From positions 3,100,001 to 3,164,000 of the forward strand of contig NZ_JHZX01000001.1 of the NCBI RefSeq assembly GCF_000688335.1: a stretch of 64,000 bases of DNA, written 5' to 3'. The notes beneath the pieces are model-generated. The model saw nothing but the letters and a program-made list of their open reading frames with translations, searched no databases and was not told the origin of the DNA. Source of the stretch: Sediminibacter sp. Hel_I_10 (GTDB lineage: Bacteria > Bacteroidota > Bacteroidia > Flavobacteriales > Flavobacteriaceae). Of this stretch, positions 1 to 64,000 are shown piece after piece; within the stretch, counting starts at the first letter, position 1; every line of letters begins with the position of its first letter. A program made the translations under genes and the position numbers.

Positions 1-555
1 GCGTTAGGGTCGATTGATTTAGTGAGCGAGAATTTCATCACAACACTTAACGTTCCTGATACCAATGAGATTGAGGCAGGAGAAAGTATAGAAATCATTG
101 CCAGTACCACGGCAGTAGATCCGATTTTTGAATGGTATTTTAACGATGTACTTATTTCTGGAGAACAAACAGAATCCTACATCGCAACTGAGTTTGGTAC
201 CTATACATTGGTAATTACACAGACAAATGGATGTGTGGTTTCAAATGAATTTATAGTTGAAATCAACGAAGCATTGGATCTGTTTCCAGATGTGGAAAAC
301 ATTCCAAATATTATCAGTCCTAATGGAGATGGTATTAATGATACTTGGATCATCCCAACACCATATGTGAGTGGGACCAATACTGAGGTGACGATTTTCT
401 CTAGACAAGGAGAAATGATATTTAACACAACAGACTATCAAAACAACTGGCCAATTGACCAATTAGACCTAACGAGTATCAATAAGGTATTCTATTACAT
501 CATCAAGACCTCAGACAGTGACATCAAAAAGGGGTCAATAACGGTTATTAAATAA
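1..555 (+). CDS. C-terminal part of a T9SS type B (gliding-motility-associated CTD) surface protein, 5' end outside window
   Basis: The frame is open from base 1, so this is the 3' part of a longer gene; the GTG at 22 is only the first start-like codon inside the window. The visible part has an Ig-like segment (FEWYFNDV, GTYTLVITQTNGC) followed by a C-terminal domain of about 90 residues that starts at NIISPNGDGINDTW and ends GSITVIK. The SPNGDGxND signature is that of the gliding-motility-associated C-terminal domain (CHU_C/TIGR04131), which directs type B substrates through the type IX secretion system. The stop lies 1 bp before the PorP/SprF gene, so the two are very likely co-transcribed and form a substrate/partner pair. 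Its base composition is AT-rich and it lacks the GC-rich terminal cassette of the two giant genes downstream. Its full size and N-terminal domains cannot be known from here. Confidence 0.85.
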   Translation, partial: ALGSIDLVSENFITTLNVPDTNEIEAGESIEIIASTTAVDPIFEWYFNDVLISGEQTESYIATEFGTYTLVITQTNGCVVSNEFIVEINEALDLFPDVENIPNIISPNGDGINDTWIIPTPYVSGTNTEVTIFSRQGEMIFNTTDYQNNWPIDQLDLTSINKVFYYIIKTSDSDIKKGSITVIK

Positions 556-556
556 T

Positions 557-3208
557 ATGAAAATTTATTTACTTACCATAGCACTAATTTTCTGTTCTAT
601 ACAGATGTTCTCCCAAGAAGATGATGGGGTAGTTTCCCTTGACCTACCGGTAAGAAATTCCTTGACATTTAATCGCTATTTAATCAACCCGACATTTAGC
701 TTTGTTAGAGAACAAAACAGATATATCAGTATCACCAATAAAAGGGAGTACACCCAATTTGAAGACGCTCCAACGACCTACATGGGCAGTTACTCTGGGC
801 GTTTAAAAGAAAATATAGGTGTAGGTCTTGGACTCTTTCAAGAAAACTATGGCGTACTTACGACGTTTGGTGGTATCTTAAATTTTGCCTATAACGCAAG
901 AATTCAGAGAGATAACAATTTAACCTTCGGGTTAAATTTAGGGGTTTACAATAGCGGCGTTAATACTGGTCGTGTCGTTACTAATTTTCAGGATCCTTCT
1001 CTAGAAAATGTGCCTTCTAATTTAGTATTAACGGTAAATCCTGGGATCAATTATGGATTATCTTTTTTAGATTTTGGAGTATCTATCAATAATCTTGTAT
1101 TGTATAATGTCAATACTTCTGAACTTATTCAAGATGATCCACAACAAAGCATTCAAGCTCATGTCATGCATACAGGATTGATCAATGCAAGTGGTTTTTT
1201 TGACGAAAGTAAATTTTCAGCATTAGCAAAAACAGAATTCGGTAAAGATCAAACCATAATTTCAGGTTTGGCAATGTTAACTGTACCAAAAGGTATTTGG
1301 GCACAAGTGGGTTACAATACGTTATATGGTGCTTCGGCAGGAGTTGGTCTTAATATCACTCAGAGCATTGCTGTAGAGTATAATTATGAGCAAGCTATTG
1401 GAGATTTGATGGATTTTGGTTCTTCTCACGAGATCTCTTTGGCCTTTAGATTTCAATCTAAAGAACGCTATCGCTATAATGGCGATGAAGAAGTTGCAGG
1501 ACTACTTTCTTCAAATAAAAAGAAAGTGAAGAGACCTACATCCAAAATAGACAAAGCGCAGGCAGAAGCTAATCGCCAGGCAGCGCAAGAACGTCGAGCT
1601 GAAGCTAAAAAAGATGCAGAAGCAAAAGCTATAACAAATGCCGAGGCGGAGGCACAAGCAGAAAATACAGCGCAATTAGAAGCAGAAGAAGCACAGGCAA
1701 AATTAGAAGCTCAAAAACAGGCGGAAATCGAAATTCAAAACGAAATAGATAAAGCGCTTAAAGCAGAAGAAGCATTAAGAGCGGAAGCAGAAAAAGCTAA
1801 AGCCAAGGCAGCAGCTGAAGAACAAGCAAAATTAGAAGCTCAAAGACAGGCGGAAATCGAAATTCAGAACGAAATTGATAAAGCGCTTAAAGCAGAAGAA
1901 GCATTAAGAGCGGAAGCAGAAAAAGCTAAAGCCAAAGCAGCGGCTGAAGAACAAGCGAAACTAGAAGCTCAAAGACAGGCGGAAATCGAAATTCAGAACG
2001 AAATAGATAAAGCCCTTAAAGCAGAGGAAGCATTAAGAGCGGAAGCAGAAAAAGCCAAAGCGATTGCAGCTGCCGAAGAACAGGCAAAATTAGAAGCTCA
2101 AAGACAGGCTGAAATCGAAATTCAAAATGAAATCGATAGAGCGCTTAAAGCAGAAGAAGCATTAAGAGCGGAAGCAGAGAAAGCTCAAGCTATTGCAGAG
2201 GCTGAAGAACAGGCAAAATTAGAAGCTCAAAGACAGGCGGAAATCGAGATTCAGAACGAAATTGATAGAGCGTTGAGAGAAGAAGCTGAGGCTATTGCAG
2301 CAGCACAAAAACAAACTGATCAAAACCCGAACCCATCAGATGCTTTAGGTCAATCTATGGTAGAATTGGTGGAGCAAACGGATAATGCAAAAGCAGAGCA
2401 ACAAGATCTATTAAAACGATTAAGTGATGCTGTGGCTGTTAAAGATCAAGATCTTAAGGATCTTAAGAAAGAAAATGATTTGAGCGAGCAGGGAGTGGTT
2501 ACGCCACCTAAAGAATTTAAGAGCGTTACGGCTGAAAATAATGCTATTGAAGCCTTAAAGTCTGAGCTTGATCAAACCATAGCTGAGCGCAGTAAAACCA
2601 TAGAAGAATTAGAAGAAATCTATAATGAGCGTATTAAGATTAAAAGTTTGAAAAATGATGAAGTGAGCTTGTTTTATAAAAATAAAATAGAAAGACTCAA
2701 AGCAGAGCAGGCTAAGGCTATTGAAGCACAAACTAACTTAACGACATCTTTGGCTGATATTAAAATAGCTACCGAGATAGAGCGTAAAAGAAGAATTAAG
2801 CGCGCAGTGTATGACAGTGATGCCGATAGATATGCCCAAGATAGAACGAAGTTGAAGGTTATTAAGCAAACTACTGCTTTGAGTAATGAGCCGCTTACAT
2901 CTGAAGATTTTGACTTTGGTGAAGAACAAAGTGGAAATATTCAAATCTTGAAGAATGTACAAAATGTAGAAGCTGGTTACTATGTGACCGTTGCCGTGCA
3001 CAATGATGTGAACAAGAGAGATGAATTTATTAAAAACATGGTAGCTTCAGGAGAATCAGATGTTGATTTCTTCTACGATGTCAACACCAGTAAATATTAC
3101 ATTTATTATCAAAAATTCAATTCGGTAGATCAGGCCAATAAAGCTTTAGAAGCAAAAGGTAGTCTGCCATACAACGAAAAAATGTCAATTGTTAAAATAG
3201 AAAATTAA
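557..3208 (+). CDS. PorP/SprF-family outer membrane protein fused to a tandem-repeat coiled coil and a SPOR-like C-terminus
   Basis: An 883-aa protein with a signal peptide (ends near MFSQ, residue 20). Residues about 20-305 are a PorP/SprF-type beta-barrel domain (RYLINPTFSF near the start; SHEISLAFRF as last strand). Family members work with T9SS, and SprF is needed for secretion of the adhesin SprB. Usual length is about 300-330 aa, so this one has some 570 extra residues. These include a Lys/Glu/Ala-rich helix with five 43-aa repeats (about residues 377-577), a second charged helical stretch, and a C-terminal part (about 805-883, YYVTVAVH to MSIVKIEN) resembling a SPOR domain. If that is right, the C-terminus would face the periplasm and bind peptidoglycan, tethering the barrel to the wall. 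It begins 1 bp after the type B substrate gene. PorP/SprF assignment is firm; SPOR is from overall pattern only. Confidence 0.82.
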   Translation: MKIYLLTIALIFCSIQMFSQEDDGVVSLDLPVRNSLTFNRYLINPTFSFVREQNRYISITNKREYTQFEDAPTTYMGSYSGRLKENIGVGLGLFQENYGVLTTFGGILNFAYNARIQRDNNLTFGLNLGVYNSGVNTGRVVTNFQDPSLENVPSNLVLTVNPGINYGLSFLDFGVSINNLVLYNVNTSELIQDDPQQSIQAHVMHTGLINASGFFDESKFSALAKTEFGKDQTIISGLAMLTVPKGIWAQVGYNTLYGASAGVGLNITQSIAVEYNYEQAIGDLMDFGSSHEISLAFRFQSKERYRYNGDEEVAGLLSSNKKKVKRPTSKIDKAQAEANRQAAQERRAEAKKDAEAKAITNAEAEAQAENTAQLEAEEAQAKLEAQKQAEIEIQNEIDKALKAEEALRAEAEKAKAKAAAEEQAKLEAQRQAEIEIQNEIDKALKAEEALRAEAEKAKAKAAAEEQAKLEAQRQAEIEIQNEIDKALKAEEALRAEAEKAKAIAAAEEQAKLEAQRQAEIEIQNEIDRALKAEEALRAEAEKAQAIAEAEEQAKLEAQRQAEIEIQNEIDRALREEAEAIAAAQKQTDQNPNPSDALGQSMVELVEQTDNAKAEQQDLLKRLSDAVAVKDQDLKDLKKENDLSEQGVVTPPKEFKSVTAENNAIEALKSELDQTIAERSKTIEELEEIYNERIKIKSLKNDEVSLFYKNKIERLKAEQAKAIEAQTNLTTSLADIKIATEIERKRRIKRAVYDSDADRYAQDRTKLKVIKQTTALSNEPLTSEDFDFGEEQSGNIQILKNVQNVEAGYYVTVAVHNDVNKRDEFIKNMVASGESDVDFFYDVNTSKYYIYYQKFNSVDQANKALEAKGSLPYNEKMSIVKIEN
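1687..2290 (+). repeat. 129-bp in-frame tandem repeat, five units, coding for a coiled coil
   Basis: The same codons (tagaagctca) recur at 1705, 1834, 1963, 2092 and 2221, exactly 129 bp apart. Each unit encodes 43 residues running from EEQAKLEAQRQ through EIQNEIDKAL to AEKAKAKAAA. Units are nearly identical at DNA level; the fifth is shortened at its end and diverges after DRAL. Exact in-frame spacing suggests expansion by slippage or unequal recombination, so copy number may vary between strains. Confidence 0.92.
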
Positions 3209-3301
3209 AAACAAAGCAGATTATATAGAACATTTTTAAAGTACCAATTCATTAGTTAACAAAGCCCATTGCTGATTAATGAATACCCAAATCGCAACAA
3301 C

Positions 3302-6300
3302 ATGAAAACACCTACTAACCCTAAGTCAATTGGCTCAATTGTAAGCGCATTGACATATTATTCCGAGAACCTCGTTATTGGTAAAGGAAATACCATAAAA
3401 AAATTGGTAGTCCTATTTACCATTTTTTTAAGCACGAGCGCTTTCGCCCAACTGGCTGTGCCATTTACGCCTAGACTGGATGGCGGGAGCATAAAGGTTA
3501 AAGGTGATGTTGTGTTTATTGGTAACAATATTGTAACCGCAGCAGGATTAGGTTTGCCCTATAATGGAAATCAGCAAAATAACTCCAATGAGGGTATTTA
3601 CGTTAACGTAGAAAGTGGTGGCGATCCTGATATCTTTAGTTCTAGTAGTGCCGATCTAACAATTGATACGGATTGTAAAAAGATTCTTTACGCCGGTCTC
3701 TATTGGGCATCTGTCTATCCTGTAGAAGTTGCGAATAATCAAAGTGCCAATTTCCAAGGAACACCAAGATTTGAAGATTGGAACCAGATCAAGTTTAAGC
3801 TGCCAACAGGTGATTTCATTGATTTGGTGGCAGATAATGATTCTGATCCAATAGGGGAGGAAGATGATATTATTTTTGATGGGTATGAATATTACGGCGC
3901 AGGTGTGCAAAACTCCTTTAAAGATTCTCCAATTATTTGTTATAAAAATGTCACTAATCTTGTTCAGAATCTGACTGAATCTGACGGGAAATATACAGTA
4001 GCAAACCTGCGAGCTACCAGAGGTAGAAGAAATGGAGGTTGTTCAGCAGGTTGGACGATGGTCGTTATTTATGAGAGCCCAATTTTACCTAGCAAATACA
4101 TTGCCGTTTTTGATGGTTACGCTGGCGTTCAAGGTAATACAGATTTAGATATTCCTGTTTCAGGATTTCAAACATTACCCGCACCATACCCTGTAAATGC
4201 GAATATTGGCGTAGGCGCTTTAGAAGGGGATTTTGGTATTTATGGAGATTCTTTCCGGTTCAAGGCAAGTGGTTCCACCAATTTTACAACCTTAAGTGAT
4301 GCTATAAATCAACCCAATAACTTTTTCAATTCAACCATTACCATGAACGGGGTTCACAACCTCAATCGAAATCCAGCAAGTACAAATACGCTAGGTTTAG
4401 ATATCAATAATTTAAAAATCCCTAATCCATCCAATTTGGTGATCCCAAATGATGAAACTGCGGGAGATTTAAAATTAACCACAAGCGGTGATGGTTTTGG
4501 AGCATTCGTGACGTCATTTTCTGTAGAAATCATTGAGCCAGATATTGTCTTGACTAAAATTGTTGAAGATGAATTTGGAAACAATATTGGTGGTCAAGTG
4601 GTTGATCTTGGTGATGAGCTCAATTATGTGATTGGCTTTCAGAATTTAGGAAATGATGATGCCACAGATTTTATAATTCGTGATATCCTTCCAATCAATA
4701 TCGTTTTTGATTACCCAAACGATGTGATCTCTCTGCCTCCAGGAGTTAGTGTAGAAAGTTATGATGCGGCTACCAGAGAAATTATCTTCAGAATAGAAGA
4801 TTATGTTGTAGAAGAGAATGATCCAGTTTCAGAAATTCGATTCAAGGTAACCGTAGTGGAGTCTTGTAGTCTTTTGGTAGATGTGTGTTCAGATTTAATC
4901 AACAATCAGGCTTATGCCACTTATAGAAGTGTATTAAATCCAGATTTTTTAATTACAGATGATCCAAGTTATAGCGCAAATACAGGTTGTTTATTATCAC
5001 CGCAAGCCACTAACTTTTTAGCAGATCTTAATGATTGTATTTTTACTCAAAACGAAACACTTTGTGGCTCTACTTTAGACATCACTGCAGCCAATGGCTA
5101 TGATTCTTATTCTTGGTCAACTAGCCCTTCTGGGACACCTGTTATCGGTACTACCCAAACCATTACCGTAAACGATCCTGGTGTATACTACGTGAGAAAT
5201 ACTGCTGTTGCGCCATGTCAATCTATTGATCAGATATTTAATGTAGAACTTTTCGGCGGAAATATTCAAAACCCAGTAATTCCTTATGCAGATGAGGTAA
5301 TTATCTGTCCTAATGATGGTAAGCCATTACCGAATATCTATTTATGTGGTGCCAATGATTTTAGGGATATTGAAACCAATATCGCTAGTGCCGCTTCAAT
5401 TATATGGGATAAGTTGGATGAGTCTAGTTGCACCTCCGTATCTAATCCGGATTGTGCCAATGAAAATGATAGCTGTGTTTGGAATTCAGTAGAGACAGGA
5501 TCCGATTTTACTGCAGAAGAAGCAGGACAATACCGATTGACCGTTAATTTTGAAGGAGGTTGCTTTGTTCAGTTTTACTTCAATGTATATCAAAACTTAC
5601 TAGATCCTTCAGTAACAACTACAGATATTGTTTGTGATACGCCAGGATCAATAACTGTTGGTGGTGTGCCAAGTGGCTATGAATATAGTTTGGATGGCAC
5701 AAATTTTCAATCCAACAGTACATTCTCTATTACTTCTGCAGGTATTTATACCGTATATATTAGACAAGTAGGTATTGAAACCAACCCTTGTATTTTTACT
5801 GTTGAAGATGTTCAGGTAAGAGACCGAAATTTTACCGGTTCTACTTTGGTGATTCAGCCATTTTGTAATGGGGATAAGGGTAGCATCCAAATTGCAGCAA
5901 ATGACGCCATTCCGCAATATTTCTTTGAACTTTACAATGGTGCTACGTTAGTGAATAGTGTTGGACCAATTGTAGATAACAATTATACATTCGAAAATTT
6001 AAATCCAGGAACTTATACAGCGACTTTAGAAACCGAAGATGGCTGTACTTATTCAGAAGAGATTACGATTATTGAGCCGCCACTTTTAACAGTTACTGCT
6101 GCTTTAACAGCGCCTTTGGCTTGTGAGGATGGTGAGATCACTATTTATCCTCAAGGAGGAACACCACCTTATTTTTATTTTGTAAACAGTACTACGGATT
6201 TCCAGACCGATCCCATTGTGATCGTGACCGATCCTAGTACTTATGAAATTATGGTTGTTGATGCCAACAACTGTACGGCAAGCACCACGATTTTAGTAGA

Positions 6301-9300
6301 TCGAATTTTAGCTCCAGAATTTACGGTAAGCACATCAGATATTACGTGTGCAAACGCTGGCAATGGTGGTACAATTACTATTAATGTTACCAATGCCAAT
6401 GGCAGTAGCTTACAATATAGTGTAGACGGTGGCGCAACGTTCATCAACTCCCCAGTATTTACGGGTCTTGGTGAAGGTGATCATGACGTTGTAGTGCAAT
6501 ATAGCATAGGAGGTTCGGTATGTTTAACAGATGCCCAAACCGTTACAATTACGTCAACAACAGCTATTGGAGGGACTGCAGAATTAACTCAAGCCTTTAC
6601 CTGTGCCACAGAGGCTACCATCACGGTGAGCACAGTGACTGGGGGTGATGCACCTTATACGTATAGCATTGATGGTATTAACTTTCAGAATAGTCCAGAT
6701 TTTACTGGATTAACTTCAGGAACATACACCATCACTATAAAAGATGCTAATGACTGTACCTCGTTAAGCAATCAAGTGGTCATTGATCCTTTAAATCCAA
6801 TCACAGATATGGATTTTGATGCCACTGCTTTATCGTGTCCTGAGCTTACTTCAGATGTTTCAATCATTAATGTTGTTGGTGGATCAGGCACTTTTGACTA
6901 TCAAATTACTGCACCTGCGTCTGCTCAAACGGCTTATCAAAGCTCTAATGTGTTTGCAGGATTAGCTCCAAACACATACACGTTCAGAATTCAAGATGAA
7001 AACGGATGTACTTACAGTAAAACACTTACCATAGCACCTTTGCCAGTATTGACTGTGAGTACCGTATTGACTAAAGATTTAGACTGTACGTCATCTCCAG
7101 ATGCTACAATTAACGGAACCATTTCTGGTGGTACAGCACCATTTACCTATGCTGTGTCTGTAGATGGTGGAACATATACTTCTGTTGGATCAACAGGTAC
7201 AACATTTAGCTATTCTACGCCAAATGAAGGCACCTATCAATTTGAAATTACAGACAGTAATGGATGTACCGTGACTTCTGGAGTTCAAACAGTTCAAGAA
7301 ATATCATTACCAGACTTAAGTGTTGTAACACAAACACAACCGATCTTATGTAATGGAGATAGTAATGGGTCTATATCAGTGACTATTGATAACACAGTAG
7401 GAACTGCACCATTTACAATCAATGTTACCAATGATACTACAGGCGTAGATTATGGAACTCAGACTTCTGGTTTAGCTGCGGGTAATTATACGGTTACGGT
7501 TACCGATGCTAAATCATGTAGCGCAACGGAGAACATAATAATCGATCAGCCAGAGCCAATCATGGTCAACTATTCTACCGTGGATATTTCATGTGCTTCT
7601 GGAGGGATTTCTCAAGGCTCCATTATTATTGATGGGGTTACAGGGGGAACATCGCCTTATAACTATTTTGTGACAGGGACTAATGGATATGAAAATTCAG
7701 AACTTAATACCACGGGTTCAACATCTGTGAGTTTTGATGTTGTTGATTTCGGACTTTATCAAATAAATGTCGTAGATGCCAATGGTTGTTCTGTATTATT
7801 TCAGGATGTATTGGTGGCATCACCTCCAACAGATTTAGATATTAATATAGATACTACTGTAGACTGTCTTACTGGAGGGGAAGCAGTAGTTAGCGTAGGC
7901 TCATCTTTAGCGAGTGCTGGACCATTCTTTTTCAGTATCTATCAAGGACCAGTTTCTGTGTATCCAAATCCTGCAGGGTCATGGATTGCAGAAGATGCAC
8001 CAGGGAGTCAATCGGCTACCTTTACAGGTTTAACGCCTGGGGTTCAATATACCTTCATCGTTTATGATGCAGCTACAGATTGTAGTTATTATGAGCCTTC
8101 AACAGCACCAATACCAACCAATTCTACCTTAACGGCTACTGCTGTTAGCGCAAATAATATTACATGTAATGGTAGTGATGACGGTAATGTATCGTTCACG
8201 GTTAATAGTGTTTATGCTGCACCTGCTACGGTATCTTATGAGATATTTGAATCGCTTTCTTTAGAAACAACAGGAATTAGCGGTACAGGCGTGGTACCTT
8301 CAAACGGTGCTTTAAATGTTACCAATTTAGGAGCATTACCTTTTGGAAACTACTATGTACTCATCACTGAAACCGTAGGCCCAAATACGGGCTGTAGTGT
8401 GGTAAGTGTTCCTTTTAACATTACCGAATCTGCACTTCCTTTAGAGCTTACAGCTTCTGTGGATAACAATGCAAATTGTGTTGACAATTCAGGACTTATT
8501 AGTGCTGTTGCACAGTTTGGTACAGCCCCTTATCAATATCAAGTGACTACAAGTGCAACGGCGCCTTTGGCTTCAGATACGAACTGGGCCAACGCAAGTA
8601 CATTTAACTTAAACGCAGGTAATTATTACGTTCACGTGATCGATGCTTATGGTTGTATCGTAACGAGTCCTGTTCAAGTATTGCCTATGGATCCTGCACC
8701 TAGTATTTCCGCAGTTACTAATAACCAATGTACGGTAGAAGATGGTGCATATGCTATTGATGTTACTTTAGATGTTGCTGGGATTGCCCCATACAGTTAT
8801 AGTATAGACGGTGGTGCATTTCAAACGCAAACCGCGCCATTCACAATTTCAAATCTCGTTTCTGGTACGCATACGGTCGAAGTTCAAGATGCCAACGGTT
8901 GTGGTAATTTGGTTTCTATAGATGTTGTCGCACCATTAGATATGGTTCCTGCAGTAACTGCTTTTCCTTCATGTAACGATAATGATGGTGAAATCACACT
9001 AATAGGATCAGGCGGGTCAGGATCATATACGTATAGTATTAATCCTAGTGCCACATCAATTTCGTTTTCTGGAAGCTCATTTACAGGAGTTCCTTCTGGA
9101 GATTATGTGGTGACAATGACAGATGATCTTACGGCTTGTACTGAAGATGTGAGCATAACAATACCAAGTGCCAATCCATTAACATTTACGCTTACGCCGA
9201 CTACGGTGATTTGTTTTGGTGAAGATGCACCTTTTGAAATCAATGTTAGTGGGTATACAGGCGCTTATACTTATGAAGTATTCAATACTGCCGGTACATC

Positions 9301-11689
9301 TGTAACAGGAAGCGTTATTGCGAATACAACTACCAATCCGTTAACCGTTTCAGGAGTACCAGCAGGAACGTATACAGTAGAATTAACTGAGACCGATGCC
9401 CCATTTTGCTCGGCGACTGCAAGTTTGATCATCAATTCCCCTTCGGAAACATTAGCTCTAGACTTGACGGAGAGCTCCAATGTGACCTGTTCGGATGACC
9501 AGGGTACGATCACCGCGGTTGCCACAGGTGGCTGGGGTGATGTTGAGTACGAGCTTACCGGTGCAAGTACTGTCGGCTATTCTTCCAACGGGACCTTCAC
9601 GGGCCTTTCCGCGGGGACCTATACGGTCAACGCGATGGACTCGGGTGGCTGTATCGCCTCCGGGACGATCACCCTAGAGGTGCCGTTGCCCATTGACGCG
9701 ACCTTCACGGCGAGCACGGGTACGCTCCTTTGCTTTGGCGACCAGGATGCGAGCATCACGGTGAGCAACGTTAGTGGCGGACAGGGCAGCAACTACACCT
9801 ATACATTGAACACGGTGCTGCCAACGGCGAGCACCTCCGGTCCACAGACCCTTAATGTGTTCACGGACCTAGCTGCGGGGACCTATAGCGTTGTGATCAA
9901 CGATGGCTACGGCTGTAGCAGGACCTCTGCGGATATCGTCATCGGTGCGCCGACGCCGATCACCGCGAGCCTTGTTACGGCAACGGCCCAGACCTGTCTG
10001 ATCGATGCCGAGCTTACGCTTAGCGCTAGCGGGGGTACGGGTGCCTACCAATACAGCGATGACAGCGGTTTTGCCACGGTACTAGGGACCTTCACGGCCT
10101 CTGCGACGTTCGACGTTGCACCGGGGACCTATTCCTATTACGTAAGGGATGCCAACGGCTGTGTGGCCACGGTCTCCAATGAGATCACGATAGAGCAGAT
10201 CCCTGCACTGGAGCTCGAGCTTGAACTGGTCAACGCGACGATCAACTGCGCCGGCGACAATACCGGAGCGATCATCGCCACGGCCACTGGAGGACTTGGG
10301 GACTATGTCTACATCCTCCAGGACGGTTCCGGTGTTGAGATCACCGATGCAGTTCAAAATAGCCCAGGGGTGTTTACCGGGCTTGTTGCCGGTGACTACA
10401 TCGTATTGGTGGAGAGCGGTGACTGTAGCGATGGGTCCCTACCGGTGAGCATCACGGAGCCCGATGCGCCTCTGGAGGTGAGCTTCGAGGTGTCGAACAT
10501 CTCCTGTCCCGGTACCAACAACGGTGCTGTGGAGATCACGGCCACCGGTGGCACGGGCACGGTCCAATATGCGATCTCGCCCCAGCTCAACCAGTTCTTC
10601 TCGACCAACACGTTCGTGGACCTTTCACCGGGCACCTACGATGTGATCGTTCAGGACCAACTGGGCTGCTACGTGACCTTCGATTTCACGGTTACCGAGC
10701 CAGCACCGGTGATCCTTGGGATCGTTGCGGACTCTTTCTTCCCGGAGATCTGCTTCGGCGAGGCCAACGGGGAGTTCAGCGTGGAGATCTCGGGCGGTGT
10801 GAAGCCCTACAGCGTGAGCCTTGACGATTACAACGGTGTGTACACCCAGGGGAGTGCCACGCAGGCACAGTTTGACTTTACCGATCTGGTGGGCGGTGAC
10901 CATGTGGTCTTTGTACGTGACAGTAACGGCTGCGAGTCTGAGTGGAACATCAGCTTCCCCGGGTCGGTGCGCATCGAGGCGGAGGTAGAGGTGTCCTTCA
11001 GCTGCGACAACAACAATGCGGTCAACGCGGTGACGGTAATGGTGGACGGTACGCTCACCGATACGGCGGAGCTGGACTATTCATTGGACGGCGGTCCCTA
11101 CCAGATGAGCAACGTCTTCACGGACGTTCCAACGGGAGGGGACCACTATGTTGACGTAAGGCACACCAACGGATGTATCGTGACGACGAAGTTCTTCGAG
11201 ATCCCGGAGTTCGAGCCATTGGCGCTCGTGCTGGAGGAAGGGGAGCTCAACGAGATCGTTGCGGTTGCCACAGGCGGCACCGGCGATTACGAGTTCTGGC
11301 TCAACGGCGAGTCCCAGGGCGATAACAACGTGTTCACGATCTACGAGACGGGCACCTACAACATCACGGTTACCGATGGCTCGGGCTGTGATAGGAGCGA
11401 GTCGATGGAGTATGAGTTCGTTGACATCTGTATCCCGAACTATTTCACGCCCAACGGCGATGGTATCCAGGATGGCTGGGCACCGGGCTGCTCGAACGGC
11501 TACCCGAACCTTGAGTTCGACATCTTTGACAGGTACGGTCGCAAGGTGGCCTCGCTGAGACAGGGAGAGCTCTGGGACGGCAGGTACAACGGCAATGAAC
11601 TGCCCACGGGCGACTATTGGTACGTGGTGAGCCCCAACAGCACCACATCGGACAGGGAGTTCGTGGGGAACTTTACATTATACAGGTAA
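3302..11689 (+). CDS. Giant SprB-like surface protein A with T9SS type B sorting domain
   Basis: A 2795-aa secreted protein. The frame can be extended to a TTG at 3269, but ATG 3302 is preferred: it gives a basic N-terminus followed by a hydrophobic signal segment ending FAQ. Layout: a unique N-terminal domain (VPFTPRLDGG, GDVVFIGNNI, YAGLYWASV) to about residue 400; a DUF11-like domain (about 415-530, ELNYVIGFQNLGN); a Cys-rich segment; then some twenty SprB-type repeats with motifs such as GTYTVTVTDAxxC; and a final sorting domain from about residue 2709 (CIPNYFTPNGDGIQDGW to FTLYR). The likely role is an extended adhesin on the cell surface, possibly for gliding or attachment to particles. 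From base 9436 the composition switches abruptly to GC-rich and the sequence becomes nearly identical to the end of giant gene B. A PorP/SprF partner follows 24 bp later. Ligand unknown. Confidence 0.9.
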   Translation: MKTPTNPKSIGSIVSALTYYSENLVIGKGNTIKKLVVLFTIFLSTSAFAQLAVPFTPRLDGGSIKVKGDVVFIGNNIVTAAGLGLPYNGNQQNNSNEGIYVNVESGGDPDIFSSSSADLTIDTDCKKILYAGLYWASVYPVEVANNQSANFQGTPRFEDWNQIKFKLPTGDFIDLVADNDSDPIGEEDDIIFDGYEYYGAGVQNSFKDSPIICYKNVTNLVQNLTESDGKYTVANLRATRGRRNGGCSAGWTMVVIYESPILPSKYIAVFDGYAGVQGNTDLDIPVSGFQTLPAPYPVNANIGVGALEGDFGIYGDSFRFKASGSTNFTTLSDAINQPNNFFNSTITMNGVHNLNRNPASTNTLGLDINNLKIPNPSNLVIPNDETAGDLKLTTSGDGFGAFVTSFSVEIIEPDIVLTKIVEDEFGNNIGGQVVDLGDELNYVIGFQNLGNDDATDFIIRDILPINIVFDYPNDVISLPPGVSVESYDAATREIIFRIEDYVVEENDPVSEIRFKVTVVESCSLLVDVCSDLINNQAYATYRSVLNPDFLITDDPSYSANTGCLLSPQATNFLADLNDCIFTQNETLCGSTLDITAANGYDSYSWSTSPSGTPVIGTTQTITVNDPGVYYVRNTAVAPCQSIDQIFNVELFGGNIQNPVIPYADEVIICPNDGKPLPNIYLCGANDFRDIETNIASAASIIWDKLDESSCTSVSNPDCANENDSCVWNSVETGSDFTAEEAGQYRLTVNFEGGCFVQFYFNVYQNLLDPSVTTTDIVCDTPGSITVGGVPSGYEYSLDGTNFQSNSTFSITSAGIYTVYIRQVGIETNPCIFTVEDVQVRDRNFTGSTLVIQPFCNGDKGSIQIAANDAIPQYFFELYNGATLVNSVGPIVDNNYTFENLNPGTYTATLETEDGCTYSEEITIIEPPLLTVTAALTAPLACEDGEITIYPQGGTPPYFYFVNSTTDFQTDPIVIVTDPSTYEIMVVDANNCTASTTILVDRILAPEFTVSTSDITCANAGNGGTITINVTNANGSSLQYSVDGGATFINSPVFTGLGEGDHDVVVQYSIGGSVCLTDAQTVTITSTTAIGGTAELTQAFTCATEATITVSTVTGGDAPYTYSIDGINFQNSPDFTGLTSGTYTITIKDANDCTSLSNQVVIDPLNPITDMDFDATALSCPELTSDVSIINVVGGSGTFDYQITAPASAQTAYQSSNVFAGLAPNTYTFRIQDENGCTYSKTLTIAPLPVLTVSTVLTKDLDCTSSPDATINGTISGGTAPFTYAVSVDGGTYTSVGSTGTTFSYSTPNEGTYQFEITDSNGCTVTSGVQTVQEISLPDLSVVTQTQPILCNGDSNGSISVTIDNTVGTAPFTINVTNDTTGVDYGTQTSGLAAGNYTVTVTDAKSCSATENIIIDQPEPIMVNYSTVDISCASGGISQGSIIIDGVTGGTSPYNYFVTGTNGYENSELNTTGSTSVSFDVVDFGLYQINVVDANGCSVLFQDVLVASPPTDLDINIDTTVDCLTGGEAVVSVGSSLASAGPFFFSIYQGPVSVYPNPAGSWIAEDAPGSQSATFTGLTPGVQYTFIVYDAATDCSYYEPSTAPIPTNSTLTATAVSANNITCNGSDDGNVSFTVNSVYAAPATVSYEIFESLSLETTGISGTGVVPSNGALNVTNLGALPFGNYYVLITETVGPNTGCSVVSVPFNITESALPLELTASVDNNANCVDNSGLISAVAQFGTAPYQYQVTTSATAPLASDTNWANASTFNLNAGNYYVHVIDAYGCIVTSPVQVLPMDPAPSISAVTNNQCTVEDGAYAIDVTLDVAGIAPYSYSIDGGAFQTQTAPFTISNLVSGTHTVEVQDANGCGNLVSIDVVAPLDMVPAVTAFPSCNDNDGEITLIGSGGSGSYTYSINPSATSISFSGSSFTGVPSGDYVVTMTDDLTACTEDVSITIPSANPLTFTLTPTTVICFGEDAPFEINVSGYTGAYTYEVFNTAGTSVTGSVIANTTTNPLTVSGVPAGTYTVELTETDAPFCSATASLIINSPSETLALDLTESSNVTCSDDQGTITAVATGGWGDVEYELTGASTVGYSSNGTFTGLSAGTYTVNAMDSGGCIASGTITLEVPLPIDATFTASTGTLLCFGDQDASITVSNVSGGQGSNYTYTLNTVLPTASTSGPQTLNVFTDLAAGTYSVVINDGYGCSRTSADIVIGAPTPITASLVTATAQTCLIDAELTLSASGGTGAYQYSDDSGFATVLGTFTASATFDVAPGTYSYYVRDANGCVATVSNEITIEQIPALELELELVNATINCAGDNTGAIIATATGGLGDYVYILQDGSGVEITDAVQNSPGVFTGLVAGDYIVLVESGDCSDGSLPVSITEPDAPLEVSFEVSNISCPGTNNGAVEITATGGTGTVQYAISPQLNQFFSTNTFVDLSPGTYDVIVQDQLGCYVTFDFTVTEPAPVILGIVADSFFPEICFGEANGEFSVEISGGVKPYSVSLDDYNGVYTQGSATQAQFDFTDLVGGDHVVFVRDSNGCESEWNISFPGSVRIEAEVEVSFSCDNNNAVNAVTVMVDGTLTDTAELDYSLDGGPYQMSNVFTDVPTGGDHYVDVRHTNGCIVTTKFFEIPEFEPLALVLEEGELNEIVAVATGGTGDYEFWLNGESQGDNNVFTIYETGTYNITVTDGSGCDRSESMEYEFVDICIPNYFTPNGDGIQDGWAPGCSNGYPNLEFDIFDRYGRKVASLRQGELWDGRYNGNELPTGDYWYVVSPNSTTSDREFVGNFTLYR
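9436..11689 (+). repeat. GC-rich 3' cassette, copy 1 (end of giant gene A)
   Basis: This 2254-bp block matches 20235-22488 without a gap. It starts at ttccccttcgg inside a Ser-Pro-Ser-Glu-Thr-Leu stretch and ends at the stop codon. I counted 32 base differences by hand, about 98.6% identity: 8 in the first 106 bp, none over 9542-10650, and 24 in the remainder. Two 60-base lines inside the block have 63% and 67% GC, against 32% and 38% in two lines of the same gene upstream. It encodes about 750 residues of SprB-type repeats plus the sorting domain. Confidence 0.95.
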
Positions 11690-11713
11690 TTGACAAAAGT
11701 TGTTAAATAAAAA

Positions 11714-12694
11714 ATGAATCAAATGAAAAAATTAATAGTATATATCTGTTTTTTGCTTGTAGCAAGCGGGTACGGTCAAGAGTTGAATTTACCTGTATTT
11801 ACACAGTATTTAGCCGATAACGACTTTGTGGTTTCTCCAACTTATGCTGGTATTGGTGATAATTTCCGAATTAGAGCCAACGGTTTGACCCAATGGGTTG
11901 GAATTAAAAATGCTCCTGATAATCAATCGTTGTACGCAGATTTCAGAATATCAAACAGATCTGGAGTTGGGTTATCACTTTACAATGATAAAAATGGTAA
12001 CACACGTCAAAAGGGTATTAAATTTTCATTTGCACATCACTTGATTCTAGATTACAAGTCAAAACAATATTTGAGTTTTGGGGTGTCTTATAATATCAAC
12101 AACTTTAAAATAGATATCGAAAATTTTGATACCACTTTTGAAACTCCTGTTTTGGATCCTTCGGTGACTGATGATAGAGGTCGCTCTAATAATAACTTTG
12201 ATTTTGGTGTACTTTATAGAAATAAAGGCTACTTTTTAAGTTTGAATGCCAATAACCTCTTACCAAAGGATATTGATAATTTCACCGGAATAGAACCTAA
12301 CTTACTTTTAAATCTTCAGGCCTATACAGGTATTAGATTTAAAGCTAGAGAGAACAATAAAGTGGAATTTGAACCATCAATCTTCTATCAGTTATTTGCA
12401 AGTGATGGTCGATCTACAACAGATTTAAACTTTAAATTCCGTCAGTATAATAGAGATGGCGATTATTATTGGGCAGGTATTTCCTACCGTTTCTTAAATG
12501 ATCAATTGCTACAACCTTTAAACATTGGACCAATGGCAGGTTTTATGAAATCGAAATTTTATTTCGCCTATTCTTATCAACTTACTACTAATGATTTAAT
12601 GAGTTTTAACTCGGGAACGCACATGATCACTATTGGTCTTGATTTTCTGCAAGGTATTAGCGATTGTCCTTGCACAACCAGTCTAGGACATTAA
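11714..12694 (+). CDS. PorP/SprF-family type IX secretion membrane protein
   Basis: A 326-aa protein of normal family length with a signal peptide (KKLIVYICFLL to GYGQ). A second ATG at 11723 is also possible. Motifs fit PorP/SprF: QYLADNDFVVSPTYAGIGDN near the N-terminus, alternating beta-strand pattern throughout, and a last strand ending MITIGLDFL. Family members are outer membrane barrels that pair with type B T9SS substrates. The gene sits 24 bp after giant gene A and 125 bp before giant gene B, so it could serve one or both. It is AT-rich again, in sharp contrast with the GC-rich cassette that ends just before it. Unlike the PorP/SprF protein at 557-3208, it has no helical or SPOR-like extension. 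Confidence 0.9.
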   Translation: MNQMKKLIVYICFLLVASGYGQELNLPVFTQYLADNDFVVSPTYAGIGDNFRIRANGLTQWVGIKNAPDNQSLYADFRISNRSGVGLSLYNDKNGNTRQKGIKFSFAHHLILDYKSKQYLSFGVSYNINNFKIDIENFDTTFETPVLDPSVTDDRGRSNNNFDFGVLYRNKGYFLSLNANNLLPKDIDNFTGIEPNLLLNLQAYTGIRFKARENNKVEFEPSIFYQLFASDGRSTTDLNFKFRQYNRDGDYYWAGISYRFLNDQLLQPLNIGPMAGFMKSKFYFAYSYQLTTNDLMSFNSGTHMITIGLDFLQGISDCPCTTSLGH

Positions 12695-12819
12695 ATAAAT
12701 GAAGAAATAATGCCTTTATTAAAAGAGAATAGCTAAATTAGAACATTAAAACATCACATAATTCTTTTTTTCTGCCAGCCCCAATGTAGAAAAATTGAAA
12801 TGAGATTAAATAGATATTT

Positions 12820-15800
12820 ATGGAAAAACCTACTTTTTCTAGAATAGCCATCATTGGTTCATTTCTACTATTTGCACTACAATCAATCGCTCAAAATCAC
12901 GTCCCATTTACCCCCCGATTTAATCAAGACTTAAAAGGTGACATTGTATTGATTGGTAATAATATTTTAGGACCAAGCAACGACGCGTTTAATAACAATA
13001 CCTCTTATAACCATACGGTTGATATGAGGTATATTGATATTGACGGAGATGCCTCTACCTTTAGTTCATCAAGCGCCGATTTAAATATCCCAAATCCTAA
13101 TTGTTATCAGATCAAATATGCTGGTCTTTACTGGGGAGCTGTTACAAAAGGAGAGCAGCCCATTACAGATATTAAGTTCAAAGGCCCCACAGGGGGTTAC
13201 AATGACATCGTAGGAACTATTGTTTACAATGCTGATGGGACACCTACAGGAGACAGTTTTCCTTATTCTTGTTATGCTGATGTTACAGATATCGTCACAG
13301 GCCTCTCCAATGATTTGGGAACCTACACTGTAGGGAACATATCAAGTGCTGAGGGTGCAACAGCTTTTATGACTCCATATAACGGTACAGGTTATTCTGC
13401 GGGATGGTCTCTATTTGTTGTATACGAAGATCCTACATTACCAGGAAAATCAATTACGAGTTTTGATGGTTTTAGTGCTATAAGCAGCTCAGTAAATGTT
13501 GATGTTCCTATTTCAGGGTTTAGAACGGTGCCAGCTCCAGCTCCAGTAAGAGCTAATTTTGCATTTGCCGCTTTAGAGGGAGATAAGCCTATTGAAAATG
13601 ACCGCTTGGTTCTTAATGGTGTGCCTCTTTCTGCTGCAGATAGACCGGCAAATAACTTCTTTAATAGTTCTGTTACTCAGCTTAGTGCTCTGCCTGTAGA
13701 TAACCGTAATCCAAACAGTACAAATACTTTAGGATTTGATACTGGAGTTATGGTGGTTCCAAACCCTAGTAACAATGTTATTGCGAATGATGCTACCTCG
13801 GCTACCGTAAGGTTAGAAAGTAATCAAGACGTCTATTTTCAATATTTCTTCGCTTTTGCTGTAGAAATTATAGAACCCAATATTGTACTTACAAAGATTG
13901 TAGAAGATGATCTAGGAAACAATATTGGTGGTCAGACCATCGGTCTAGCGCAATCACTAAATTATGTCATTGGTTTTCAAAATACGGGTAATGATAATGC
14001 CACAAATTTTCAGATAAGGGATATACTTCCAATTAACATTGTGTTTGATTATCCCAGCGATTTGATACTGCCGGCTGGTGTTACTGTTTCTAGTTATAAT
14101 CCTGCTACACGAGAACTTATTTTTGATATTGAGGATTATTTAGTTGAAGAAAATGATCCTGCCTATGAAATTCGTATTGAGGTCATGACCGTAGAAACCT
14201 GTAGCCAGTTGGCAGATGCCTGTTCCAATATTATAAATAATCAGGCCTATGCGAGATACAATGGGTCATTAAATCCAAATTTTGAAATTACTGATGACCC
14301 TAGTTTTAGTAGCAATACAGGGTGTTTGATTTCGCCTCAAGCAACAAATTTTTTGGCTGATTTAGATGACTGTACATTTGAAGAAACCATAACCTTATGT
14401 GGAGATACTGTTGAACTTACAGCTGCCAATGGTTACGATTCTTATTCTTGGTCTACGAGTATTACTGGAACTCCTGTTATAGGCACTGGCCAATCTATAA
14501 CAGTAACCGAAACAGGTAATTATTACGTTTATAATACCGCTATTGCACCCTGTCAATCTATAGTACAAAGTTACGATGTAACCTTGTTTGGCTCAAATAC
14601 ATCAAATCCTGTAATTCCTTATGCTGATGAAGTTGTGATTTGTCCCAATGACGGTAAGGAGCTACCTCTATTGTTTTTGTGTGGTGCAAATGATTCAGTC
14701 AATATTGAAACAAATATTTCAAGTGCTTCTTCAATTATATGGGAAGTTCTTGATGAGTCAAGCTGTTCTGCGGTCCCAAATCAAGATTGTGCAAATGAAG
14801 ATACTGGATGTACATGGAATGAGGTTGGCACAGGACCAAATTATCTGGCTAATACTGCTGGTCAATATCGACTTACAATAAATTATTCAGGAGGTTGTTT
14901 CTTACAATTTTATTTTAATGTGTATCAAAATCTGTTAAGTCCTACAGTGTCTGCATCAGATATTATATGTACAACACCAGGAAACATTACCGTTGGTGGC
15001 GTACCATCAGGTTATCAATATAGTATAGATGGCGTAAATTATCAATCAAGCAATTCATTCACAGTTGATACTCCAGGAAACTATACGGTTTATATACAAC
15101 AGGAAGGTGTTGAGACGAATCCATGTGTTTTTACTGTTCCTGATGTACAAGTTCGTTCAAGGGATTTTACAGTATCTGCAATTATCAATCAGCCACTTTG
15201 CCATGGAGATAAAGGAAGTGTTCATTTGGCTGCAAATGATGCAGATCCCCAATATTTCTTTGAGCTTTATAATGGCGGCACTTTAGTAAATAGTGTTGGT
15301 CCAAACACTCAAAATAGTTATACATTTGAAAACTTAAACCCTGGCACTTATACCGCCACGGTGGAAACAGAAGATGGGTGTACACATACTGAAGACTTTA
15401 CGATTGTTGATCCCCCGCTGCTACTGGCAACAGCAGCTTTAACAGTTCCTTTGAGCTGTAATGATGGTGAAATTACAGTGTATCCAACAGGAGGGACGCC
15501 ACCTTACTTTTATTTTGTAAACAGTGGGACTGATTTTCAAACGGTTCCGGAAATTGTGATTACAGAGTCTGGAGTTTATAACATCACGGTTGTTGATTCT
15601 AATAACTGTACGGCTACAGCTGCGGTAACTGTAATTGATGTTCCTGCACCTAACTATAATATCATTTCAACAAATATAGAATGTAATGGAAATCTTAATT
15701 CTGGAGCTATCATAGTCGATATTCCCGATGCCAGTGGAACAACGTTACTTTATAGTATAGATGGTGGTGTCACATTTACTAATTCACCAGTATTCACAGG

Positions 15801-18800
15801 GCTCTCTGCCGGAGACTACTCTATCGTAGTTCAATATTCAGTTGGAGGTGTGGTATGTTTAACTGAACCCCAAACAGTGACCATTTCTGCGGCTGTCGCT
15901 ATTGAAGGCACGGTATCACTTACGGCACCATATACTTGTAGTGCTAATGGTGAAATAACCGTTACAGATGTTTCTGGAGGAACTGAACCTTATACTTATA
16001 GTATTGATGGTACTACCTTTCAGTCAGGTAACAATTTTACCGACTTAACAAATGGAACCTATTCTGTAATAGTACAGGACTCTAATGGATGTACTTCGAT
16101 GGTAGATGAAATTACCATACTACCATTAGATCCCCCAACCGACTTAACATTTAGTAGCTCTGCGCTAACATGTCCAACTAATGTATCAACAATTACAATT
16201 ACTGGGACTATTGGGGGTACTGATCCATTAGAATATCAAATCATAGCACCTAGTTCAGTATCTACTGGCTACCAAGCTTCACCTGAGTTTTCAGGATTGG
16301 AATCAGGAACCTATACGTTTCAGGTAAAAGATGCTAACAATTGTACATATAGTGAATCTTATACAATTTCACCTTTAGCACCAATAACGGTAGTGGGTCA
16401 AAATATCAATGATGTCACCTGTTTTGGAGCTGGAGATGGATCGGTCCAATTTACGGTTTCTGGTACTACTGATTTTAATTATACAATCAATGGTGGGGCT
16501 TCAACTTCAGGATCATCTCCAATAGTGTTGACAGGATTATCTGAAGTAACTTACACCATCACCGTTACAGATGCGAATACCAACTGTGAAGCTACGGCAT
16601 CATTAACGGTTAATGGACCAGCATCGGTATTGGCTATGACTGTTGATGTCACTCAAATTACCTGTGAGCAAAACGGAAGTGTTATTGTCAATGCCACTGG
16701 GGGTTGGGGAGGAAATACATATAGCTTGACTTTACCTGATGGATCTGTACTCCCTGCTCAATCTTCAAATACTTTTGTGAATTTGACTCAGGAAGGAACA
16801 TATACGGTAACGGCTGTTGATGCCAATAACTGTACGGTAACAGAGACATTTATATTAAACACATCAGATTTACCAGTTGCTGTAGTTGATACTACCTCAG
16901 ATTTATGTTATGATGGGATAAATGGCGCAACAATTGAGGTTACGGTTACTTCTGGTCAAGCCCCATTTGAATATAGTGTTAATGGTGGCGCATATCAGTC
17001 TAATAGTACTTTTTCAAATTTAGTACCGGCAACTTACACGGTTACGGTTAGAGATGCCAATGGATGTACCGTTACCTTATCTGCACAGACTATCTCTGAA
17101 CAAATAACACTAAACACCGTATTGACCAAAGATTTAGACTGTTCTGTTGCTCCAGATGCCATCATCACAGGAACCGTAACAGGAGGAACTGCTCCTTTTA
17201 CATATGAAGTTTCTATTAATGGAGGCGCTTATTCGGCTTTAGGAGCAACGGGTTCTCCGTTTACTTATACCACAGCAACTCCAGGAACCTACCAGTTACA
17301 GATCTCTGGAGCGCAAGGTTGTACTGCGGAATCAGGAATTATCACCATCAACCCAATTTCGCCGCCAGCATTAAGTTTGGTCGCTCAAACACAGCCCATC
17401 TTATGTAATGGGGATACTAATGGTGCTATTGAGATCACTATTGATAATACAGTTGGTACAGCGCCATTTGTGATCAATGTGAATAACGATACAACGGGTA
17501 CAGATTTTGGAACGCAAACCTCAGGACTACCAGCGGGAACGTACACGGTAACTTTAACAGACGCCAACCTTTGTACAGCAACTGATACGGTAACAATAGA
17601 TCAGCCAGATCCCATAATTGTGGATTTTCACACTGTTGATATTAGTTGTACCAGCAGCGGTATTTCACAGGGCTCTATCATTATTGATGGTGTTACTGGC
17701 GGAACGGCTCCCTATAATTATTTTGTAACAGGAACTAACGGCTATTCTAATTCTGAATTGAACTCTTCAGGTTCAACATCTGTAACTTTTGATGTTGTTG
17801 ATTTTGGACTCTATCAAATTAACGTGGTAGATGCCAGCGGCTGCTCGGTATTATTTCAGGATGTATTGGTGGCATCACCTCCAACAGATTTAGATATTAA
17901 TATAGCAACAACGGTAGACTGTCTTTCAGGAGGGGAAGCTGTGGTGAGCATTGGATCTACACTAACGAGTGCTGGACCATTCTTTTTCAGTATTTATCAA
18001 GGACCAATCTCTGTGTATCCAAATCCAGCCGGATCTTGGATTCCAGAAGACGCAGCGGGAAGTCAATCGGCTACATTTACAGGTTTAACACCTGGTGTAC
18101 TTTATACCTTTATTGTTTATGATGCCTCAACTAATTGTAGTTATTATGAGCCTGCAACGGCTCCAGTTCCAACAAATTCATCATTGACGGCAACTGCAGT
18201 TTCTGCAAATAATATTACTTGTACAGGAAATGCAGATGGTACGGTATCTTTTACTGTAAACAGTGTTTACGGGACAGCGACGACGATTAGTTATGAAGTT
18301 TTTGATTCGTTATCAATGATGAGTTCAGGAGTGAGTGGTACGGGAGTTGTGCCCGCTAATGGATCATTAACCGTTAGTGATTTAGGAGCGTTACCATATG
18401 GTAATTATTATGTGCTTATAAGCGAGACCTCTGGATCTAATTCGGGCTGTAGTGTGGTAACAGTACCGTTCAATATTACAGAATCTGCTATTCCATTAAG
18501 CTTAACGGTTTCAGTTGATCAAAATGCCAACTGTAATTCTAATTCAGGCGTTATTAGTGCAATTGGTCATGATGGCACATCGCCATATCAATATCAAATA
18601 ACAACCACTGCAACAGCACCTTCTGCAAACGATGCGCAATGGGCTTCTGCTAGTACATTTAATTTGGATGCAGGGAATTATTATGTGCATGTTGTAGATG
18701 CTTACGGCTGTGTTGTCTCATCTCCAGTAGTACTATTGCCAATGGATGCGATTCCAGTAGTAGCTGCAGATGTAGATAATCAATGTGATACTGTTGAAGG

Positions 18801-21800
18801 TAATTTTGAAATCTACGTCACGTTAACCACAACGGGAATCTCACCTCATAGTTATAGTATCGACGGTGGGGCATTTCAAATGCAAACAGCGCCATTTACA
18901 ATATCAAATGTATCGTCAGGAAGTCATACAGTTGAAGTACAAGATGCCAATGGTTGCGGTAATTTAGTGACTGTTATTATTGAGACACCAATAGGATTAA
19001 CTCCGTCAATAACGGCCTTGCCATCGTGCTCTGATGACGATGGTACTATTACGGTAACTGGTGTAGGTGGTTCTGGCACGTATGCCTATAGCATAAGTCC
19101 AAATCCAGCTTCAGTATCAGTTTCTGGCAATGTGTTTTCTGGGGTACCTTCGGGAGTTTATACCGTGACAATGACAGATACCGTGACCTCATGTGCCGAA
19201 ACAGTTTCAGTAACATTAGATGCTGCAACTCCAGTAGATTTTACAGCTGCAAGCACTGACGTTACATGTAATGGTGGAAATAACGGTACAATCACAGTAG
19301 ATTTACCTTCAAGCAATGATAATCCGGTGTATACTTATGAGATTATTGCTCCAATAGTTTTACCTGCTCAAAATTCTAATGTATTTACAGGCTTGTCTGC
19401 AGAAACATATACGGTTCGGGTAACTTCAGGAAGAGGATGTGTCGCTACGGAAGCTGTTGTTATTGGAGAGCCACAAGTATTGGAAGTATCGGGAACAGCA
19501 ACAGATTTTGCATGTGCTTTAGATAATTCAGTAAATACTTCAACAATTACAATTACAGAAATAGGAGGTATTGCACCATATACTTATAGTATTGACGGAA
19601 CCAATTATTTTACTACAAATACGTTTGATGTCATTGATGATGGATCCATTCAGAGTATCACGATTTATGTTAAGGATGCCAACGGATGTCTAGATTCAGA
19701 TACCCTTATAATTAATCCATTGCCATCTTTATCATTAGCGACTGCAACTATTGCGACTCCTATTGACTGTAATGATACTGGTTCAGTATCTATATCTGTA
19801 ACGGGTGGATCGGGTAATTTTACCTATCAGATGCTGCCAAGTGGAGCACCTCAGTCTTCTAATGTATTTAATATTACAGGCCCAGGAGATTATTATTTCC
19901 AAGTTAATGATACAGATACGGGTTGTAACATTTCAACAGCTGCTATTACAATCGCTCCATATAATACCATTGAGGCTGTTTTGATTGCCACAGCATCAGT
20001 CACCTGTTTTGGTGAAAGTAATGGAGAATTAGAATGGACTGTGAGTGAATTTACAGGAAATTATAACTATGAAGTATTCAATACTGCCGGTACGTCTGTA
20101 ACAGGAAGTGTTGCAGCTAATACAGCTACTAATCCACAGATTATTGCAGGGTTGTCTGCCGGTAATTATACAATTGTACTTACCGAGACGGATACACCAT
20201 TTTGTTCCACGACCACTAATGTGGTTACAGTGGGTTCCCCTTCGGAAACCTTAGCTCTAGACTTGACGGAGAGTTCAAACGTGACCTGTTCGGATGACCA
20301 GGGCACGATCACCGCGGTTGCCACAGGTGGCTGGGGGGGCGTTGAGTACGAGCTTACCGGTGCAAGTACTGTCGGCTATTCTTCCAACGGGACCTTCACG
20401 GGCCTTTCCGCGGGGACCTATACGGTCAACGCGATGGACTCGGGTGGCTGTATCGCCTCCGGGACGATCACCCTAGAGGTGCCGTTGCCCATTGACGCGA
20501 CCTTCACGGCGAGCACGGGTACGCTCCTTTGCTTTGGCGACCAGGATGCGAGCATCACGGTGAGCAACGTTAGTGGCGGACAGGGCAGCAACTACACCTA
20601 TACATTGAACACGGTGCTGCCAACGGCGAGCACCTCCGGTCCACAGACCCTTAATGTGTTCACGGACCTAGCTGCGGGGACCTATAGCGTTGTGATCAAC
20701 GATGGCTACGGCTGTAGCAGGACCTCTGCGGATATCGTCATCGGTGCGCCGACGCCGATCACCGCGAGCCTTGTTACGGCAACGGCCCAGACCTGTCTGA
20801 TCGATGCCGAGCTTACGCTTAGCGCTAGCGGGGGTACGGGTGCCTACCAATACAGCGATGACAGCGGTTTTGCCACGGTACTAGGGACCTTCACGGCCTC
20901 TGCGACGTTCGACGTTGCACCGGGGACCTATTCCTATTACGTAAGGGATGCCAACGGCTGTGTGGCCACGGTCTCCAATGAGATCACGATAGAGCAGATC
21001 CCTGCACTGGAGCTCGAGCTTGAACTGGTCAACGCGACGATCAACTGCGCCGGCGACAATACCGGAGCGATCATCGCCACGGCCACTGGAGGACTTGGGG
21101 ACTATGTCTACATCCTCCAGGACGGTTCCGGTGTTGAGATCACCGATGCAGTTCAAAATAGCCCAGGGGTGTTTACCGGGCTTGTTGCCGGTGACTACAT
21201 CGTATTGGTGGAGAGCGGTGACTGTAGCGATGGGTCCCTACCGGTGAGCATCACGGAGCCCGATGCGCCTCTGGAGGTGAGCTTCGAGGTGTCGAACATC
21301 TCCTGTCCCGGTACCAACAACGGTGCTGTGGAGATCACGGCCACCGGTGGCACGGGCACGGTCCAATATGCGATCTCGCCCCAGCTCAACCAGTTCTTCT
21401 CGACCAACACGTTCGTGGACCTTTCACCGGGCACCTACGATGTGATCGTGCAGGACCAACTGGGCTGCTATGTGACCTTCGATTTCACGGTTACCGAGCC
21501 GGCACCGGTGATCCTTGGGATCGTTGCGGACTCTTTCTTCCCAGAGGTCTGCTTCGGCGAGGCCAACGGGGAGTTCAGCGTGGAGATCTCGGGCGGTGTG
21601 AAGCCCTACAGCGTGAGCCTTGACGATTACAACGGTGTGTACACCCAGGGGAGTGCCACACAGGCACAGTTTGACTTTACCGATCTGGTGGGCGGTGACC
21701 ATGTGGTCTTTGTACGTGACAGTAACGGCTGCGAGTCTGAGTGGAACATCAGCTTCCCCGAGTCGGTACGCATCGAGGCGGAGGTAGAGGTGTCCTTCAG

Positions 21801-22488
21801 CTGCGACAACAACAATGCGGTCAACGCGGTGACGGTAATGGTGGACGGTACGCTCACCGATACGGCGGAGCTGGACTATTCATTGGACGGCGGTCCCTAC
21901 CAGATGAGCAACGTCTTCACGGACGTTCCAACGGGAACGGACCACTATGTTGACGTAAGGCACACCAACGGATGTATCGTGACGACGAAGTTCTTCGAGA
22001 TCCCGGAGTTCGAGCCATTGGCGCTCGTGCTAGAGGAAGGGGAGCTCAACGAGATCGTGGCGGTTGCCACAGGTGGCACCGGCGATTATGAGTTCTGGCT
22101 CAACGGCGAGTCCCAGGGCGATAACAACGTGTTCACGATCTACGAGACGGGCACCTATAACATCACGGTTACCGATGGCTCGAGCTGTGAGCGTAGCGCT
22201 GCGATGGAGTATGAGTTCGTTGACATCTGTATCCCGAACTATTTCACGCCCAACGGCGACGGTATCCAGGATGGCTGGGCACCGGGCTGCTCGAACGGTT
22301 ACCCGAACCTTGAGTTCGACATCTTTGACAGGTACGGTCGCAAGGTGGCCTCGCTGAGACAGGGAGAGCTCTGGGACGGCAGGTACAACGGCAATGAACT
22401 GCCCACGGGCGACTATTGGTACGTGGTGAGCCCCAACAGCACCACATCGGACAGGGAGTTCGTGGGGAACTTTACATTATACAGGTAA
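12820..22488 (+). CDS. Giant SprB-like surface protein B with T9SS type B sorting domain
   Basis: A 3222-aa paralogue of the protein at 3302-11689. ATG 12820 gives a signal peptide ending SIAQ, and the mature part starts NHVPFTPRF. The order of parts is the same: N-terminal domain (GDIVLIGNNI, YAGLYWGAV), DUF11-like domain (LNYVIGFQNTGN), Cys-rich segment, a long series of SprB-type repeats, and the type B sorting domain (CIPNYFTPNGDGIQDGW). It is about 430 residues longer because it carries extra repeats in the middle. Repeats keep the spacing YxYSIDGxxF ... GTYTVTVxDxxxC. From base 20235 it carries the second copy of the GC-rich cassette. It has no PorP/SprF gene after it; the nearest is the one upstream. 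The likely role is a long cell-surface adhesin delivered by T9SS. Ligand unknown. Confidence 0.9.
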   Translation: MEKPTFSRIAIIGSFLLFALQSIAQNHVPFTPRFNQDLKGDIVLIGNNILGPSNDAFNNNTSYNHTVDMRYIDIDGDASTFSSSSADLNIPNPNCYQIKYAGLYWGAVTKGEQPITDIKFKGPTGGYNDIVGTIVYNADGTPTGDSFPYSCYADVTDIVTGLSNDLGTYTVGNISSAEGATAFMTPYNGTGYSAGWSLFVVYEDPTLPGKSITSFDGFSAISSSVNVDVPISGFRTVPAPAPVRANFAFAALEGDKPIENDRLVLNGVPLSAADRPANNFFNSSVTQLSALPVDNRNPNSTNTLGFDTGVMVVPNPSNNVIANDATSATVRLESNQDVYFQYFFAFAVEIIEPNIVLTKIVEDDLGNNIGGQTIGLAQSLNYVIGFQNTGNDNATNFQIRDILPINIVFDYPSDLILPAGVTVSSYNPATRELIFDIEDYLVEENDPAYEIRIEVMTVETCSQLADACSNIINNQAYARYNGSLNPNFEITDDPSFSSNTGCLISPQATNFLADLDDCTFEETITLCGDTVELTAANGYDSYSWSTSITGTPVIGTGQSITVTETGNYYVYNTAIAPCQSIVQSYDVTLFGSNTSNPVIPYADEVVICPNDGKELPLLFLCGANDSVNIETNISSASSIIWEVLDESSCSAVPNQDCANEDTGCTWNEVGTGPNYLANTAGQYRLTINYSGGCFLQFYFNVYQNLLSPTVSASDIICTTPGNITVGGVPSGYQYSIDGVNYQSSNSFTVDTPGNYTVYIQQEGVETNPCVFTVPDVQVRSRDFTVSAIINQPLCHGDKGSVHLAANDADPQYFFELYNGGTLVNSVGPNTQNSYTFENLNPGTYTATVETEDGCTHTEDFTIVDPPLLLATAALTVPLSCNDGEITVYPTGGTPPYFYFVNSGTDFQTVPEIVITESGVYNITVVDSNNCTATAAVTVIDVPAPNYNIISTNIECNGNLNSGAIIVDIPDASGTTLLYSIDGGVTFTNSPVFTGLSAGDYSIVVQYSVGGVVCLTEPQTVTISAAVAIEGTVSLTAPYTCSANGEITVTDVSGGTEPYTYSIDGTTFQSGNNFTDLTNGTYSVIVQDSNGCTSMVDEITILPLDPPTDLTFSSSALTCPTNVSTITITGTIGGTDPLEYQIIAPSSVSTGYQASPEFSGLESGTYTFQVKDANNCTYSESYTISPLAPITVVGQNINDVTCFGAGDGSVQFTVSGTTDFNYTINGGASTSGSSPIVLTGLSEVTYTITVTDANTNCEATASLTVNGPASVLAMTVDVTQITCEQNGSVIVNATGGWGGNTYSLTLPDGSVLPAQSSNTFVNLTQEGTYTVTAVDANNCTVTETFILNTSDLPVAVVDTTSDLCYDGINGATIEVTVTSGQAPFEYSVNGGAYQSNSTFSNLVPATYTVTVRDANGCTVTLSAQTISEQITLNTVLTKDLDCSVAPDAIITGTVTGGTAPFTYEVSINGGAYSALGATGSPFTYTTATPGTYQLQISGAQGCTAESGIITINPISPPALSLVAQTQPILCNGDTNGAIEITIDNTVGTAPFVINVNNDTTGTDFGTQTSGLPAGTYTVTLTDANLCTATDTVTIDQPDPIIVDFHTVDISCTSSGISQGSIIIDGVTGGTAPYNYFVTGTNGYSNSELNSSGSTSVTFDVVDFGLYQINVVDASGCSVLFQDVLVASPPTDLDINIATTVDCLSGGEAVVSIGSTLTSAGPFFFSIYQGPISVYPNPAGSWIPEDAAGSQSATFTGLTPGVLYTFIVYDASTNCSYYEPATAPVPTNSSLTATAVSANNITCTGNADGTVSFTVNSVYGTATTISYEVFDSLSMMSSGVSGTGVVPANGSLTVSDLGALPYGNYYVLISETSGSNSGCSVVTVPFNITESAIPLSLTVSVDQNANCNSNSGVISAIGHDGTSPYQYQITTTATAPSANDAQWASASTFNLDAGNYYVHVVDAYGCVVSSPVVLLPMDAIPVVAADVDNQCDTVEGNFEIYVTLTTTGISPHSYSIDGGAFQMQTAPFTISNVSSGSHTVEVQDANGCGNLVTVIIETPIGLTPSITALPSCSDDDGTITVTGVGGSGTYAYSISPNPASVSVSGNVFSGVPSGVYTVTMTDTVTSCAETVSVTLDAATPVDFTAASTDVTCNGGNNGTITVDLPSSNDNPVYTYEIIAPIVLPAQNSNVFTGLSAETYTVRVTSGRGCVATEAVVIGEPQVLEVSGTATDFACALDNSVNTSTITITEIGGIAPYTYSIDGTNYFTTNTFDVIDDGSIQSITIYVKDANGCLDSDTLIINPLPSLSLATATIATPIDCNDTGSVSISVTGGSGNFTYQMLPSGAPQSSNVFNITGPGDYYFQVNDTDTGCNISTAAITIAPYNTIEAVLIATASVTCFGESNGELEWTVSEFTGNYNYEVFNTAGTSVTGSVAANTATNPQIIAGLSAGNYTIVLTETDTPFCSTTTNVVTVGSPSETLALDLTESSNVTCSDDQGTITAVATGGWGGVEYELTGASTVGYSSNGTFTGLSAGTYTVNAMDSGGCIASGTITLEVPLPIDATFTASTGTLLCFGDQDASITVSNVSGGQGSNYTYTLNTVLPTASTSGPQTLNVFTDLAAGTYSVVINDGYGCSRTSADIVIGAPTPITASLVTATAQTCLIDAELTLSASGGTGAYQYSDDSGFATVLGTFTASATFDVAPGTYSYYVRDANGCVATVSNEITIEQIPALELELELVNATINCAGDNTGAIIATATGGLGDYVYILQDGSGVEITDAVQNSPGVFTGLVAGDYIVLVESGDCSDGSLPVSITEPDAPLEVSFEVSNISCPGTNNGAVEITATGGTGTVQYAISPQLNQFFSTNTFVDLSPGTYDVIVQDQLGCYVTFDFTVTEPAPVILGIVADSFFPEVCFGEANGEFSVEISGGVKPYSVSLDDYNGVYTQGSATQAQFDFTDLVGGDHVVFVRDSNGCESEWNISFPESVRIEAEVEVSFSCDNNNAVNAVTVMVDGTLTDTAELDYSLDGGPYQMSNVFTDVPTGTDHYVDVRHTNGCIVTTKFFEIPEFEPLALVLEEGELNEIVAVATGGTGDYEFWLNGESQGDNNVFTIYETGTYNITVTDGSSCERSAAMEYEFVDICIPNYFTPNGDGIQDGWAPGCSNGYPNLEFDIFDRYGRKVASLRQGELWDGRYNGNELPTGDYWYVVSPNSTTSDREFVGNFTLYR
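20235..22488 (+). repeat. GC-rich 3' cassette, copy 2 (end of giant gene B)
   Basis: Direct copy of 9436-11689 at an offset of 10799 bp with no indels. Differences include WGD/WGG at the start and a cluster near 22186-22201 that changes GCDRSES to SCERSAA. The stop codon is the last shared codon, after which the two flanks are unrelated. Just upstream, AT-rich DNA of the two genes is clearly homologous but far less similar, so the identity jump is sharp. Confidence 0.95.
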
Positions 22489-22561
22489 TAACTGTTAATT
22501 GAAATAGCGCTAAAACACTTTAGATACATACATAATTTTATATAATGAAGTTTATAAGGTA

Positions 22562-22603
22562 TTCGCCAAGCATGGTTTTCGCAAGGATCTCATGCTTGGC
22601 GAA
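22562..22603 (+). terminator. Perfect 13-bp stem-loop after the giant-gene operon, possible terminator
   Basis: Arms TTCGCCAAGCATG (22562-22574) and CATGCTTGGCGAA (22591-22603) pair perfectly around a 16-base loop. It lies 74 bp after the stop of giant gene B. The bases after it are AT-rich but lack a clean T-run, so it may be a terminator or another structured element. It probably separates the surface-protein locus from the glucan operon. Confidence 0.5.
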
Positions 22604-22771
22604 ACTTATTTACACTATTTTATATCATAAATAAGACTTGTATCTAAGCCTTTTTGGATTAACTTTCATATCACTATAAGTGTTAAAAACAGAAAGATCT
22701 TGAATAAAAAATAGAAGATTGAGTTCTTAAATTTTCTTAAACTTTTTAAATACATCCTAAAAAAAACAGCT

Positions 22772-22944
22772 ATACAACTTTTTAAATTACCTATACATTA
22801 CCCATACAGACACAACTAAAAGGCTTACTATAACGTTGTAGATGTGAAATTGTAATATTAGCAATCTCGCACTATAATTAGGTAAATTTACTAATATCGC
22901 AAATATTGGCAGCTTATTTTGTGATGTATGTTTTTTGTTGTGGT
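22772..22944 (+). promoter_or_regulatory. Control region of the first SusC operon, boxes shared with 63687-63859
   Basis: The 503 bp between giant gene B and the SusC start hold no gene. They contain CCTATACATTACCCATACA at 22790-22808, AACGTT at 22832 and a 22-bp box at 22923-22944 (GATGTATG then TTTGTTG). The same three elements occur after the last regulator gene with exactly the same spacing. ATACA occurs at 22772, 22793 and 22804, steps of 21 and 11 bp, as expected for sites on one face of the helix. The last box is 47 bp before ATG 22992 and may include the promoter core. Function is inferred from conservation only. Confidence 0.7.
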
Positions 22945-22991
22945 CTATTTTATCATTGTGTTAAGATTATGTTATAGTTTTGAAACATAAT

Positions 22992-25900
22992 ATGAAGCAC
23001 ATGGGAAAAAAACTCTTTTTTATTTTATTCATTTTCACTTCTACTTTAGTATTCTCACAAGAAGTTGCTATTACAGGAGTGGTTACAGATGAAGCGACCG
23101 GACAACCGATTCCCGGCGTAAATGTATTAGTAAAAAATACTACAATTGGTGCATCTACAAATTTTGATGGCATCTATACGTTGTCTAAAGTGCCCGTAGG
23201 TTCTACTTTGGTATTTAGTTATATTGGATATCAAAATTTTGAAGCCTATGTCTCTGATGAGTCAGCCATCAACGTATCCATGAAAGAAGATGCTGAGGCT
23301 CTTGATGAGGTTGTGGTAATTGGATATGGAACTCAAAAGAAACGAGACATTACAGGTTCTGTCTCTATAGTGAGCTCTGAAACTTTAGAAGAGTTTAAGC
23401 CCGTTAAAGTGGAGCAAGCGCTTCAAGGAACTGTATCTGGTGTAAATGTTACTAGTCAATCAGGATCTCCAGGAGCTGGTTTGGATATTAGAATTCGTGG
23501 TATTGGAGGCAATGGGGTAAATGGACCTACCGTCATTATTGACGGTTACGTTGGTGATTTGAGTGTATTGAATCCAAATGATATAGAAACCATTACTGTA
23601 TTAAAAGATGCTCAAGCGGCAATTTATGGAACTATTGGAGCTAATGGAGTGGTTTTAATTACGACTAAAAGTGGTAGAAAAAATCAAAAAACTAAAATTT
23701 CTTATAATACGTATACCGGATTTCAAGAGTCTTCGAGAAAATTACCTTTACTAAATGCTACGGAATATGCGCTGCTCTTGAATGAAAGTTACGCTGCAGG
23801 TGGTCAACAAATTCCATATAATAATGTGACTCAGTTAGGAGAAGGAACAGATTGGCAGGATGAGGTACTAAATGAAAATGTGCCAATTATTAGTCATGAT
23901 TTTAGCGTCACAGGAGGTTCAGAAAAAATTACTTACGCCATCAGTGGTTCACATTTGTATCAGCAGGGAATCATTGCGCCTAAAAAAACAGATTTTAGAA
24001 GAAATACGGCAAGACTTGGCCTTACAGCTGAGTTATCAGATAAAATGAAAGTAAATGCCAATATCATTTACACCTACATAGATCGAGATGCTGTTAATGA
24101 TTTTGGATTAGGATCGGTTTTATTTAATGCTTTAAATGCACCTTCTACAATCTCCCCTAGAAACAATGACGGTAGCTATTCTTTAATTCCAAGCACACCT
24201 GGTCTAGGTATTGAAATTATCAATCCATTGGCTCAGATTGAAAACACTTATAACGATTATGATTTAAGAAAATTAAATGGTACCGTGGGGTTAGAATACG
24301 ATGTTGTAAAGAATATATCATTAACGGCACGTTTGGGTTTTAACACGGGTAATAGTGAAGGGAAGACGTTTTTAAAGGAAATTGATTATGGTGGAAAAGT
24401 ATTTGATATACAAAGAAGTAGAGTAGATCAAAATGCTATAAATGATAACAATTACTCTTTAGATATCTTCGGAAACTATGAAAACACATTTTTAGATGCG
24501 CACAAAGTTACCTTTACTTTAGGAACTACCGTTTATCAAGAATTTGGTAATGGATTATTTGCTACTGGTTACGATGTACCTAATAACTCATGGCAATTTG
24601 CCGACATTTCATTAACAACAGGAACTAGTGAAGCACCAGATGTTAGTTCTTATGCTTATGATGAAAGACGTTTGTCGTTTTTTGCTAGAGCTCAATATGA
24701 TTTTAATGGGAAGTATTTATTTTCTGCAATGCTCAGGAGAGACTCTTCAACACGTTTTGGTCCAGACAAAAGAAACGGGTTATTTCCATCGTTTACTACT
24801 GGTTGGGTTGTTTCCGATGAGGGCTTTTTTGAAGACGTGGATATTATTGATTTTTTTAAACTTAGAGGAAGTTATGGGGTTTTAGGGAATGATCAAATTC
24901 CTAATAATGCTTATGTGAGTCTTTTAGGAGGTGAGGCTACTTATGTTCTCAACAATACTTTGGTTAACGGTCAGGCAACAGGTATTATTCCCAATTCAGA
25001 ATTGCAGTGGGAAGAGTCTAAAAAGTTTGATGTTGGTATAGATTTGAGATTGTTAAGAAATAAGGTTGATATCACAGCAGATTATTTTATAAACACTAGA
25101 GATAAACTCTTAATTGCAAATATTCCTGTTTCAGGCATAACAGGTTTCGCAGCGCCAGGAGGTTCCTCTCCAACGGTTAATGCTGGGAAAGTAGAAAACA
25201 AAGGTTTTGAATTTGCAATTAATTATAAAGAAAATTTTTCTGAGAACTTGAGTTTTTCTCTTGGCTATAACATTACTGGCCTTAAAAATGAAGTGCTTGA
25301 GGTAAATAATAGCACTGGTTTTATAGAAGGAGGTTCGTTTGGAGTAGGACAATTGGCACCATCTAGAATGGAAGTAGGACAACCTATTGGTTATTTCTAC
25401 GGATATCAAACAAACGGTATTTTCCAAACTCAAGCAGAAGTTGAAGCACATCCAAGTCAAGTAGATTTAGGCGCTAATGCAGCTCCTGGAGATATAAGAT
25501 ATGTTGACGTCAATGGTGATGGTAATATAGATGCAAATGATAGAACAAATATTGGTGATCCAATCCCAGATTTTACTATGGGGCTAAATTTCAAATTCGA
25601 TTATAAAGGATTTGACTTCAGTGCTTATACTTTTGCTTCAATTGGTAATGATATGGTTCGTAATTACGAAAGAACGCTTACTGATGTTAATAGATTAAAT
25701 TATCGATTGGATAGATGGACAGGTCCAGGAACTAGTAATTCTGTGCCAAGAGTAACCACTGCAGCAACTTCAAATAATGTGTTTTCAGACTTTTTTGTAG
25801 AAGATGCCTCTTATATAAGAATTCAGAATGTTCAATTAGGTTATACGCTTCCTGTAAAATTCACTGAAAAATTGGGAATTTCTAAATTCAGATTATACGG

Positions 25901-26045
25901 TCAGGTAAACAATCTTTATACGTTCACAGAATATAAAGGTTACGATCCGGGAGCTTCTAGTGGTGCTCCTATTGGGGGAGGCATTGATTTTGGATTTTAT
26001 CCAATACCAAGAACATATCTTTTTGGTTTGAATTTAAATTTTTAA
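22992..26045 (+). CDS. susC: SusC-like TonB-dependent transporter (glucan operon 1)
   Basis: A 1017-aa outer membrane transporter that would import oligosaccharides with energy from TonB. The frame extends to TTG 22980, but ATG 22992 (or 23001) gives a normal signal peptide ending VFSQ. Next comes a carboxypeptidase-regulatory-like domain (about 25-105, GVVTDEATGQPIPGVNV), a TonB-box-like stretch (DEVVVIGYGTQKKRDITG), a plug domain (GTVSGVNVTSQ to ANGVVLITTKSG) and the barrel, ending in the expected aromatic residue (NLNF). It is the first gene of an operon with SusD, a glycan-binding lipoprotein and GH16, so laminarin-type beta-1,3-glucan is the likely cargo. The conserved boxes just upstream probably control it. 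Confidence 0.93.
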   Translation: MKHMGKKLFFILFIFTSTLVFSQEVAITGVVTDEATGQPIPGVNVLVKNTTIGASTNFDGIYTLSKVPVGSTLVFSYIGYQNFEAYVSDESAINVSMKEDAEALDEVVVIGYGTQKKRDITGSVSIVSSETLEEFKPVKVEQALQGTVSGVNVTSQSGSPGAGLDIRIRGIGGNGVNGPTVIIDGYVGDLSVLNPNDIETITVLKDAQAAIYGTIGANGVVLITTKSGRKNQKTKISYNTYTGFQESSRKLPLLNATEYALLLNESYAAGGQQIPYNNVTQLGEGTDWQDEVLNENVPIISHDFSVTGGSEKITYAISGSHLYQQGIIAPKKTDFRRNTARLGLTAELSDKMKVNANIIYTYIDRDAVNDFGLGSVLFNALNAPSTISPRNNDGSYSLIPSTPGLGIEIINPLAQIENTYNDYDLRKLNGTVGLEYDVVKNISLTARLGFNTGNSEGKTFLKEIDYGGKVFDIQRSRVDQNAINDNNYSLDIFGNYENTFLDAHKVTFTLGTTVYQEFGNGLFATGYDVPNNSWQFADISLTTGTSEAPDVSSYAYDERRLSFFARAQYDFNGKYLFSAMLRRDSSTRFGPDKRNGLFPSFTTGWVVSDEGFFEDVDIIDFFKLRGSYGVLGNDQIPNNAYVSLLGGEATYVLNNTLVNGQATGIIPNSELQWEESKKFDVGIDLRLLRNKVDITADYFINTRDKLLIANIPVSGITGFAAPGGSSPTVNAGKVENKGFEFAINYKENFSENLSFSLGYNITGLKNEVLEVNNSTGFIEGGSFGVGQLAPSRMEVGQPIGYFYGYQTNGIFQTQAEVEAHPSQVDLGANAAPGDIRYVDVNGDGNIDANDRTNIGDPIPDFTMGLNFKFDYKGFDFSAYTFASIGNDMVRNYERTLTDVNRLNYRLDRWTGPGTSNSVPRVTTAATSNNVFSDFFVEDASYIRIQNVQLGYTLPVKFTEKLGISKFRLYGQVNNLYTFTEYKGYDPGASSGAPIGGGIDFGFYPIPRTYLFGLNLNF

Positions 26046-26057
26046 TAACTATTGAAT

Positions 26058-27518
26058 ATGAAAAGAATACTTAATAAAATATTGGTCATAGGTTCTCTTG
26101 CATTCGTAGTCTACGCTTGTACGGACGATTTTGTTGATCGTGATCCAGTTTATTCTATAGACTCAGAAAATTTCTTCAACTCTGAAGATGATTATTATAA
26201 TGCTCTAATTGGGTCATATGACTTGCTCCAATCCACTTATTTAAATGTTATTTTGGGTGAAATCGCGTCAAACAATACCGTTTGCGGGGGCGAGAGCGCA
26301 ACAGATGTTATCGGTTGGCAGCAAGTGGATGACATGATTCATACTCCAGTAAACGCAGATTTGAGAAATGTATGGAATTGGATGTATGCCGGCGTCAATC
26401 GCTCTAATTATATTTTAGAATTTCAAGATAAAACAGATTTTGAGGGCAAGGAAATTATCATTGCTGAAGCACGATTTTTAAGAGCCTATTATTATTTTGA
26501 ATTGGTAAAATGGTTTGGACCTGTCCCCTTAAAAGAAACGAGATTTCAATTAGGAGATGAAACATCTATCCCCAGAAGTCCTGTAGAGGATGTTTATGCG
26601 CTCATTGAAGAAGATCTTCTCTTTGCTTCAAATACCTTGTCTTATACAGCGCCACAAACGGGCCGAGCTACAAAGGGTTCTGCTCAAGCACTGCTGGGCA
26701 AGGCGTACTTGTATCAAGAAAAGTTTACAGAAGCTGCAAATATTCTTAATAATTTAATTTCAAACGGTCCTTACGATCTTGTAGAGGATTATGACAGCAT
26801 TTTTGAGAATTCTGGAGAAAATAATATAGAATCTGTTTTTGAGGTACAATATACAGATGTAGAGGGCGCTGGTTTTGGTTGTCTTCAATGTAGCGAGGGT
26901 AATGTAGCTGTTGGTTTTAGTGGTGTGCGTAATTATTCGGGACCATTATTTTCACCGGGATTTAGTTTTAATTTACCCGTTCAAGATGTTGTAGACGAGT
27001 TTGAGGATGGAGATGATAGATTAGAAGTGGCTATCCTAGATATCGATGCTTGGGCAGAGCAAACAGAAGCTTCTTTTGGGGTAGGATATGAGCATACTGG
27101 TTATTTCAATAGAAAATATCTTCCAAGAAAGAGAAGTGAAAATGCACAAGGGGATTTAAACTTAACCAACCCTAATAATTATCGAGCAATCCGTTTTGCC
27201 GATGTGCTATTGATGGCTGCGGAGGCTTATAGTCGTGGAAATTTAAGTGACGATACTGCAAAACTATTTCTGAATAGAGTTAGAACGAGAGCAGGTTTGC
27301 CAGATGTTACTACATCAGGAAATGAACTTATTGATGCCGTATATCATGAAAGACGCGTTGAATTGGTAGGAGAGGGACATCACTTTTTTGATCTTGTAAG
27401 GACTGGCCGAGGAACTGAGATCGATGGTTTTACACCAAATAAAAATGAATTATTTCCAATTCCTTTTGAAGAGATCCAGTTTTCAAATGGTAACTGGACA
27501 CAAAATGATGGATATTAA
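26058..27518 (+). CDS. susD: SusD-like surface glycan-binding lipoprotein (glucan operon 1)
   Basis: A 486-aa lipoprotein that would cap the SusC barrel and hand over oligosaccharides. ATG 26058 is preferred over the in-frame TTG at 26052. The signal ends in Cys21 followed by Thr-Asp-Asp, a charge pattern that in Bacteroidetes favours export to the cell surface. RagB/SusD features are present: the N-terminal helical part (FFNSEDDYYNALIGSYDLLQ), ARFLRAYYYFELVKWFGPVP, GRATKGSAQALLGKAYLYQ (TPR-like), and the C-terminal RRVELVGEGHHFFDLVRTGR with LFPIP close to the end. It starts 12 bp after the SusC stop, so the pair is certainly co-transcribed. Confidence 0.95.
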   Translation: MKRILNKILVIGSLAFVVYACTDDFVDRDPVYSIDSENFFNSEDDYYNALIGSYDLLQSTYLNVILGEIASNNTVCGGESATDVIGWQQVDDMIHTPVNADLRNVWNWMYAGVNRSNYILEFQDKTDFEGKEIIIAEARFLRAYYYFELVKWFGPVPLKETRFQLGDETSIPRSPVEDVYALIEEDLLFASNTLSYTAPQTGRATKGSAQALLGKAYLYQEKFTEAANILNNLISNGPYDLVEDYDSIFENSGENNIESVFEVQYTDVEGAGFGCLQCSEGNVAVGFSGVRNYSGPLFSPGFSFNLPVQDVVDEFEDGDDRLEVAILDIDAWAEQTEASFGVGYEHTGYFNRKYLPRKRSENAQGDLNLTNPNNYRAIRFADVLLMAAEAYSRGNLSDDTAKLFLNRVRTRAGLPDVTTSGNELIDAVYHERRVELVGEGHHFFDLVRTGRGTEIDGFTPNKNELFPIPFEEIQFSNGNWTQNDGY

Positions 27519-27524
27519 AAAAAT

Positions 27525-29621
27525 ATGAACGCTATGAAAATTTTAAAATTTATACTCTGTGTTTTTCTGCTAGTGTTTTCTGTAGTCAGCTGCGAAAAAG
27601 ACGACGATAATACCGATTTTGTTGATGCTATCGAGGCACCAACTAATGTGTCTGCTTTAGTTACCGTGACTCAAGATAATACGGGATTAGTAACCATTAC
27701 GCCATTAGCTGAAGGGGCAACCTCTTTCAATATTGATTTTGGAGACGGTACAACCGTTGCAACAGCTGTGAACCAAGGTGGTTCAGCAGAACATGTTTAT
27801 GAAGAGGGTACGTATCAAGCCACGATTGAAGCTTTTGGTTTAAATAGCCAATCTACAAGTATTACAAAAGAAGTTATAGTATCATTCCAAGCTCCTGAAA
27901 ACTTGGTTGTGACTATCGAAAATGATGCTGCGGTTTCTAGAAAAGTAAATGTGACAGCAGAAGCGGATTTTGCTTTAAGTTACGAAGTTGATTTTGGTCA
28001 AGCAGGAAGTGAACCCGTTGAAGGTAATGGCGATGAGCCCATAAGCTTTATTTATGATACAGCAGGAACTTATACCATTACAGTTACCGCTTTTAGTGCG
28101 GCAATTGAAACGGCAACTTATAGTGAAGACTTTTTAGTAACAGAGATTCTTCAGCCTTTGGCTGCAGCACCAACACCTCCTTTTAGAGAAGGTTCTGATG
28201 TGATCTCTATGTTCAGTAACACCTATGAGCTTGATGTAAATGTGAGTTCTTGGCGTTCAGATTGGAGCACAAGTACATTGACAGATCTTCAAATTGCAGG
28301 GAATGACACGAAATTTTACGCAGATGCAGATTTCGTTGGCGTTGAGTTTTATGGCGAAGATGCCGTAGACGCCTCTCAAATGGAAATATTTCATTTAGAT
28401 TTTTGGTCTGTCAATGCAACGACTTTTAGAGTGAAACTTGTAGACTTAGGAGGAGAAGAAGCTACCGAGGCTGAGATTGTATTTGAAGATTTACCCCAAA
28501 ATGAATGGGTTTCTCTCGAGATACCAATGTCAGATTTTATAGATAGTGGAATGACTTCTACAAACTCGATCCAACAGCTTATATTTTCAGGTTTGCCAAC
28601 AGGGACTTTTGATTTTTTCATTGATAATGTTTATTTCTATCGTGCGCCTTCTACAGCGCCTAGTATAGCGGGAACCTGGAGAATGGCTCCAGAGGCTGGT
28701 GCACTCGGTGTTGGCCCTGCGGTTGGAGATATCAGCTATTTCTCTTGTGATGCCGATTGTGTGGCATTAAGAGCTTGTTATTACGACGATCTTTATGTGT
28801 TTGGTGCAGACGGCAGTTTTACCAATGATTTAGGAGCAGAGAGTTGGATTGAAGGATGGCAAGGTGGTGGAGATGCCTGTGGTACTCCAGTGGCACCTCA
28901 TGATGGTTCAAATCCTGCTACTTATACGTTTGATGAAGGTGCAGGAACTGTTACTTTAAACGGAATAGGCGCCTATATAGGTTTAGCGAAAGCTAATAAT
29001 CAGGGAGAACTTCCTAATGTTGACGTCCCTAGTTCAATTACTTATAACGTGAGTTTTGTAGATGCTAATACTATTAATGTCAATGTTGATGTGGGTGGCG
29101 GTGTTTTTTGGCAGTATAAATTGATAAGAGAAGCTGCACCAACAAACCCACTTACAGGGACTTGGCAAATGGCTCCAGAAGCTGGAGCTTTAGGTGTTGG
29201 TCCAGCAATTGGTGATGTTAGTTATTTTTCGTGCGATGCAGATTGCGTTGTTCTAAGAGATTGTTACTACGATGATCAGTATATTTTTGGAGCAGATGGT
29301 AGTTTCACCAATAATTTAGGGGCAGAGAGCTGGATTGAAGGATGGCAAGGTGGCGGTGATGCCTGTGGAACACCAGTTGCACCTCACGATGGCTCAAACC
29401 CTGCAACTTATACTTATGACGAGACAGCTGGAACAGTGACCTTAAATGGAACGGGAGCATATATTGGTTTAGCAAAAGCAAATAACCAAGGCGAGTTGCC
29501 AAATGTTGAAGTACCAAGTTCAATTATCTATAATATCTCATTTGTAAATGAAAATACGATCAACGTTAATGTAGATGTTGGTGGAGGTGTGTTTTGGCAG
29601 TATAAATTGATAAGAATTTAA
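27525..29621 (+). CDS. PKD-containing surface glycan-binding lipoprotein with duplicated C-terminal module
   Basis: A 698-aa lipoprotein (Cys23 followed by Glu-Lys-Asp-Asp-Asp, suggesting surface display), located where SusE/SusF-like binding proteins usually sit. Two PKD-like domains (about 35-120, FNIDFGDGT; and about 125-210) lead to a beta-sandwich of the CBM type (about 215-375, ending FDFFIDNVYFYR). Two copies of a 153-aa module follow (383-535 and 545-697) with motifs PEAGALGVGP, YYDDxYxFGADGSFT and GGVFWQYKLIR. No catalytic residues are recognisable. The likely role is to hold beta-glucan at the cell surface for the GH16 enzyme and the SusCD pair. The repeated module resembles a domain of the GH16 protein next door. 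Confidence 0.8.
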   Translation: MNAMKILKFILCVFLLVFSVVSCEKDDDNTDFVDAIEAPTNVSALVTVTQDNTGLVTITPLAEGATSFNIDFGDGTTVATAVNQGGSAEHVYEEGTYQATIEAFGLNSQSTSITKEVIVSFQAPENLVVTIENDAAVSRKVNVTAEADFALSYEVDFGQAGSEPVEGNGDEPISFIYDTAGTYTITVTAFSAAIETATYSEDFLVTEILQPLAAAPTPPFREGSDVISMFSNTYELDVNVSSWRSDWSTSTLTDLQIAGNDTKFYADADFVGVEFYGEDAVDASQMEIFHLDFWSVNATTFRVKLVDLGGEEATEAEIVFEDLPQNEWVSLEIPMSDFIDSGMTSTNSIQQLIFSGLPTGTFDFFIDNVYFYRAPSTAPSIAGTWRMAPEAGALGVGPAVGDISYFSCDADCVALRACYYDDLYVFGADGSFTNDLGAESWIEGWQGGGDACGTPVAPHDGSNPATYTFDEGAGTVTLNGIGAYIGLAKANNQGELPNVDVPSSITYNVSFVDANTINVNVDVGGGVFWQYKLIREAAPTNPLTGTWQMAPEAGALGVGPAIGDVSYFSCDADCVVLRDCYYDDQYIFGADGSFTNNLGAESWIEGWQGGGDACGTPVAPHDGSNPATYTYDETAGTVTLNGTGAYIGLAKANNQGELPNVEVPSSIIYNISFVNENTINVNVDVGGGVFWQYKLIRI
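28671..29129 (+). repeat. 153-aa glycan-binding-type module, copy 1
   Basis: A 459-bp coding unit matching 29157-29615 without gaps at protein level, with about 16 of 153 residues different by my count. DNA of the two copies has many silent differences, so the duplication is not recent and the protein sequence has been conserved. Confidence 0.9.
29157..29615 (+). repeat. 153-aa glycan-binding-type module, copy 2
   Basis: Second copy of the unit at 28671-29129, joined by a nine-residue linker (EAAPTNPLT). It ends two codons before the stop codon. Confidence 0.9.
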
Positions 29622-29632
29622 AATAAAGCGAG

Positions 29633-31291
29633 ATGAAAAAGTATATTAAAATTTATAGTCTATTGATAATGCTTGGCTTTATAGCGAGTTGTCAAGACGA
29701 TGAAGCAGAATTTGGAGCCATACAAGCGCCAACAAATGTCATGATAACAGCTGAGATAGTTGGTGCTGATGCCAATAATCCAAATGGAGATGGAAGCGGT
29801 TTTGTTGTATTCAAAGCTTCAGCAGATAATGCAACGGGCTATACCTTTAGCTATGGCGATGGAACAGATGGTGTGGTGCCTTCAGGAGAAGTCACGCATC
29901 GGTATAGTGTTGTTGGAGTAAACACCTATACCATAGTAGTGAATGCTTTAGGTACAGGCGGTTTATCTACTACAATATCTACTGAGGTTGAAGTATTTAG
30001 TTCTTTTGATGATTTAGAAGCTAAACAGTTATTGAGTGGAGGTATTGGAAATTCTAAGACTTGGTATCTCGATGCCTCTGAGCCAGCACATTTAGGTGTT
30101 GGTGGAACTCCTGCAAGCGCTGCAGATGGTTTTTGGTTTCCTGGATTTTATGCAGCAGCACCATTTGAGAAATGCGGAGATCCAATCTCAAGTTGTCTTT
30201 GTAATGACGAGCTAATATTTTCATTAGCTGCAAATGAGCAACTAACTTATACGTTAGATAATCAAGGTCAGACATTTTTTAATGGCGCACATTCTGCAGT
30301 AGGCGGTGGCCCAGGATCTGGGGATGATGTTTGTCTTGATTTTGATACTGCTGGTACAAGCATCGTGTCTTTATCACCAACAACCTTTGATTGGTCTACA
30401 GTACCTGATCCCGATTTTGAGGCTAGAGGTACCACCATGAGTTTTTCCGGAGATAATTTTATGGGATACTATGTGGGGTCTTCCACTTATGAAATTATTA
30501 GCCTTACCAATAGTTCGCTTTATGTAAGAACGATTGATGCATTAAATCCTGCCTTATACTGGTATCATAAATTTACGACAACTCCTGCAGATAATGAGTT
30601 CAACTCAACCTATGAAGATTTAGTGTGGAGTGACGAGTTTGATGTTGATGGCGCACCAGATGCTACAAAATGGACTTATGATCTTGGCGCAGGTGGCTGG
30701 GGCAATCAGGAGTTGCAGACCTACACGAACAATGCTGAAAACGTTATTGTTGAAAATGGATTACTAAAAATTATGGCTAAGGCAGATGGGAGCTCATATA
30801 CCTCAGCACGTTTGAAGTCTGAAAATCTTTATGAATTCACCTATGGCAGAGTGGAGATAAGAGCAAAATTACCGGCTGCTACAGGGACTTGGCCTGCATT
30901 ATGGATGCTTGGTGCAGACTACGAAACCAATACTTGGCCAGGATGTGGTGAAATAGACATCATGGAGCAAACAGGGCAAGATAAAAATGAGGTCTTGGCA
31001 ACCGTACATCATCCAGCAGTTTCTCCTGGTTCTGGAGATACTGGATCAATGGCTTTACCTACATCAACAACCGAGTTTCATAATTATTCGGTAGACTGGA
31101 CGCCAGAGCAAATTACATTTTTAATAGATGGTGAGTTATTTAGATCGGTACCCAATTCTCCAGATCTTCCTTTTGATAGTGATTTCTTTATGATCATGAA
31201 TGTTGCTATGGGAGGCACATTGGGTGGCGTTGTAGATCCAGGATTTACAGAAGATGTGATGGAAGTTGATTATGTCAGAGTCTATCAATAA
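29633..31291 (+). CDS. GH16 endo-beta-1,3-glucanase (laminarinase-like) lipoprotein with accessory domains
   Basis: A 552-aa lipoprotein (Cys20 followed by Gln-Asp-Asp-Glu) predicted to cut beta-1,3-glucan outside the cell. Residues about 30-122 form a PKD-like domain (TFSYGDGTDG). Residues about 130-318 form a domain similar to the repeated module of the preceding protein (LGVGGTP, CNDELIFSLAANEQLTYT). Residues about 325-552 form the GH16 domain, starting LVWSDEFDVDG. The catalytic motif E440-I-D442-I-M-E445 (nucleophile Glu440, acid/base Glu445) lies in PGCGEIDIMEQ, and the WP near PALWMLG and VDYVRVYQ at the end fit laminarinase-type GH16. It is the last gene of the operon, 11 bp after the binding protein, and a strong terminator follows. 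Confidence 0.93.
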   Translation: MKKYIKIYSLLIMLGFIASCQDDEAEFGAIQAPTNVMITAEIVGADANNPNGDGSGFVVFKASADNATGYTFSYGDGTDGVVPSGEVTHRYSVVGVNTYTIVVNALGTGGLSTTISTEVEVFSSFDDLEAKQLLSGGIGNSKTWYLDASEPAHLGVGGTPASAADGFWFPGFYAAAPFEKCGDPISSCLCNDELIFSLAANEQLTYTLDNQGQTFFNGAHSAVGGGPGSGDDVCLDFDTAGTSIVSLSPTTFDWSTVPDPDFEARGTTMSFSGDNFMGYYVGSSTYEIISLTNSSLYVRTIDALNPALYWYHKFTTTPADNEFNSTYEDLVWSDEFDVDGAPDATKWTYDLGAGGWGNQELQTYTNNAENVIVENGLLKIMAKADGSSYTSARLKSENLYEFTYGRVEIRAKLPAATGTWPALWMLGADYETNTWPGCGEIDIMEQTGQDKNEVLATVHHPAVSPGSGDTGSMALPTSTTEFHNYSVDWTPEQITFLIDGELFRSVPNSPDLPFDSDFFMIMNVAMGGTLGGVVDPGFTEDVMEVDYVRVYQ

Positions 31292-31347
31292 CTAATAGTT
31301 GAGATTGTAATTTTAGAAAATTTCCTAATTTTTCACAATCCAAATTC

Positions 31348-31385
31348 AAAAGAGGCCATTGTTAATATACAATGGCCTCTTTTTT
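31348..31385 (+). terminator. Intrinsic terminator of glucan operon 1
   Basis: A 15-bp perfect stem, AAAAGAGGCCATTGT (31348-31362) with its complement at 31369-31383, around a 6-base loop, followed by further T. It lies 57 bp after the GH16 stop and closes the SusC-SusD-binding protein-GH16 operon. Confidence 0.93.
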
Positions 31386-31469
31386 GTAAGCGGATATCAC
31401 GTTTTAATTTGGAAAGGAATTGGTTATATTGCTTGCATGTTAGGTTTAGAAAACAAGACGTTTAGAAAA

Positions 31470-34271
31470 ATGCAGATATCATTAAAAAGCTGGACGCTGT
31501 TCCTATGTATCTTCGTTGTAGGATCCACTTGGTGTTGGGCGCAATACACGCCCTACTTTCAAAATTATGATTTATCCCAGTATAATGCAGGTAATCAAAA
31601 TTGGGATATTTCTAAAGCTAAGGACGGCCGACTTTACGTTGCCAATAATAACGGACTTTTAGAATATGATGGCTTAAATTGGGAACTCTATACCATCCCG
31701 AATAAAACCACGCTAAGATCGGTACTAGCTCATGACCAAAAGATTTTTATTGGGTCTTATGAGGAGTTCGGTTTTTTTGAAAAAAACAAAACGGGTAAAT
31801 TGTTATACAATTCGCTCACGAAAGGGTTGCATACCGATGACTTTTTGAATCAAGAATTTTGGCAAATTTTACCTTTAAAAGAGGCTATTGTCTTTCGTTC
31901 ATTTTTGAATATTTATATCTACGAGAAAGGAACCATTAAAAAAATAACACCAAACTCTACAGTAATGTCTTGCACTGTTATTGACGATGAGCTCTATGTG
32001 TCTACATTAAATGAGGGGATATTTAAGTTAGTTAATGGTCAACTACAAGCTTATCTTTTTGATGAAAAATTGGTAGGCTCTAAGGTGGTCTCCTTATCAA
32101 AAAATGGTCAAAATCTTTTAATTACGACAGCTTTACAAGGTGCTTTTCTATTCGACGGAAAACGTCTTGATTCTTGGAATGAAGAGATCGCCACAGAGCT
32201 CAAAAAGTATCAAGCCAATTCTTTTTCTACACTGCCCTCTGGAGATATGATTTTCGGGACGATTCAAAATGGATTATATGTAACCAATAGTACGGGTGAT
32301 GTGAAATATCATATCAATAGAGCAAACGGATTGATAAACAATACCATTTTGTCTCAATATTTAAGCGATGACGGGCAACTTTGGGTAGGATTGGATAATG
32401 GGATATCCTCTATAGATTTAAAGAGCGCATCAACATTCTACAATGACGTATCAGGTAAGCTGGGAGCGGTTTACGATGTGGTCAATTATAAAGGGAGGAT
32501 TTATATTGGCAGCAATACGGGACTTTATTTTTTAGATAACAATAATGATCTTCAATTTATTCCAGGTTCTCAGGGTCAAGTTTGGGATTTGAAAATTATC
32601 GAGGGAGATTTGGTTTGTGGACATAACAACGGAACGTTTTTAGTCAAGGAAGCAGGTTTGGAGTTGATTTCGGCTCAAACAGGTGGCTGGGTTATTGCAC
32701 GTGCTCCAGGGAAAGAAAGCACCTACATTCAGGGTACTTATGCTGGTTTAGTAAGCTTGAAAAAAATTAATGGAAACTGGGAATCCAAACATTTAGGAAA
32801 GACCACCATACCGATACGCTTTTTGGTTTTTGATGACGAACATACAGCTTGGGCTGCTCACGCCTATAAAGGGCTCTACAGAATACGTTTTAATGAAAAT
32901 TTAAATACTATAATTAGTGTTCAAAATTATGAACATAAAGGCTTATCTTCTGTATACAATGTCAGGGTTCATAAGGTTAAGAATGACATCTGTATCAAAA
33001 CAAATGATGGATGGCAAAAGTATGAGGCCATCTTAGATAGTATTGTACCCCATAAGGTTTTAAATGACACATTTGGGGAGGACTCGTATATCATATCAGA
33101 TGATGATACTGATGCCTTAGTCTTAAAAAGGCAAGATGTTATCAGTATCAAGTCTTTAGATGGAAACAGTAGTGATGTTTCATTAGAGAGCAAACACATC
33201 AAAGACCGTATTATATTAGGTTATGAAAATGTATCTGGTATTGGCAGTAATCAGTTGGCATTGAATCTAAATGATGGTTTTATGATCATTGACAAAAATG
33301 GTCCCCAATCAGAATATAAAATATTTGAACCCAAATTAGATGAGATAAAGATTGATGGCCACTCTGTAGAATTGGCAGAAGGTAATGACCTTGAAGTTCC
33401 CAATCGATACAAAAGTCTCACTTTAGAGCTGTCCTCCCCAAAATCTACAAATTACCATTTTGAGTATGCCATTGTTAACATTGACTCCACACATTGGTAC
33501 AAGGTAGAGGATGGAGAAATACAATTGTCCAACCTCGGTTATGGAGAATATTACCTAAACATTAGAACCAAGAAAGGTGCCAATGATGTTTCAAAAAGTA
33601 TAGCATTAAACTTAAACGTTCTACCGCCATGGTATAAATCTAAAATTGGATTTTTGGTTTACTTTATATTAAGTGCGTTCATTATTGTTTTATTTTATTA
33701 TTTGCACAAAAGGAAGATCAATAAAGAACAAGCGTTGATCACGCGCAAGTATGAGGACGAACAAAAGAAGATGCTGAAAGAAAAAACTATTGAAAACGAA
33801 AAAAGAATTGTTGAGTTAAAGAATGAGTCTTTAGAAAGCGAAGTGGAATTAAAAAGTAAGCAATTGGCAAATACAGCAATGGCACTTGTGAAGAAGAACG
33901 AGACCTTACTAGAATTAAAAAATGAGCTTGTGGTTCATAAAAGTGCTTTTGAAAATTACTATGCCTATAAAAAATTGATAAAGAAAATTGATGGGTCGAT
34001 AGGGCATGATGATGAGTGGTCCATTTTTGAATATAACTTCAATCAGGTTCACCAAGAATTCTTCAATCAGATTCAAGATAAACATCCCAACTTAACACCT
34101 AAAGATCTTAAGATATGTGCTTATATTAAGATGGATTTAAGCACTAAGGAAATTGCTCCACTTATGAACATCTCGGTAAGAGGTGTAGAAACCCAACGAT
34201 ATCGCTTAAAACAGAAGTTAGATTTAGAATCTGATAAATCAGTGGTGGATTATGTGCGAAATTTCAAATAA
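31470..34271 (+). CDS. Membrane-bound Y_Y_Y/LuxR-type transcription regulator 1
   Basis: A 933-aa sensor-regulator in one chain. The frame reaches back to TTG 31359, which lies inside the terminator stem; ATG 31470 gives a signal peptide (ends CWAQ) and is preferred. Residues about 25-630 are a periplasmic propeller of Reg_prop type (repeated pattern such as YVANNNGLLEYDGLNW, LWVGLDNGISSIDL). A Y_Y_Y-like domain (about 640-710, YGEYYLNIRTKKG), one membrane segment (about 725-747), a coiled coil (about 750-830) and a C-terminal helix-turn-helix (about 873-933, LTPKDLKICAYIKMDLSTKEIAPLMNISVRGVETQRYRL) follow. Unlike hybrid two-component systems it has no histidine kinase or receiver. It probably senses an oligosaccharide in the periplasm and acts on nearby promoters. 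Its position just before the second SusC promoter suggests that as a target. Confidence 0.85.
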   Translation: MQISLKSWTLFLCIFVVGSTWCWAQYTPYFQNYDLSQYNAGNQNWDISKAKDGRLYVANNNGLLEYDGLNWELYTIPNKTTLRSVLAHDQKIFIGSYEEFGFFEKNKTGKLLYNSLTKGLHTDDFLNQEFWQILPLKEAIVFRSFLNIYIYEKGTIKKITPNSTVMSCTVIDDELYVSTLNEGIFKLVNGQLQAYLFDEKLVGSKVVSLSKNGQNLLITTALQGAFLFDGKRLDSWNEEIATELKKYQANSFSTLPSGDMIFGTIQNGLYVTNSTGDVKYHINRANGLINNTILSQYLSDDGQLWVGLDNGISSIDLKSASTFYNDVSGKLGAVYDVVNYKGRIYIGSNTGLYFLDNNNDLQFIPGSQGQVWDLKIIEGDLVCGHNNGTFLVKEAGLELISAQTGGWVIARAPGKESTYIQGTYAGLVSLKKINGNWESKHLGKTTIPIRFLVFDDEHTAWAAHAYKGLYRIRFNENLNTIISVQNYEHKGLSSVYNVRVHKVKNDICIKTNDGWQKYEAILDSIVPHKVLNDTFGEDSYIISDDDTDALVLKRQDVISIKSLDGNSSDVSLESKHIKDRIILGYENVSGIGSNQLALNLNDGFMIIDKNGPQSEYKIFEPKLDEIKIDGHSVELAEGNDLEVPNRYKSLTLELSSPKSTNYHFEYAIVNIDSTHWYKVEDGEIQLSNLGYGEYYLNIRTKKGANDVSKSIALNLNVLPPWYKSKIGFLVYFILSAFIIVLFYYLHKRKINKEQALITRKYEDEQKKMLKEKTIENEKRIVELKNESLESEVELKSKQLANTAMALVKKNETLLELKNELVVHKSAFENYYAYKKLIKKIDGSIGHDDEWSIFEYNFNQVHQEFFNQIQDKHPNLTPKDLKICAYIKMDLSTKEIAPLMNISVRGVETQRYRLKQKLDLESDKSVVDYVRNFK

Positions 34272-34306
34272 CACATACGGGAAATTCAATATTTAACATT
34301 CTTTAT

Positions 34307-34415
34307 TACGTCAAAACTACGTCAATCACTCTTTGCGCTATCGTTTTCGTTACTTTTTTGGTATCTTCAAGCTACGTCATTACTGAAATTTTAAGGTTTT
34401 TATAACGTTGACGTA
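34307..34415 (+). promoter_or_regulatory. TACGTCA repeat array upstream of the second SusC
   Basis: The 227-bp gap between regulator 1 and the second SusC holds TACGTCA at 34307, 34318 and 34373, steps of 11 and 55 bp, plus the inverted form TGACGTA at 34409 within TATAACGTTGACGTA. Multiples of 11 bp put the sites on one face of the helix, so these are good candidates for a regulator operator. None of the CCTATACATT-type elements of the first SusC promoter is present, although TATAACGTTG also occurs at 22829. Confidence 0.6.
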
Positions 34416-34498
34416 TTTTTTATGTGAACGTACTGTTAATAGGATGTCATATTCCTTTTATCTTGCTAGGAACTAATCATGGTAAAAACAAATTTTTT

Positions 34499-37400
34499 AT
34501 GAAAACAAAAATTCTTTTATTATTACTTCTATTATCGGTAGTTTCTTTTGTTTCGGCACAGGAAATGACGGTAACAGGAACCGTGACTTCAGCACAGGAC
34601 GATTTACCATTGCCGGGTGTTAATGTTATTGTGAAAGGAACCTCTCGAGGAGCCAGTACAGATTTTGATGGAAAATATAGTATAGTGGTTAATACTGGAG
34701 AAGTCTTGGAGTTTAGTTCCATAGGCCTGAAGACTCAGACCATTACCATTGGCGATCAAACATCTGTAAACGTAGCTATGCAAGAAGATACCGAATCTCT
34801 TGATGAGGTTGTCGTTATTGGTTATGGTACTCAAAAACGATCAGATGTTACTGGAGCTGTTACAAGTGTACAGTCAGAGGAAATCTTAAGACAACCTGCT
34901 ATTAACGCGACTCAATCCATACAAGGTAAGCTTCCTGGTGTTAATATTATTAATAGTGATGCTCCTGGAGCAACGCCTAAGGTAATCATTAGGGGTATCG
35001 GTACTGCTGCTGCAGGTGAAGATGTGCTTTATATAGTAGATGGGATACAAGTTACAGGTATTAATAACATTAATCCAGCAGATATTGAGTCTATAGACGT
35101 ACTAAAAGATGCGGCATCATCTGCTATTTATGGTATGGATGCAGCTAATGGTGTTGTCATTATAACAACTAAAAAAGGCAAACAAGGGCAGGCAAAAGTG
35201 TCTATAAGTTCTCAATATGGGTTTCAGTCGATACTGAATCAAGTAGAAATGGCCAATGCGCAGCAGTTTGTTACTTATTTTAATGAGAATCAGGCATTTT
35301 TGCCAGAAGATACGTCTTATACCTTATCTCAAAACCAACCTTATGACACCGATTGGTATGATGCGTTGACTGATATTGGTTTTATGAGTGTTAATAATGT
35401 AGCATTATCTGGAGGAAGTGAAAATGTCAATTATTTTTTCAGTTATAATAATTTTCAAGAAGATGGTATTCTCCAAGATCAAGATTTAGCCAGAAATACG
35501 CTTCGTTCTAACAATACGTTTAAGTTTTTTGATAACAAATTAAGGGTGACATCATCGTTAAGTGCGGCCTTTACAAAATCCACTCCAAAACCTTCAGGTG
35601 CATTTAACCGTGCCTATCGTCAAGCTCCTATTGTGCCAACGTTTTACCCAGACGGTCACTTTGGTACAGCTGATGTTAATCAAACTACAGGTGTTCAGGG
35701 TTTTATGGCTGGCCCTGGAGAGACCATTGGTAATTTGAATACAGCGGGAAATGCATTGGCCGACGTGTTTTATACTAATCAAGTCAATAGATCAACGGAT
35801 CTGCAAGGTGTTATTGAGGCCGAATTACAAGTTACTAATTTTCTAAAGGTGACTAGTAGAGTTGGTCTAACCAAAAGCTATTTTAGAGGACGTGGTTTTA
35901 ATGCCATTAAAGACAGGTTTTTAAATGCAGGTGACCCTACACGAGTAGAGCAAGACTTTTTGGATTTAAAATTACAAAATCCAGAAAATGAGCAATATGC
36001 AAATAATAGTTTGAATTTTACTCAAAATGAAAACTTTAGATATAACTGGGATACCTTTTTAACTTTTGATAAGGTTTGGAATGAAAAGCACAACTTTAGT
36101 GCCGTTGCAGGTATTACCAAAGGAAAAAGAGGTGATTTTTTCGAAAGCAGTATAACTGGATATGAGGTACCAGAACTGGAACAATATTGGAGCATTGAAT
36201 TTGCAGAAAGCGGAACTTATGAAAATGTATCAAATCAGTTTTATAGTACCCCAACAACTCAATTATCTTATTTTGGTCGTATTCAGTATAATTACGATAG
36301 CAAATATTTTATTCAGGCGAATTTTAGAAGAGATGGTGTGAGTACATTTAGAAATAGTGAAGAAGAAGGAGTGTTTACTGATCAAAAATATTTCGGGAAT
36401 TTTCCATCGGTGAGTTTAGGATGGACCTTGACAGAAGAAGATTTTTTATCAAATGTCAATTTCTTAAACTTTCTTAAATTAAGAGGTGGTTATGGAGAAG
36501 TAGGGAATTCTCAAGTGCCGTTTAATGTGTTTCAATTTAACACAAGCGGAGGCAGCTCTGATGTAAATTATGTTTTTGGTCCCAATCAAGACTTGATTTT
36601 AGGAGCTGGCCTTGGTGCTCCTGTAAGACCGATCTCTTGGGAGGTTACTAAAGAAATCAATTTTGGTTTAGATTTTAGAATGTTTAACTCTAAACTTTCT
36701 GGTGCAATTGATGTATATGATCGTTCAACAGATGATGCGATTTTAAATATTCAACCCTTGCTTAACTCTCCAAACGATCAAAATTTCTTTGATACCGGCG
36801 CAGATGTTACCAATAAAGGGGTTGAGGTAGAATTGACTTGGAGAGATAATATTACTTCAGACTTATCTTATAACATAGGGGTTGTATATTCTTACAATAA
36901 AAATAATGTTGAAAATGTTAAGCCTGCTTATGATGGCCAAACAGGAGGTAGCTTAAATAACGGAGAAATCACCAAAAGATTACAAGAAGGTCAGCCACTA
37001 TACGCATGGTGGATGTTTGAAGCAGATGGTGTATGGCAAACCCAAGAAGAAATTGATAACAATCCGGCGTTCGGTAGTCCAAATCCTGGTCATTTGAGAT
37101 ATAAAGATCAAAATGGAGATGGAATAATCGATGATCGCGATAAGAAATTTTTTGGTTCTTATTTACCAACCTATAACTTGGGTCTCAACCTAGGTTTGAA
37201 CTATAAAGCGTTTGATTTTGTTGTAGAAGCATTTGGTGCTGGAGGCAATAAAGTATATAATGCTTTGAAGGGAGTAAGAGTTGATGCTGGAGAGAACATT
37301 ACCGCAGATGTGTTTAATGAGCGTTGGACGGGGCCAGGCTCTACAAATGTAAATCCTGGTGCCAATAGAGATTCTAGAGCATCTAGTTACTATTTAGAAG

Positions 37401-37639
37401 ATGGTGATTATTTGAGAATCAATAATATTACGCTTGGTTATACCCTAAAAAATGTGGTGGATGAAATTTCTTCAATTAGAATATACGCTACAGCTCAAAA
37501 TCCGTTTTTATTTACGGATTATACAGGATTTACTCCAGAATTATTAGGGAATGGTAATCCAAACCAAACGTCTGGTATAGAGCTGTCAGCATATCCAAAC
37601 ACAAAAACCTTTTTATTCGGTATTAACATTGAACTATAA
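34499..37639 (+). CDS. susC: SusC-like TonB-dependent transporter (cluster 2)
   Basis: A 1046-aa outer membrane oligosaccharide transporter. The frame extends to 34424, but ATG 34499 gives a clean signal peptide ending FVSAQ. It has the carboxypeptidase-regulatory-like domain (TVTSAQDDLPLPGVNV), a TonB-box-like stretch (DEVVVIGYGTQKRSDVTG), a plug domain (GKLPGVNIINS to ANGVVIITTKKG) and a barrel with the typical SusC C-terminal part (YLRINNITLGYTL, FLFGINIEL). It differs clearly from the first SusC over most of its length, so the two should prefer different glycans. The SusD partner begins 17 bp later. Given the enzymes that follow, a beta-glucan other than plain laminarin is plausible. Confidence 0.93.
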   Translation: MKTKILLLLLLLSVVSFVSAQEMTVTGTVTSAQDDLPLPGVNVIVKGTSRGASTDFDGKYSIVVNTGEVLEFSSIGLKTQTITIGDQTSVNVAMQEDTESLDEVVVIGYGTQKRSDVTGAVTSVQSEEILRQPAINATQSIQGKLPGVNIINSDAPGATPKVIIRGIGTAAAGEDVLYIVDGIQVTGINNINPADIESIDVLKDAASSAIYGMDAANGVVIITTKKGKQGQAKVSISSQYGFQSILNQVEMANAQQFVTYFNENQAFLPEDTSYTLSQNQPYDTDWYDALTDIGFMSVNNVALSGGSENVNYFFSYNNFQEDGILQDQDLARNTLRSNNTFKFFDNKLRVTSSLSAAFTKSTPKPSGAFNRAYRQAPIVPTFYPDGHFGTADVNQTTGVQGFMAGPGETIGNLNTAGNALADVFYTNQVNRSTDLQGVIEAELQVTNFLKVTSRVGLTKSYFRGRGFNAIKDRFLNAGDPTRVEQDFLDLKLQNPENEQYANNSLNFTQNENFRYNWDTFLTFDKVWNEKHNFSAVAGITKGKRGDFFESSITGYEVPELEQYWSIEFAESGTYENVSNQFYSTPTTQLSYFGRIQYNYDSKYFIQANFRRDGVSTFRNSEEEGVFTDQKYFGNFPSVSLGWTLTEEDFLSNVNFLNFLKLRGGYGEVGNSQVPFNVFQFNTSGGSSDVNYVFGPNQDLILGAGLGAPVRPISWEVTKEINFGLDFRMFNSKLSGAIDVYDRSTDDAILNIQPLLNSPNDQNFFDTGADVTNKGVEVELTWRDNITSDLSYNIGVVYSYNKNNVENVKPAYDGQTGGSLNNGEITKRLQEGQPLYAWWMFEADGVWQTQEEIDNNPAFGSPNPGHLRYKDQNGDGIIDDRDKKFFGSYLPTYNLGLNLGLNYKAFDFVVEAFGAGGNKVYNALKGVRVDAGENITADVFNERWTGPGSTNVNPGANRDSRASSYYLEDGDYLRINNITLGYTLKNVVDEISSIRIYATAQNPFLFTDYTGFTPELLGNGNPNQTSGIELSAYPNTKTFLFGINIEL

Positions 37640-37656
37640 TTTTAAAAAAAATAATT

Positions 37657-39069
37657 ATGAAAATTAATATAAAACAAATAAGTGTGCTTTGTTGTACAAT
37701 GCTACTTTTTGCGGCTTGTGACGAAGAGTTTTTAGATGTAGATGCTAGAGCCGATATTGAGTTCTCAGATTCTGGTGTAGAGGTCACTCCCGAGGATATG
37801 GTAACAGGTATTTATGGTAAATTCACTAGTTTTTCTTATGCCTTCTCCTATCTAGGTATTACAGAAATTATTTCAGATAATGCAGATAAAGGAAGTTCTC
37901 CTGGCGATACGGGTTCTGATAAAAACCTGTTAGATGAATTGACACACACGCCATCTTCAGGTTCGTCTAGAGCCATGTGGACCCATTGGTACAAATCTAT
38001 AGGTAGAGCTTCAATTGCAATAGAGTTTACTAATAACTACGAACTTGAGTATAGTGAAAGTTTAAAGGCACGACTTATTGGAGAAGCTAAATATTTAAGA
38101 GCATTAAATTATTTCTGGTTGGTAAGGTCTTTTGGAGATGTTCCTATACAAGAAATTGATTTGGTAAATAGAGCTCCTAAAAGTGAAGTGTATGCCTATA
38201 TGATAAATGACTTGCAAGATGCTATTGAAGCTTTGCCTTTAAAGAGTGAATATGCAGCAAACGATTTAGGCCGTGCGACCAGAGGTGCCGCTCAAGCGCT
38301 ATTAGCTAAAGTGTATTTATATCAAGAAGACTATCAAAATGCTTATGATATGGCAAATGAGGTGATTGCTTCTGGTGAATACGGATTACATCCTAACTAC
38401 GAAGAATTATGGAGAGCCTCAACAGAAAATGGAATTGAATCTATTTTTGAAATGCAAGGAAGAGGAGAAACCATTAATCACGGGATACAACAATATTCAT
38501 CTACTCAAGGTGCTAGAGGGACTAGTGGCTGGGGCTGGGGCTTTAATACGCCTAGTCAAAACTTAGTAGATGCTTTTGATCAAGCTGGAGATGAGGTTCG
38601 TAAAAATGCAACCATCATCTTTGCAGGAGAAACGTTATGGGACGGCCGAGTGGTTAGTCCGGCGACTGAAAACCCAAGATATAATGAGAAAGCCTATTCA
38701 AGCCAGAATGCTGGAGCGGCTGATGGTGACAAAAATGTACGTGTATTTCGTTACGCAGAAGTTCTATTGATTAAGGCAGAAGCGGCAACTTATATAGGTC
38801 AGGATGCTGCTGGTCCTTTAAACTTGGTAAGAGCAAGAGTAGGATTGGCTCCTATTGCAAACCCTACAGTGCAACAGATTTGGAACGAACGCCGTTTGGA
38901 ACTTGCCATGGAGCACGATCGTTGGTTTGATCTTCTAAGAACAGGTCAAGCTGCTTCCGCACTAGCTGCAGACGGTAAGACTTTTGAAACAGGAAAGCAT
39001 GAATTGTTTCCGATACCAAATGATCAATTGATTGATACACCAGAAATGGAACAAAATCCGGGATGGTAA
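37657..39069 (+). CDS. susD: SusD-like surface glycan-binding lipoprotein (cluster 2)
   Basis: A 470-aa lipoprotein with signal ending in Cys21 followed by Asp-Glu-Glu, a surface-export pattern. RagB/SusD hallmarks: TGIYGKFTSFSYAF near the N-terminus, EAKYLRALNYFWLVRSFGDVP, GRATRGAAQALLAKVYLYQ, and the C-terminal RRLELAMEHDRWFDLLRTGQ with HELFPIPNDQL. It pairs with the SusC at 34499-37639. A terminator-like hairpin follows, so the SusCD pair may be made at a different level from the enzyme genes downstream. Confidence 0.95.
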   Translation: MKINIKQISVLCCTMLLFAACDEEFLDVDARADIEFSDSGVEVTPEDMVTGIYGKFTSFSYAFSYLGITEIISDNADKGSSPGDTGSDKNLLDELTHTPSSGSSRAMWTHWYKSIGRASIAIEFTNNYELEYSESLKARLIGEAKYLRALNYFWLVRSFGDVPIQEIDLVNRAPKSEVYAYMINDLQDAIEALPLKSEYAANDLGRATRGAAQALLAKVYLYQEDYQNAYDMANEVIASGEYGLHPNYEELWRASTENGIESIFEMQGRGETINHGIQQYSSTQGARGTSGWGWGFNTPSQNLVDAFDQAGDEVRKNATIIFAGETLWDGRVVSPATENPRYNEKAYSSQNAGAADGDKNVRVFRYAEVLLIKAEAATYIGQDAAGPLNLVRARVGLAPIANPTVQQIWNERRLELAMEHDRWFDLLRTGQAASALAADGKTFETGKHELFPIPNDQLIDTPEMEQNPGW

Positions 39070-39095
39070 TAATTTTGAGTTAGTCCTTTTATATT

Positions 39096-39134
39096 AATAG
39101 CTGCATTGCACCTTTGCAGTGCAGCTATTTTTTT
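39096..39134 (+). terminator. Intrinsic terminator after the second SusCD pair
   Basis: A 14-bp stem (AATAGCTGCATTGC, 39096-39109, against 39116-39129, with one T/G pair) with a 6-base loop and a following T-run. It lies 27 bp after the SusD stop. It could give partial read-through, since the next gene starts only about 90 bp later. Confidence 0.88.
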
Positions 39135-39221
39135 ACTCTAAACAATTATTGATAGAGGTCCTTACAATTAATTTTGAGAGGTAGATGCTTATTTTCATCG
39201 CCAACATCAAAAAACATTCAA

Positions 39222-40613
39222 ATGATTATGAACACAATAAGCAACATCATTAAACTAATGGTGATAACATTGTTATGCTGCAATCTCAGCTGTAAAGATT
39301 CTAAGTCTGATTTAAAAAATACAGACGAGCATATAGCATTAAAAACTGCGGCATTTGAGTCTTCCAGTGAAGATGAGCATCTTTTGGATCGTGTTCAAAA
39401 AGAAACGTTTAATTATTTCTGGGATGGTGCAGAACCTAATAGTGGTTTAGCAAGAGAGCGACTTCATATGGACGATAATTATCCTACTACTCCTAAAAAC
39501 ACAGTAACAATTGGTGGCTCGGGATTCGGTTTCATGGCGTTATTGGTTGGCATCGAAAGAGGTTTTATAACAAGACAAGAAGCAGTGGAACACTATCTTA
39601 AAATGGTTGATTTTTTAGAAAAAGCAGATCGTTTTCATGGCGCTTGGCCTCATTGGCTCAATGGCGAAACCGGTAAAATTGTACCATTTAGTAAAAAAGA
39701 TACTGGCGGAGATTTGGTGGAAACCGCTTTCTTGGTAGAAGGAATGCTCACCGTTGCTGAATATTTTAAAGATGGTAATGAGACAGAGAAAAATCTTTCT
39801 AATAAAATAAATAAGCTTTGGCAAGAGGTAGAGTGGGATTGGTATACTAAAGGCGAAAATGTATTATACTGGCATTGGTCACCTACCGATAATTGGGAGA
39901 TGAATTTTCCTGTAGGGGGTTATAATGAGTGTTTAATCATGTATGTTTTGGCCGCGTCCTCGCCTACATATCCAATTGATAAGGCTGTTTATACTGAAGG
40001 CTGGGCACGTAACGACAGTATTAAGTCATCTGAAAAAATGTATGGTCATGATTTGGTGCTTAATTATTTTGAACATGATGAGGCAGCAATTGGACCTTTG
40101 TTTTGGGCACATTACTCTTATCTAGGTTTAAACCCAAAAGGATTAAAAGACCAGTATGCAGATTATTGGAAGTTGGTGCAGAATCATGCTAAAATACATT
40201 ATGATTACGCTGTTGATAATCCAAAAAACTTTAAGGGGTATGGAGATAGCATATGGGGTATGACCTCAAGTTATTCCATAAAAGGTTATGCTGGCCACAG
40301 GCCGGGAAGGGATCTCGGTGTGATTTCTCCAACTGCAGCGTTGAGCTCATTTCCATATACGCCCAAAGAAAGTATGCAAATGCTAAAGTATTTGTATAAA
40401 GATCATGATTCGTTAATTGGTAAATATGGTCCCTATGATGCATTTAGTTTTGAATATGATTGGTATACCCCACGTTACTTGGCCATAGATCAAGGACCTA
40501 TTCCTGTAATGATTGAAAATTATCGTACTGGATTGCTTTGGAATCTTTTTATGAAAAATACCGATGTTAGAAATGGGTTAGATAAACTAGGCTTTGAAAA
40601 TTATAAAGAATAA
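39222..40613 (+). CDS. GH144-like glycosidase 1 (PF10091 family), probable endo-beta-1,2-glucanase lipoprotein
   Basis: A 463-aa lipoprotein; ATG 39222 (or 39228) is chosen over 39174 because it gives a signal with lipobox NLSC, Cys24. The body matches the family often labelled glucoamylase-like (PF10091), which includes GH144: VQKETFNYFWDGAEP near residue 50, TIGGSGFGFMALLVGIERGF, RFHGAWPHWLNG, GGDLVETAFLVEGML, VEWDWYTKGENVLYWHWSP, GPLFWAHYSYLGLNP, ISPTAALSSFPYTP and MIENYRTGLLWNLFM at the end. Characterised GH144 members cut beta-1,2-glucan to sophoro-oligosaccharides. The fold would be an alpha/alpha barrel. A close paralogue follows 12 bp later. The family call is strong; the exact specificity is inferred, partly from the GH3 genes nearby. 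Confidence 0.85.
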   Translation: MIMNTISNIIKLMVITLLCCNLSCKDSKSDLKNTDEHIALKTAAFESSSEDEHLLDRVQKETFNYFWDGAEPNSGLARERLHMDDNYPTTPKNTVTIGGSGFGFMALLVGIERGFITRQEAVEHYLKMVDFLEKADRFHGAWPHWLNGETGKIVPFSKKDTGGDLVETAFLVEGMLTVAEYFKDGNETEKNLSNKINKLWQEVEWDWYTKGENVLYWHWSPTDNWEMNFPVGGYNECLIMYVLAASSPTYPIDKAVYTEGWARNDSIKSSEKMYGHDLVLNYFEHDEAAIGPLFWAHYSYLGLNPKGLKDQYADYWKLVQNHAKIHYDYAVDNPKNFKGYGDSIWGMTSSYSIKGYAGHRPGRDLGVISPTAALSSFPYTPKESMQMLKYLYKDHDSLIGKYGPYDAFSFEYDWYTPRYLAIDQGPIPVMIENYRTGLLWNLFMKNTDVRNGLDKLGFENYKE

Positions 40614-40625
40614 AAATATTGAAAT

Positions 40626-42026
40626 ATGAAAAAGTTAATGATGTTTTGTCTCGTTGTATCCATGTTTTCTGCATGTTCTTCGTCAGATAATAATGAAGAT
40701 CCTGTGGTTGTAGATGATACTGTGGATGATGCCGTAGATGATACTGTAGATGATGGACCTTCGGGAGTAATACCTCTTACCGATATTGAAATGATGGACC
40801 TCGTTCAAGAAGAAACTTTTAAATATTTTTGGGATTTTGCACAATCCGAATCTGGAGCAGCAAAAGAACGGTATATTCCCAGTAATCCTACTCAAGACCA
40901 AAATGTGGTGACCACAGGAGGTTCTGGTTTTGGACTTATGGCTATTCTCGTTGGTATAGAGCGTGGTTATGTAAGTAGATCTGAAGCCGTAGCACGTTTA
41001 AATACGATTCTAACGTTTTTTGAAACTGCAGATCGTTTTCATGGCGCTTGGCCACATTGGATCAATGGCACTAACGGAAATGTGATTCCTTTTTCTGATC
41101 TTGATGATGGAGGTGATTTAGTTGAAACCGCATTTTTAGTCCAAGGATTAATTTGTGTTAAAGAATATTTTAAAGAAGGTTCTTTAGAGGAAATAGCATT
41201 GGCTGATAAAGCAGATGTACTTTGGAAAGGGGTAGAATGGGATTGGTATACAAAAGGGGAGAATGCCTTGTACTGGCATTGGAGCCCCAATAACGATTTT
41301 GCAATCAACCTTAAATTAACGGGTTATAATGAAACCATGATCTCTTATGTATTGGCAGCTGCTTCTCCAGAATATCCAATTGATCAGGTAGCATATACTG
41401 CAGGTTGGGCTAGTAATGGCGCTATTGTGTCTTCTAATTCGCAATATGGTTTTCCGCTTATCTTAAATCATTCAGGTGCACAGCAATCAGGTGGTCCGCT
41501 ATTTTTTAGCCATTATTCCTTCTTAGGGTTGAACCCAACGTCACTATCAGATCAATATGGCAATTACTGGGATGTTGCCGTAAATCATACTAAGATCAAT
41601 AGACAATATTGCATCGCCAATCCTTTAAATTTTGAAGATTATGGCCCAGATTGTTGGGGATTAACGGCAAGTTATTCGAGAGATCCTGAGGATGGATCTT
41701 TAACGTATTCAGCACACGCTCCCAATAATGATAAAGGGGTGATTTCTCCAACTGCAGCCATAAGTTCTATACCTTATACGCCAATGGAATCTTTAGATGC
41801 TATGCATTATTTTTATCAAAACAACGAAGAACTATTGGGTCCAGCAGGATTTTATGACGCTTTTAGTCCAGAGTTTGGGTATTGGGTTGCAGAGGCCTAT
41901 TTAGCTATCGATCAAGGGCCACAAATTATTATGATAGAAAATTATAGATCAGGGCTGCTTTGGGATTTATTCATGCAAAATACTGATGTGCAAAACGGCT
42001 TAACTTCATTAGGATTCTCATACTAA
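40626..42026 (+). CDS. GH144-like glycosidase 2 (PF10091 family) lipoprotein
   Basis: A 466-aa lipoprotein (Cys17, lipobox FSAC) with an Asp-rich linker (about residues 27-43, repeated VDD units) before the enzyme domain. All the motifs of its neighbour are kept: VQEETFKYFWDFAQ, TTGGSGFGLMAILVGIERGY, RFHGAWPHWING, GGDLVETAFLVQGL, VEWDWYTKGENALYWHWSP, GPLFFSHYSFLGLNP and MIENYRSGLLWDLFM. The middle region diverges, including insertions around TASYSRDPEDGSL, so the two enzymes may differ in product size or in tolerance to side groups. The acidic linker suggests display on the cell surface. The next gene starts directly after its stop codon (TAA then ATG). Confidence 0.85.
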   Translation: MKKLMMFCLVVSMFSACSSSDNNEDPVVVDDTVDDAVDDTVDDGPSGVIPLTDIEMMDLVQEETFKYFWDFAQSESGAAKERYIPSNPTQDQNVVTTGGSGFGLMAILVGIERGYVSRSEAVARLNTILTFFETADRFHGAWPHWINGTNGNVIPFSDLDDGGDLVETAFLVQGLICVKEYFKEGSLEEIALADKADVLWKGVEWDWYTKGENALYWHWSPNNDFAINLKLTGYNETMISYVLAAASPEYPIDQVAYTAGWASNGAIVSSNSQYGFPLILNHSGAQQSGGPLFFSHYSFLGLNPTSLSDQYGNYWDVAVNHTKINRQYCIANPLNFEDYGPDCWGLTASYSRDPEDGSLTYSAHAPNNDKGVISPTAAISSIPYTPMESLDAMHYFYQNNEELLGPAGFYDAFSPEFGYWVAEAYLAIDQGPQIIMIENYRSGLLWDLFMQNTDVQNGLTSLGFSY

Positions 42027-43022
42027 ATGGAAAAGAGCGGTAATAACATACATGCTTTATATTTACTACTTTTTTTAAGTAGCATTTTTTCATGGAATGG
42101 CATCGCGCAAGACAGCTTCGAGTTTGTAGTGCTTCCAGATACTCAAACTTATATGGAGGAATTTCCTGAAGTCTATATGAGTCAAATGAAATGGTTAGCC
42201 GAAAACAATGAAAGATTTTCTTTTGTGCTTCACGTTGGAGATGTCACTCAGAACAATTCTGAAGCTGAATGGCAAATTGCTAAAAATGGATTTTCATTAT
42301 TAAATGGAAAACTACCATATAACATTGCCTTGGGAAATCATGATATGGGAAGTGCACCGGGGAAATTCGCCGATATTAGGAATACAAGTTTAGCAAATAT
42401 GTATTTCCCATCTGAGAGTTATAAAAAAAATTCAAATACAATAGCTGTATTTCCTGAAAACAGCATTGACAATTCTTGTGCCGAGTATCATCTAATCGGT
42501 CAAAAATGGTTAGTCTTTTCATTAGAGTTTGGTCCTCAGAATAAAACGATTGAATGGGTAAATGAAATTATTAGGCAACATCCAAACCATAAAATCATTC
42601 TTAATACACACGCTTATCTCTACACTGACAACACATTACATGATGGAGACGATTGGTATTTGCCTCAAAAATATGGAATAGGAAAAGATACTGATGATGG
42701 TAAAGTTAACGATGGTGGGCTGCTATGGGAAAAGCTTATAAAAATTCATAAGAACACTATGTTCGTTTTCTCAGGGCATATCTTGGGTTCGGGTGTAGGT
42801 ACTTTAGTTTCTAAAAACGATTTTGGAAATAAAGTATATCAAATGCTAGCAAATTTTCAAAAGAACGTCAAAGGTGTTGAGCAAGGTAATTCAGGCTACT
42901 TGCGTATTATAGAAGTCAACAAAGCGACAAATACTATTGCGGTAAAAACATATTCACCATGGTTGCACCAATTTCAAAATGCACCTGAGCATCATTTTAC
43001 TTTTCAAAATATTGATTTTTAA
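42027..43022 (+). CDS. Secreted calcineurin-like metallophosphoesterase
   Basis: A 331-aa protein with a signal peptide ending GIAQ. Metal-site motifs are in order: LPDTQTY (about residue 36), HVGDVTQNN (about 70), ALGNHDMG (about 107), NTHAY (about 194) and FSGHILG (about 248). This is the calcineurin-like phosphoesterase fold with a two-metal centre; members cleave phosphomonoesters or phosphodiesters. Substrate cannot be read from the sequence. The location between glucanases suggests it removes a phosphate-containing group from the glycan, such as phosphoglycerol, but scavenging phosphate from another source is also possible. ATG follows directly on the stop of the previous gene, so translation is probably coupled. 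Confidence 0.83.
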   Translation: MEKSGNNIHALYLLLFLSSIFSWNGIAQDSFEFVVLPDTQTYMEEFPEVYMSQMKWLAENNERFSFVLHVGDVTQNNSEAEWQIAKNGFSLLNGKLPYNIALGNHDMGSAPGKFADIRNTSLANMYFPSESYKKNSNTIAVFPENSIDNSCAEYHLIGQKWLVFSLEFGPQNKTIEWVNEIIRQHPNHKIILNTHAYLYTDNTLHDGDDWYLPQKYGIGKDTDDGKVNDGGLLWEKLIKIHKNTMFVFSGHILGSGVGTLVSKNDFGNKVYQMLANFQKNVKGVEQGNSGYLRIIEVNKATNTIAVKTYSPWLHQFQNAPEHHFTFQNIDF

Positions 43023-43032
43023 CTTTTCTATT

Positions 43033-43839
43033 ATGAAGACTATTTTTAATCCTCAATTACTGCTGACCTGTTTCTTAACTTTAGTAACAGCGTATGCTTC
43101 ATTAGGCCAAAACGAAGTATTTGCTAAAGAGCAGTTTATAACCAATTCAGATACGCTCAACTATCGCATCATGCTCCCTAAAGATTTTGATGCCTCTAAA
43201 GTCTATCCGTTGGTACTTTTTCTTCATGGCGCAGGAGAGCGAGGTAGCGATAATCAAAGTCAATTGACCCATGGTAGTGCTCTTTTTGCTTCCGAAGACA
43301 ATAGGGAAGCATTTCCGGCAATCGTTATATTTCCGCAGTGCCCTAAAGAAGATTATTGGTCTAGCGCAACGGTTGATAGAAGCACAAAACCTATAAGTTT
43401 AAATTTTCCACTAAATATAGAACCTACCAAATCCTTGAGTTTGGTGATGGAGCTTCTAGAGGAAGTATCAGATAAGGCTTATGTAGATACAACTAGAATT
43501 TATGTAGGAGGACTCTCTATGGGCGGTATGGGAACGTTTGAAATTTTATATCGTAGACCAAATACATTTGCTGCAGCGATTACCATTTGTGGTGCAGGAA
43601 ATCCAGAAGCAACCGCATCATACGCAAAAACAACTCCGCTTTGGGTTTTTCATGGCGCTAATGATGATGTGGTAAATCCGCTCGGTTCGGTAGATATGGT
43701 TAGCGGTATTTTAAAGAACGGAGGGAAACCTAATTTTACACTGTTTGCTAAAGACAATCATAACAGCTGGGACTCTGCATTTGCTGAACCAGGATTATTA
43801 ACTTGGTTGTTTTCAAACACAAAAAACTCAAAACAATAA
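43033..43839 (+). CDS. Secreted alpha/beta hydrolase, esterase-like
   Basis: A 268-aa protein; ATG 43033 is preferred to the overlapping frame start at 42979 because it gives a signal peptide ending SLGQ. It is an alpha/beta hydrolase of the predicted-peptidase/feruloyl-esterase-like group: oxyanion region YPLVLFLHGAGERG, nucleophile Ser162 in GGLSMGGMG, probable Asp in HGANDDVVNP and His in DNHNSWD. Such enzymes in glycan clusters usually remove ester-linked groups from polysaccharide. The substrate is unknown. Spacing to both neighbours is short (10 and 3 bp). Confidence 0.8.
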   Translation: MKTIFNPQLLLTCFLTLVTAYASLGQNEVFAKEQFITNSDTLNYRIMLPKDFDASKVYPLVLFLHGAGERGSDNQSQLTHGSALFASEDNREAFPAIVIFPQCPKEDYWSSATVDRSTKPISLNFPLNIEPTKSLSLVMELLEEVSDKAYVDTTRIYVGGLSMGGMGTFEILYRRPNTFAAAITICGAGNPEATASYAKTTPLWVFHGANDDVVNPLGSVDMVSGILKNGGKPNFTLFAKDNHNSWDSAFAEPGLLTWLFSNTKNSKQ

Positions 43840-43842
43840 AAC

Positions 43843-46149
43843 ATGACGAGACCAATCACATTTCTTTTAATTTTTATCAGTTTAAGCTTAGTCGCTTGTG
43901 ATTCTAAAGAAAAGCGCACTGCGTCAAGCAACGATAATCCTTTTCAATATCAAGTCGACTCCATTTTGGGGTTAATGACTTTAGACGAAAAGTTAGGACA
44001 ACTCAATTTGCCATCTTCGGGGGATATCACAACAGGAGCATCGCAAAGTTCTGATATCGCTAAAAAGATTGAAGAGGGCAAAGTTGGAGGCCTGTTTAAT
44101 ATTAAAACGGTTGAAAAAATTCGTGAAGTTCAGAAAATTGCGATGGAAAAGAGCCGAATGAAAATTCCACTGATCTTTGGTATGGACGTGATTCATGGTT
44201 ACGAAACTACATTTCCTATTCCTCTGGGATTATCCTGTACCTGGAATATGGATATGATTGAAAAAACAGCACGTATGGCCGCACAAGAAGCTACTGCAGA
44301 TGGGATAAACTGGACCTTCTCGCCTATGGTTGATATTTCAAGAGACCCACGTTGGGGACGTGTTTCAGAAGGTTCTGGAGAGGATGTGTTTTTGGGTAGC
44401 CAAATTGCAAAGGCCATGGTCAACGGGTATCAAGGGGATGACCTTACAAAAAATAATACCATGCTGGCCTGCGTCAAACATTTCGCCCTATACGGCGCAC
44501 CAGAGGCCGGAAGAGATTATAATACGGTAGATATGAGCCGCATTAGGATGTATAACGAGTATCTACCACCTTACCAAGCGGCTATAGATGCAGGTGTTGG
44601 GTCAGTAATGGCATCTTTTAATGAAATTGATGGCGTTCCTGCTACAGGAAACAAGTGGTTATTAACCGACTTACTTCGTGAGGATTGGGGCTTTAATGGT
44701 TTTGTAGTTACAGATTACACAGGTATTGAAGAAATGATGTATCATGGCGTCGGTAATTTACAACAGGTTTCTGCTCAGGCCTTAAAAGCGGGTTCAGATA
44801 TGGACATGGTTGCCGAAGGGTTTCTAGGGACTTTAAAACAGTCTGTTGAGGACGGTTTAGTATCCATAGAAGATATTGATAAAGCCGTATCAAGAATTCT
44901 GACCGCAAAATATCAAATAGGGCTCTTTGATGATCCTTACAAGTACTGTGATCTTGAGCGCCCAAAAAATGAAGTATTTACAGAAGAGAACCGCGCATTT
45001 GCAAGACAAGTGAGTGCAGAGTCCTTGGTCTTACTTAAAAATGCAGATAGTTTACTACCATTAAAGAAATCGGGAACCATTGCTTTGGTGGGACCTATGG
45101 CAAACACAGCAGTGAACATGGCTGGTACTTGGAGTGTAGCGACCAAACAGGAAAAATCCATTCCATTATTAGAGGGGTTAAAAACAGTAGCAGGAGACCA
45201 AGTGAACGTATTGTATGCTAAGGGCAGCAACGTGGATTACGATCTAGAATACGAGAATCGAGTGACCATGTTTGGTAAAAGTATTCCTCGAGATGATAGA
45301 AGTGATCAACAATTGCTTGATGAAGCTTTATCAATTGCAGCAAAATCAGATGTGATTATTGCTGCTATTGGTGAAACTGCGGAAATGAGCGGTGAAAGTA
45401 GTAGTGTGACCAATCTTCAAATCCCAAAATTACAACAAGAGTTATTGAATGCTTTACTGAAAACAGGAAAGCCTGTTGTGTTAGTACTTTTTACAGGACG
45501 ACCGTTAGCTATTACTGCTGAAAACGAAAATGTACAGGCCATTCTTAACGTCTGGTTTCCTGGAAGCGAGGCAGGCCTTGCCATTTCAGATGTGCTTTTT
45601 GGAGACGTTAACCCCTCAGGGAAATTGACAGCTACTTTTCCAAGAAATGTAGGTCAAGTTCCAATATTTTACAATCATAAAAATACGGGGCGACCTCTAG
45701 GTAACAAAGAAGGAAAGTTTCAAAAATTTAAATCTAATTATTTAGATGTTCGCAACGAGCCATTGTATCCATTTGGCTATGGCTTAAGCTATACTAAATT
45801 TGATTACAAGAACCTTACCGTCAGTACAGATACCATAAGTATGGATAGCGCTTTTAAAGTTTCGGTAGAAGTATCTAATACTGGAGATTATGATGGTAAA
45901 GAAGTGGTGCAACTTTATGTTAGAGATGTCGTGGGGTCTGTGACGCGACCTGTTAGAGAACTAAAAGGATTTCAAAAAATAGAAATAAAAAAAGGAGAAA
46001 CAAAAACAGTCAACTTTGACATGACGGTTAACGACCTTAAATTTTATAATAGTGATTTGGATTTTGTAGCAGAACCTGGCGAATTTCAAGTGTTTGTTGG
46101 TACCGATGCTGATGCTGAGTTAATGACTTCCTTTCAACTAAAAAAATAG
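43843..46149 (+). CDS. GH3 beta-glucosidase 1, lipoprotein
   Basis: A 768-aa lipoprotein (Cys19, lipobox LVAC) of glycoside hydrolase family 3. The N-terminal barrel has FGMDVIHGYETTFPIPLG, DPRWGRVSEGSGED, KHFALYGAPEAGRDY and the nucleophile Asp291 in GFVVTDYTG. The second domain has the probable acid/base Glu518 in EMSGESSS, and a fibronectin-III-like domain closes the chain (GDYDGKEVVQLYVRD, ELKGFQKI). It would release glucose from the end of beta-gluco-oligosaccharides. Some Bacteroidetes GH3 enzymes encoded beside GH144 prefer sophorose-type beta-1,2 links, which supports that option here, but GH3 also cuts beta-1,3 and beta-1,4 links. A second GH3 follows 8 bp later. Confidence 0.9.
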   Translation: MTRPITFLLIFISLSLVACDSKEKRTASSNDNPFQYQVDSILGLMTLDEKLGQLNLPSSGDITTGASQSSDIAKKIEEGKVGGLFNIKTVEKIREVQKIAMEKSRMKIPLIFGMDVIHGYETTFPIPLGLSCTWNMDMIEKTARMAAQEATADGINWTFSPMVDISRDPRWGRVSEGSGEDVFLGSQIAKAMVNGYQGDDLTKNNTMLACVKHFALYGAPEAGRDYNTVDMSRIRMYNEYLPPYQAAIDAGVGSVMASFNEIDGVPATGNKWLLTDLLREDWGFNGFVVTDYTGIEEMMYHGVGNLQQVSAQALKAGSDMDMVAEGFLGTLKQSVEDGLVSIEDIDKAVSRILTAKYQIGLFDDPYKYCDLERPKNEVFTEENRAFARQVSAESLVLLKNADSLLPLKKSGTIALVGPMANTAVNMAGTWSVATKQEKSIPLLEGLKTVAGDQVNVLYAKGSNVDYDLEYENRVTMFGKSIPRDDRSDQQLLDEALSIAAKSDVIIAAIGETAEMSGESSSVTNLQIPKLQQELLNALLKTGKPVVLVLFTGRPLAITAENENVQAILNVWFPGSEAGLAISDVLFGDVNPSGKLTATFPRNVGQVPIFYNHKNTGRPLGNKEGKFQKFKSNYLDVRNEPLYPFGYGLSYTKFDYKNLTVSTDTISMDSAFKVSVEVSNTGDYDGKEVVQLYVRDVVGSVTRPVRELKGFQKIEIKKGETKTVNFDMTVNDLKFYNSDLDFVAEPGEFQVFVGTDADAELMTSFQLKK

Positions 46150-46157
46150 ATCTAAAA

Positions 46158-48380
46158 ATGACGTTTAAAATTCCCTCTTTATGTGCAGCCCTAATCATGG
46201 TCATTACTCATGTTCATGGTCAAAATTACGAAGCACAAGTTGATGCGCTCATGCAGCGCATGACTTTAGAGGAGCGTATTGGTCAAACCGTGATGTATGG
46301 CGGTGGCTGGGATAAAACGGGGCCAACCATCAATACTGAATTTGAGAAGCATATTGCCGATGGAAATACTGGGGCAATGCTTAACGTCTATACTGCAAAA
46401 GGCACTAGAGCCTTACAAAAGATAGCGGTTGAACAAACGCGATTGGGCATTCCATTATTATTTGGTTATGATGTTATTCACGGGCATCGTACCATTTTTC
46501 CTATCAATCTGGCGCTGTCCTGCAGTTGGGACTTAGGCATGGTTGAGCAAAGCTCGAGAATTGCTGCAGAAGAAGCGAGTGCCGAAGGACTTCATTGGAC
46601 CTTTGCCCCAATGGTCGACGTGGCAAGAGACCCGAGATGGGGACGAATTTCTGAAGGTGCGGGAGAAGATGTTTTTTTGGGGAGTGCAATTGCTAAAGCT
46701 TATGTAAAAGGATTTCAAGGTAACGATTTGTCTGCCAATAATACAATTTTAGCCTGCGCGAAGCATTATGTTGCTTATGGCGCTGCGCAAGCTGGGCGCG
46801 ATTATCACACGGTGAACATGAGTGAGAACGAATTGCGTAATGTCTATTTGCCGCCATTTAAAGCAACTATAGACGCTAATGTACAAACGTTTATGTCTGC
46901 TTTTAATGAACTTAATGGTGTGCCAACCTCGGGGAATAAATTTACCCTTCGTGATATTCTTAAAGACGAGTGGAAATTTAAGGGCTTTGTCGTATCTGAT
47001 TATACATCCATCAATGAAATGATCATGCACGGTTTCGCCAAAGATTCGTTAGAATCTGCAAAAATTGGGATGAATGCTGGAGTAGATATGGATATGATGG
47101 GTGAGGTTTACCGAAAGTATCTCAAGCAACTCATTACTGAAGGTAAGGTAGATGAAGCAGCGGTTAACGATGCTTGCCGCCGCATTCTTTTAACTAAATT
47201 TAAACTCGGACTTTTTGATGATCCTTACCGTTATTCTGATGAGACACGCCAAAAAGAGACCATTTACAAACCTGAATTTTTAGAAACGGCAAGACATATT
47301 GCCGCAGCATCTTCAGTATTACTTAAAAATGATAATGAGGCCTTGCCCTTATCTAAGGATCAAACATTTGCTTTGATTGGACCATTAGCAAAAGATGAAT
47401 ATCACATTAATGGAAATTGGGGCGGAGCCGGAGATAGAGATGGCAAGTCAGTGAGTATTTATGAGGGACTTTTAGAGTACGTAAGTGATAAGGCTATTTT
47501 TTACTCTAAAGGCTGTGACATTGAATCTGAGGACCAAAGCGGTTTTAAGGCTGCTATAGAAACGGCAAAGAAGGCAGATGTTGTCCTGCTAGTAATGGGC
47601 GAAAGTTACCATATGAGTGGAGAAGCTGCATCTAGAACCAATTTGAAAATTCCTGGTGTTCAGCCAGAATTAATTCAGGCTATTAGAGAAGCGATCCCAA
47701 ACAAAAAAATCATTTTGGTATTGATGAATGGCCGTCCGCTTAACATTTCCGAAGAAAAAGAGGAAGTTAATGCCATTTTAGAAGCTTGGTATCCTGGGAC
47801 AATGGGCGGTTTGGCAGTGGCAGATTTACTGTTTGGGAAAGAAAACCCGTCCGCAAAGCTTACTGCGACCTTTCCTAGAAATGTGGGGCAAGTTCCTATC
47901 TATTACAACATGAAAAACACAGGACGCCCCATTCCAAAAAACAACCCTAAAGAAGACTATAAATCCAATTATATAGATAGCCCTAATACGCCATTGTATC
48001 CCTTTGGTTTTGGGTTGAGTTACACCACGTTTACCTATTCAGATTTTAAAATTTCTGCAAAAACAATTGGTTTTAATGAAACACTCAAAGTGTCTGCAAC
48101 AATTTCTAATACTGGAAATTATGATGGTCAAGAAATCGTGCAGCTTTACCTTCATGATAAAGTAGGAAGTGTCACAAGACCTGTAAAAGAACTCAAAGGT
48201 TTTGAAAAGATCTTTCTAAAAAAAGGAGAGCGTAAAGTCGTGACATTCGAGATTTCTACGGAAGACTTAAAATTTTATAATGCTGAAATGCTCTACGGTG
48301 TTGAACCTGGAGAATTTGAAATAGCTATAGCACCAAGTTCAGATTTTGAGTTTGAACATATGTTTGAATTGAAAAAATAA
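46158..48380 (+). CDS. GH3 beta-glucosidase 2, periplasmic
   Basis: A 740-aa GH3 enzyme with an ordinary signal peptide (ends VHGQ) instead of a lipoprotein signal, so it is probably soluble in the periplasm, unlike its neighbour. Motifs: FGYDVIHGHRTIFPINLALS, DPRWGRISEGAGED, KHYVAYGAAQAGRDY, nucleophile Asp281 in GFVVSDYTS, probable acid/base Glu489 in MSGEAASRT, and the C-terminal fibronectin-III-like domain (NYDGQEIVQLYLHD). The two GH3 enzymes are full-length paralogues with clear divergence, consistent with a surface-or-outer-membrane enzyme and a soluble enzyme acting on successive products or different linkages. Confidence 0.9.
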   Translation: MTFKIPSLCAALIMVITHVHGQNYEAQVDALMQRMTLEERIGQTVMYGGGWDKTGPTINTEFEKHIADGNTGAMLNVYTAKGTRALQKIAVEQTRLGIPLLFGYDVIHGHRTIFPINLALSCSWDLGMVEQSSRIAAEEASAEGLHWTFAPMVDVARDPRWGRISEGAGEDVFLGSAIAKAYVKGFQGNDLSANNTILACAKHYVAYGAAQAGRDYHTVNMSENELRNVYLPPFKATIDANVQTFMSAFNELNGVPTSGNKFTLRDILKDEWKFKGFVVSDYTSINEMIMHGFAKDSLESAKIGMNAGVDMDMMGEVYRKYLKQLITEGKVDEAAVNDACRRILLTKFKLGLFDDPYRYSDETRQKETIYKPEFLETARHIAAASSVLLKNDNEALPLSKDQTFALIGPLAKDEYHINGNWGGAGDRDGKSVSIYEGLLEYVSDKAIFYSKGCDIESEDQSGFKAAIETAKKADVVLLVMGESYHMSGEAASRTNLKIPGVQPELIQAIREAIPNKKIILVLMNGRPLNISEEKEEVNAILEAWYPGTMGGLAVADLLFGKENPSAKLTATFPRNVGQVPIYYNMKNTGRPIPKNNPKEDYKSNYIDSPNTPLYPFGFGLSYTTFTYSDFKISAKTIGFNETLKVSATISNTGNYDGQEIVQLYLHDKVGSVTRPVKELKGFEKIFLKKGERKVVTFEISTEDLKFYNAEMLYGVEPGEFEIAIAPSSDFEFEHMFELKK

Positions 48381-48407
48381 ATAGTAATCACTAAATCAGA
48401 TAGACTT

Positions 48408-50243
48408 ATGAAAAAAACTTTACTTGCATTCGCAATATTGATAACCTCCATCGGTTATGCTCAACAAAACGTTTTTATTGATTTTGGAGGCTCAGGTAAT
48501 GCTTCAGAAGGCAATTGGAACAATGTGATCCCATCTGTTCAAAATGAAACAGGTCTTGCCACAAATCTTGTCAATTTTGAAGGCAATGATACAGGAGTTG
48601 TGCTCACAATTACTGATTCTTTTGATTTTGTTAACTCCAATGGAACTTCAAGTCCAAATCCGGCCTTACCTTTTGTTGCCTCTGCAACACAAGATAGTTT
48701 CTTTGGAGCTACAGATGATGGTTTTAATGGCAATATCAATGCTACAGGAGGTTTTACACTTACAGGTTTAGATGTAACAAAGTATTATTCTTTTTCTGTA
48801 TTTAGCTCTAGAAGCGGCGTAAATGATAATAGAGAAACATTGTTTACAGTGACAGGGTCAACAACTGATTCGGAGGCTTTGGCGGTATCAAACAATACCT
48901 CAAATACAGCGGATTTGTTAAACATCCAGCCTAATGGTAGTGGTAGCATTTCGTTTCAAGCAGAACCTGGACCAAACAATAATAATGGATTTGGATTTTA
49001 CTATTTAGGTGCTGTTCAATTGATCATAAGTGATGATCCAATTTCTACAACAGCACCAGATCCAGAATTGACCCTAAATTATCCAAATGGAGGACATATT
49101 TGGGAAGTTAATAAAACGGTGCGTGTGAAGTGGCAGAGCATCGCTATTGACGATATGTTGATAGAATTTTCTTCAAACAACGGATCAACTTGGTCAACTA
49201 TTGCAACCGCACCAGCATCGGTTCAATATTATGATATGACGGTTCCTGATGTAGTCTCTACCAATTGTTTGGTAAGAATATCTGGAGAAGGTCTAAGTGA
49301 CACGAGTGAGGCTACTTTTGAGACCATCCTAAATGAGGGCGTTGTTTACCGAATTGTGGTCTTAGGATCATCTACAGCTGCTGGTACTGGGCCTTCAGAT
49401 CAGAATGATGCTTGGGTACCTAAGTACAATAAGTATCTCACCGAAATGGATACACGTTACGAATTGATCAATTTAGCCTTAGGTGGCTTTGCTACTTATA
49501 ATATTTTACCAACTGGTACTACAATTCCTGCTGGTGTCAATAGAACCATTGATACACAGCGAAATATTACAAAGGCCTTAGAATTAGATCCCACAGGTAT
49601 CATTATTAACATGCCTTCAAATGATGCTAATAGTGGTTATCCCGTTGTAGACCAATTGAATAATTACAGTTTGATAAGTGCAGCTGCAGCTGCCGATGAT
49701 GTATTACTATGGGTAACAACACCACAGCCTAGGGATTTTGGTTCAAACACGACCAAAGTCAATATTCAGTTGGATATGATTACAGAGACCTATAATGTGT
49801 TCGGAGAGAAAGCGATAGATTTCTGGACAGGTTTTCCGGTAGCAGACAATAATGACATTTTACCACAATATGATTCTGGAGATGGTATTCACATGAATGC
49901 CGCAGCTCATCAAATTCTTTATGAACGTGTTATAGGAGAAGCTATAGAAACCAGTGTTAAAGATGCTGTAGATGCTTTAAGCGTTGGTGATTATGCGTAT
50001 CAAGATATTTCTCTATATCCTAATCCAGTAAAAACGGTTTTGACTATTAAATTCATCCAAAATGTTTCGCAATCGGTTAGTATCAATGTAACAGACATGA
50101 TGGGTAAGGTGGTCTCTAAGGGGACTTACCAAATTCAAAATAATGAAATTATATGGTCAAGGGATACTTTAGAAACAGGTGTCTATTTAATGACAGTAAC
50201 CAACCAGAACCAATCAAGTACACATAGAATATTAATCCATTAA
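48408..50243 (+). CDS. Secreted SGNH/GDSL-type hydrolase with unassigned N-terminal domain and T9SS type A sorting domain
   Basis: A 611-aa protein with a signal peptide ending GYAQ. Residues about 20-210 form a beta-rich domain that I cannot name (VFIDFGGSG, EGNWNN, DSFFGAT, DNRETLFTVTGST, AEPGPNN, GFYYLGAVQ); it recurs in the next protein. Residues about 220-305 are an Ig-like domain (PNGGHIWEVNKTVRVKW). The SGNH hydrolase domain follows: block I VVLGSSTAAGTG with candidate nucleophile Ser322, block III-like NMPSNDAN, and block V D492-G-I-H495. The last 75 residues (LYPNPVKTVLTIKF to THRILIH) are a type A T9SS sorting domain. It is probably a deacetylase or another esterase acting on the target glycan outside the cell. 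Confidence 0.8.
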   Translation: MKKTLLAFAILITSIGYAQQNVFIDFGGSGNASEGNWNNVIPSVQNETGLATNLVNFEGNDTGVVLTITDSFDFVNSNGTSSPNPALPFVASATQDSFFGATDDGFNGNINATGGFTLTGLDVTKYYSFSVFSSRSGVNDNRETLFTVTGSTTDSEALAVSNNTSNTADLLNIQPNGSGSISFQAEPGPNNNNGFGFYYLGAVQLIISDDPISTTAPDPELTLNYPNGGHIWEVNKTVRVKWQSIAIDDMLIEFSSNNGSTWSTIATAPASVQYYDMTVPDVVSTNCLVRISGEGLSDTSEATFETILNEGVVYRIVVLGSSTAAGTGPSDQNDAWVPKYNKYLTEMDTRYELINLALGGFATYNILPTGTTIPAGVNRTIDTQRNITKALELDPTGIIINMPSNDANSGYPVVDQLNNYSLISAAAAADDVLLWVTTPQPRDFGSNTTKVNIQLDMITETYNVFGEKAIDFWTGFPVADNNDILPQYDSGDGIHMNAAAHQILYERVIGEAIETSVKDAVDALSVGDYAYQDISLYPNPVKTVLTIKFIQNVSQSVSINVTDMMGKVVSKGTYQIQNNEIIWSRDTLETGVYLMTVTNQNQSSTHRILIH

Positions 50244-50254
50244 ACTTTATAATC

Positions 50255-51184
50255 ATGAAAAAAATTACACAACTATTATTTTTAACTGCTATTGCATTTA
50301 GCGGATTTTCACAGGAGACTACTTACATAGATTTCGGTGTAAATGATCAAGAAACAGCAGGGAACTGGAATAATGTTTCAATTGAAAACGCGGCTAGTAC
50401 GGCTGGATTAACTACAGTTCTCATTAATTCTGAAGGAACTAGCACAGGAGTAACTTTTACAATCAATGATCAATTTAATACAGTTAATACTGCCGGCACG
50501 CAAACTCCAGACGCTGCTTTACCTTTTCCTGACACTTCAACAAGAGATAGCTTTTTTGGGTCAACTACATTATTTCAGGGTTTGACAGAACCATCAGGAG
50601 GTTTTATTTTGACAGATTTAGATCCAACAAAATTTTACTCTTTTATTGTTTTTGCATCTAGAAATAATGTATCTGATAATCGTGAGACACTTTACACAGT
50701 GACTGGATCTACGACATCAGCCCAAGCTCTAAATACCTCAAATAATGTCGCAGATACAGCTGATATTCTTAATATTCAACCAAATGCATCGGGAGAAATT
50801 ACTTTTGTGGCAGAGCCTGGACCAAATAATGACAACGGCTCTGGTTTTTACTATTTGGGGGCAATAGAGATGATTACTTCAGATACCGCTTTGTCTATAA
50901 ATAATTTCAATTTTAATTTTAATAACAGTCTTAGTGTATCTCCAAATCCAGTTAAAGATGTCTGTAATATTAAATTCAATCTGCAAAAGAAAGCCTCATT
51001 GAATGTTAGTGTTTATGATATTAATGGTCGTTTGGTTTCTACTTTAATGAATGAAGAAGCTTCAGCTGGCGATGTTAACCTATCGTGGGACATATCAGCC
51101 GAAAATGATTTGGCAGCAGGACTGTACATTTTGAAAATTAAGGCTAATGACCAAGTATCTACATCAAAATTATTAGTTAAGTAA
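50255..51184 (+). CDS. Secreted single-domain protein sharing the N-terminal domain of its neighbour, T9SS type A
   Basis: A 309-aa protein: signal peptide (ends GFSQ), one domain of about 190 residues, and a type A T9SS sorting domain (VSPNPVKDVCNIKF to STSKLLVK). The domain aligns along its length with residues 20-210 of the preceding SGNH protein: TYIDFGVND, AGNWNN, DSFFGST, PTKFYSFIVFASR, DNRETLYTVTGST, NIQPNASG, AEPGPNN, GFYYLGAIEM. It has no recognisable catalytic motif. Two proteins that share only this domain, one alone and one joined to an esterase, suggest a carbohydrate-binding function. The IDFG start is reminiscent of malectin-like domains. Function is not established. Confidence 0.72.
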   Translation: MKKITQLLFLTAIAFSGFSQETTYIDFGVNDQETAGNWNNVSIENAASTAGLTTVLINSEGTSTGVTFTINDQFNTVNTAGTQTPDAALPFPDTSTRDSFFGSTTLFQGLTEPSGGFILTDLDPTKFYSFIVFASRNNVSDNRETLYTVTGSTTSAQALNTSNNVADTADILNIQPNASGEITFVAEPGPNNDNGSGFYYLGAIEMITSDTALSINNFNFNFNNSLSVSPNPVKDVCNIKFNLQKKASLNVSVYDINGRLVSTLMNEEASAGDVNLSWDISAENDLAAGLYILKIKANDQVSTSKLLVK

Positions 51185-51203
51185 ACCATAGATTACAATT
51201 ACA

Positions 51204-53831
51204 ATGGCACAGATAGCACATCTTCAAAGGCTTTGGTTTTTATGGGTGTTGTCTGTGCTTTTTATTATACCTGTTTTTGGACAAAACATAGATTTAAACA
51301 CTGGCTGGCAATTTAGGCTAGATAAAAACACAGATTGGGACACTGTAAATATCCCACATACTTGGAATGCAGAAGATGCTTTTGATGACGAGAAAGGATA
51401 TTTCCGGGGCAAAGGCACTTATAAGAAACAGATCTTTATTTCGACAGAGCAACAAGATCAAATACATTACCTCCATTTCAATGGTGTAAATCAAGAAACC
51501 GACGTTTTTGTGAATGGTAAAAAGGTAGGGAGCCACCGCGGTGGTTATACGGCCTTTAATTTTAATATCACATCATTTTTAAAGTATGATGACTATAATC
51601 TTATAGAGGTTATGGTAGATAACTCCCATAACGAGGATATTCCACCCTTGGATGCCGATTTCACATTTTGGGGCGGTATTTATCGAGACGTTCAACTCAT
51701 TTCAAAAGCGCAGCAACACTTTTCACTTTCCGATGTTGCTTCGGAAGGATTCTACATCAACTATCCGCAGGTTTCCGAAAAAAAAGCGAGTTTAGACATC
51801 AAAATCTTAGTGGATAATTTTTCTGAAAACGAAATTAAAAACAACTTGGTTTTAACCTTGACCGATGCAGAAGGTCAGTTGATTGCAACTAAAAATAAAA
51901 CGCTAAAATTTGACAATCTGCGGCCTAAGGAAATCAGTATTCAATTTTCAGACCTAAAAAACCCCAAACTTTGGTCTCCAGAGCGGCCATATTTATATCA
52001 TTTAGAACTGAAGCTTTTGGATAATGAAGGGCGTCTTCTAGACAAAAAACACCACTCAGTTGGTTTTAGGTGGGTGAGCGTTAATGCTGATCACGGACTT
52101 CTCCTTAACGGAAAACCTTACAAAATGATTGGTGTTAATAGACATCAAGATTTTGAGGGATACGGCAATGCCGTGCCGATGGCTTTACAAGAAAAAGACA
52201 TTTACTTAATCAAGGAAATGGGCGCTAACGTCATTCGTTTTGCGCACTATCCCCATTCTAGAGAACTTTACAAACTCTGCGATGAGCTTGGTATTTTGGT
52301 GTGGACCGAAATTCCCATTGTTAATAAAGTGACCAATACGATAGCATTTTTTGAAACGGCTTTAAAAATGCAGGAAGAGCACATCAAACAATACTATAAT
52401 CATCCGTCGGTAATAATGTTCGGCTACATGAATGAGATCTTTTTACGTTTAGCATTTGATAAAAAAGAAACAGAACAAGAGCGTGAGCTGCGAAAAACCT
52501 TCACCTACGATTTAGCCAAGCAATTGGAGGACTTAACTAGACAAGAGGCTCCTAATCGGGTTACTGTAATGGCTTTGCATTTCAATGAACTTTATAACGA
52601 AACCGAAATCGCCGATCTAGCGATGCTCGTAGGGTGGAATTTATATTTCGGTTGGTATAATGGAGAAATTGACGACTTAGGTAAGTTTTTAGACGAGCAG
52701 CATCAGCGTTACCCAAATAGGCCCATCATGATTTCAGAATATGGTCCTGGCGCAGATGTTCGCATTTCGGCAGATCCGCCGATAAAGTATGATTATTCGC
52801 AAGCGTATCAATTAAAGCTTCATAAACGCTATTATGAGCAAGTGATGGAACGCGATTTTGTTGCAGGTATGACGGCTTGGAATTTTGCCGATTTTGGCTC
52901 TGAGTTTCGTGGAGAGGCCATTCCTCATGTAAACCAAAAAGGATTGGTGCTATATAATCGTGAGCCAAAGGATATTTACTATTGGTACCAGGTCATGTTA
53001 AATCAAAAGGAAGCTTTAGCGCATATTGCATTAACGTATCAAGACCAATTAACCTTAATAGACATCAACACCTACAAGGTCAATTTCTTTTCAAATCAAA
53101 AAACAGGCACTGCTTATTTAAACGGGAAAAAGTTAAAAGACTTAGAGTTCAACACGGGAGTTGCCGCTTTGGATGTTCCTTTTGTGGACGGAAACAATAC
53201 ACTTGAGCTTAAAACTAATGGGGCCTCAGTAGAAAAGCGACTTAGTGTCATAAAGATTAACAATTTAACAGATCGTGAGATTTCAAAACTGGCAATCAAT
53301 ATTGGAGCAACAATTCATTTTCAAGACACAAAAACCAATACCCAGTTTCTTAGAGATCGAGCATATTCCAAAGGCCTCTATGGTTATGTTGGTAACCTTG
53401 GGACTGATGAGGGGGATATTGAGAAGAAGTGGATTCCAAATAATATAAAAAACAGTGACTTAGAGCCAGTTTATCAAAACATGCTCATCGGCTGTGAGCG
53501 TTACAAGGTGGATTTGCCTAACGGAAATTATAAAGTCACGCTTTATTTCGTAGAGCCGAAATTGAAAAGTGATGTTGATCTGATTTATAATTTAAAATCA
53601 ACAAGCGCTACACTTGAAGATTCAGTTCAAAAGCGTGTTTTTGATATATTAGTGAATGGCAATCTTATACGATCACATGTCAATCTTGCAAAAGAATATC
53701 CAGACAAGTACGGTGTCACCCAAACAACCGAAGTGGAAATAAACAACAACGAAGGCCTTACCATTTCTCTCAATCCCATTGAAGGGAAACCCGTAATAAG
53801 TGGCATTCTCATAGAAAATAGAAACCAATGA
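51204..53831 (+). CDS. GH2 glycosidase with C-terminal malectin-like domain
   Basis: An 875-aa protein with a signal peptide ending VFGQ. The GH2 layout is complete: sugar-binding domain (TGWQFRLDKN, NIPHTWNAEDAF, FNGVNQETDVFVNGKKVG), Ig-like domain, and barrel (GVNRHQDFEGYG, VIRFAHYPHS). The acid/base is Glu411 in GYMNE and the nucleophile Glu512 in MISEYGPG. Residues about 690-875 form a malectin-like domain (KLAINIGATIHFQD, NYKVTLYFVEP). Such enzymes act as exo-beta-galactosidases, beta-glucuronidases or beta-mannosidases; the exact sugar cannot be told here. The stop overlaps the start of the next gene by 4 bp (ATGA), so the two are translationally coupled. Confidence 0.9.
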   Translation: MAQIAHLQRLWFLWVLSVLFIIPVFGQNIDLNTGWQFRLDKNTDWDTVNIPHTWNAEDAFDDEKGYFRGKGTYKKQIFISTEQQDQIHYLHFNGVNQETDVFVNGKKVGSHRGGYTAFNFNITSFLKYDDYNLIEVMVDNSHNEDIPPLDADFTFWGGIYRDVQLISKAQQHFSLSDVASEGFYINYPQVSEKKASLDIKILVDNFSENEIKNNLVLTLTDAEGQLIATKNKTLKFDNLRPKEISIQFSDLKNPKLWSPERPYLYHLELKLLDNEGRLLDKKHHSVGFRWVSVNADHGLLLNGKPYKMIGVNRHQDFEGYGNAVPMALQEKDIYLIKEMGANVIRFAHYPHSRELYKLCDELGILVWTEIPIVNKVTNTIAFFETALKMQEEHIKQYYNHPSVIMFGYMNEIFLRLAFDKKETEQERELRKTFTYDLAKQLEDLTRQEAPNRVTVMALHFNELYNETEIADLAMLVGWNLYFGWYNGEIDDLGKFLDEQHQRYPNRPIMISEYGPGADVRISADPPIKYDYSQAYQLKLHKRYYEQVMERDFVAGMTAWNFADFGSEFRGEAIPHVNQKGLVLYNREPKDIYYWYQVMLNQKEALAHIALTYQDQLTLIDINTYKVNFFSNQKTGTAYLNGKKLKDLEFNTGVAALDVPFVDGNNTLELKTNGASVEKRLSVIKINNLTDREISKLAINIGATIHFQDTKTNTQFLRDRAYSKGLYGYVGNLGTDEGDIEKKWIPNNIKNSDLEPVYQNMLIGCERYKVDLPNGNYKVTLYFVEPKLKSDVDLIYNLKSTSATLEDSVQKRVFDILVNGNLIRSHVNLAKEYPDKYGVTQTTEVEINNNEGLTISLNPIEGKPVISGILIENRNQ

Positions 53832-54718
53832 CATTAAAAATAATTATTGCTCTGAGTCTCATGTCTTCAATCTTGTATGCTCAAGATATGAAAACATACA
53901 CCTACGCCATCAAAGGATTAGACACCTTAAAGATGGATGTGTATACTCCAAAAAAAATAAAAAAGAACGACAGTTTACCTGTAATTTTATGGATGCATGG
54001 CGGTGGTTTTGCTGGAGGAAGTAGAGCCAATGGAGACGAGGTGAAACTAATGAAGTACGCATCAGAAAAAGGCTATATAGGCATTTCCATATCTTACCGA
54101 TTATTAAGGAAAGGCACAGCAACTGGTTTTGGCTGTGACTGTCCTAAAAAAGACAAGTTGTACACCTTTGCAAACGCAGCCATTGATTATTTAGATGCTG
54201 CCAAATTTGTGTTTGAAAACAGTAATTTAATTCAGGCAGATACTACAAAAATTATTGCAGGCGGGAGCAGTGCGGGAGCAGAGGGCATGCTAAATGCAGT
54301 TTATATGAAAGAATACTTTATAGAAGATGTTAGTCGTTATAAAAATGTCAAATTTGCAGGTACAGTCGCTCTCGCTGGCGCTGTAGTGGATGCCAATTAT
54401 ATCAATAATTTAAACGCTATCCCTACCGTGTTATTCCATGGTACTGATGATAATCTCGTACCTTTTAGTGTGTCTCCGCATCATTTGTGTAGTCCCGAAA
54501 AACCCGGATACCTTATACTGCATGGCTCAGAGGCCATAGCCAATCAATTAAGTAAGCTGGAGACTGCTTTTTATTTTCACAAAGTGGTTGGTGGACGCCA
54601 TGAGTTATCGTCCATTCCCTTCGATCAGTTGGAGGTGATCTTCACATTTATAGATAAAACGATGCTGAACTCCGAAATCATTCAAACTAAGAAAACGGTT
54701 TTTAAGACCAAACCATAG
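53828..54718 (+). CDS. Secreted carboxylesterase of the alpha/beta hydrolase fold
   Basis: A 296-aa protein with a short signal peptide (ends LYAQ). Motifs place it in the BD-FAE/carboxylesterase group: oxyanion motif WMHGGGFAGGSR, nucleophile Ser148 in GGSSAGAEG, probable Asp in HGTDDNLVPF and His in GGRHELSS. It overlaps the GH2 gene by 4 bp, which ties it closely to that enzyme. The likely job is removal of acetyl or other ester groups so that GH2 or the sulfatase can reach the sugar. It is unrelated in detail to the esterase at 43033-43839, so two kinds of ester or two positions may be handled. Confidence 0.82.
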   Translation: MTLKIIIALSLMSSILYAQDMKTYTYAIKGLDTLKMDVYTPKKIKKNDSLPVILWMHGGGFAGGSRANGDEVKLMKYASEKGYIGISISYRLLRKGTATGFGCDCPKKDKLYTFANAAIDYLDAAKFVFENSNLIQADTTKIIAGGSSAGAEGMLNAVYMKEYFIEDVSRYKNVKFAGTVALAGAVVDANYINNLNAIPTVLFHGTDDNLVPFSVSPHHLCSPEKPGYLILHGSEAIANQLSKLETAFYFHKVVGGRHELSSIPFDQLEVIFTFIDKTMLNSEIIQTKKTVFKTKP

Positions 54719-54728
54719 TCCCGTTATC

Positions 54729-56396
54729 ATGAAAAAACACATCATTATACTTTATATTTTAATCGCTTTTTTTTCCTGTAAAGACGAAAAGAAAGTGGCT
54801 ATGGTTGAAGCTCCTGTAAAACGCCCGAACATTATCTTTATAATGGCAGATGATCACGCGACACAGGCCATTAGCGCTTATGGTCATCCCATAAGCAAGT
54901 TGGCGCCAACGCCTAATATTGATCGTATTGCAGACGAAGGTGCCATTTTCAAAAACAACTTTTGTACCAACTCTATTTGTGGTCCCAGTCGTGCGGTAAT
55001 CTTAACAGGTAAGCACAGCCATGTCAATGGTTTTAGAATGAATGGCAATCGTTTTGACGGGAGCCAACAAACCTTTCCTAAGTTGTTACAAGAAGCAGGT
55101 TACAGTACTGCTGTTTTAGGAAAATGGCATTTAGATGGTCTGCCTCAAGGCTTTGATTATTGGAACATTTTAACAGATCAAGGCAATTACTATAATCCAG
55201 ACTTTATAAGCATTAAAGAAGGGAATACGGTTGCAGATACTACAAGAGTTGAGGGGTATGCTACCGACATCATTACCAAAGACGCATTAAGCTACCTGAA
55301 TTCCGTAAAAGATAGTGAGCAACCTTTTATGTTGATGGTGCAGCAAAAAGCACCTCATCGCAACTGGATGCCGGCTTTACGGCATTTAAACAAGTATGAT
55401 TCGGTTCAATTTCCCGTACCAGATACTTATTTTACGGACCATGAAGGCTCAACCGCATCTAAAGAGCAGTCCCAAACCATTTATGTGGATATGTATGAGG
55501 GACATGACCTAAAAATGACAACATCTAAAGGAAGTTCAGAATTAGCGCATAATCCATGGAAAACAGACTTTGAGCGTATGACACCTCAGCAAAGAGCCGC
55601 GTGGGATCAAGCCTATCAACCCAAAAATGATGCTTTTCACGAGATGAATTTAAAAGGGGAGGCCTTGGCCTTATGGAAATTGCAACGCTATTTGCAAGAT
55701 TATATGGCCACTATCGCTGCTGTTGATGAGGGTGTAGGAGCCATATTAGATTATCTTGAGCAACACAACTTGGTTGATAATACTATTGTGATTTACACCA
55801 CAGATCAAGGTTTTTATTTAGGTGAAAAGGGATGGTTTGACAAACGTTTTATGTACGAGCAATCTTTGGCGATGCCCATGCTTATGAAGTACCCCAAGGT
55901 TATAGAGCCAGGTACCGAAATTAACGCCTTGACCCAAAACTTGGATTTTGCAGAGACCTTTTTAGATTTTGCAGGTGTGGAGATTCCGAAAGATATGCAG
56001 GGAAAGTCTTTAAAACCCTTAGTCACTGATGAGGTAGATAGTGAAGACTTTAGAGATGCCATTTATTATCACTATTATGATTTTCCAGCTTTTCATATGG
56101 TCAAAAAGATGTATGGCGTTCGCACCGATCGTTATAAGCTGGTTCATGTTTATGATGATATTGACGAATGGGAACTTTACGATTTAAAAGAAGATCCCAA
56201 AGAGATTTACAATCTTATAGATAATGAAAGTTATGATAATATTGAAGCAGGTTTGAGATCGCGTTTGGCGGAACTACAAGGTACATACAATGTCACAGAA
56301 CAGGAGTTTCAGCAAGCCAATCCAGAATCTATAAAAAGAGCATATAAAACCTTTAGCAAATTAAGGGGAAAACCCATTAAATCTTACGAACACTAA
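54729..56396 (+). CDS. Family S1 sulfatase, lipoprotein
   Basis: A 555-aa lipoprotein (Cys17, FFSC followed by Lys-Asp-Glu). It has the formylglycine-type sulfatase signature C84-G-P-S-R88 in NSICGPSRAVILTGKH, where the Cys is matured by a formylglycine-generating enzyme not seen in this window. Calcium ligands appear as Asp41-Asp42 (FIMADDHAT) and Asp359-Gln360 (YTTDQGFYLGEKG). LGKWHLDGLPQGFDYW and a C-terminal subdomain (DRYKLVHVYDDIDEWELYDLKEDP) are also typical. Its subfamily and target sulfate position cannot be told by eye. It implies that at least one glycan handled by the cluster is sulfated, which fits a marine source and does not fit plain laminarin. Confidence 0.9.
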   Translation: MKKHIIILYILIAFFSCKDEKKVAMVEAPVKRPNIIFIMADDHATQAISAYGHPISKLAPTPNIDRIADEGAIFKNNFCTNSICGPSRAVILTGKHSHVNGFRMNGNRFDGSQQTFPKLLQEAGYSTAVLGKWHLDGLPQGFDYWNILTDQGNYYNPDFISIKEGNTVADTTRVEGYATDIITKDALSYLNSVKDSEQPFMLMVQQKAPHRNWMPALRHLNKYDSVQFPVPDTYFTDHEGSTASKEQSQTIYVDMYEGHDLKMTTSKGSSELAHNPWKTDFERMTPQQRAAWDQAYQPKNDAFHEMNLKGEALALWKLQRYLQDYMATIAAVDEGVGAILDYLEQHNLVDNTIVIYTTDQGFYLGEKGWFDKRFMYEQSLAMPMLMKYPKVIEPGTEINALTQNLDFAETFLDFAGVEIPKDMQGKSLKPLVTDEVDSEDFRDAIYYHYYDFPAFHMVKKMYGVRTDRYKLVHVYDDIDEWELYDLKEDPKEIYNLIDNESYDNIEAGLRSRLAELQGTYNVTEQEFQQANPESIKRAYKTFSKLRGKPIKSYEH

Positions 56397-56410
56397 ACTT
56401 AAGAATATAT

Positions 56411-58279
56411 ATGACGTCCAAAATCAAACGATCCATTATTGCACTGGCAGCTTTAGCACTGCTACAGTCTTGTAAGGACCAAGAAACCAAAGTAATGGAG
56501 GATACTTCAGAAGTTTCAGAAAAAAAGGACAATTCCGAAGTCAAAAAAAGAGACTATCAAACCTATTGTAACCCCATTGATATCGATTATTCTTATATGT
56601 CCCACTACAGGGCTAAGAACAAGGTGTCTTATCGTTCTGGGGCAGATCCTGCCGTCATTAATTTTAAGGGTAAGTACTTCATGTTTGTCACCCGTTCCCA
56701 CGGGTATTGGATGAGTGATGATATGAGCAATTGGACCTTTATAAGGCCGCAAAGTTGGTACTTTACAGGGAGTAATGCTCCCGCAGCGGCAGTAAGAGAT
56801 GGCAAGGTGATTGTGTATGGCGATCCTTCTGGGAGCGGACCAATTATTGAAACAGATAATCCCGAGTTAGGGGATTGGACCACGAATTTCGCCGTGTTAA
56901 ATATGCCAAATGGTATTCAAGATCCTGACCTTTTTGTAGATGACGACGGAAAAGTTTACCTCTATGAAGAATCGTCCAATAAATGGCCAATTCGGGTTGT
57001 AGAGTTAGATCCAGAAAACTATTATGTGCCGCTTGGTGAAGAAAAAGACCTATTCAATTTAGAGCCTGAAAAGCATGGTTGGGAACGTTTTGGTCAAGAT
57101 CATAATTCAGATATCGATCCTTACATCGAGGGACCTTGGATGGTAAAACATGGTGATACCTATTACTTAGAATATGGTGCTCCAGGAACCCAGTGGAATG
57201 TCTACGCAGACGGCGTTTACACGAGTAAAAGTCCGTTAGGGCCATTTGAGTATGCACCGTACAATCCAATTTCATATAAACCTGGCGGATTCCTCAAAGG
57301 GTCTGGTCACGGCAGTACAGTTAAAGATAATAATGGCAACTATTGGCATTTTTCTACCATGGCCATTTCTGTAAATTATAAGTTTGAAAGACGCTTGGGC
57401 ATGTACCCTGCAGGATTTGAAGATAATGGACAAATGTACGTGAATACGGCCTATGGTGATTATCCGCATTATCTGCCAGATACAGAGGTAGACGCGCATA
57501 AAAAACGCTTTACAGGGTGGATGTTACTATCTTATAATAAACCTGTAACCACCAATTCGCCGTTAGTCACTAAAGAAATCAATGTTGTTGATGAAAGCAA
57601 TAGCGGGTATATGTTAGGGCAAATTAGGGAGTTTGACATTGCGAAAATTAATGATGAGGAAATCCGTTCGTATTGGGTTTCTGAAGCTAATAATGATAGT
57701 ATTTACGTGCAGATGGATTTGGAAAAACCAATGAACCTTAATGCGATTCAAATTAATTTTCAGGATTTTAATAGCGATATCTACGGAAGACCAGATGATT
57801 TAAGACAGCAATTTGTAATAGAGAGCTCTATGGATGGAACATCATGGGACGTGATTGCCGACTATTCAGAAAATAAAAGAGACATGCCTCACGGCTATAT
57901 AGAATTTAAAAAACCCATTGAGGCGAGATATGTGAGGTATAATCACGTGTATTGTACAAATAACTATCTATCCATTTCTGAGTTTAGAGTGTTTGGTAAA
58001 GGGCAAGAGGCCAAACCAAAAACACCAGCTAATTTTAAGGTGGCGAGATATGCAGATAGAAGAAATACCGATTTAACTTGGGATAAAGTAGAAGGCGCTA
58101 CAGGTTATGTGATTTATTGGGGGATTTCTAAAGATAAGCTCAACTTATCAGCCCTTATGTACGATAAGCCTAACTATGCATTAAGAGCTTTAAATACAGA
58201 TCAAGGCTATTATTATCAAGTTGAAGCGTTTAACGAAAATGGAATTTCAGAAAAGAGCGAGATTCTATTTACAGAATAA
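56411..58279 (+). CDS. GH43-like five-bladed propeller glycosidase lipoprotein with discoidin-like and FnIII domains
   Basis: A 622-aa lipoprotein (Cys21, LQSC followed by Lys-Asp-Gln-Glu). Residues about 70-380 resemble GH43 and its relatives: candidate general base Asp79 in SGADPAV, Asp171 in IQDPDLFVDDDG, candidate acid Glu240 in PYIEGPWM, and GSGHGSTVKDNNGNYWHFST. Residues about 385-530 resemble an F5/8 type C (discoidin-like) domain (DGTSWDVIADYSENK, ARYVRYNHVYC, LSISEFRVFG), and a fibronectin-III domain ends the chain (NTDLTWDKVEGATGYVIYW). GH43 members remove arabinose, xylose or galactose; related families act on other sugars. It lies between the sulfatase and a phosphatase-fold gene with gaps of 14 and 10 bp. 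Family level is fairly sure; substrate is not. Confidence 0.75.
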   Translation: MTSKIKRSIIALAALALLQSCKDQETKVMEDTSEVSEKKDNSEVKKRDYQTYCNPIDIDYSYMSHYRAKNKVSYRSGADPAVINFKGKYFMFVTRSHGYWMSDDMSNWTFIRPQSWYFTGSNAPAAAVRDGKVIVYGDPSGSGPIIETDNPELGDWTTNFAVLNMPNGIQDPDLFVDDDGKVYLYEESSNKWPIRVVELDPENYYVPLGEEKDLFNLEPEKHGWERFGQDHNSDIDPYIEGPWMVKHGDTYYLEYGAPGTQWNVYADGVYTSKSPLGPFEYAPYNPISYKPGGFLKGSGHGSTVKDNNGNYWHFSTMAISVNYKFERRLGMYPAGFEDNGQMYVNTAYGDYPHYLPDTEVDAHKKRFTGWMLLSYNKPVTTNSPLVTKEINVVDESNSGYMLGQIREFDIAKINDEEIRSYWVSEANNDSIYVQMDLEKPMNLNAIQINFQDFNSDIYGRPDDLRQQFVIESSMDGTSWDVIADYSENKRDMPHGYIEFKKPIEARYVRYNHVYCTNNYLSISEFRVFGKGQEAKPKTPANFKVARYADRRNTDLTWDKVEGATGYVIYWGISKDKLNLSALMYDKPNYALRALNTDQGYYYQVEAFNENGISEKSEILFTE

Positions 58280-58289
58280 ATTAATTACT

Positions 58290-59120
58290 ATGAATAAATT
58301 AGCAATAGTTGCCTTAATGTTTGTGTCTTTGGTATCCGGTCAAAACATTTCTGTGATGACTTACAACATTAAATTAGATTATCCTAAGGAGGGTAAAAAC
58401 AGCTGGAATAACCGTCAGGATTTTATGATGAACCAGATCAAATTTCATGCTCCTGATATCATGGGCGTGCAAGAAGCCCTGCCAAATCAAATGAAAGACA
58501 TAGATCGTTTGCTTCCAAAATACAGTTTTATTGGTGTTGGTCGAGATGATGGTGATGATGAAGGCGAATATTCCGCGATTTTTTATAATACGGAAACCTC
58601 TGAAGTTCTTGAAAATGGTACTTTTTGGTTGTCTGAAACACCAAGTACGGTTGGAATGGGTTGGGATGCCGTTTGCAATAGAGTATGTACTTACGGTCTT
58701 TTTAAAAACAATGTGACCAATCAGAAATTTTGGGTATTCAATACGCATTTTGATCATGTTGGAGAAGTTGCTAGAATGGAGAGCGTTCATTTGATACTTC
58801 GGAAAATTAAAGAGTTGAATGTCGAGAACCTTCCGGTAGTGCTAACAGGAGATTTCAATCTCGAGCCAAATACCAAAAATATTGCCCTTATAACAGAAGA
58901 ACTGGACGACTCCAAAGCGGTTTCTGATTTAAGTTTTGGACCAGAAGGCACTTGGAATGGCTTCAATTTTGATCAGTCCGTTACCAGACGGATTGATTAT
59001 GTCTTTGTGTCAAAGTCGAAAATTTCCGTAGAAAAATATGCGGTTTTAAGTGACTCTTGGGATTTAAAATATCCTTCAGACCACTTGCCAGTATATGTTG
59101 AGTTTAAAATAAACAATTAA
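58290..59120 (+). CDS. Secreted endonuclease/exonuclease/phosphatase-family protein
   Basis: A 276-aa protein; ATG 58290 is preferred to 58221 because it gives a signal peptide (ends VSGQ) and removes an overlap with the GH43-like gene. The EEP fold motifs are all there: SVMTYNIKLD, DIMGVQEALPNQM (metal Glu), FNTHFDHVGE, LTGDFNLEPN, RRIDYVFVS and SDHLPVYVE. Secreted members are often phosphodiesterases or nucleases. In a glycan cluster it could cleave a phosphodiester-linked substituent; it could also degrade nucleic acid or a phospholipid head group. With the metallophosphoesterase at 42027 it is the second phosphate-ester enzyme of this gene set. Confidence 0.85.
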   Translation: MNKLAIVALMFVSLVSGQNISVMTYNIKLDYPKEGKNSWNNRQDFMMNQIKFHAPDIMGVQEALPNQMKDIDRLLPKYSFIGVGRDDGDDEGEYSAIFYNTETSEVLENGTFWLSETPSTVGMGWDAVCNRVCTYGLFKNNVTNQKFWVFNTHFDHVGEVARMESVHLILRKIKELNVENLPVVLTGDFNLEPNTKNIALITEELDDSKAVSDLSFGPEGTWNGFNFDQSVTRRIDYVFVSKSKISVEKYAVLSDSWDLKYPSDHLPVYVEFKINN

Positions 59121-59224
59121 AAGATAGGAGTTTATTCCCAACACATTTATTAACTAGAAAAAAACGCTAAAATTCTTATTGATTTACTTTATTTTAGGCG
59201 TAGATTTTAAAAATCTCATAAATT

Positions 59225-60877
59225 ATGATAGGTATTATTTCCTTTGTAGGCTTTACACTTCTAGTAGCAATCATATCTTATTTTGCTACACGAACCACCG
59301 ATGAAACGTCCTCAGACGGCTATTTTTTGGGCGGAAGAAGCCTAACGGCAGGAGTAATTGCCGGTTCGCTCTTGCTTACCAATTTGTCTACAGAACAAAT
59401 TGTTGGTCTTAACGGAAGTGCTTACAGGGACGGATTATCAGTTATGGCATGGGAAACATTGGCCGCAATTGCCATTGTGGTTACCGCCGTATTTCTGTTG
59501 CCGAGATATCTAAAGGGAGGATTAACAACAGTGCCGCAATTCTTGGCAAAACGATTTGATACCACTACAAAAACCATAACCTCAGGTTTGTTCTTAACGG
59601 GCTACGTGGTGGTTTTGCTTCCTGTTATTCTGTACTCAGGATCTGTTGCCATAAGCGGAATGTTTGATGTGCCTACTCTATTAGGGGTCTCTAATACCAC
59701 AGCCTTGGTGATTTGTATTTGGGGAATTGGTATTATTGGATCTATCTATGCCGTTTTTGGCGGATTAAAAGCAGTTGCAGTATCAGATTCTATAAATGCT
59801 ATAGGATTATTAATTGGAGGGGTATTGATCCCAGTATTTGGTTTAATGGCTATTGGTGATGGTAATGCGCTTGACGGACTAAGTATCTTGTATGAGGCCA
59901 ATCCAGAACGCTTTGATTCTACAGGAGAAAGCTGGCAAGAAGTGCCTTTCGCGACTATTTTTACGGGTATGATGTTGGTGCAGTTATTTTATTGGGGAAC
60001 CAACCAACAGATCATACAGCGCGCTTTGGGTGCTAAAAGTTTGGCCGAAGGACAAAAAGGATTGTTGTTGGCGTCATTTTTAAAAATATTAGGACCGGTA
60101 ATTTTAGTTTTGCCAGGTATAATTGCTTACCATTATTTTAATAATGAATTGGTTTCTAGTGATTTGGCTTATCCTGAGTTGGTGCGTGCCGTTTTGCCTA
60201 AGCCGCTCGTTGGTTTCTTTGCAGCCGTGCTATTCGGGGCGATTCTTAGTTCATTCAATAGTGTTTTGAACAGTTCCGTGACCTTATTTGGGATTGACAT
60301 CTACAAACAACACATCAATAAAGAAGCACCAGAAAAGGTCATCGTTAAGTATGGTAAAATATTTGGAGTTTGTTTGGCCATTGCAGCCATGTTTATTGCG
60401 CCACTGATAGCAAATGCGGGAAGTTTATTTAACTATTTACAGCAGATCAATGGTATTTACAGTATTCCTATTTTCACCATTATTGTTGTGGGCTATACCA
60501 CTAAGAGAGTCCCTGCTATTGCTGCAAAAATAGGGATTATCTCAGGTTCTATCTTATACATTATAAGTCAATTTTGGATTGGTCCAAGTCGAGTTGCAGC
60601 AGCACTTGAAGAAGCTAAGGCAGCAGGGATCACAGACCCGCAGGCCTTAAGAATTATTGAGGCAGATGCTTATCCGCACTTTTTACATATCATGGCCATA
60701 CTATTTGTGGCAAATATTATTATCATGTTGATTATTGGTAAGTTTTATCCTAGAAAAGAACCTTTTGTACTCGAGTTTACAAAGCAAGTGGATATTACAC
60801 CATGGAAACACACCAAGGTTGTTGGATTGATTATTTGTATTATTGTAATAGCAATTTATATTTATTTCGCTAATTGA
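59225..60877 (+). CDS. Sodium:solute symporter (SSS family), sugar transporter
   Basis: A 550-aa inner membrane protein with about 14 hydrophobic segments. Typical SSS features: a first helix at the N-terminus, DGYFLGGRSLTAGVIAGSLLLTNLSTEQIVGLNG in the helix 2-3 area, GGLKAVAVSDSINAIG, and AAVLFGAILSSFNSVLNSSVTLFGIDIY. The closest well-known relatives by pattern are sugar (SGLT-type) transporters. It would take up the monosaccharide released in the periplasm by GH3, GH2 or GH43-like enzymes. A 104-bp gap before it, the longest in this gene run, might carry an internal promoter, but I see no clear one. Its stop codon overlaps the TTG start of the next regulator. Confidence 0.92.
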   Translation: MIGIISFVGFTLLVAIISYFATRTTDETSSDGYFLGGRSLTAGVIAGSLLLTNLSTEQIVGLNGSAYRDGLSVMAWETLAAIAIVVTAVFLLPRYLKGGLTTVPQFLAKRFDTTTKTITSGLFLTGYVVVLLPVILYSGSVAISGMFDVPTLLGVSNTTALVICIWGIGIIGSIYAVFGGLKAVAVSDSINAIGLLIGGVLIPVFGLMAIGDGNALDGLSILYEANPERFDSTGESWQEVPFATIFTGMMLVQLFYWGTNQQIIQRALGAKSLAEGQKGLLLASFLKILGPVILVLPGIIAYHYFNNELVSSDLAYPELVRAVLPKPLVGFFAAVLFGAILSSFNSVLNSSVTLFGIDIYKQHINKEAPEKVIVKYGKIFGVCLAIAAMFIAPLIANAGSLFNYLQQINGIYSIPIFTIIVVGYTTKRVPAIAAKIGIISGSILYIISQFWIGPSRVAAALEEAKAAGITDPQALRIIEADAYPHFLHIMAILFVANIIIMLIIGKFYPRKEPFVLEFTKQVDITPWKHTKVVGLIICIIVIAIYIYFAN

Positions 60878-63681
60878 AATTAAAACTTAGGATTTTATCC
60901 AGCATATGTTTACTTATTTCCTGTCTCATCTGGGCACAGGAGCTCCCTCCTATTGCTTCATATTCTACTGAGGATTATAGAGGAGAAAATCAAAATTGGG
61001 CGATTTCACAAGCGCCCAATAAATTTATTTATGTTGCTAATAATAAAGGCCTACTTGAATTTAATGGCGCTAATTGGCAATTGTACCCCTCTCCAAACGA
61101 AACCATTCTTAGATCGGTTCACGTGGTGGGTGATAAGATTTACACAGGGTGTTACATGGAGTTTGGTTACTGGCAACATGATAACTACAACAAACTACAT
61201 TACACTTCCTTATCTAAGGATATTACAGAAAGCTTGATTACCGATGAGCAGTTTTGGAATATCATATCCTTTAATGAGTGGGTGTTATTTCAGTCTTTCA
61301 ATAGAATTTACATCTACAATTCAAGAGATCAACAGTTCTCAACAATTGATTCTAAAACAATGTTGACCAAAATGATAGAGGTGGATGGCGTTGTTTATTT
61401 TCAGAAGCTAAATGATGGGATCTATCAAATTGTCAATGGTAAAGAACGATTGTTAACCGATGATCCTGTTTTAAGCCGTAATACACTAGTTAATATTTTT
61501 AAGAAGGATCAAGGCCTTTTGATTGAAACTCAAGATCAAGGGTTCTTCACATATGTAGAAGGTGAAACTTCAAAATGGGATATTCCCGCTAATAAAAAAT
61601 TAAATACGGTAAGTGTATATAATAGTATAAAACTGCAAGATCAACGCTTAGCACTTGGTACCATATCTAATGGCGTGATTGTTTTAACTGAAACAGGCAG
61701 CATAGATTATACCATAAACCAATCTACTGGATTGAGTAATAATACTGTGTTGTCCCTTTTTGAAGACGTTGAACAGAATATTTGGTTGGGATTAGACAAT
61801 GGTATTAATTGTTTAAATACAAACTCGCCATTTAGAATTTTTCAAGATGATAACGGATCCCTCGGTACGGTTTACGCTGCCATTGTTCATGACGGGCTGT
61901 TATATCTTGGTACCAATCAAGGGTTGTTCTATAGAACTTTTGAATCAAATGATGACTTTGCTTTGGTAGACGGAACCCGAGGTCAGGTTTGGACTTTGAA
62001 AACTTATGATAATCAATTATTTATAGGTCACAATCTTGGGACTTTTGTACTGAAGAATAAGGAACTAGAGCAAATCAGTTTTGATCAAGGTACTTGGGAC
62101 ATTCAAGAAATTGAAGGTCAGCCAAATCTTTTGTTGCAAGGGAACTACTATGGTTTAAGTGTTTTGGAAAGAAATAATAATAAATGGACTTTACGTAACA
62201 AGGTAGACGGTTTTAATATTTCATCTAAGTATTTTGGCATTTCAAAAGAAGCCCGTGTTTTTGTAAATCATGAATATAAGGGGGTTTATAAACTGCAATT
62301 AAATCAGGCGCTTACAAAGGTATTGGAAGTTGAAAGGGATACCTCACTAGGTAAGGGCTTGAACTCATCGCTTTTAAAATATGGAGCAGATATCATTTAT
62401 GCCTATAAACAAGGTGTTTTTAAGTATGATGTTTCCGAAGATCGATTTAAGAAAGATTCCATTCTGAGTCAATTTTATGATAGTAAGAGCTATCTGTCAG
62501 GGAAATTAATTAAAGATTCATTAAAGCATTGGCTCTGGGGATTTACCGAGAATGATGTGTCTTATGTGTCACAAGGTCAAATGACCATTACGCCAAAAGT
62601 GACTCATATTCCGTTTCCCAATTCAGTAAGAAAGATGATGATCGGTTATGAAAACATCTTGAACCTTGGAGGGGAGCGCTATTTGCTAGGAACCTCTACC
62701 GGGTATATTATCATGGACCTTAATAAGGTACAGACTAATGATTATGAAGTTTCCATAAATACCATAGAAAATTATTCGCTTCATTCTAATCGGCGAACTA
62801 TCAGTAAGAATGAATCTGTTGAATTAGAGAACGGCTATAATAATATAAAGTTTTCATACAGTGTGCCTGAGTATAAAAAGTTTGTTCAAACAAAGTATAA
62901 ATATAAACTTGATGGTATCTACAATGAATGGAGCAATTGGTCAACACAGTCCAATACTTTATTTGAAAATTTACCTTCTGGTGCGTACGATTTTCAAGTA
63001 CGTTCTAAAGTTGGAAATACAGAGTCCAAGAACATCGCATCCTTTACATTTAATATCCAGAAACCTTGGTATGCCACCAATCTTGCCATAGCAATGTACT
63101 TGCTTATTGTGGTGTTGTTTTCAGTTTTTATGCATAATGTCTATAAAAGCTATTATAAAAAACAGAAAGAAAAATTAATTTTAGCGAATAAACGAGACCT
63201 AGAGTTAAAGGAACTTGAGACAGAGCAACAATTGATGCAGTTAAAAAATGAGAGTCTGCAACAAGATATCGAGAATAAAAATAGGGAATTAGCGATCTCT
63301 ACAATGAGCTTAATTAAGAAAAACGAATTTTTGAATAGTATCAAAGATGAGCTGAAATCTTCGGAAACAGAAAAAGGCTTAAAGTCTGTTGTCAAAATTA
63401 TTGATAAGAATATCAACAATACCGATGATTGGAAATTCTTTCAAGAGGCCTTCAATAACGCCGATAAGGACTTTCTGAAAAAGGTGAAATCTATACATCC
63501 TAAATTGACGCCTAACGATCTGAAGTTATGTGCCTATTTACGCTTAAACCTTACTTCAAAAGAAATTGCCCCACTTCTCAATATCTCTCCTAGAAGTGTA
63601 GAGGTGAAACGGTATCGATTGCGTAAAAAAATGAATTTACCGCATGAAGCGAGTCTTACCAACTATATTTTAGAGATGTAA
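60874..63681 (+). CDS. Membrane-bound Y_Y_Y/LuxR-type transcription regulator 2
   Basis: A 935-aa paralogue of the regulator at 31470-34271. It starts with TTG at 60874, overlapping the symporter stop in TTGA; no in-frame ATG lies near, and the TTG is followed at once by a good signal peptide (ends IWAQ). Residues about 25-640 are a Reg_prop propeller (YVANNKGLLEFNGANW, IWLGLDNGINCL). Then come a Y_Y_Y-like domain (about 650-725, SGAYDFQVRSKVG), one membrane helix (about 735-758), a coiled coil, and a helix-turn-helix (about 877-935, LTPNDLKLCAYLRLNLTSKEIAPLLNISPRSVEVKRYRLRKKM). There is no kinase or receiver domain. Translation coupling to a sugar symporter suggests the two share a sugar signal. 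The conserved promoter-type boxes just after it are probable targets. Confidence 0.85.
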   Translation: MKLKLRILSSICLLISCLIWAQELPPIASYSTEDYRGENQNWAISQAPNKFIYVANNKGLLEFNGANWQLYPSPNETILRSVHVVGDKIYTGCYMEFGYWQHDNYNKLHYTSLSKDITESLITDEQFWNIISFNEWVLFQSFNRIYIYNSRDQQFSTIDSKTMLTKMIEVDGVVYFQKLNDGIYQIVNGKERLLTDDPVLSRNTLVNIFKKDQGLLIETQDQGFFTYVEGETSKWDIPANKKLNTVSVYNSIKLQDQRLALGTISNGVIVLTETGSIDYTINQSTGLSNNTVLSLFEDVEQNIWLGLDNGINCLNTNSPFRIFQDDNGSLGTVYAAIVHDGLLYLGTNQGLFYRTFESNDDFALVDGTRGQVWTLKTYDNQLFIGHNLGTFVLKNKELEQISFDQGTWDIQEIEGQPNLLLQGNYYGLSVLERNNNKWTLRNKVDGFNISSKYFGISKEARVFVNHEYKGVYKLQLNQALTKVLEVERDTSLGKGLNSSLLKYGADIIYAYKQGVFKYDVSEDRFKKDSILSQFYDSKSYLSGKLIKDSLKHWLWGFTENDVSYVSQGQMTITPKVTHIPFPNSVRKMMIGYENILNLGGERYLLGTSTGYIIMDLNKVQTNDYEVSINTIENYSLHSNRRTISKNESVELENGYNNIKFSYSVPEYKKFVQTKYKYKLDGIYNEWSNWSTQSNTLFENLPSGAYDFQVRSKVGNTESKNIASFTFNIQKPWYATNLAIAMYLLIVVLFSVFMHNVYKSYYKKQKEKLILANKRDLELKELETEQQLMQLKNESLQQDIENKNRELAISTMSLIKKNEFLNSIKDELKSSETEKGLKSVVKIIDKNINNTDDWKFFQEAFNNADKDFLKKVKSIHPKLTPNDLKLCAYLRLNLTSKEIAPLLNISPRSVEVKRYRLRKKMNLPHEASLTNYILEM

Positions 63682-63686
63682 ATACC

Positions 63687-63859
63687 ATACAATTCCTTTT
63701 TAGTCCTATACATTACCCATACAAAATAGCTTAAATCCTCTATTACAACGTTTTCGTTCAATAATTTTTAATTGCTAACAGCGCCGTAAAACCTGATAAT
63801 AATTATCGATTTCCTAATTTTTAAACGGTTTTATTGAGATGTATGCTATTTGTTGGGGT
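63687..63859 (+). promoter_or_regulatory. Control region after regulator 2, boxes shared with 22772-22944
   Basis: The last 319 bp of the window hold no gene that I can support. They carry ATACAA at 63687, CCTATACATTACCCATACA at 63705-63723, AACGTT at 63747 and a 22-bp box at 63838-63859 that differs from the 22923 box at 3 positions. All are offset by exactly 40915 bp from their partners before the first SusC. This predicts that a co-regulated operon, perhaps a third SusC, begins just beyond the window on the + strand. Confidence 0.7.
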
Positions 63860-64000
63860 GAAATTTATTATATTGAAATAGATTTCGCCTAGATTTATCA
63901 TTCCCAAATTATACCTACAAGTTACAGCTTGATCCTTTTAATCAGATTCACCATAGATTTTGATAAAGAGAAGCATATCAATCGAGTTAGCAATCAGTTT

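Follow-up and report, generated by a model that had tools for sequence, protein, structure and literature searches.

Concerted evolution and probable GC-biased conversion of the shared tails of two giant T9SS adhesin genes in a flavobacterial genome

The adhesin locus

Near its start the window (the whole 64,000-nucleotide stretch of DNA that was analysed, to which all coordinates refer unless stated otherwise) carries two giant adhesin genes, A and B, with PorP/SprF-type genes around them:

557..3208, + strand: PorP/SprF-domain protein of 883 aa, upstream of the A/B locus (Pfam/TIGR domain matches)
3269..11689, + strand: gene A, giant SprB-repeat, T9SS type B adhesin (ORF, translation, Pfam SprB and CHU_C, TIGR04131)
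3302..4720 (limits approximate), + strand: head of gene A, "A-type" (protein comparison)
9436..11689, + strand: tail of gene A, homogenised and GC-rich, about 750 codons (98.6% identity to the B tail; GC3 0.67-0.83)
11432..11686, + strand: type B sorting domain of A (TIGR04131/CHU_C), residues 2722-2806
11714..12694, + strand: PorP/SprF-family shuttle gene, 326 aa, directly 3' of tail A (PF11751, TIGR03519)
12820..22488, + strand: gene B, giant SprB-repeat, T9SS type B adhesin, 3222 aa (ORF, Pfam SprB and CHU_C, TIGR04131)
12820..14170, + strand: head of gene B, "B-type" (protein comparison)
20235..22488, + strand: tail of gene B, homogenised and GC-rich (identity to the A tail, GC3 steps)
22231..22485, + strand: type B sorting domain of B (TIGR04131/CHU_C), residues 3138-3222

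With its TTG start call gene A encodes 2806 aa, but translation likely starts further on, at an ATG near 3302. The locus has the hallmarks of T9SS type B adhesins, namely SprB repeats, the TIGR04131/CHU_C domain and an adjoining PorP/SprF gene, and the SprB-type repeats and T9SS sorting domain proposed in the first-pass annotation are thus borne out. No PorP/SprF gene directly follows tail B, where the next ORF is TonB-dependent receptor-like. An ORF similar in size to the 883-aa gene lies at the equivalent place in most congeners (a comparison of size only).

The heads of the two adhesins have diverged strongly, with 43% identical residues over ~450 aa. The A-type head is 72-79% identical to those of G022, G166 copy 1 and G028a, and the B-type head, which is of the type seen in the congeners' single-copy gene, is 76-79% identical to those of G007, G016 and G021 (three congeners tested) and 79% identical to that of G062 copy 2. 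The earlier description of a variable outer part joined to a constant secretion and anchor part fits this well: the heads differ and the tail is common to A and B.

A GC-rich tail shared by A and B

The two tails differ at exactly 32 of 2254 ungapped bases (98.58% identity), which is the number that had been counted by hand, and 23 of the 32 mismatches fall at third codon positions. Both copies terminate with the same stop codon, again as first described. Outside the tails ungapped identity is chance-like (0.20-0.42 in 50-base steps); a gapped match extends ~190 bp further upstream with decaying identity (2449 bp, 96.3%). Exactly two copies of the tail are present in the 4.1 Mb genome.

The tail is indeed GC-rich, although at 58.3% GC it falls short of the 63-67% first given; the gene parts that precede it have about 35-43%. 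In 150-codon steps GC3 is 0.67-0.83 in the tails versus 0.18-0.36 wholly before them, while GC at positions 1+2 differs only slightly (0.46-0.54 in the tails, 0.41-0.51 ahead of them). The jump in composition is mainly synonymous, with GC3 going from ~0.26 to 0.75. As background we took 1470 100-codon windows from 29 systematically spaced 20-kb stretches of the genome; their GC3 has a mean of 0.333, a standard deviation of 0.063 and a maximum of 0.64, so the tail value is far outside chance.

The same 750-codon tail exists in 21 of 22 congeners as a single-copy sequence with a GC3 of 0.13-0.26, like the rest of the gene. The exception is G022, which has one assembled copy with a tail GC3 of 0.55 (background in 20 genes 0.41, maximum 0.57); we assume that its partner copy has been lost or is unassembled.

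Concerted evolution of the tails

A second adhesin pair of the genome under study (G000), here family 2, shares 3.76 kb at 99.2% identity with a GC3 of 0.76. In four complete genomes the family 2 tails of one genome match at 99-100% and those of different genomes at 63-81%, whereas the heads group by locus with one exception: the G007 gene that lacks a PorP has a head partly like that of its paralogue (69% over 395 aa). Tails that are closer within a genome than between genomes, with heads that follow the locus, are the pattern of concerted evolution. The comparison itself shows A and B to be old paralogues whose tails evolve in concert through ectopic gene conversion. The suggestion that recombination keeps the cassette uniform has accordingly held up, exchange between the copies being demonstrated.

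In family 2 of G015 the second gene reaches a contig edge (G015:C15, 1063 codons). Because this gene runs off the contig end, we dropped the genome as a single-copy exception: a pair is probably present, of which one tail is missing from the assembly.

Base composition of homogenised and diverged pairs

GC3 was set against paralogue identity in 60-codon windows, classed as at least 0.9 or below 0.85. For A/B of G000 it is 0.749 in the 12 windows of the upper class versus 0.262 in the 33 of the lower, and for family 2 of G000 0.756 (21 windows) versus 0.254 (18). G008 gives 0.674 (19) versus 0.198 (20), and G062 0.614 (29) versus 0.300 (17), its step coinciding with the identity boundary. The effect is weaker in G016 (0.293 in 21 windows versus 0.207 in 17) and G007 (0.252 in 24 versus 0.136 in 14), even though the copies there are 99.7-99.8% identical; we dropped these two as counter-examples, a small rise being present, but they are still the weakest cases. 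A pair in G406, identical over its last 1820 codons, has a GC3 of 0.352 there versus 0.21-0.24 in the heads, a rise that had been predicted before its DNA was read. The elevation of converted tracts over their flanks is thus strong in G000, G062/G283 and G008, moderate in G406 and weak in G007 and G016, and identity alone does not set GC, since the last three genomes combine high identity with a moderate or weak rise.

Seven diverged pairs, which have no window of at least 0.9 identity, show no enrichment: their mean GC3 is 0.12-0.23 and their last 750 codons are at most 0.065 above the rest. A blind GC3 scan of G000 returned 8 of 1470 windows above 0.5, two at an rRNA operon, one at 0.51 and five in one repeat cluster, where two lie within a 1096-bp dispersed copy (96% identity) and three in adjoining local repeats (83-92%). 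This third GC-rich repeat of G000, found by GC3 only, holds no recognised T9SS gene. The GC effect tracks recombination and not gene function: single-copy tails are low in 21 of 22 cases, diverged pairs in 7 of 7, and a different repeat is high. G022 is an exception to this link.

Two details concern the edges of the tracts. The GC-rich part of the G000 family 2 copy at 3.38 Mb extends ~200 codons further upstream than the identity boundary of today, and one block of copy 2 in G319 is AT-rich and diverged.

Direction of the substitutions

At fourfold sites substitutions from A/T to G/C (W>S) far outnumber the reverse (S>W) in G008 (43:4), G015 (79:6), G000 (39:0) and G020/G005 (13:1); the others are G017 (28:14), G007 (13:8) and G019 (20:13). 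As read from these counts, the AT-to-GC change is one that occurred in place. For G000 itself this depends on distant outgroups, because its tails have long stems. In G319 10 W>S and 55 S>W changes would be fixed if it was G319 that changed, a count whose direction is not polarisable because G319 is the outgroup.

Between the copies of G283 the ratio is 6:17, versus 11:11 for changes fixed in both copies (Fisher p 0.13). The polarised between-copy differences of family 2 are 13:5 in G008, 8:4 in G000, 4:3 in G016 and 3:1 in G007, a W>S lean that is contrary to the AT-leaning input expected from new mutations. Unpolarised differences number 77 of 97 in G008 and 17 of 30 in G000; the G008 total, which comes from a protein-guided alignment, is above the expectation from the 98.5% BLASTN identity and may in part be alignment noise.

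Proposed GC-biased conversion and its alternatives

The explanation that we favour, with a probability of roughly 0.75, is that ectopic gene conversion drives the concerted evolution and that the accompanying repair is GC-biased, to an extent that varies by lineage. Conversion would keep the tails of the old paralogues A and B alike, and conversion or the repair that accompanies it would favour G/C over A/T at mismatches; tracts long held identical would for that reason become GC-rich over time, chiefly through synonymous changes, and the non-converted heads and the single-copy orthologues would remain AT-rich. The same process would act on the other long homogenised coding repeats of G000. 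In a two-copy model, arithmetic gives a GC3 of 0.75 only if G/C prevails at about nine mismatches in ten, which is a strong bias, and simulations that start at 0.28 with a bias of 0.9 reach 0.53-0.61, short of equilibrium. We consider it fairly probable that recombination repair in Flavobacteriaceae like G000 strongly prefers G/C, at up to ~9:1 per mismatch on this two-copy estimate, and would make GC islands of ectopically converted coding repeats.

The cassette was at first suspected to come from a GC-rich Bacteroidetes; import followed by spread to both genes through unbiased recombination would explain the sharp edge and a GC3 near 0.75 within an AT-rich genome. The trees of G000 on their own are compatible with such an event because its tails have long branches (0.47 for the family 2 tail, 0.31 for the A/B tail stem). 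This part of the initial interpretation nevertheless does not stand, in contrast to the SprB/T9SS tail, its recombinational uniformity and the shared anchor. The tail is AT-rich in 21 of 22 congeners, and close relatives are nowhere found GC-rich across the whole of these genes. No source closer than the 69% identity of G022 turned up in the 22 congeners, and none above 69% in two overlapping samples of 299 and 397 genomes of the family or in a named genome collection; the tail lacks the pattern expected of a recently imported GC-rich island, namely nearest relatives in a GC-rich donor and absence from, or an unlike sequence in, close relatives. Nor do GC-rich tails group as one clade, those of G008, G015 and G062/G283 nesting beside AT-rich relatives, and W>S change took place in situ in G008 and G015. 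A repeat without recognised T9SS features behaves alike in the same genome. It would take independent imports, differing in length, to account for three G000 repeats plus G008, G015 and G062/G283. Given the congener tails, the lack of a close source, the trees and the substitutions, we rejected a foreign origin, which appears very improbable.

Conversion might instead only homogenise the copies, with GC raised by selection on GC-ending codons, mRNA structure or the recombination proficiency of repeats. The tails are long repetitive coding regions and some lineages gained little GC despite their identity, which would suit such selection. However, 21 of 22 congeners have this tail as a single-copy orthologue that is not GC-rich, and the repeat without recognised T9SS features shows the same rise. 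All amino acids tested move to GC-ending codons (16 of 16 and 15 of 15 in the two G000 adhesin families), C and G both being up (the third-base composition of the two families is nearly the same, A.07, C.43, G.32, T.18 and A.07, C.41, G.34, T.17), and positions 1+2 shift as well (GC12 0.504 versus a mean of 0.458 and a maximum of 0.471 in 21 relatives). The shift across all amino acids and the single-copy controls speak against codon selection in particular, and the selective account as a whole seems unlikely. We think it decidedly unlikely that recombination in repeats merely has a GC-leaning mutation spectrum of its own, through error-prone repair synthesis with no biased choice at mismatches. 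The W>S lean between family 2 copies in G008 and G000 would agree with it, but most of those differences are unpolarisable, and in G283 the between-copy changes lean S>W relative to the fixed ones, as biased fixation would give, if not significantly.

Relation to known systems

Lassalle et al. 2015 (PMC4450053) have argued that GC-biased gene conversion takes place in bacteria, and Bobay and Ochman 2017 are cited (in PMC8223754) as reporting the opposite. As here, Lassalle et al. describe a GC3 that is higher with stronger recombination, at synonymous sites and independently of optimal codons, but their contrast is between core genes that show signs of intragenic recombination and core genes that do not, and the terms paralog, duplicat, multigene and multi-copy are absent from their main text. 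Our case differs in that conversion is between paralogues and inside single genes, where GC3 jumps by as much as 0.5 and each gene supplies its own control. The near-identical copies of primate X-chromosome palindromes (PMC8981503) likewise exceed their single-copy flanks in GC and replacements lean to GC, although these are palindrome arms of a eukaryote and not gene tails. Bacterial multigene families such as tuf (cited in PMC8223754) also have paralogues closer within a genome than orthologues are; here, in contrast, the tail alone is homogenised, the heads are free and base composition shifts too.

Among the titles and abstract openings covered, mostly outside subscription papers, we found no report of bacterial GC enrichment confined to homogenised paralogue tracts. 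Older work by Morris and Drouin is said to deal with ectopic conversion in bacterial genomes and could bear on this point. The genome of Mycobacterium tuberculosis is GC-rich. A preprint on that species (PMC13061034) likewise describes ectopic conversion between bacterial paralogues, but, in the parts available, GC content is not associated with conversion frequency, and we counted this result against the GC-biased explanation.

With GC-biased conversion in bacteria under dispute, a converted tail and an unconverted head provide a control within each gene, to which the single-copy orthologues of related species add another, and GC-favouring recombination becomes directly testable. If our explanation is true, biased conversion is able to shift GC3 by half inside a single gene, and GC islands are a record of the sites, duration and lineages of bacterial conversion. 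They are also a warning that intragenic GC islands in bacteria need not be horizontal transfers.

A possible shared shuttle

The tail, with its SprB repeats and type B signal, would be read by the PorP/SprF shuttle, so that two adhesins with different heads could use one shuttle, and this may be the reason why the tails stay alike. In Flavobacterium johnsoniae the secretion of SprB and Fjoh_3952 depends on the cognate shuttle (PMC12618676, as far as available). Those systems have the same SprB repeats, type B domain and PorP/SprF gene directly downstream, and similar type B domains can share one shuttle; the difference is that here two different-headed adhesins share a DNA-identical tail of ~750-1800 codons. 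This suggests how two T9SS adhesins could diverge in their heads and still retain a common tail suited to a single shuttle. Pairs that share a tail tend to have one PorP/SprF shuttle, or one that has been duplicated, and in most of the homogenised pairs there is a single shuttle gene.

Tails of genes A and B

Genes A and B of Sediminibacter sp. Hel_I_10 (G000) encode T9SS type B adhesins, each with SprB repeats and the CHU_C/TIGR04131 type of sorting domain. Their last 750 or so codons, here called the tail or cassette, occupy 9436-11689 and 20235-22488 of the window. As the first-pass annotation had described, these two stretches are of equal length (2254 bases each), align without a gap, differ at 32 positions (98.58% identity) and stop exactly at the stop codon; a gapped alignment extends about 190 bp further upstream with dropping identity. 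The G000 genome has exactly two copies of it, the A and B tails. The cassette is indeed GC-rich, but at a measured 58% rather than the 63-67% originally reported. Most of this jump falls on third codon positions, whose GC (GC3) is 0.67-0.83 within the cassette and 0.18-0.36 in those 150-codon steps that lie entirely upstream of it; the corresponding values for positions 1 and 2 are 0.46-0.54 and 0.41-0.51. Third positions also account for 23 of the 32 differences. With respect to the N-terminal heads, that of B is the type found in the single gene of the congeners (76-79% to the three tested), whereas that of A is a different type, common to G022 and only 43% like the B head.

Relatives and the question of a foreign origin

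A single full-length A/B homologue is present in each of the 22 congeners, with like-sized adjoining ORFs where the contig reaches; the homologues match the cassette at 61-69% identity across the 750 residues. The relatives argue against the earlier suggestion that the cassette came from a GC-rich foreign source: the same tail is AT-rich in 21 of the 22 (GC3 0.13-0.26, equal to the remainder of the gene) and none of the 22 matches exceeds 69%. Overlapping draws of 299 and 397 genomes of the family gave no cassette match above 68% outside G000. At 25 loci of other genomes (27 minus those of G062 and G283, but including G028 and G146, members of diverged pairs) tail GC3 is 0.12-0.36, which is 0.01-0.09 over the preceding 500 codons.

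The sole congener with a raised tail (GC3 0.55 versus 0.36 in the remainder of the gene) is G022, Subsaximicrobium wynnwilliamsii G#7(T), a member of the Flavobacteriaceae in the same genus grouping as G000. Its one assembled copy (contig C60; L033 5617-16545) has an A-type head, B-like insertions and two GC3-rich blocks, and the PorP gene of this locus has a GC3 of 0.64. This single copy could be an A/B fusion, the survivor of a lost partner or a collapsed assembly.

In the cassette tree, G000 joins G022 (GC3 0.54), while G062 and G283, from another genus, join G051 (0.16); the G000 tails sit on long stems in the trees.

A second adhesin pair

G000 has a second adhesin family (family 2; A, B and their homologues are family 1), with the following tails:

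G000 contig 1, 2284693-2288448 (L069): tail of a CUB-PKD-T9SS type B gene
G000 contig 1, 3378597-3382352 (L068): tail of its CUB-PKD-T9SS type B partner

These genes, at 2.28 and 3.38 Mb (1.1 Mb apart), have 3760 bp in common at 99.2%, to the stop, with a GC3 of 0.76 in the tail versus 0.26 in the heads. All four single-contig genomes examined (G000, G007, G008 and G016) have such a pair, 98.5-99.8% identical over 3.7-4.4 kb; a family-2 match at E<=1e-100 occurs in 17 of the 23 genus genomes, although several are weaker matches to other proteins. Likeness of the tails is 99-100% inside one genome but 63-81% from one genome to another. Heads of the same locus can be aligned for most of their length, with one exception: the G007 gene without PorP has a head (L137, 650 kb) that is partly 69% identical to that of its own paralogue, and not to the orthologous locus of other species, so exchange of heads may also occur.

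All 13 species measured (a set that excludes a short G010 fragment) have a raised tail GC3 in family 2. Three are so strongly: G000 (0.76), G008 (0.66) and G015 (0.63). The other ten (G001, G003, G005, G006, G007, G016, G017, G018, G019 and G020; mostly drafts, tail only) have 0.25-0.35, against 0.14-0.21 in their family-1 genes in a comparison without amino-acid correction. In some drafts the tail is its own small contig (G020:C11, 3705 bp; G005:C3, 3384 bp), so that such pairs can easily escape notice in draft assemblies.

The tree of family-2 tails groups G008 with G017, G003 and G018 (0.26-0.31), as does the family-1 gene-body tree; G015 groups with G006 and G007 (0.25-0.31), and elsewhere is placed differently or without resolution. 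Together with the following counts, these placements point to GC gained within the tails' own lineages through AT-to-GC substitution. At four-fold sites, AT-to-GC and GC-to-AT changes number 43:4 in G008, 79:6 in G015, 39:0 in G000 and 13:1 in G020/G005, and 28:14, 13:8 and 20:13 in G017, G007 and G019. The ancestral state was taken from agreeing relatives, a rough parsimony with distant outgroups for G000.

Homogenised and diverged family-1 pairs

The complete genome of G062 has two tandem copies, which are not the same pair as A/B, because their heads are C-type and B-type. Up to codon 1020 they are 47-75% identical with a GC3 of 0.21-0.48; from there to the stop, 98-100% with 0.42-0.75. Its congeners G283 and G319 also carry the pair, at contig ends. 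The G283 copies are 95% identical across 4.1 kb (GC3 0.62-0.63), and in G319 a diverged AT-rich block of copy 2 (0.23-0.42) faces a GC-rich block of its partner (0.55-0.65). The AT-rich block (L135, contig C53; codons 60-480 of a 1289-codon end ORF; 66-82% identical to the partner) looks as if swapped in from an unconverted allele.

In G406, two equal-scoring copies are 100% identical over their last 1820 codons. Before the DNA was read we had expected GC3 well above background; the direction was as predicted but the size modest: the tail has 0.352, the heads have 0.21-0.24, and the congener G251 (one match) has 0.195 in its tail. The rise is concentrated at the tract ends (codons 900-1260 and from codon 2640 on to the stop). 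Seven further genomes have two diverged copies each (70-80% where they match; the G028 copies are on two contigs, those of the other six pairs on one; in G070 the first copy is two ORFs, of which the second alone was compared), with GC3 at background throughout.

A blind scan for GC3-rich repeats

The reverse approach scanned 1470 windows of G000, taken from 29 stretches of 20 kb each at systematic positions, with the A/B and family-2 tracts outside the sample. GC3 exceeded 0.5 in only eight windows: two at an rRNA operon that itself occurs twice in the genome, one at 0.51, and five clustered near 2.905-2.910 Mb. Two of these five lie within a 1096-bp dispersed repeat of 96% identity, and the other three in local repeats next to it, which are 83-92% identical:

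G000 contig 1, 2909650-2910745 (L215 7651-8746): dispersed repeat, first copy
G000 contig 1, 1782707-1783802 (L216 7708-8803): dispersed repeat, copy at 1.78 Mb

GC3 is 0.50-0.77 within the repeat and 0.25-0.38 beyond it in the 1.78-Mb gene; beside the other copy lies sequence that is repeated in its turn (0.33-0.63). A Pfam scan of four ORFs gave one DUF6705 match, in the neighbouring array, and none in the other three. Elsewhere (contig 1, 3664000-3680000; L067), a 1399-aa ORF and its neighbours have internal repeats 84-91% identical at a GC of 0.42-0.51, possibly a fourth GC-rich repeat case.

Biased repair as the probable cause

The concerted evolution of the tails is firmly established. 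The several repeats, the controls and the blind reverse scan give good support to the view that the GC rise is part of the conversion process. In a toy simulation, GC3 stays at background under unbiased conversion, and a GC-rich import would decay. The likeliest mechanism, judging from these sequences, would be mismatch repair favouring G/C. The two adhesin families of G000, which resemble one another only close to the sorting domain, have almost equal base composition at third positions of their tails; in both, every amino acid tested uses more GC-ending codons, as a base-level equilibrium would give. A two-copy model, GC* = eq*p/(eq*p+(1-eq)(1-p)), applied to the observed GC3 values, implies a p of about 0.9 for G000 and G008, 0.8 for G062, 0.7 for G007 and 0.6 for G016.

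The between-copy differences are less uniform. In G283, polarised with its sister G062 and the outgroup G319, AT-to-GC and reverse changes number 6:17 between copies and 11:11 when fixed in both, which is the direction that biased fixation would give, though short of significance (Fisher p 0.13). The G319 count (55 GC-to-AT and 10 AT-to-GC if G319 is what changed) is unpolarisable, because G062 is the sister of G283 (in one flanking gene they have a third-position identity of 0.81, against 0.60-0.62 to G319). The family-2 counts (G008 13:5, G000 8:4, G016 4:3, G007 3:1; many differences unpolarisable) lean the other way, which does not fit an AT-leaning input.

PorP/SprF shuttle genes

In F. 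johnsoniae, type B substrates require a cognate PorP/SprF shuttle, usually encoded directly downstream, and one shuttle can serve similar type B domains (PMC12618676). By the PorP counts in homogenised and diverged pairs, genes that share a tail tend to share a shuttle too. The likeness of the tails might be kept by selection for the shuttle or by conversion alone. G000 and G062 each have one PorP gene between the homogenised genes and none after the second (a PorP-domain protein is also encoded upstream of A/B). The second gene is followed by a trehalase gene in G062, and in G000 by:

Window 22980-26045: TonB-dependent receptor-like gene (CarbopepD_reg_2, Plug, beta-barrel)

G283 has PorP after one copy and an ORF like the G062 trehalase gene after the other, while G406 has PorP after both, the two being 99.5% identical with a GC3 of 0.48. 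In all four single-contig genomes, one gene of the family-2 pair has PorP after it, and after the other comes an ORF of 508-510 aa on the opposite strand; the one of these that was scanned is OMPP1-like. Among diverged pairs, the four scanned (G070, G228, G166 and G028) each have two PorP genes; by ORF size there are two also in G039 and G267 and one in G146.
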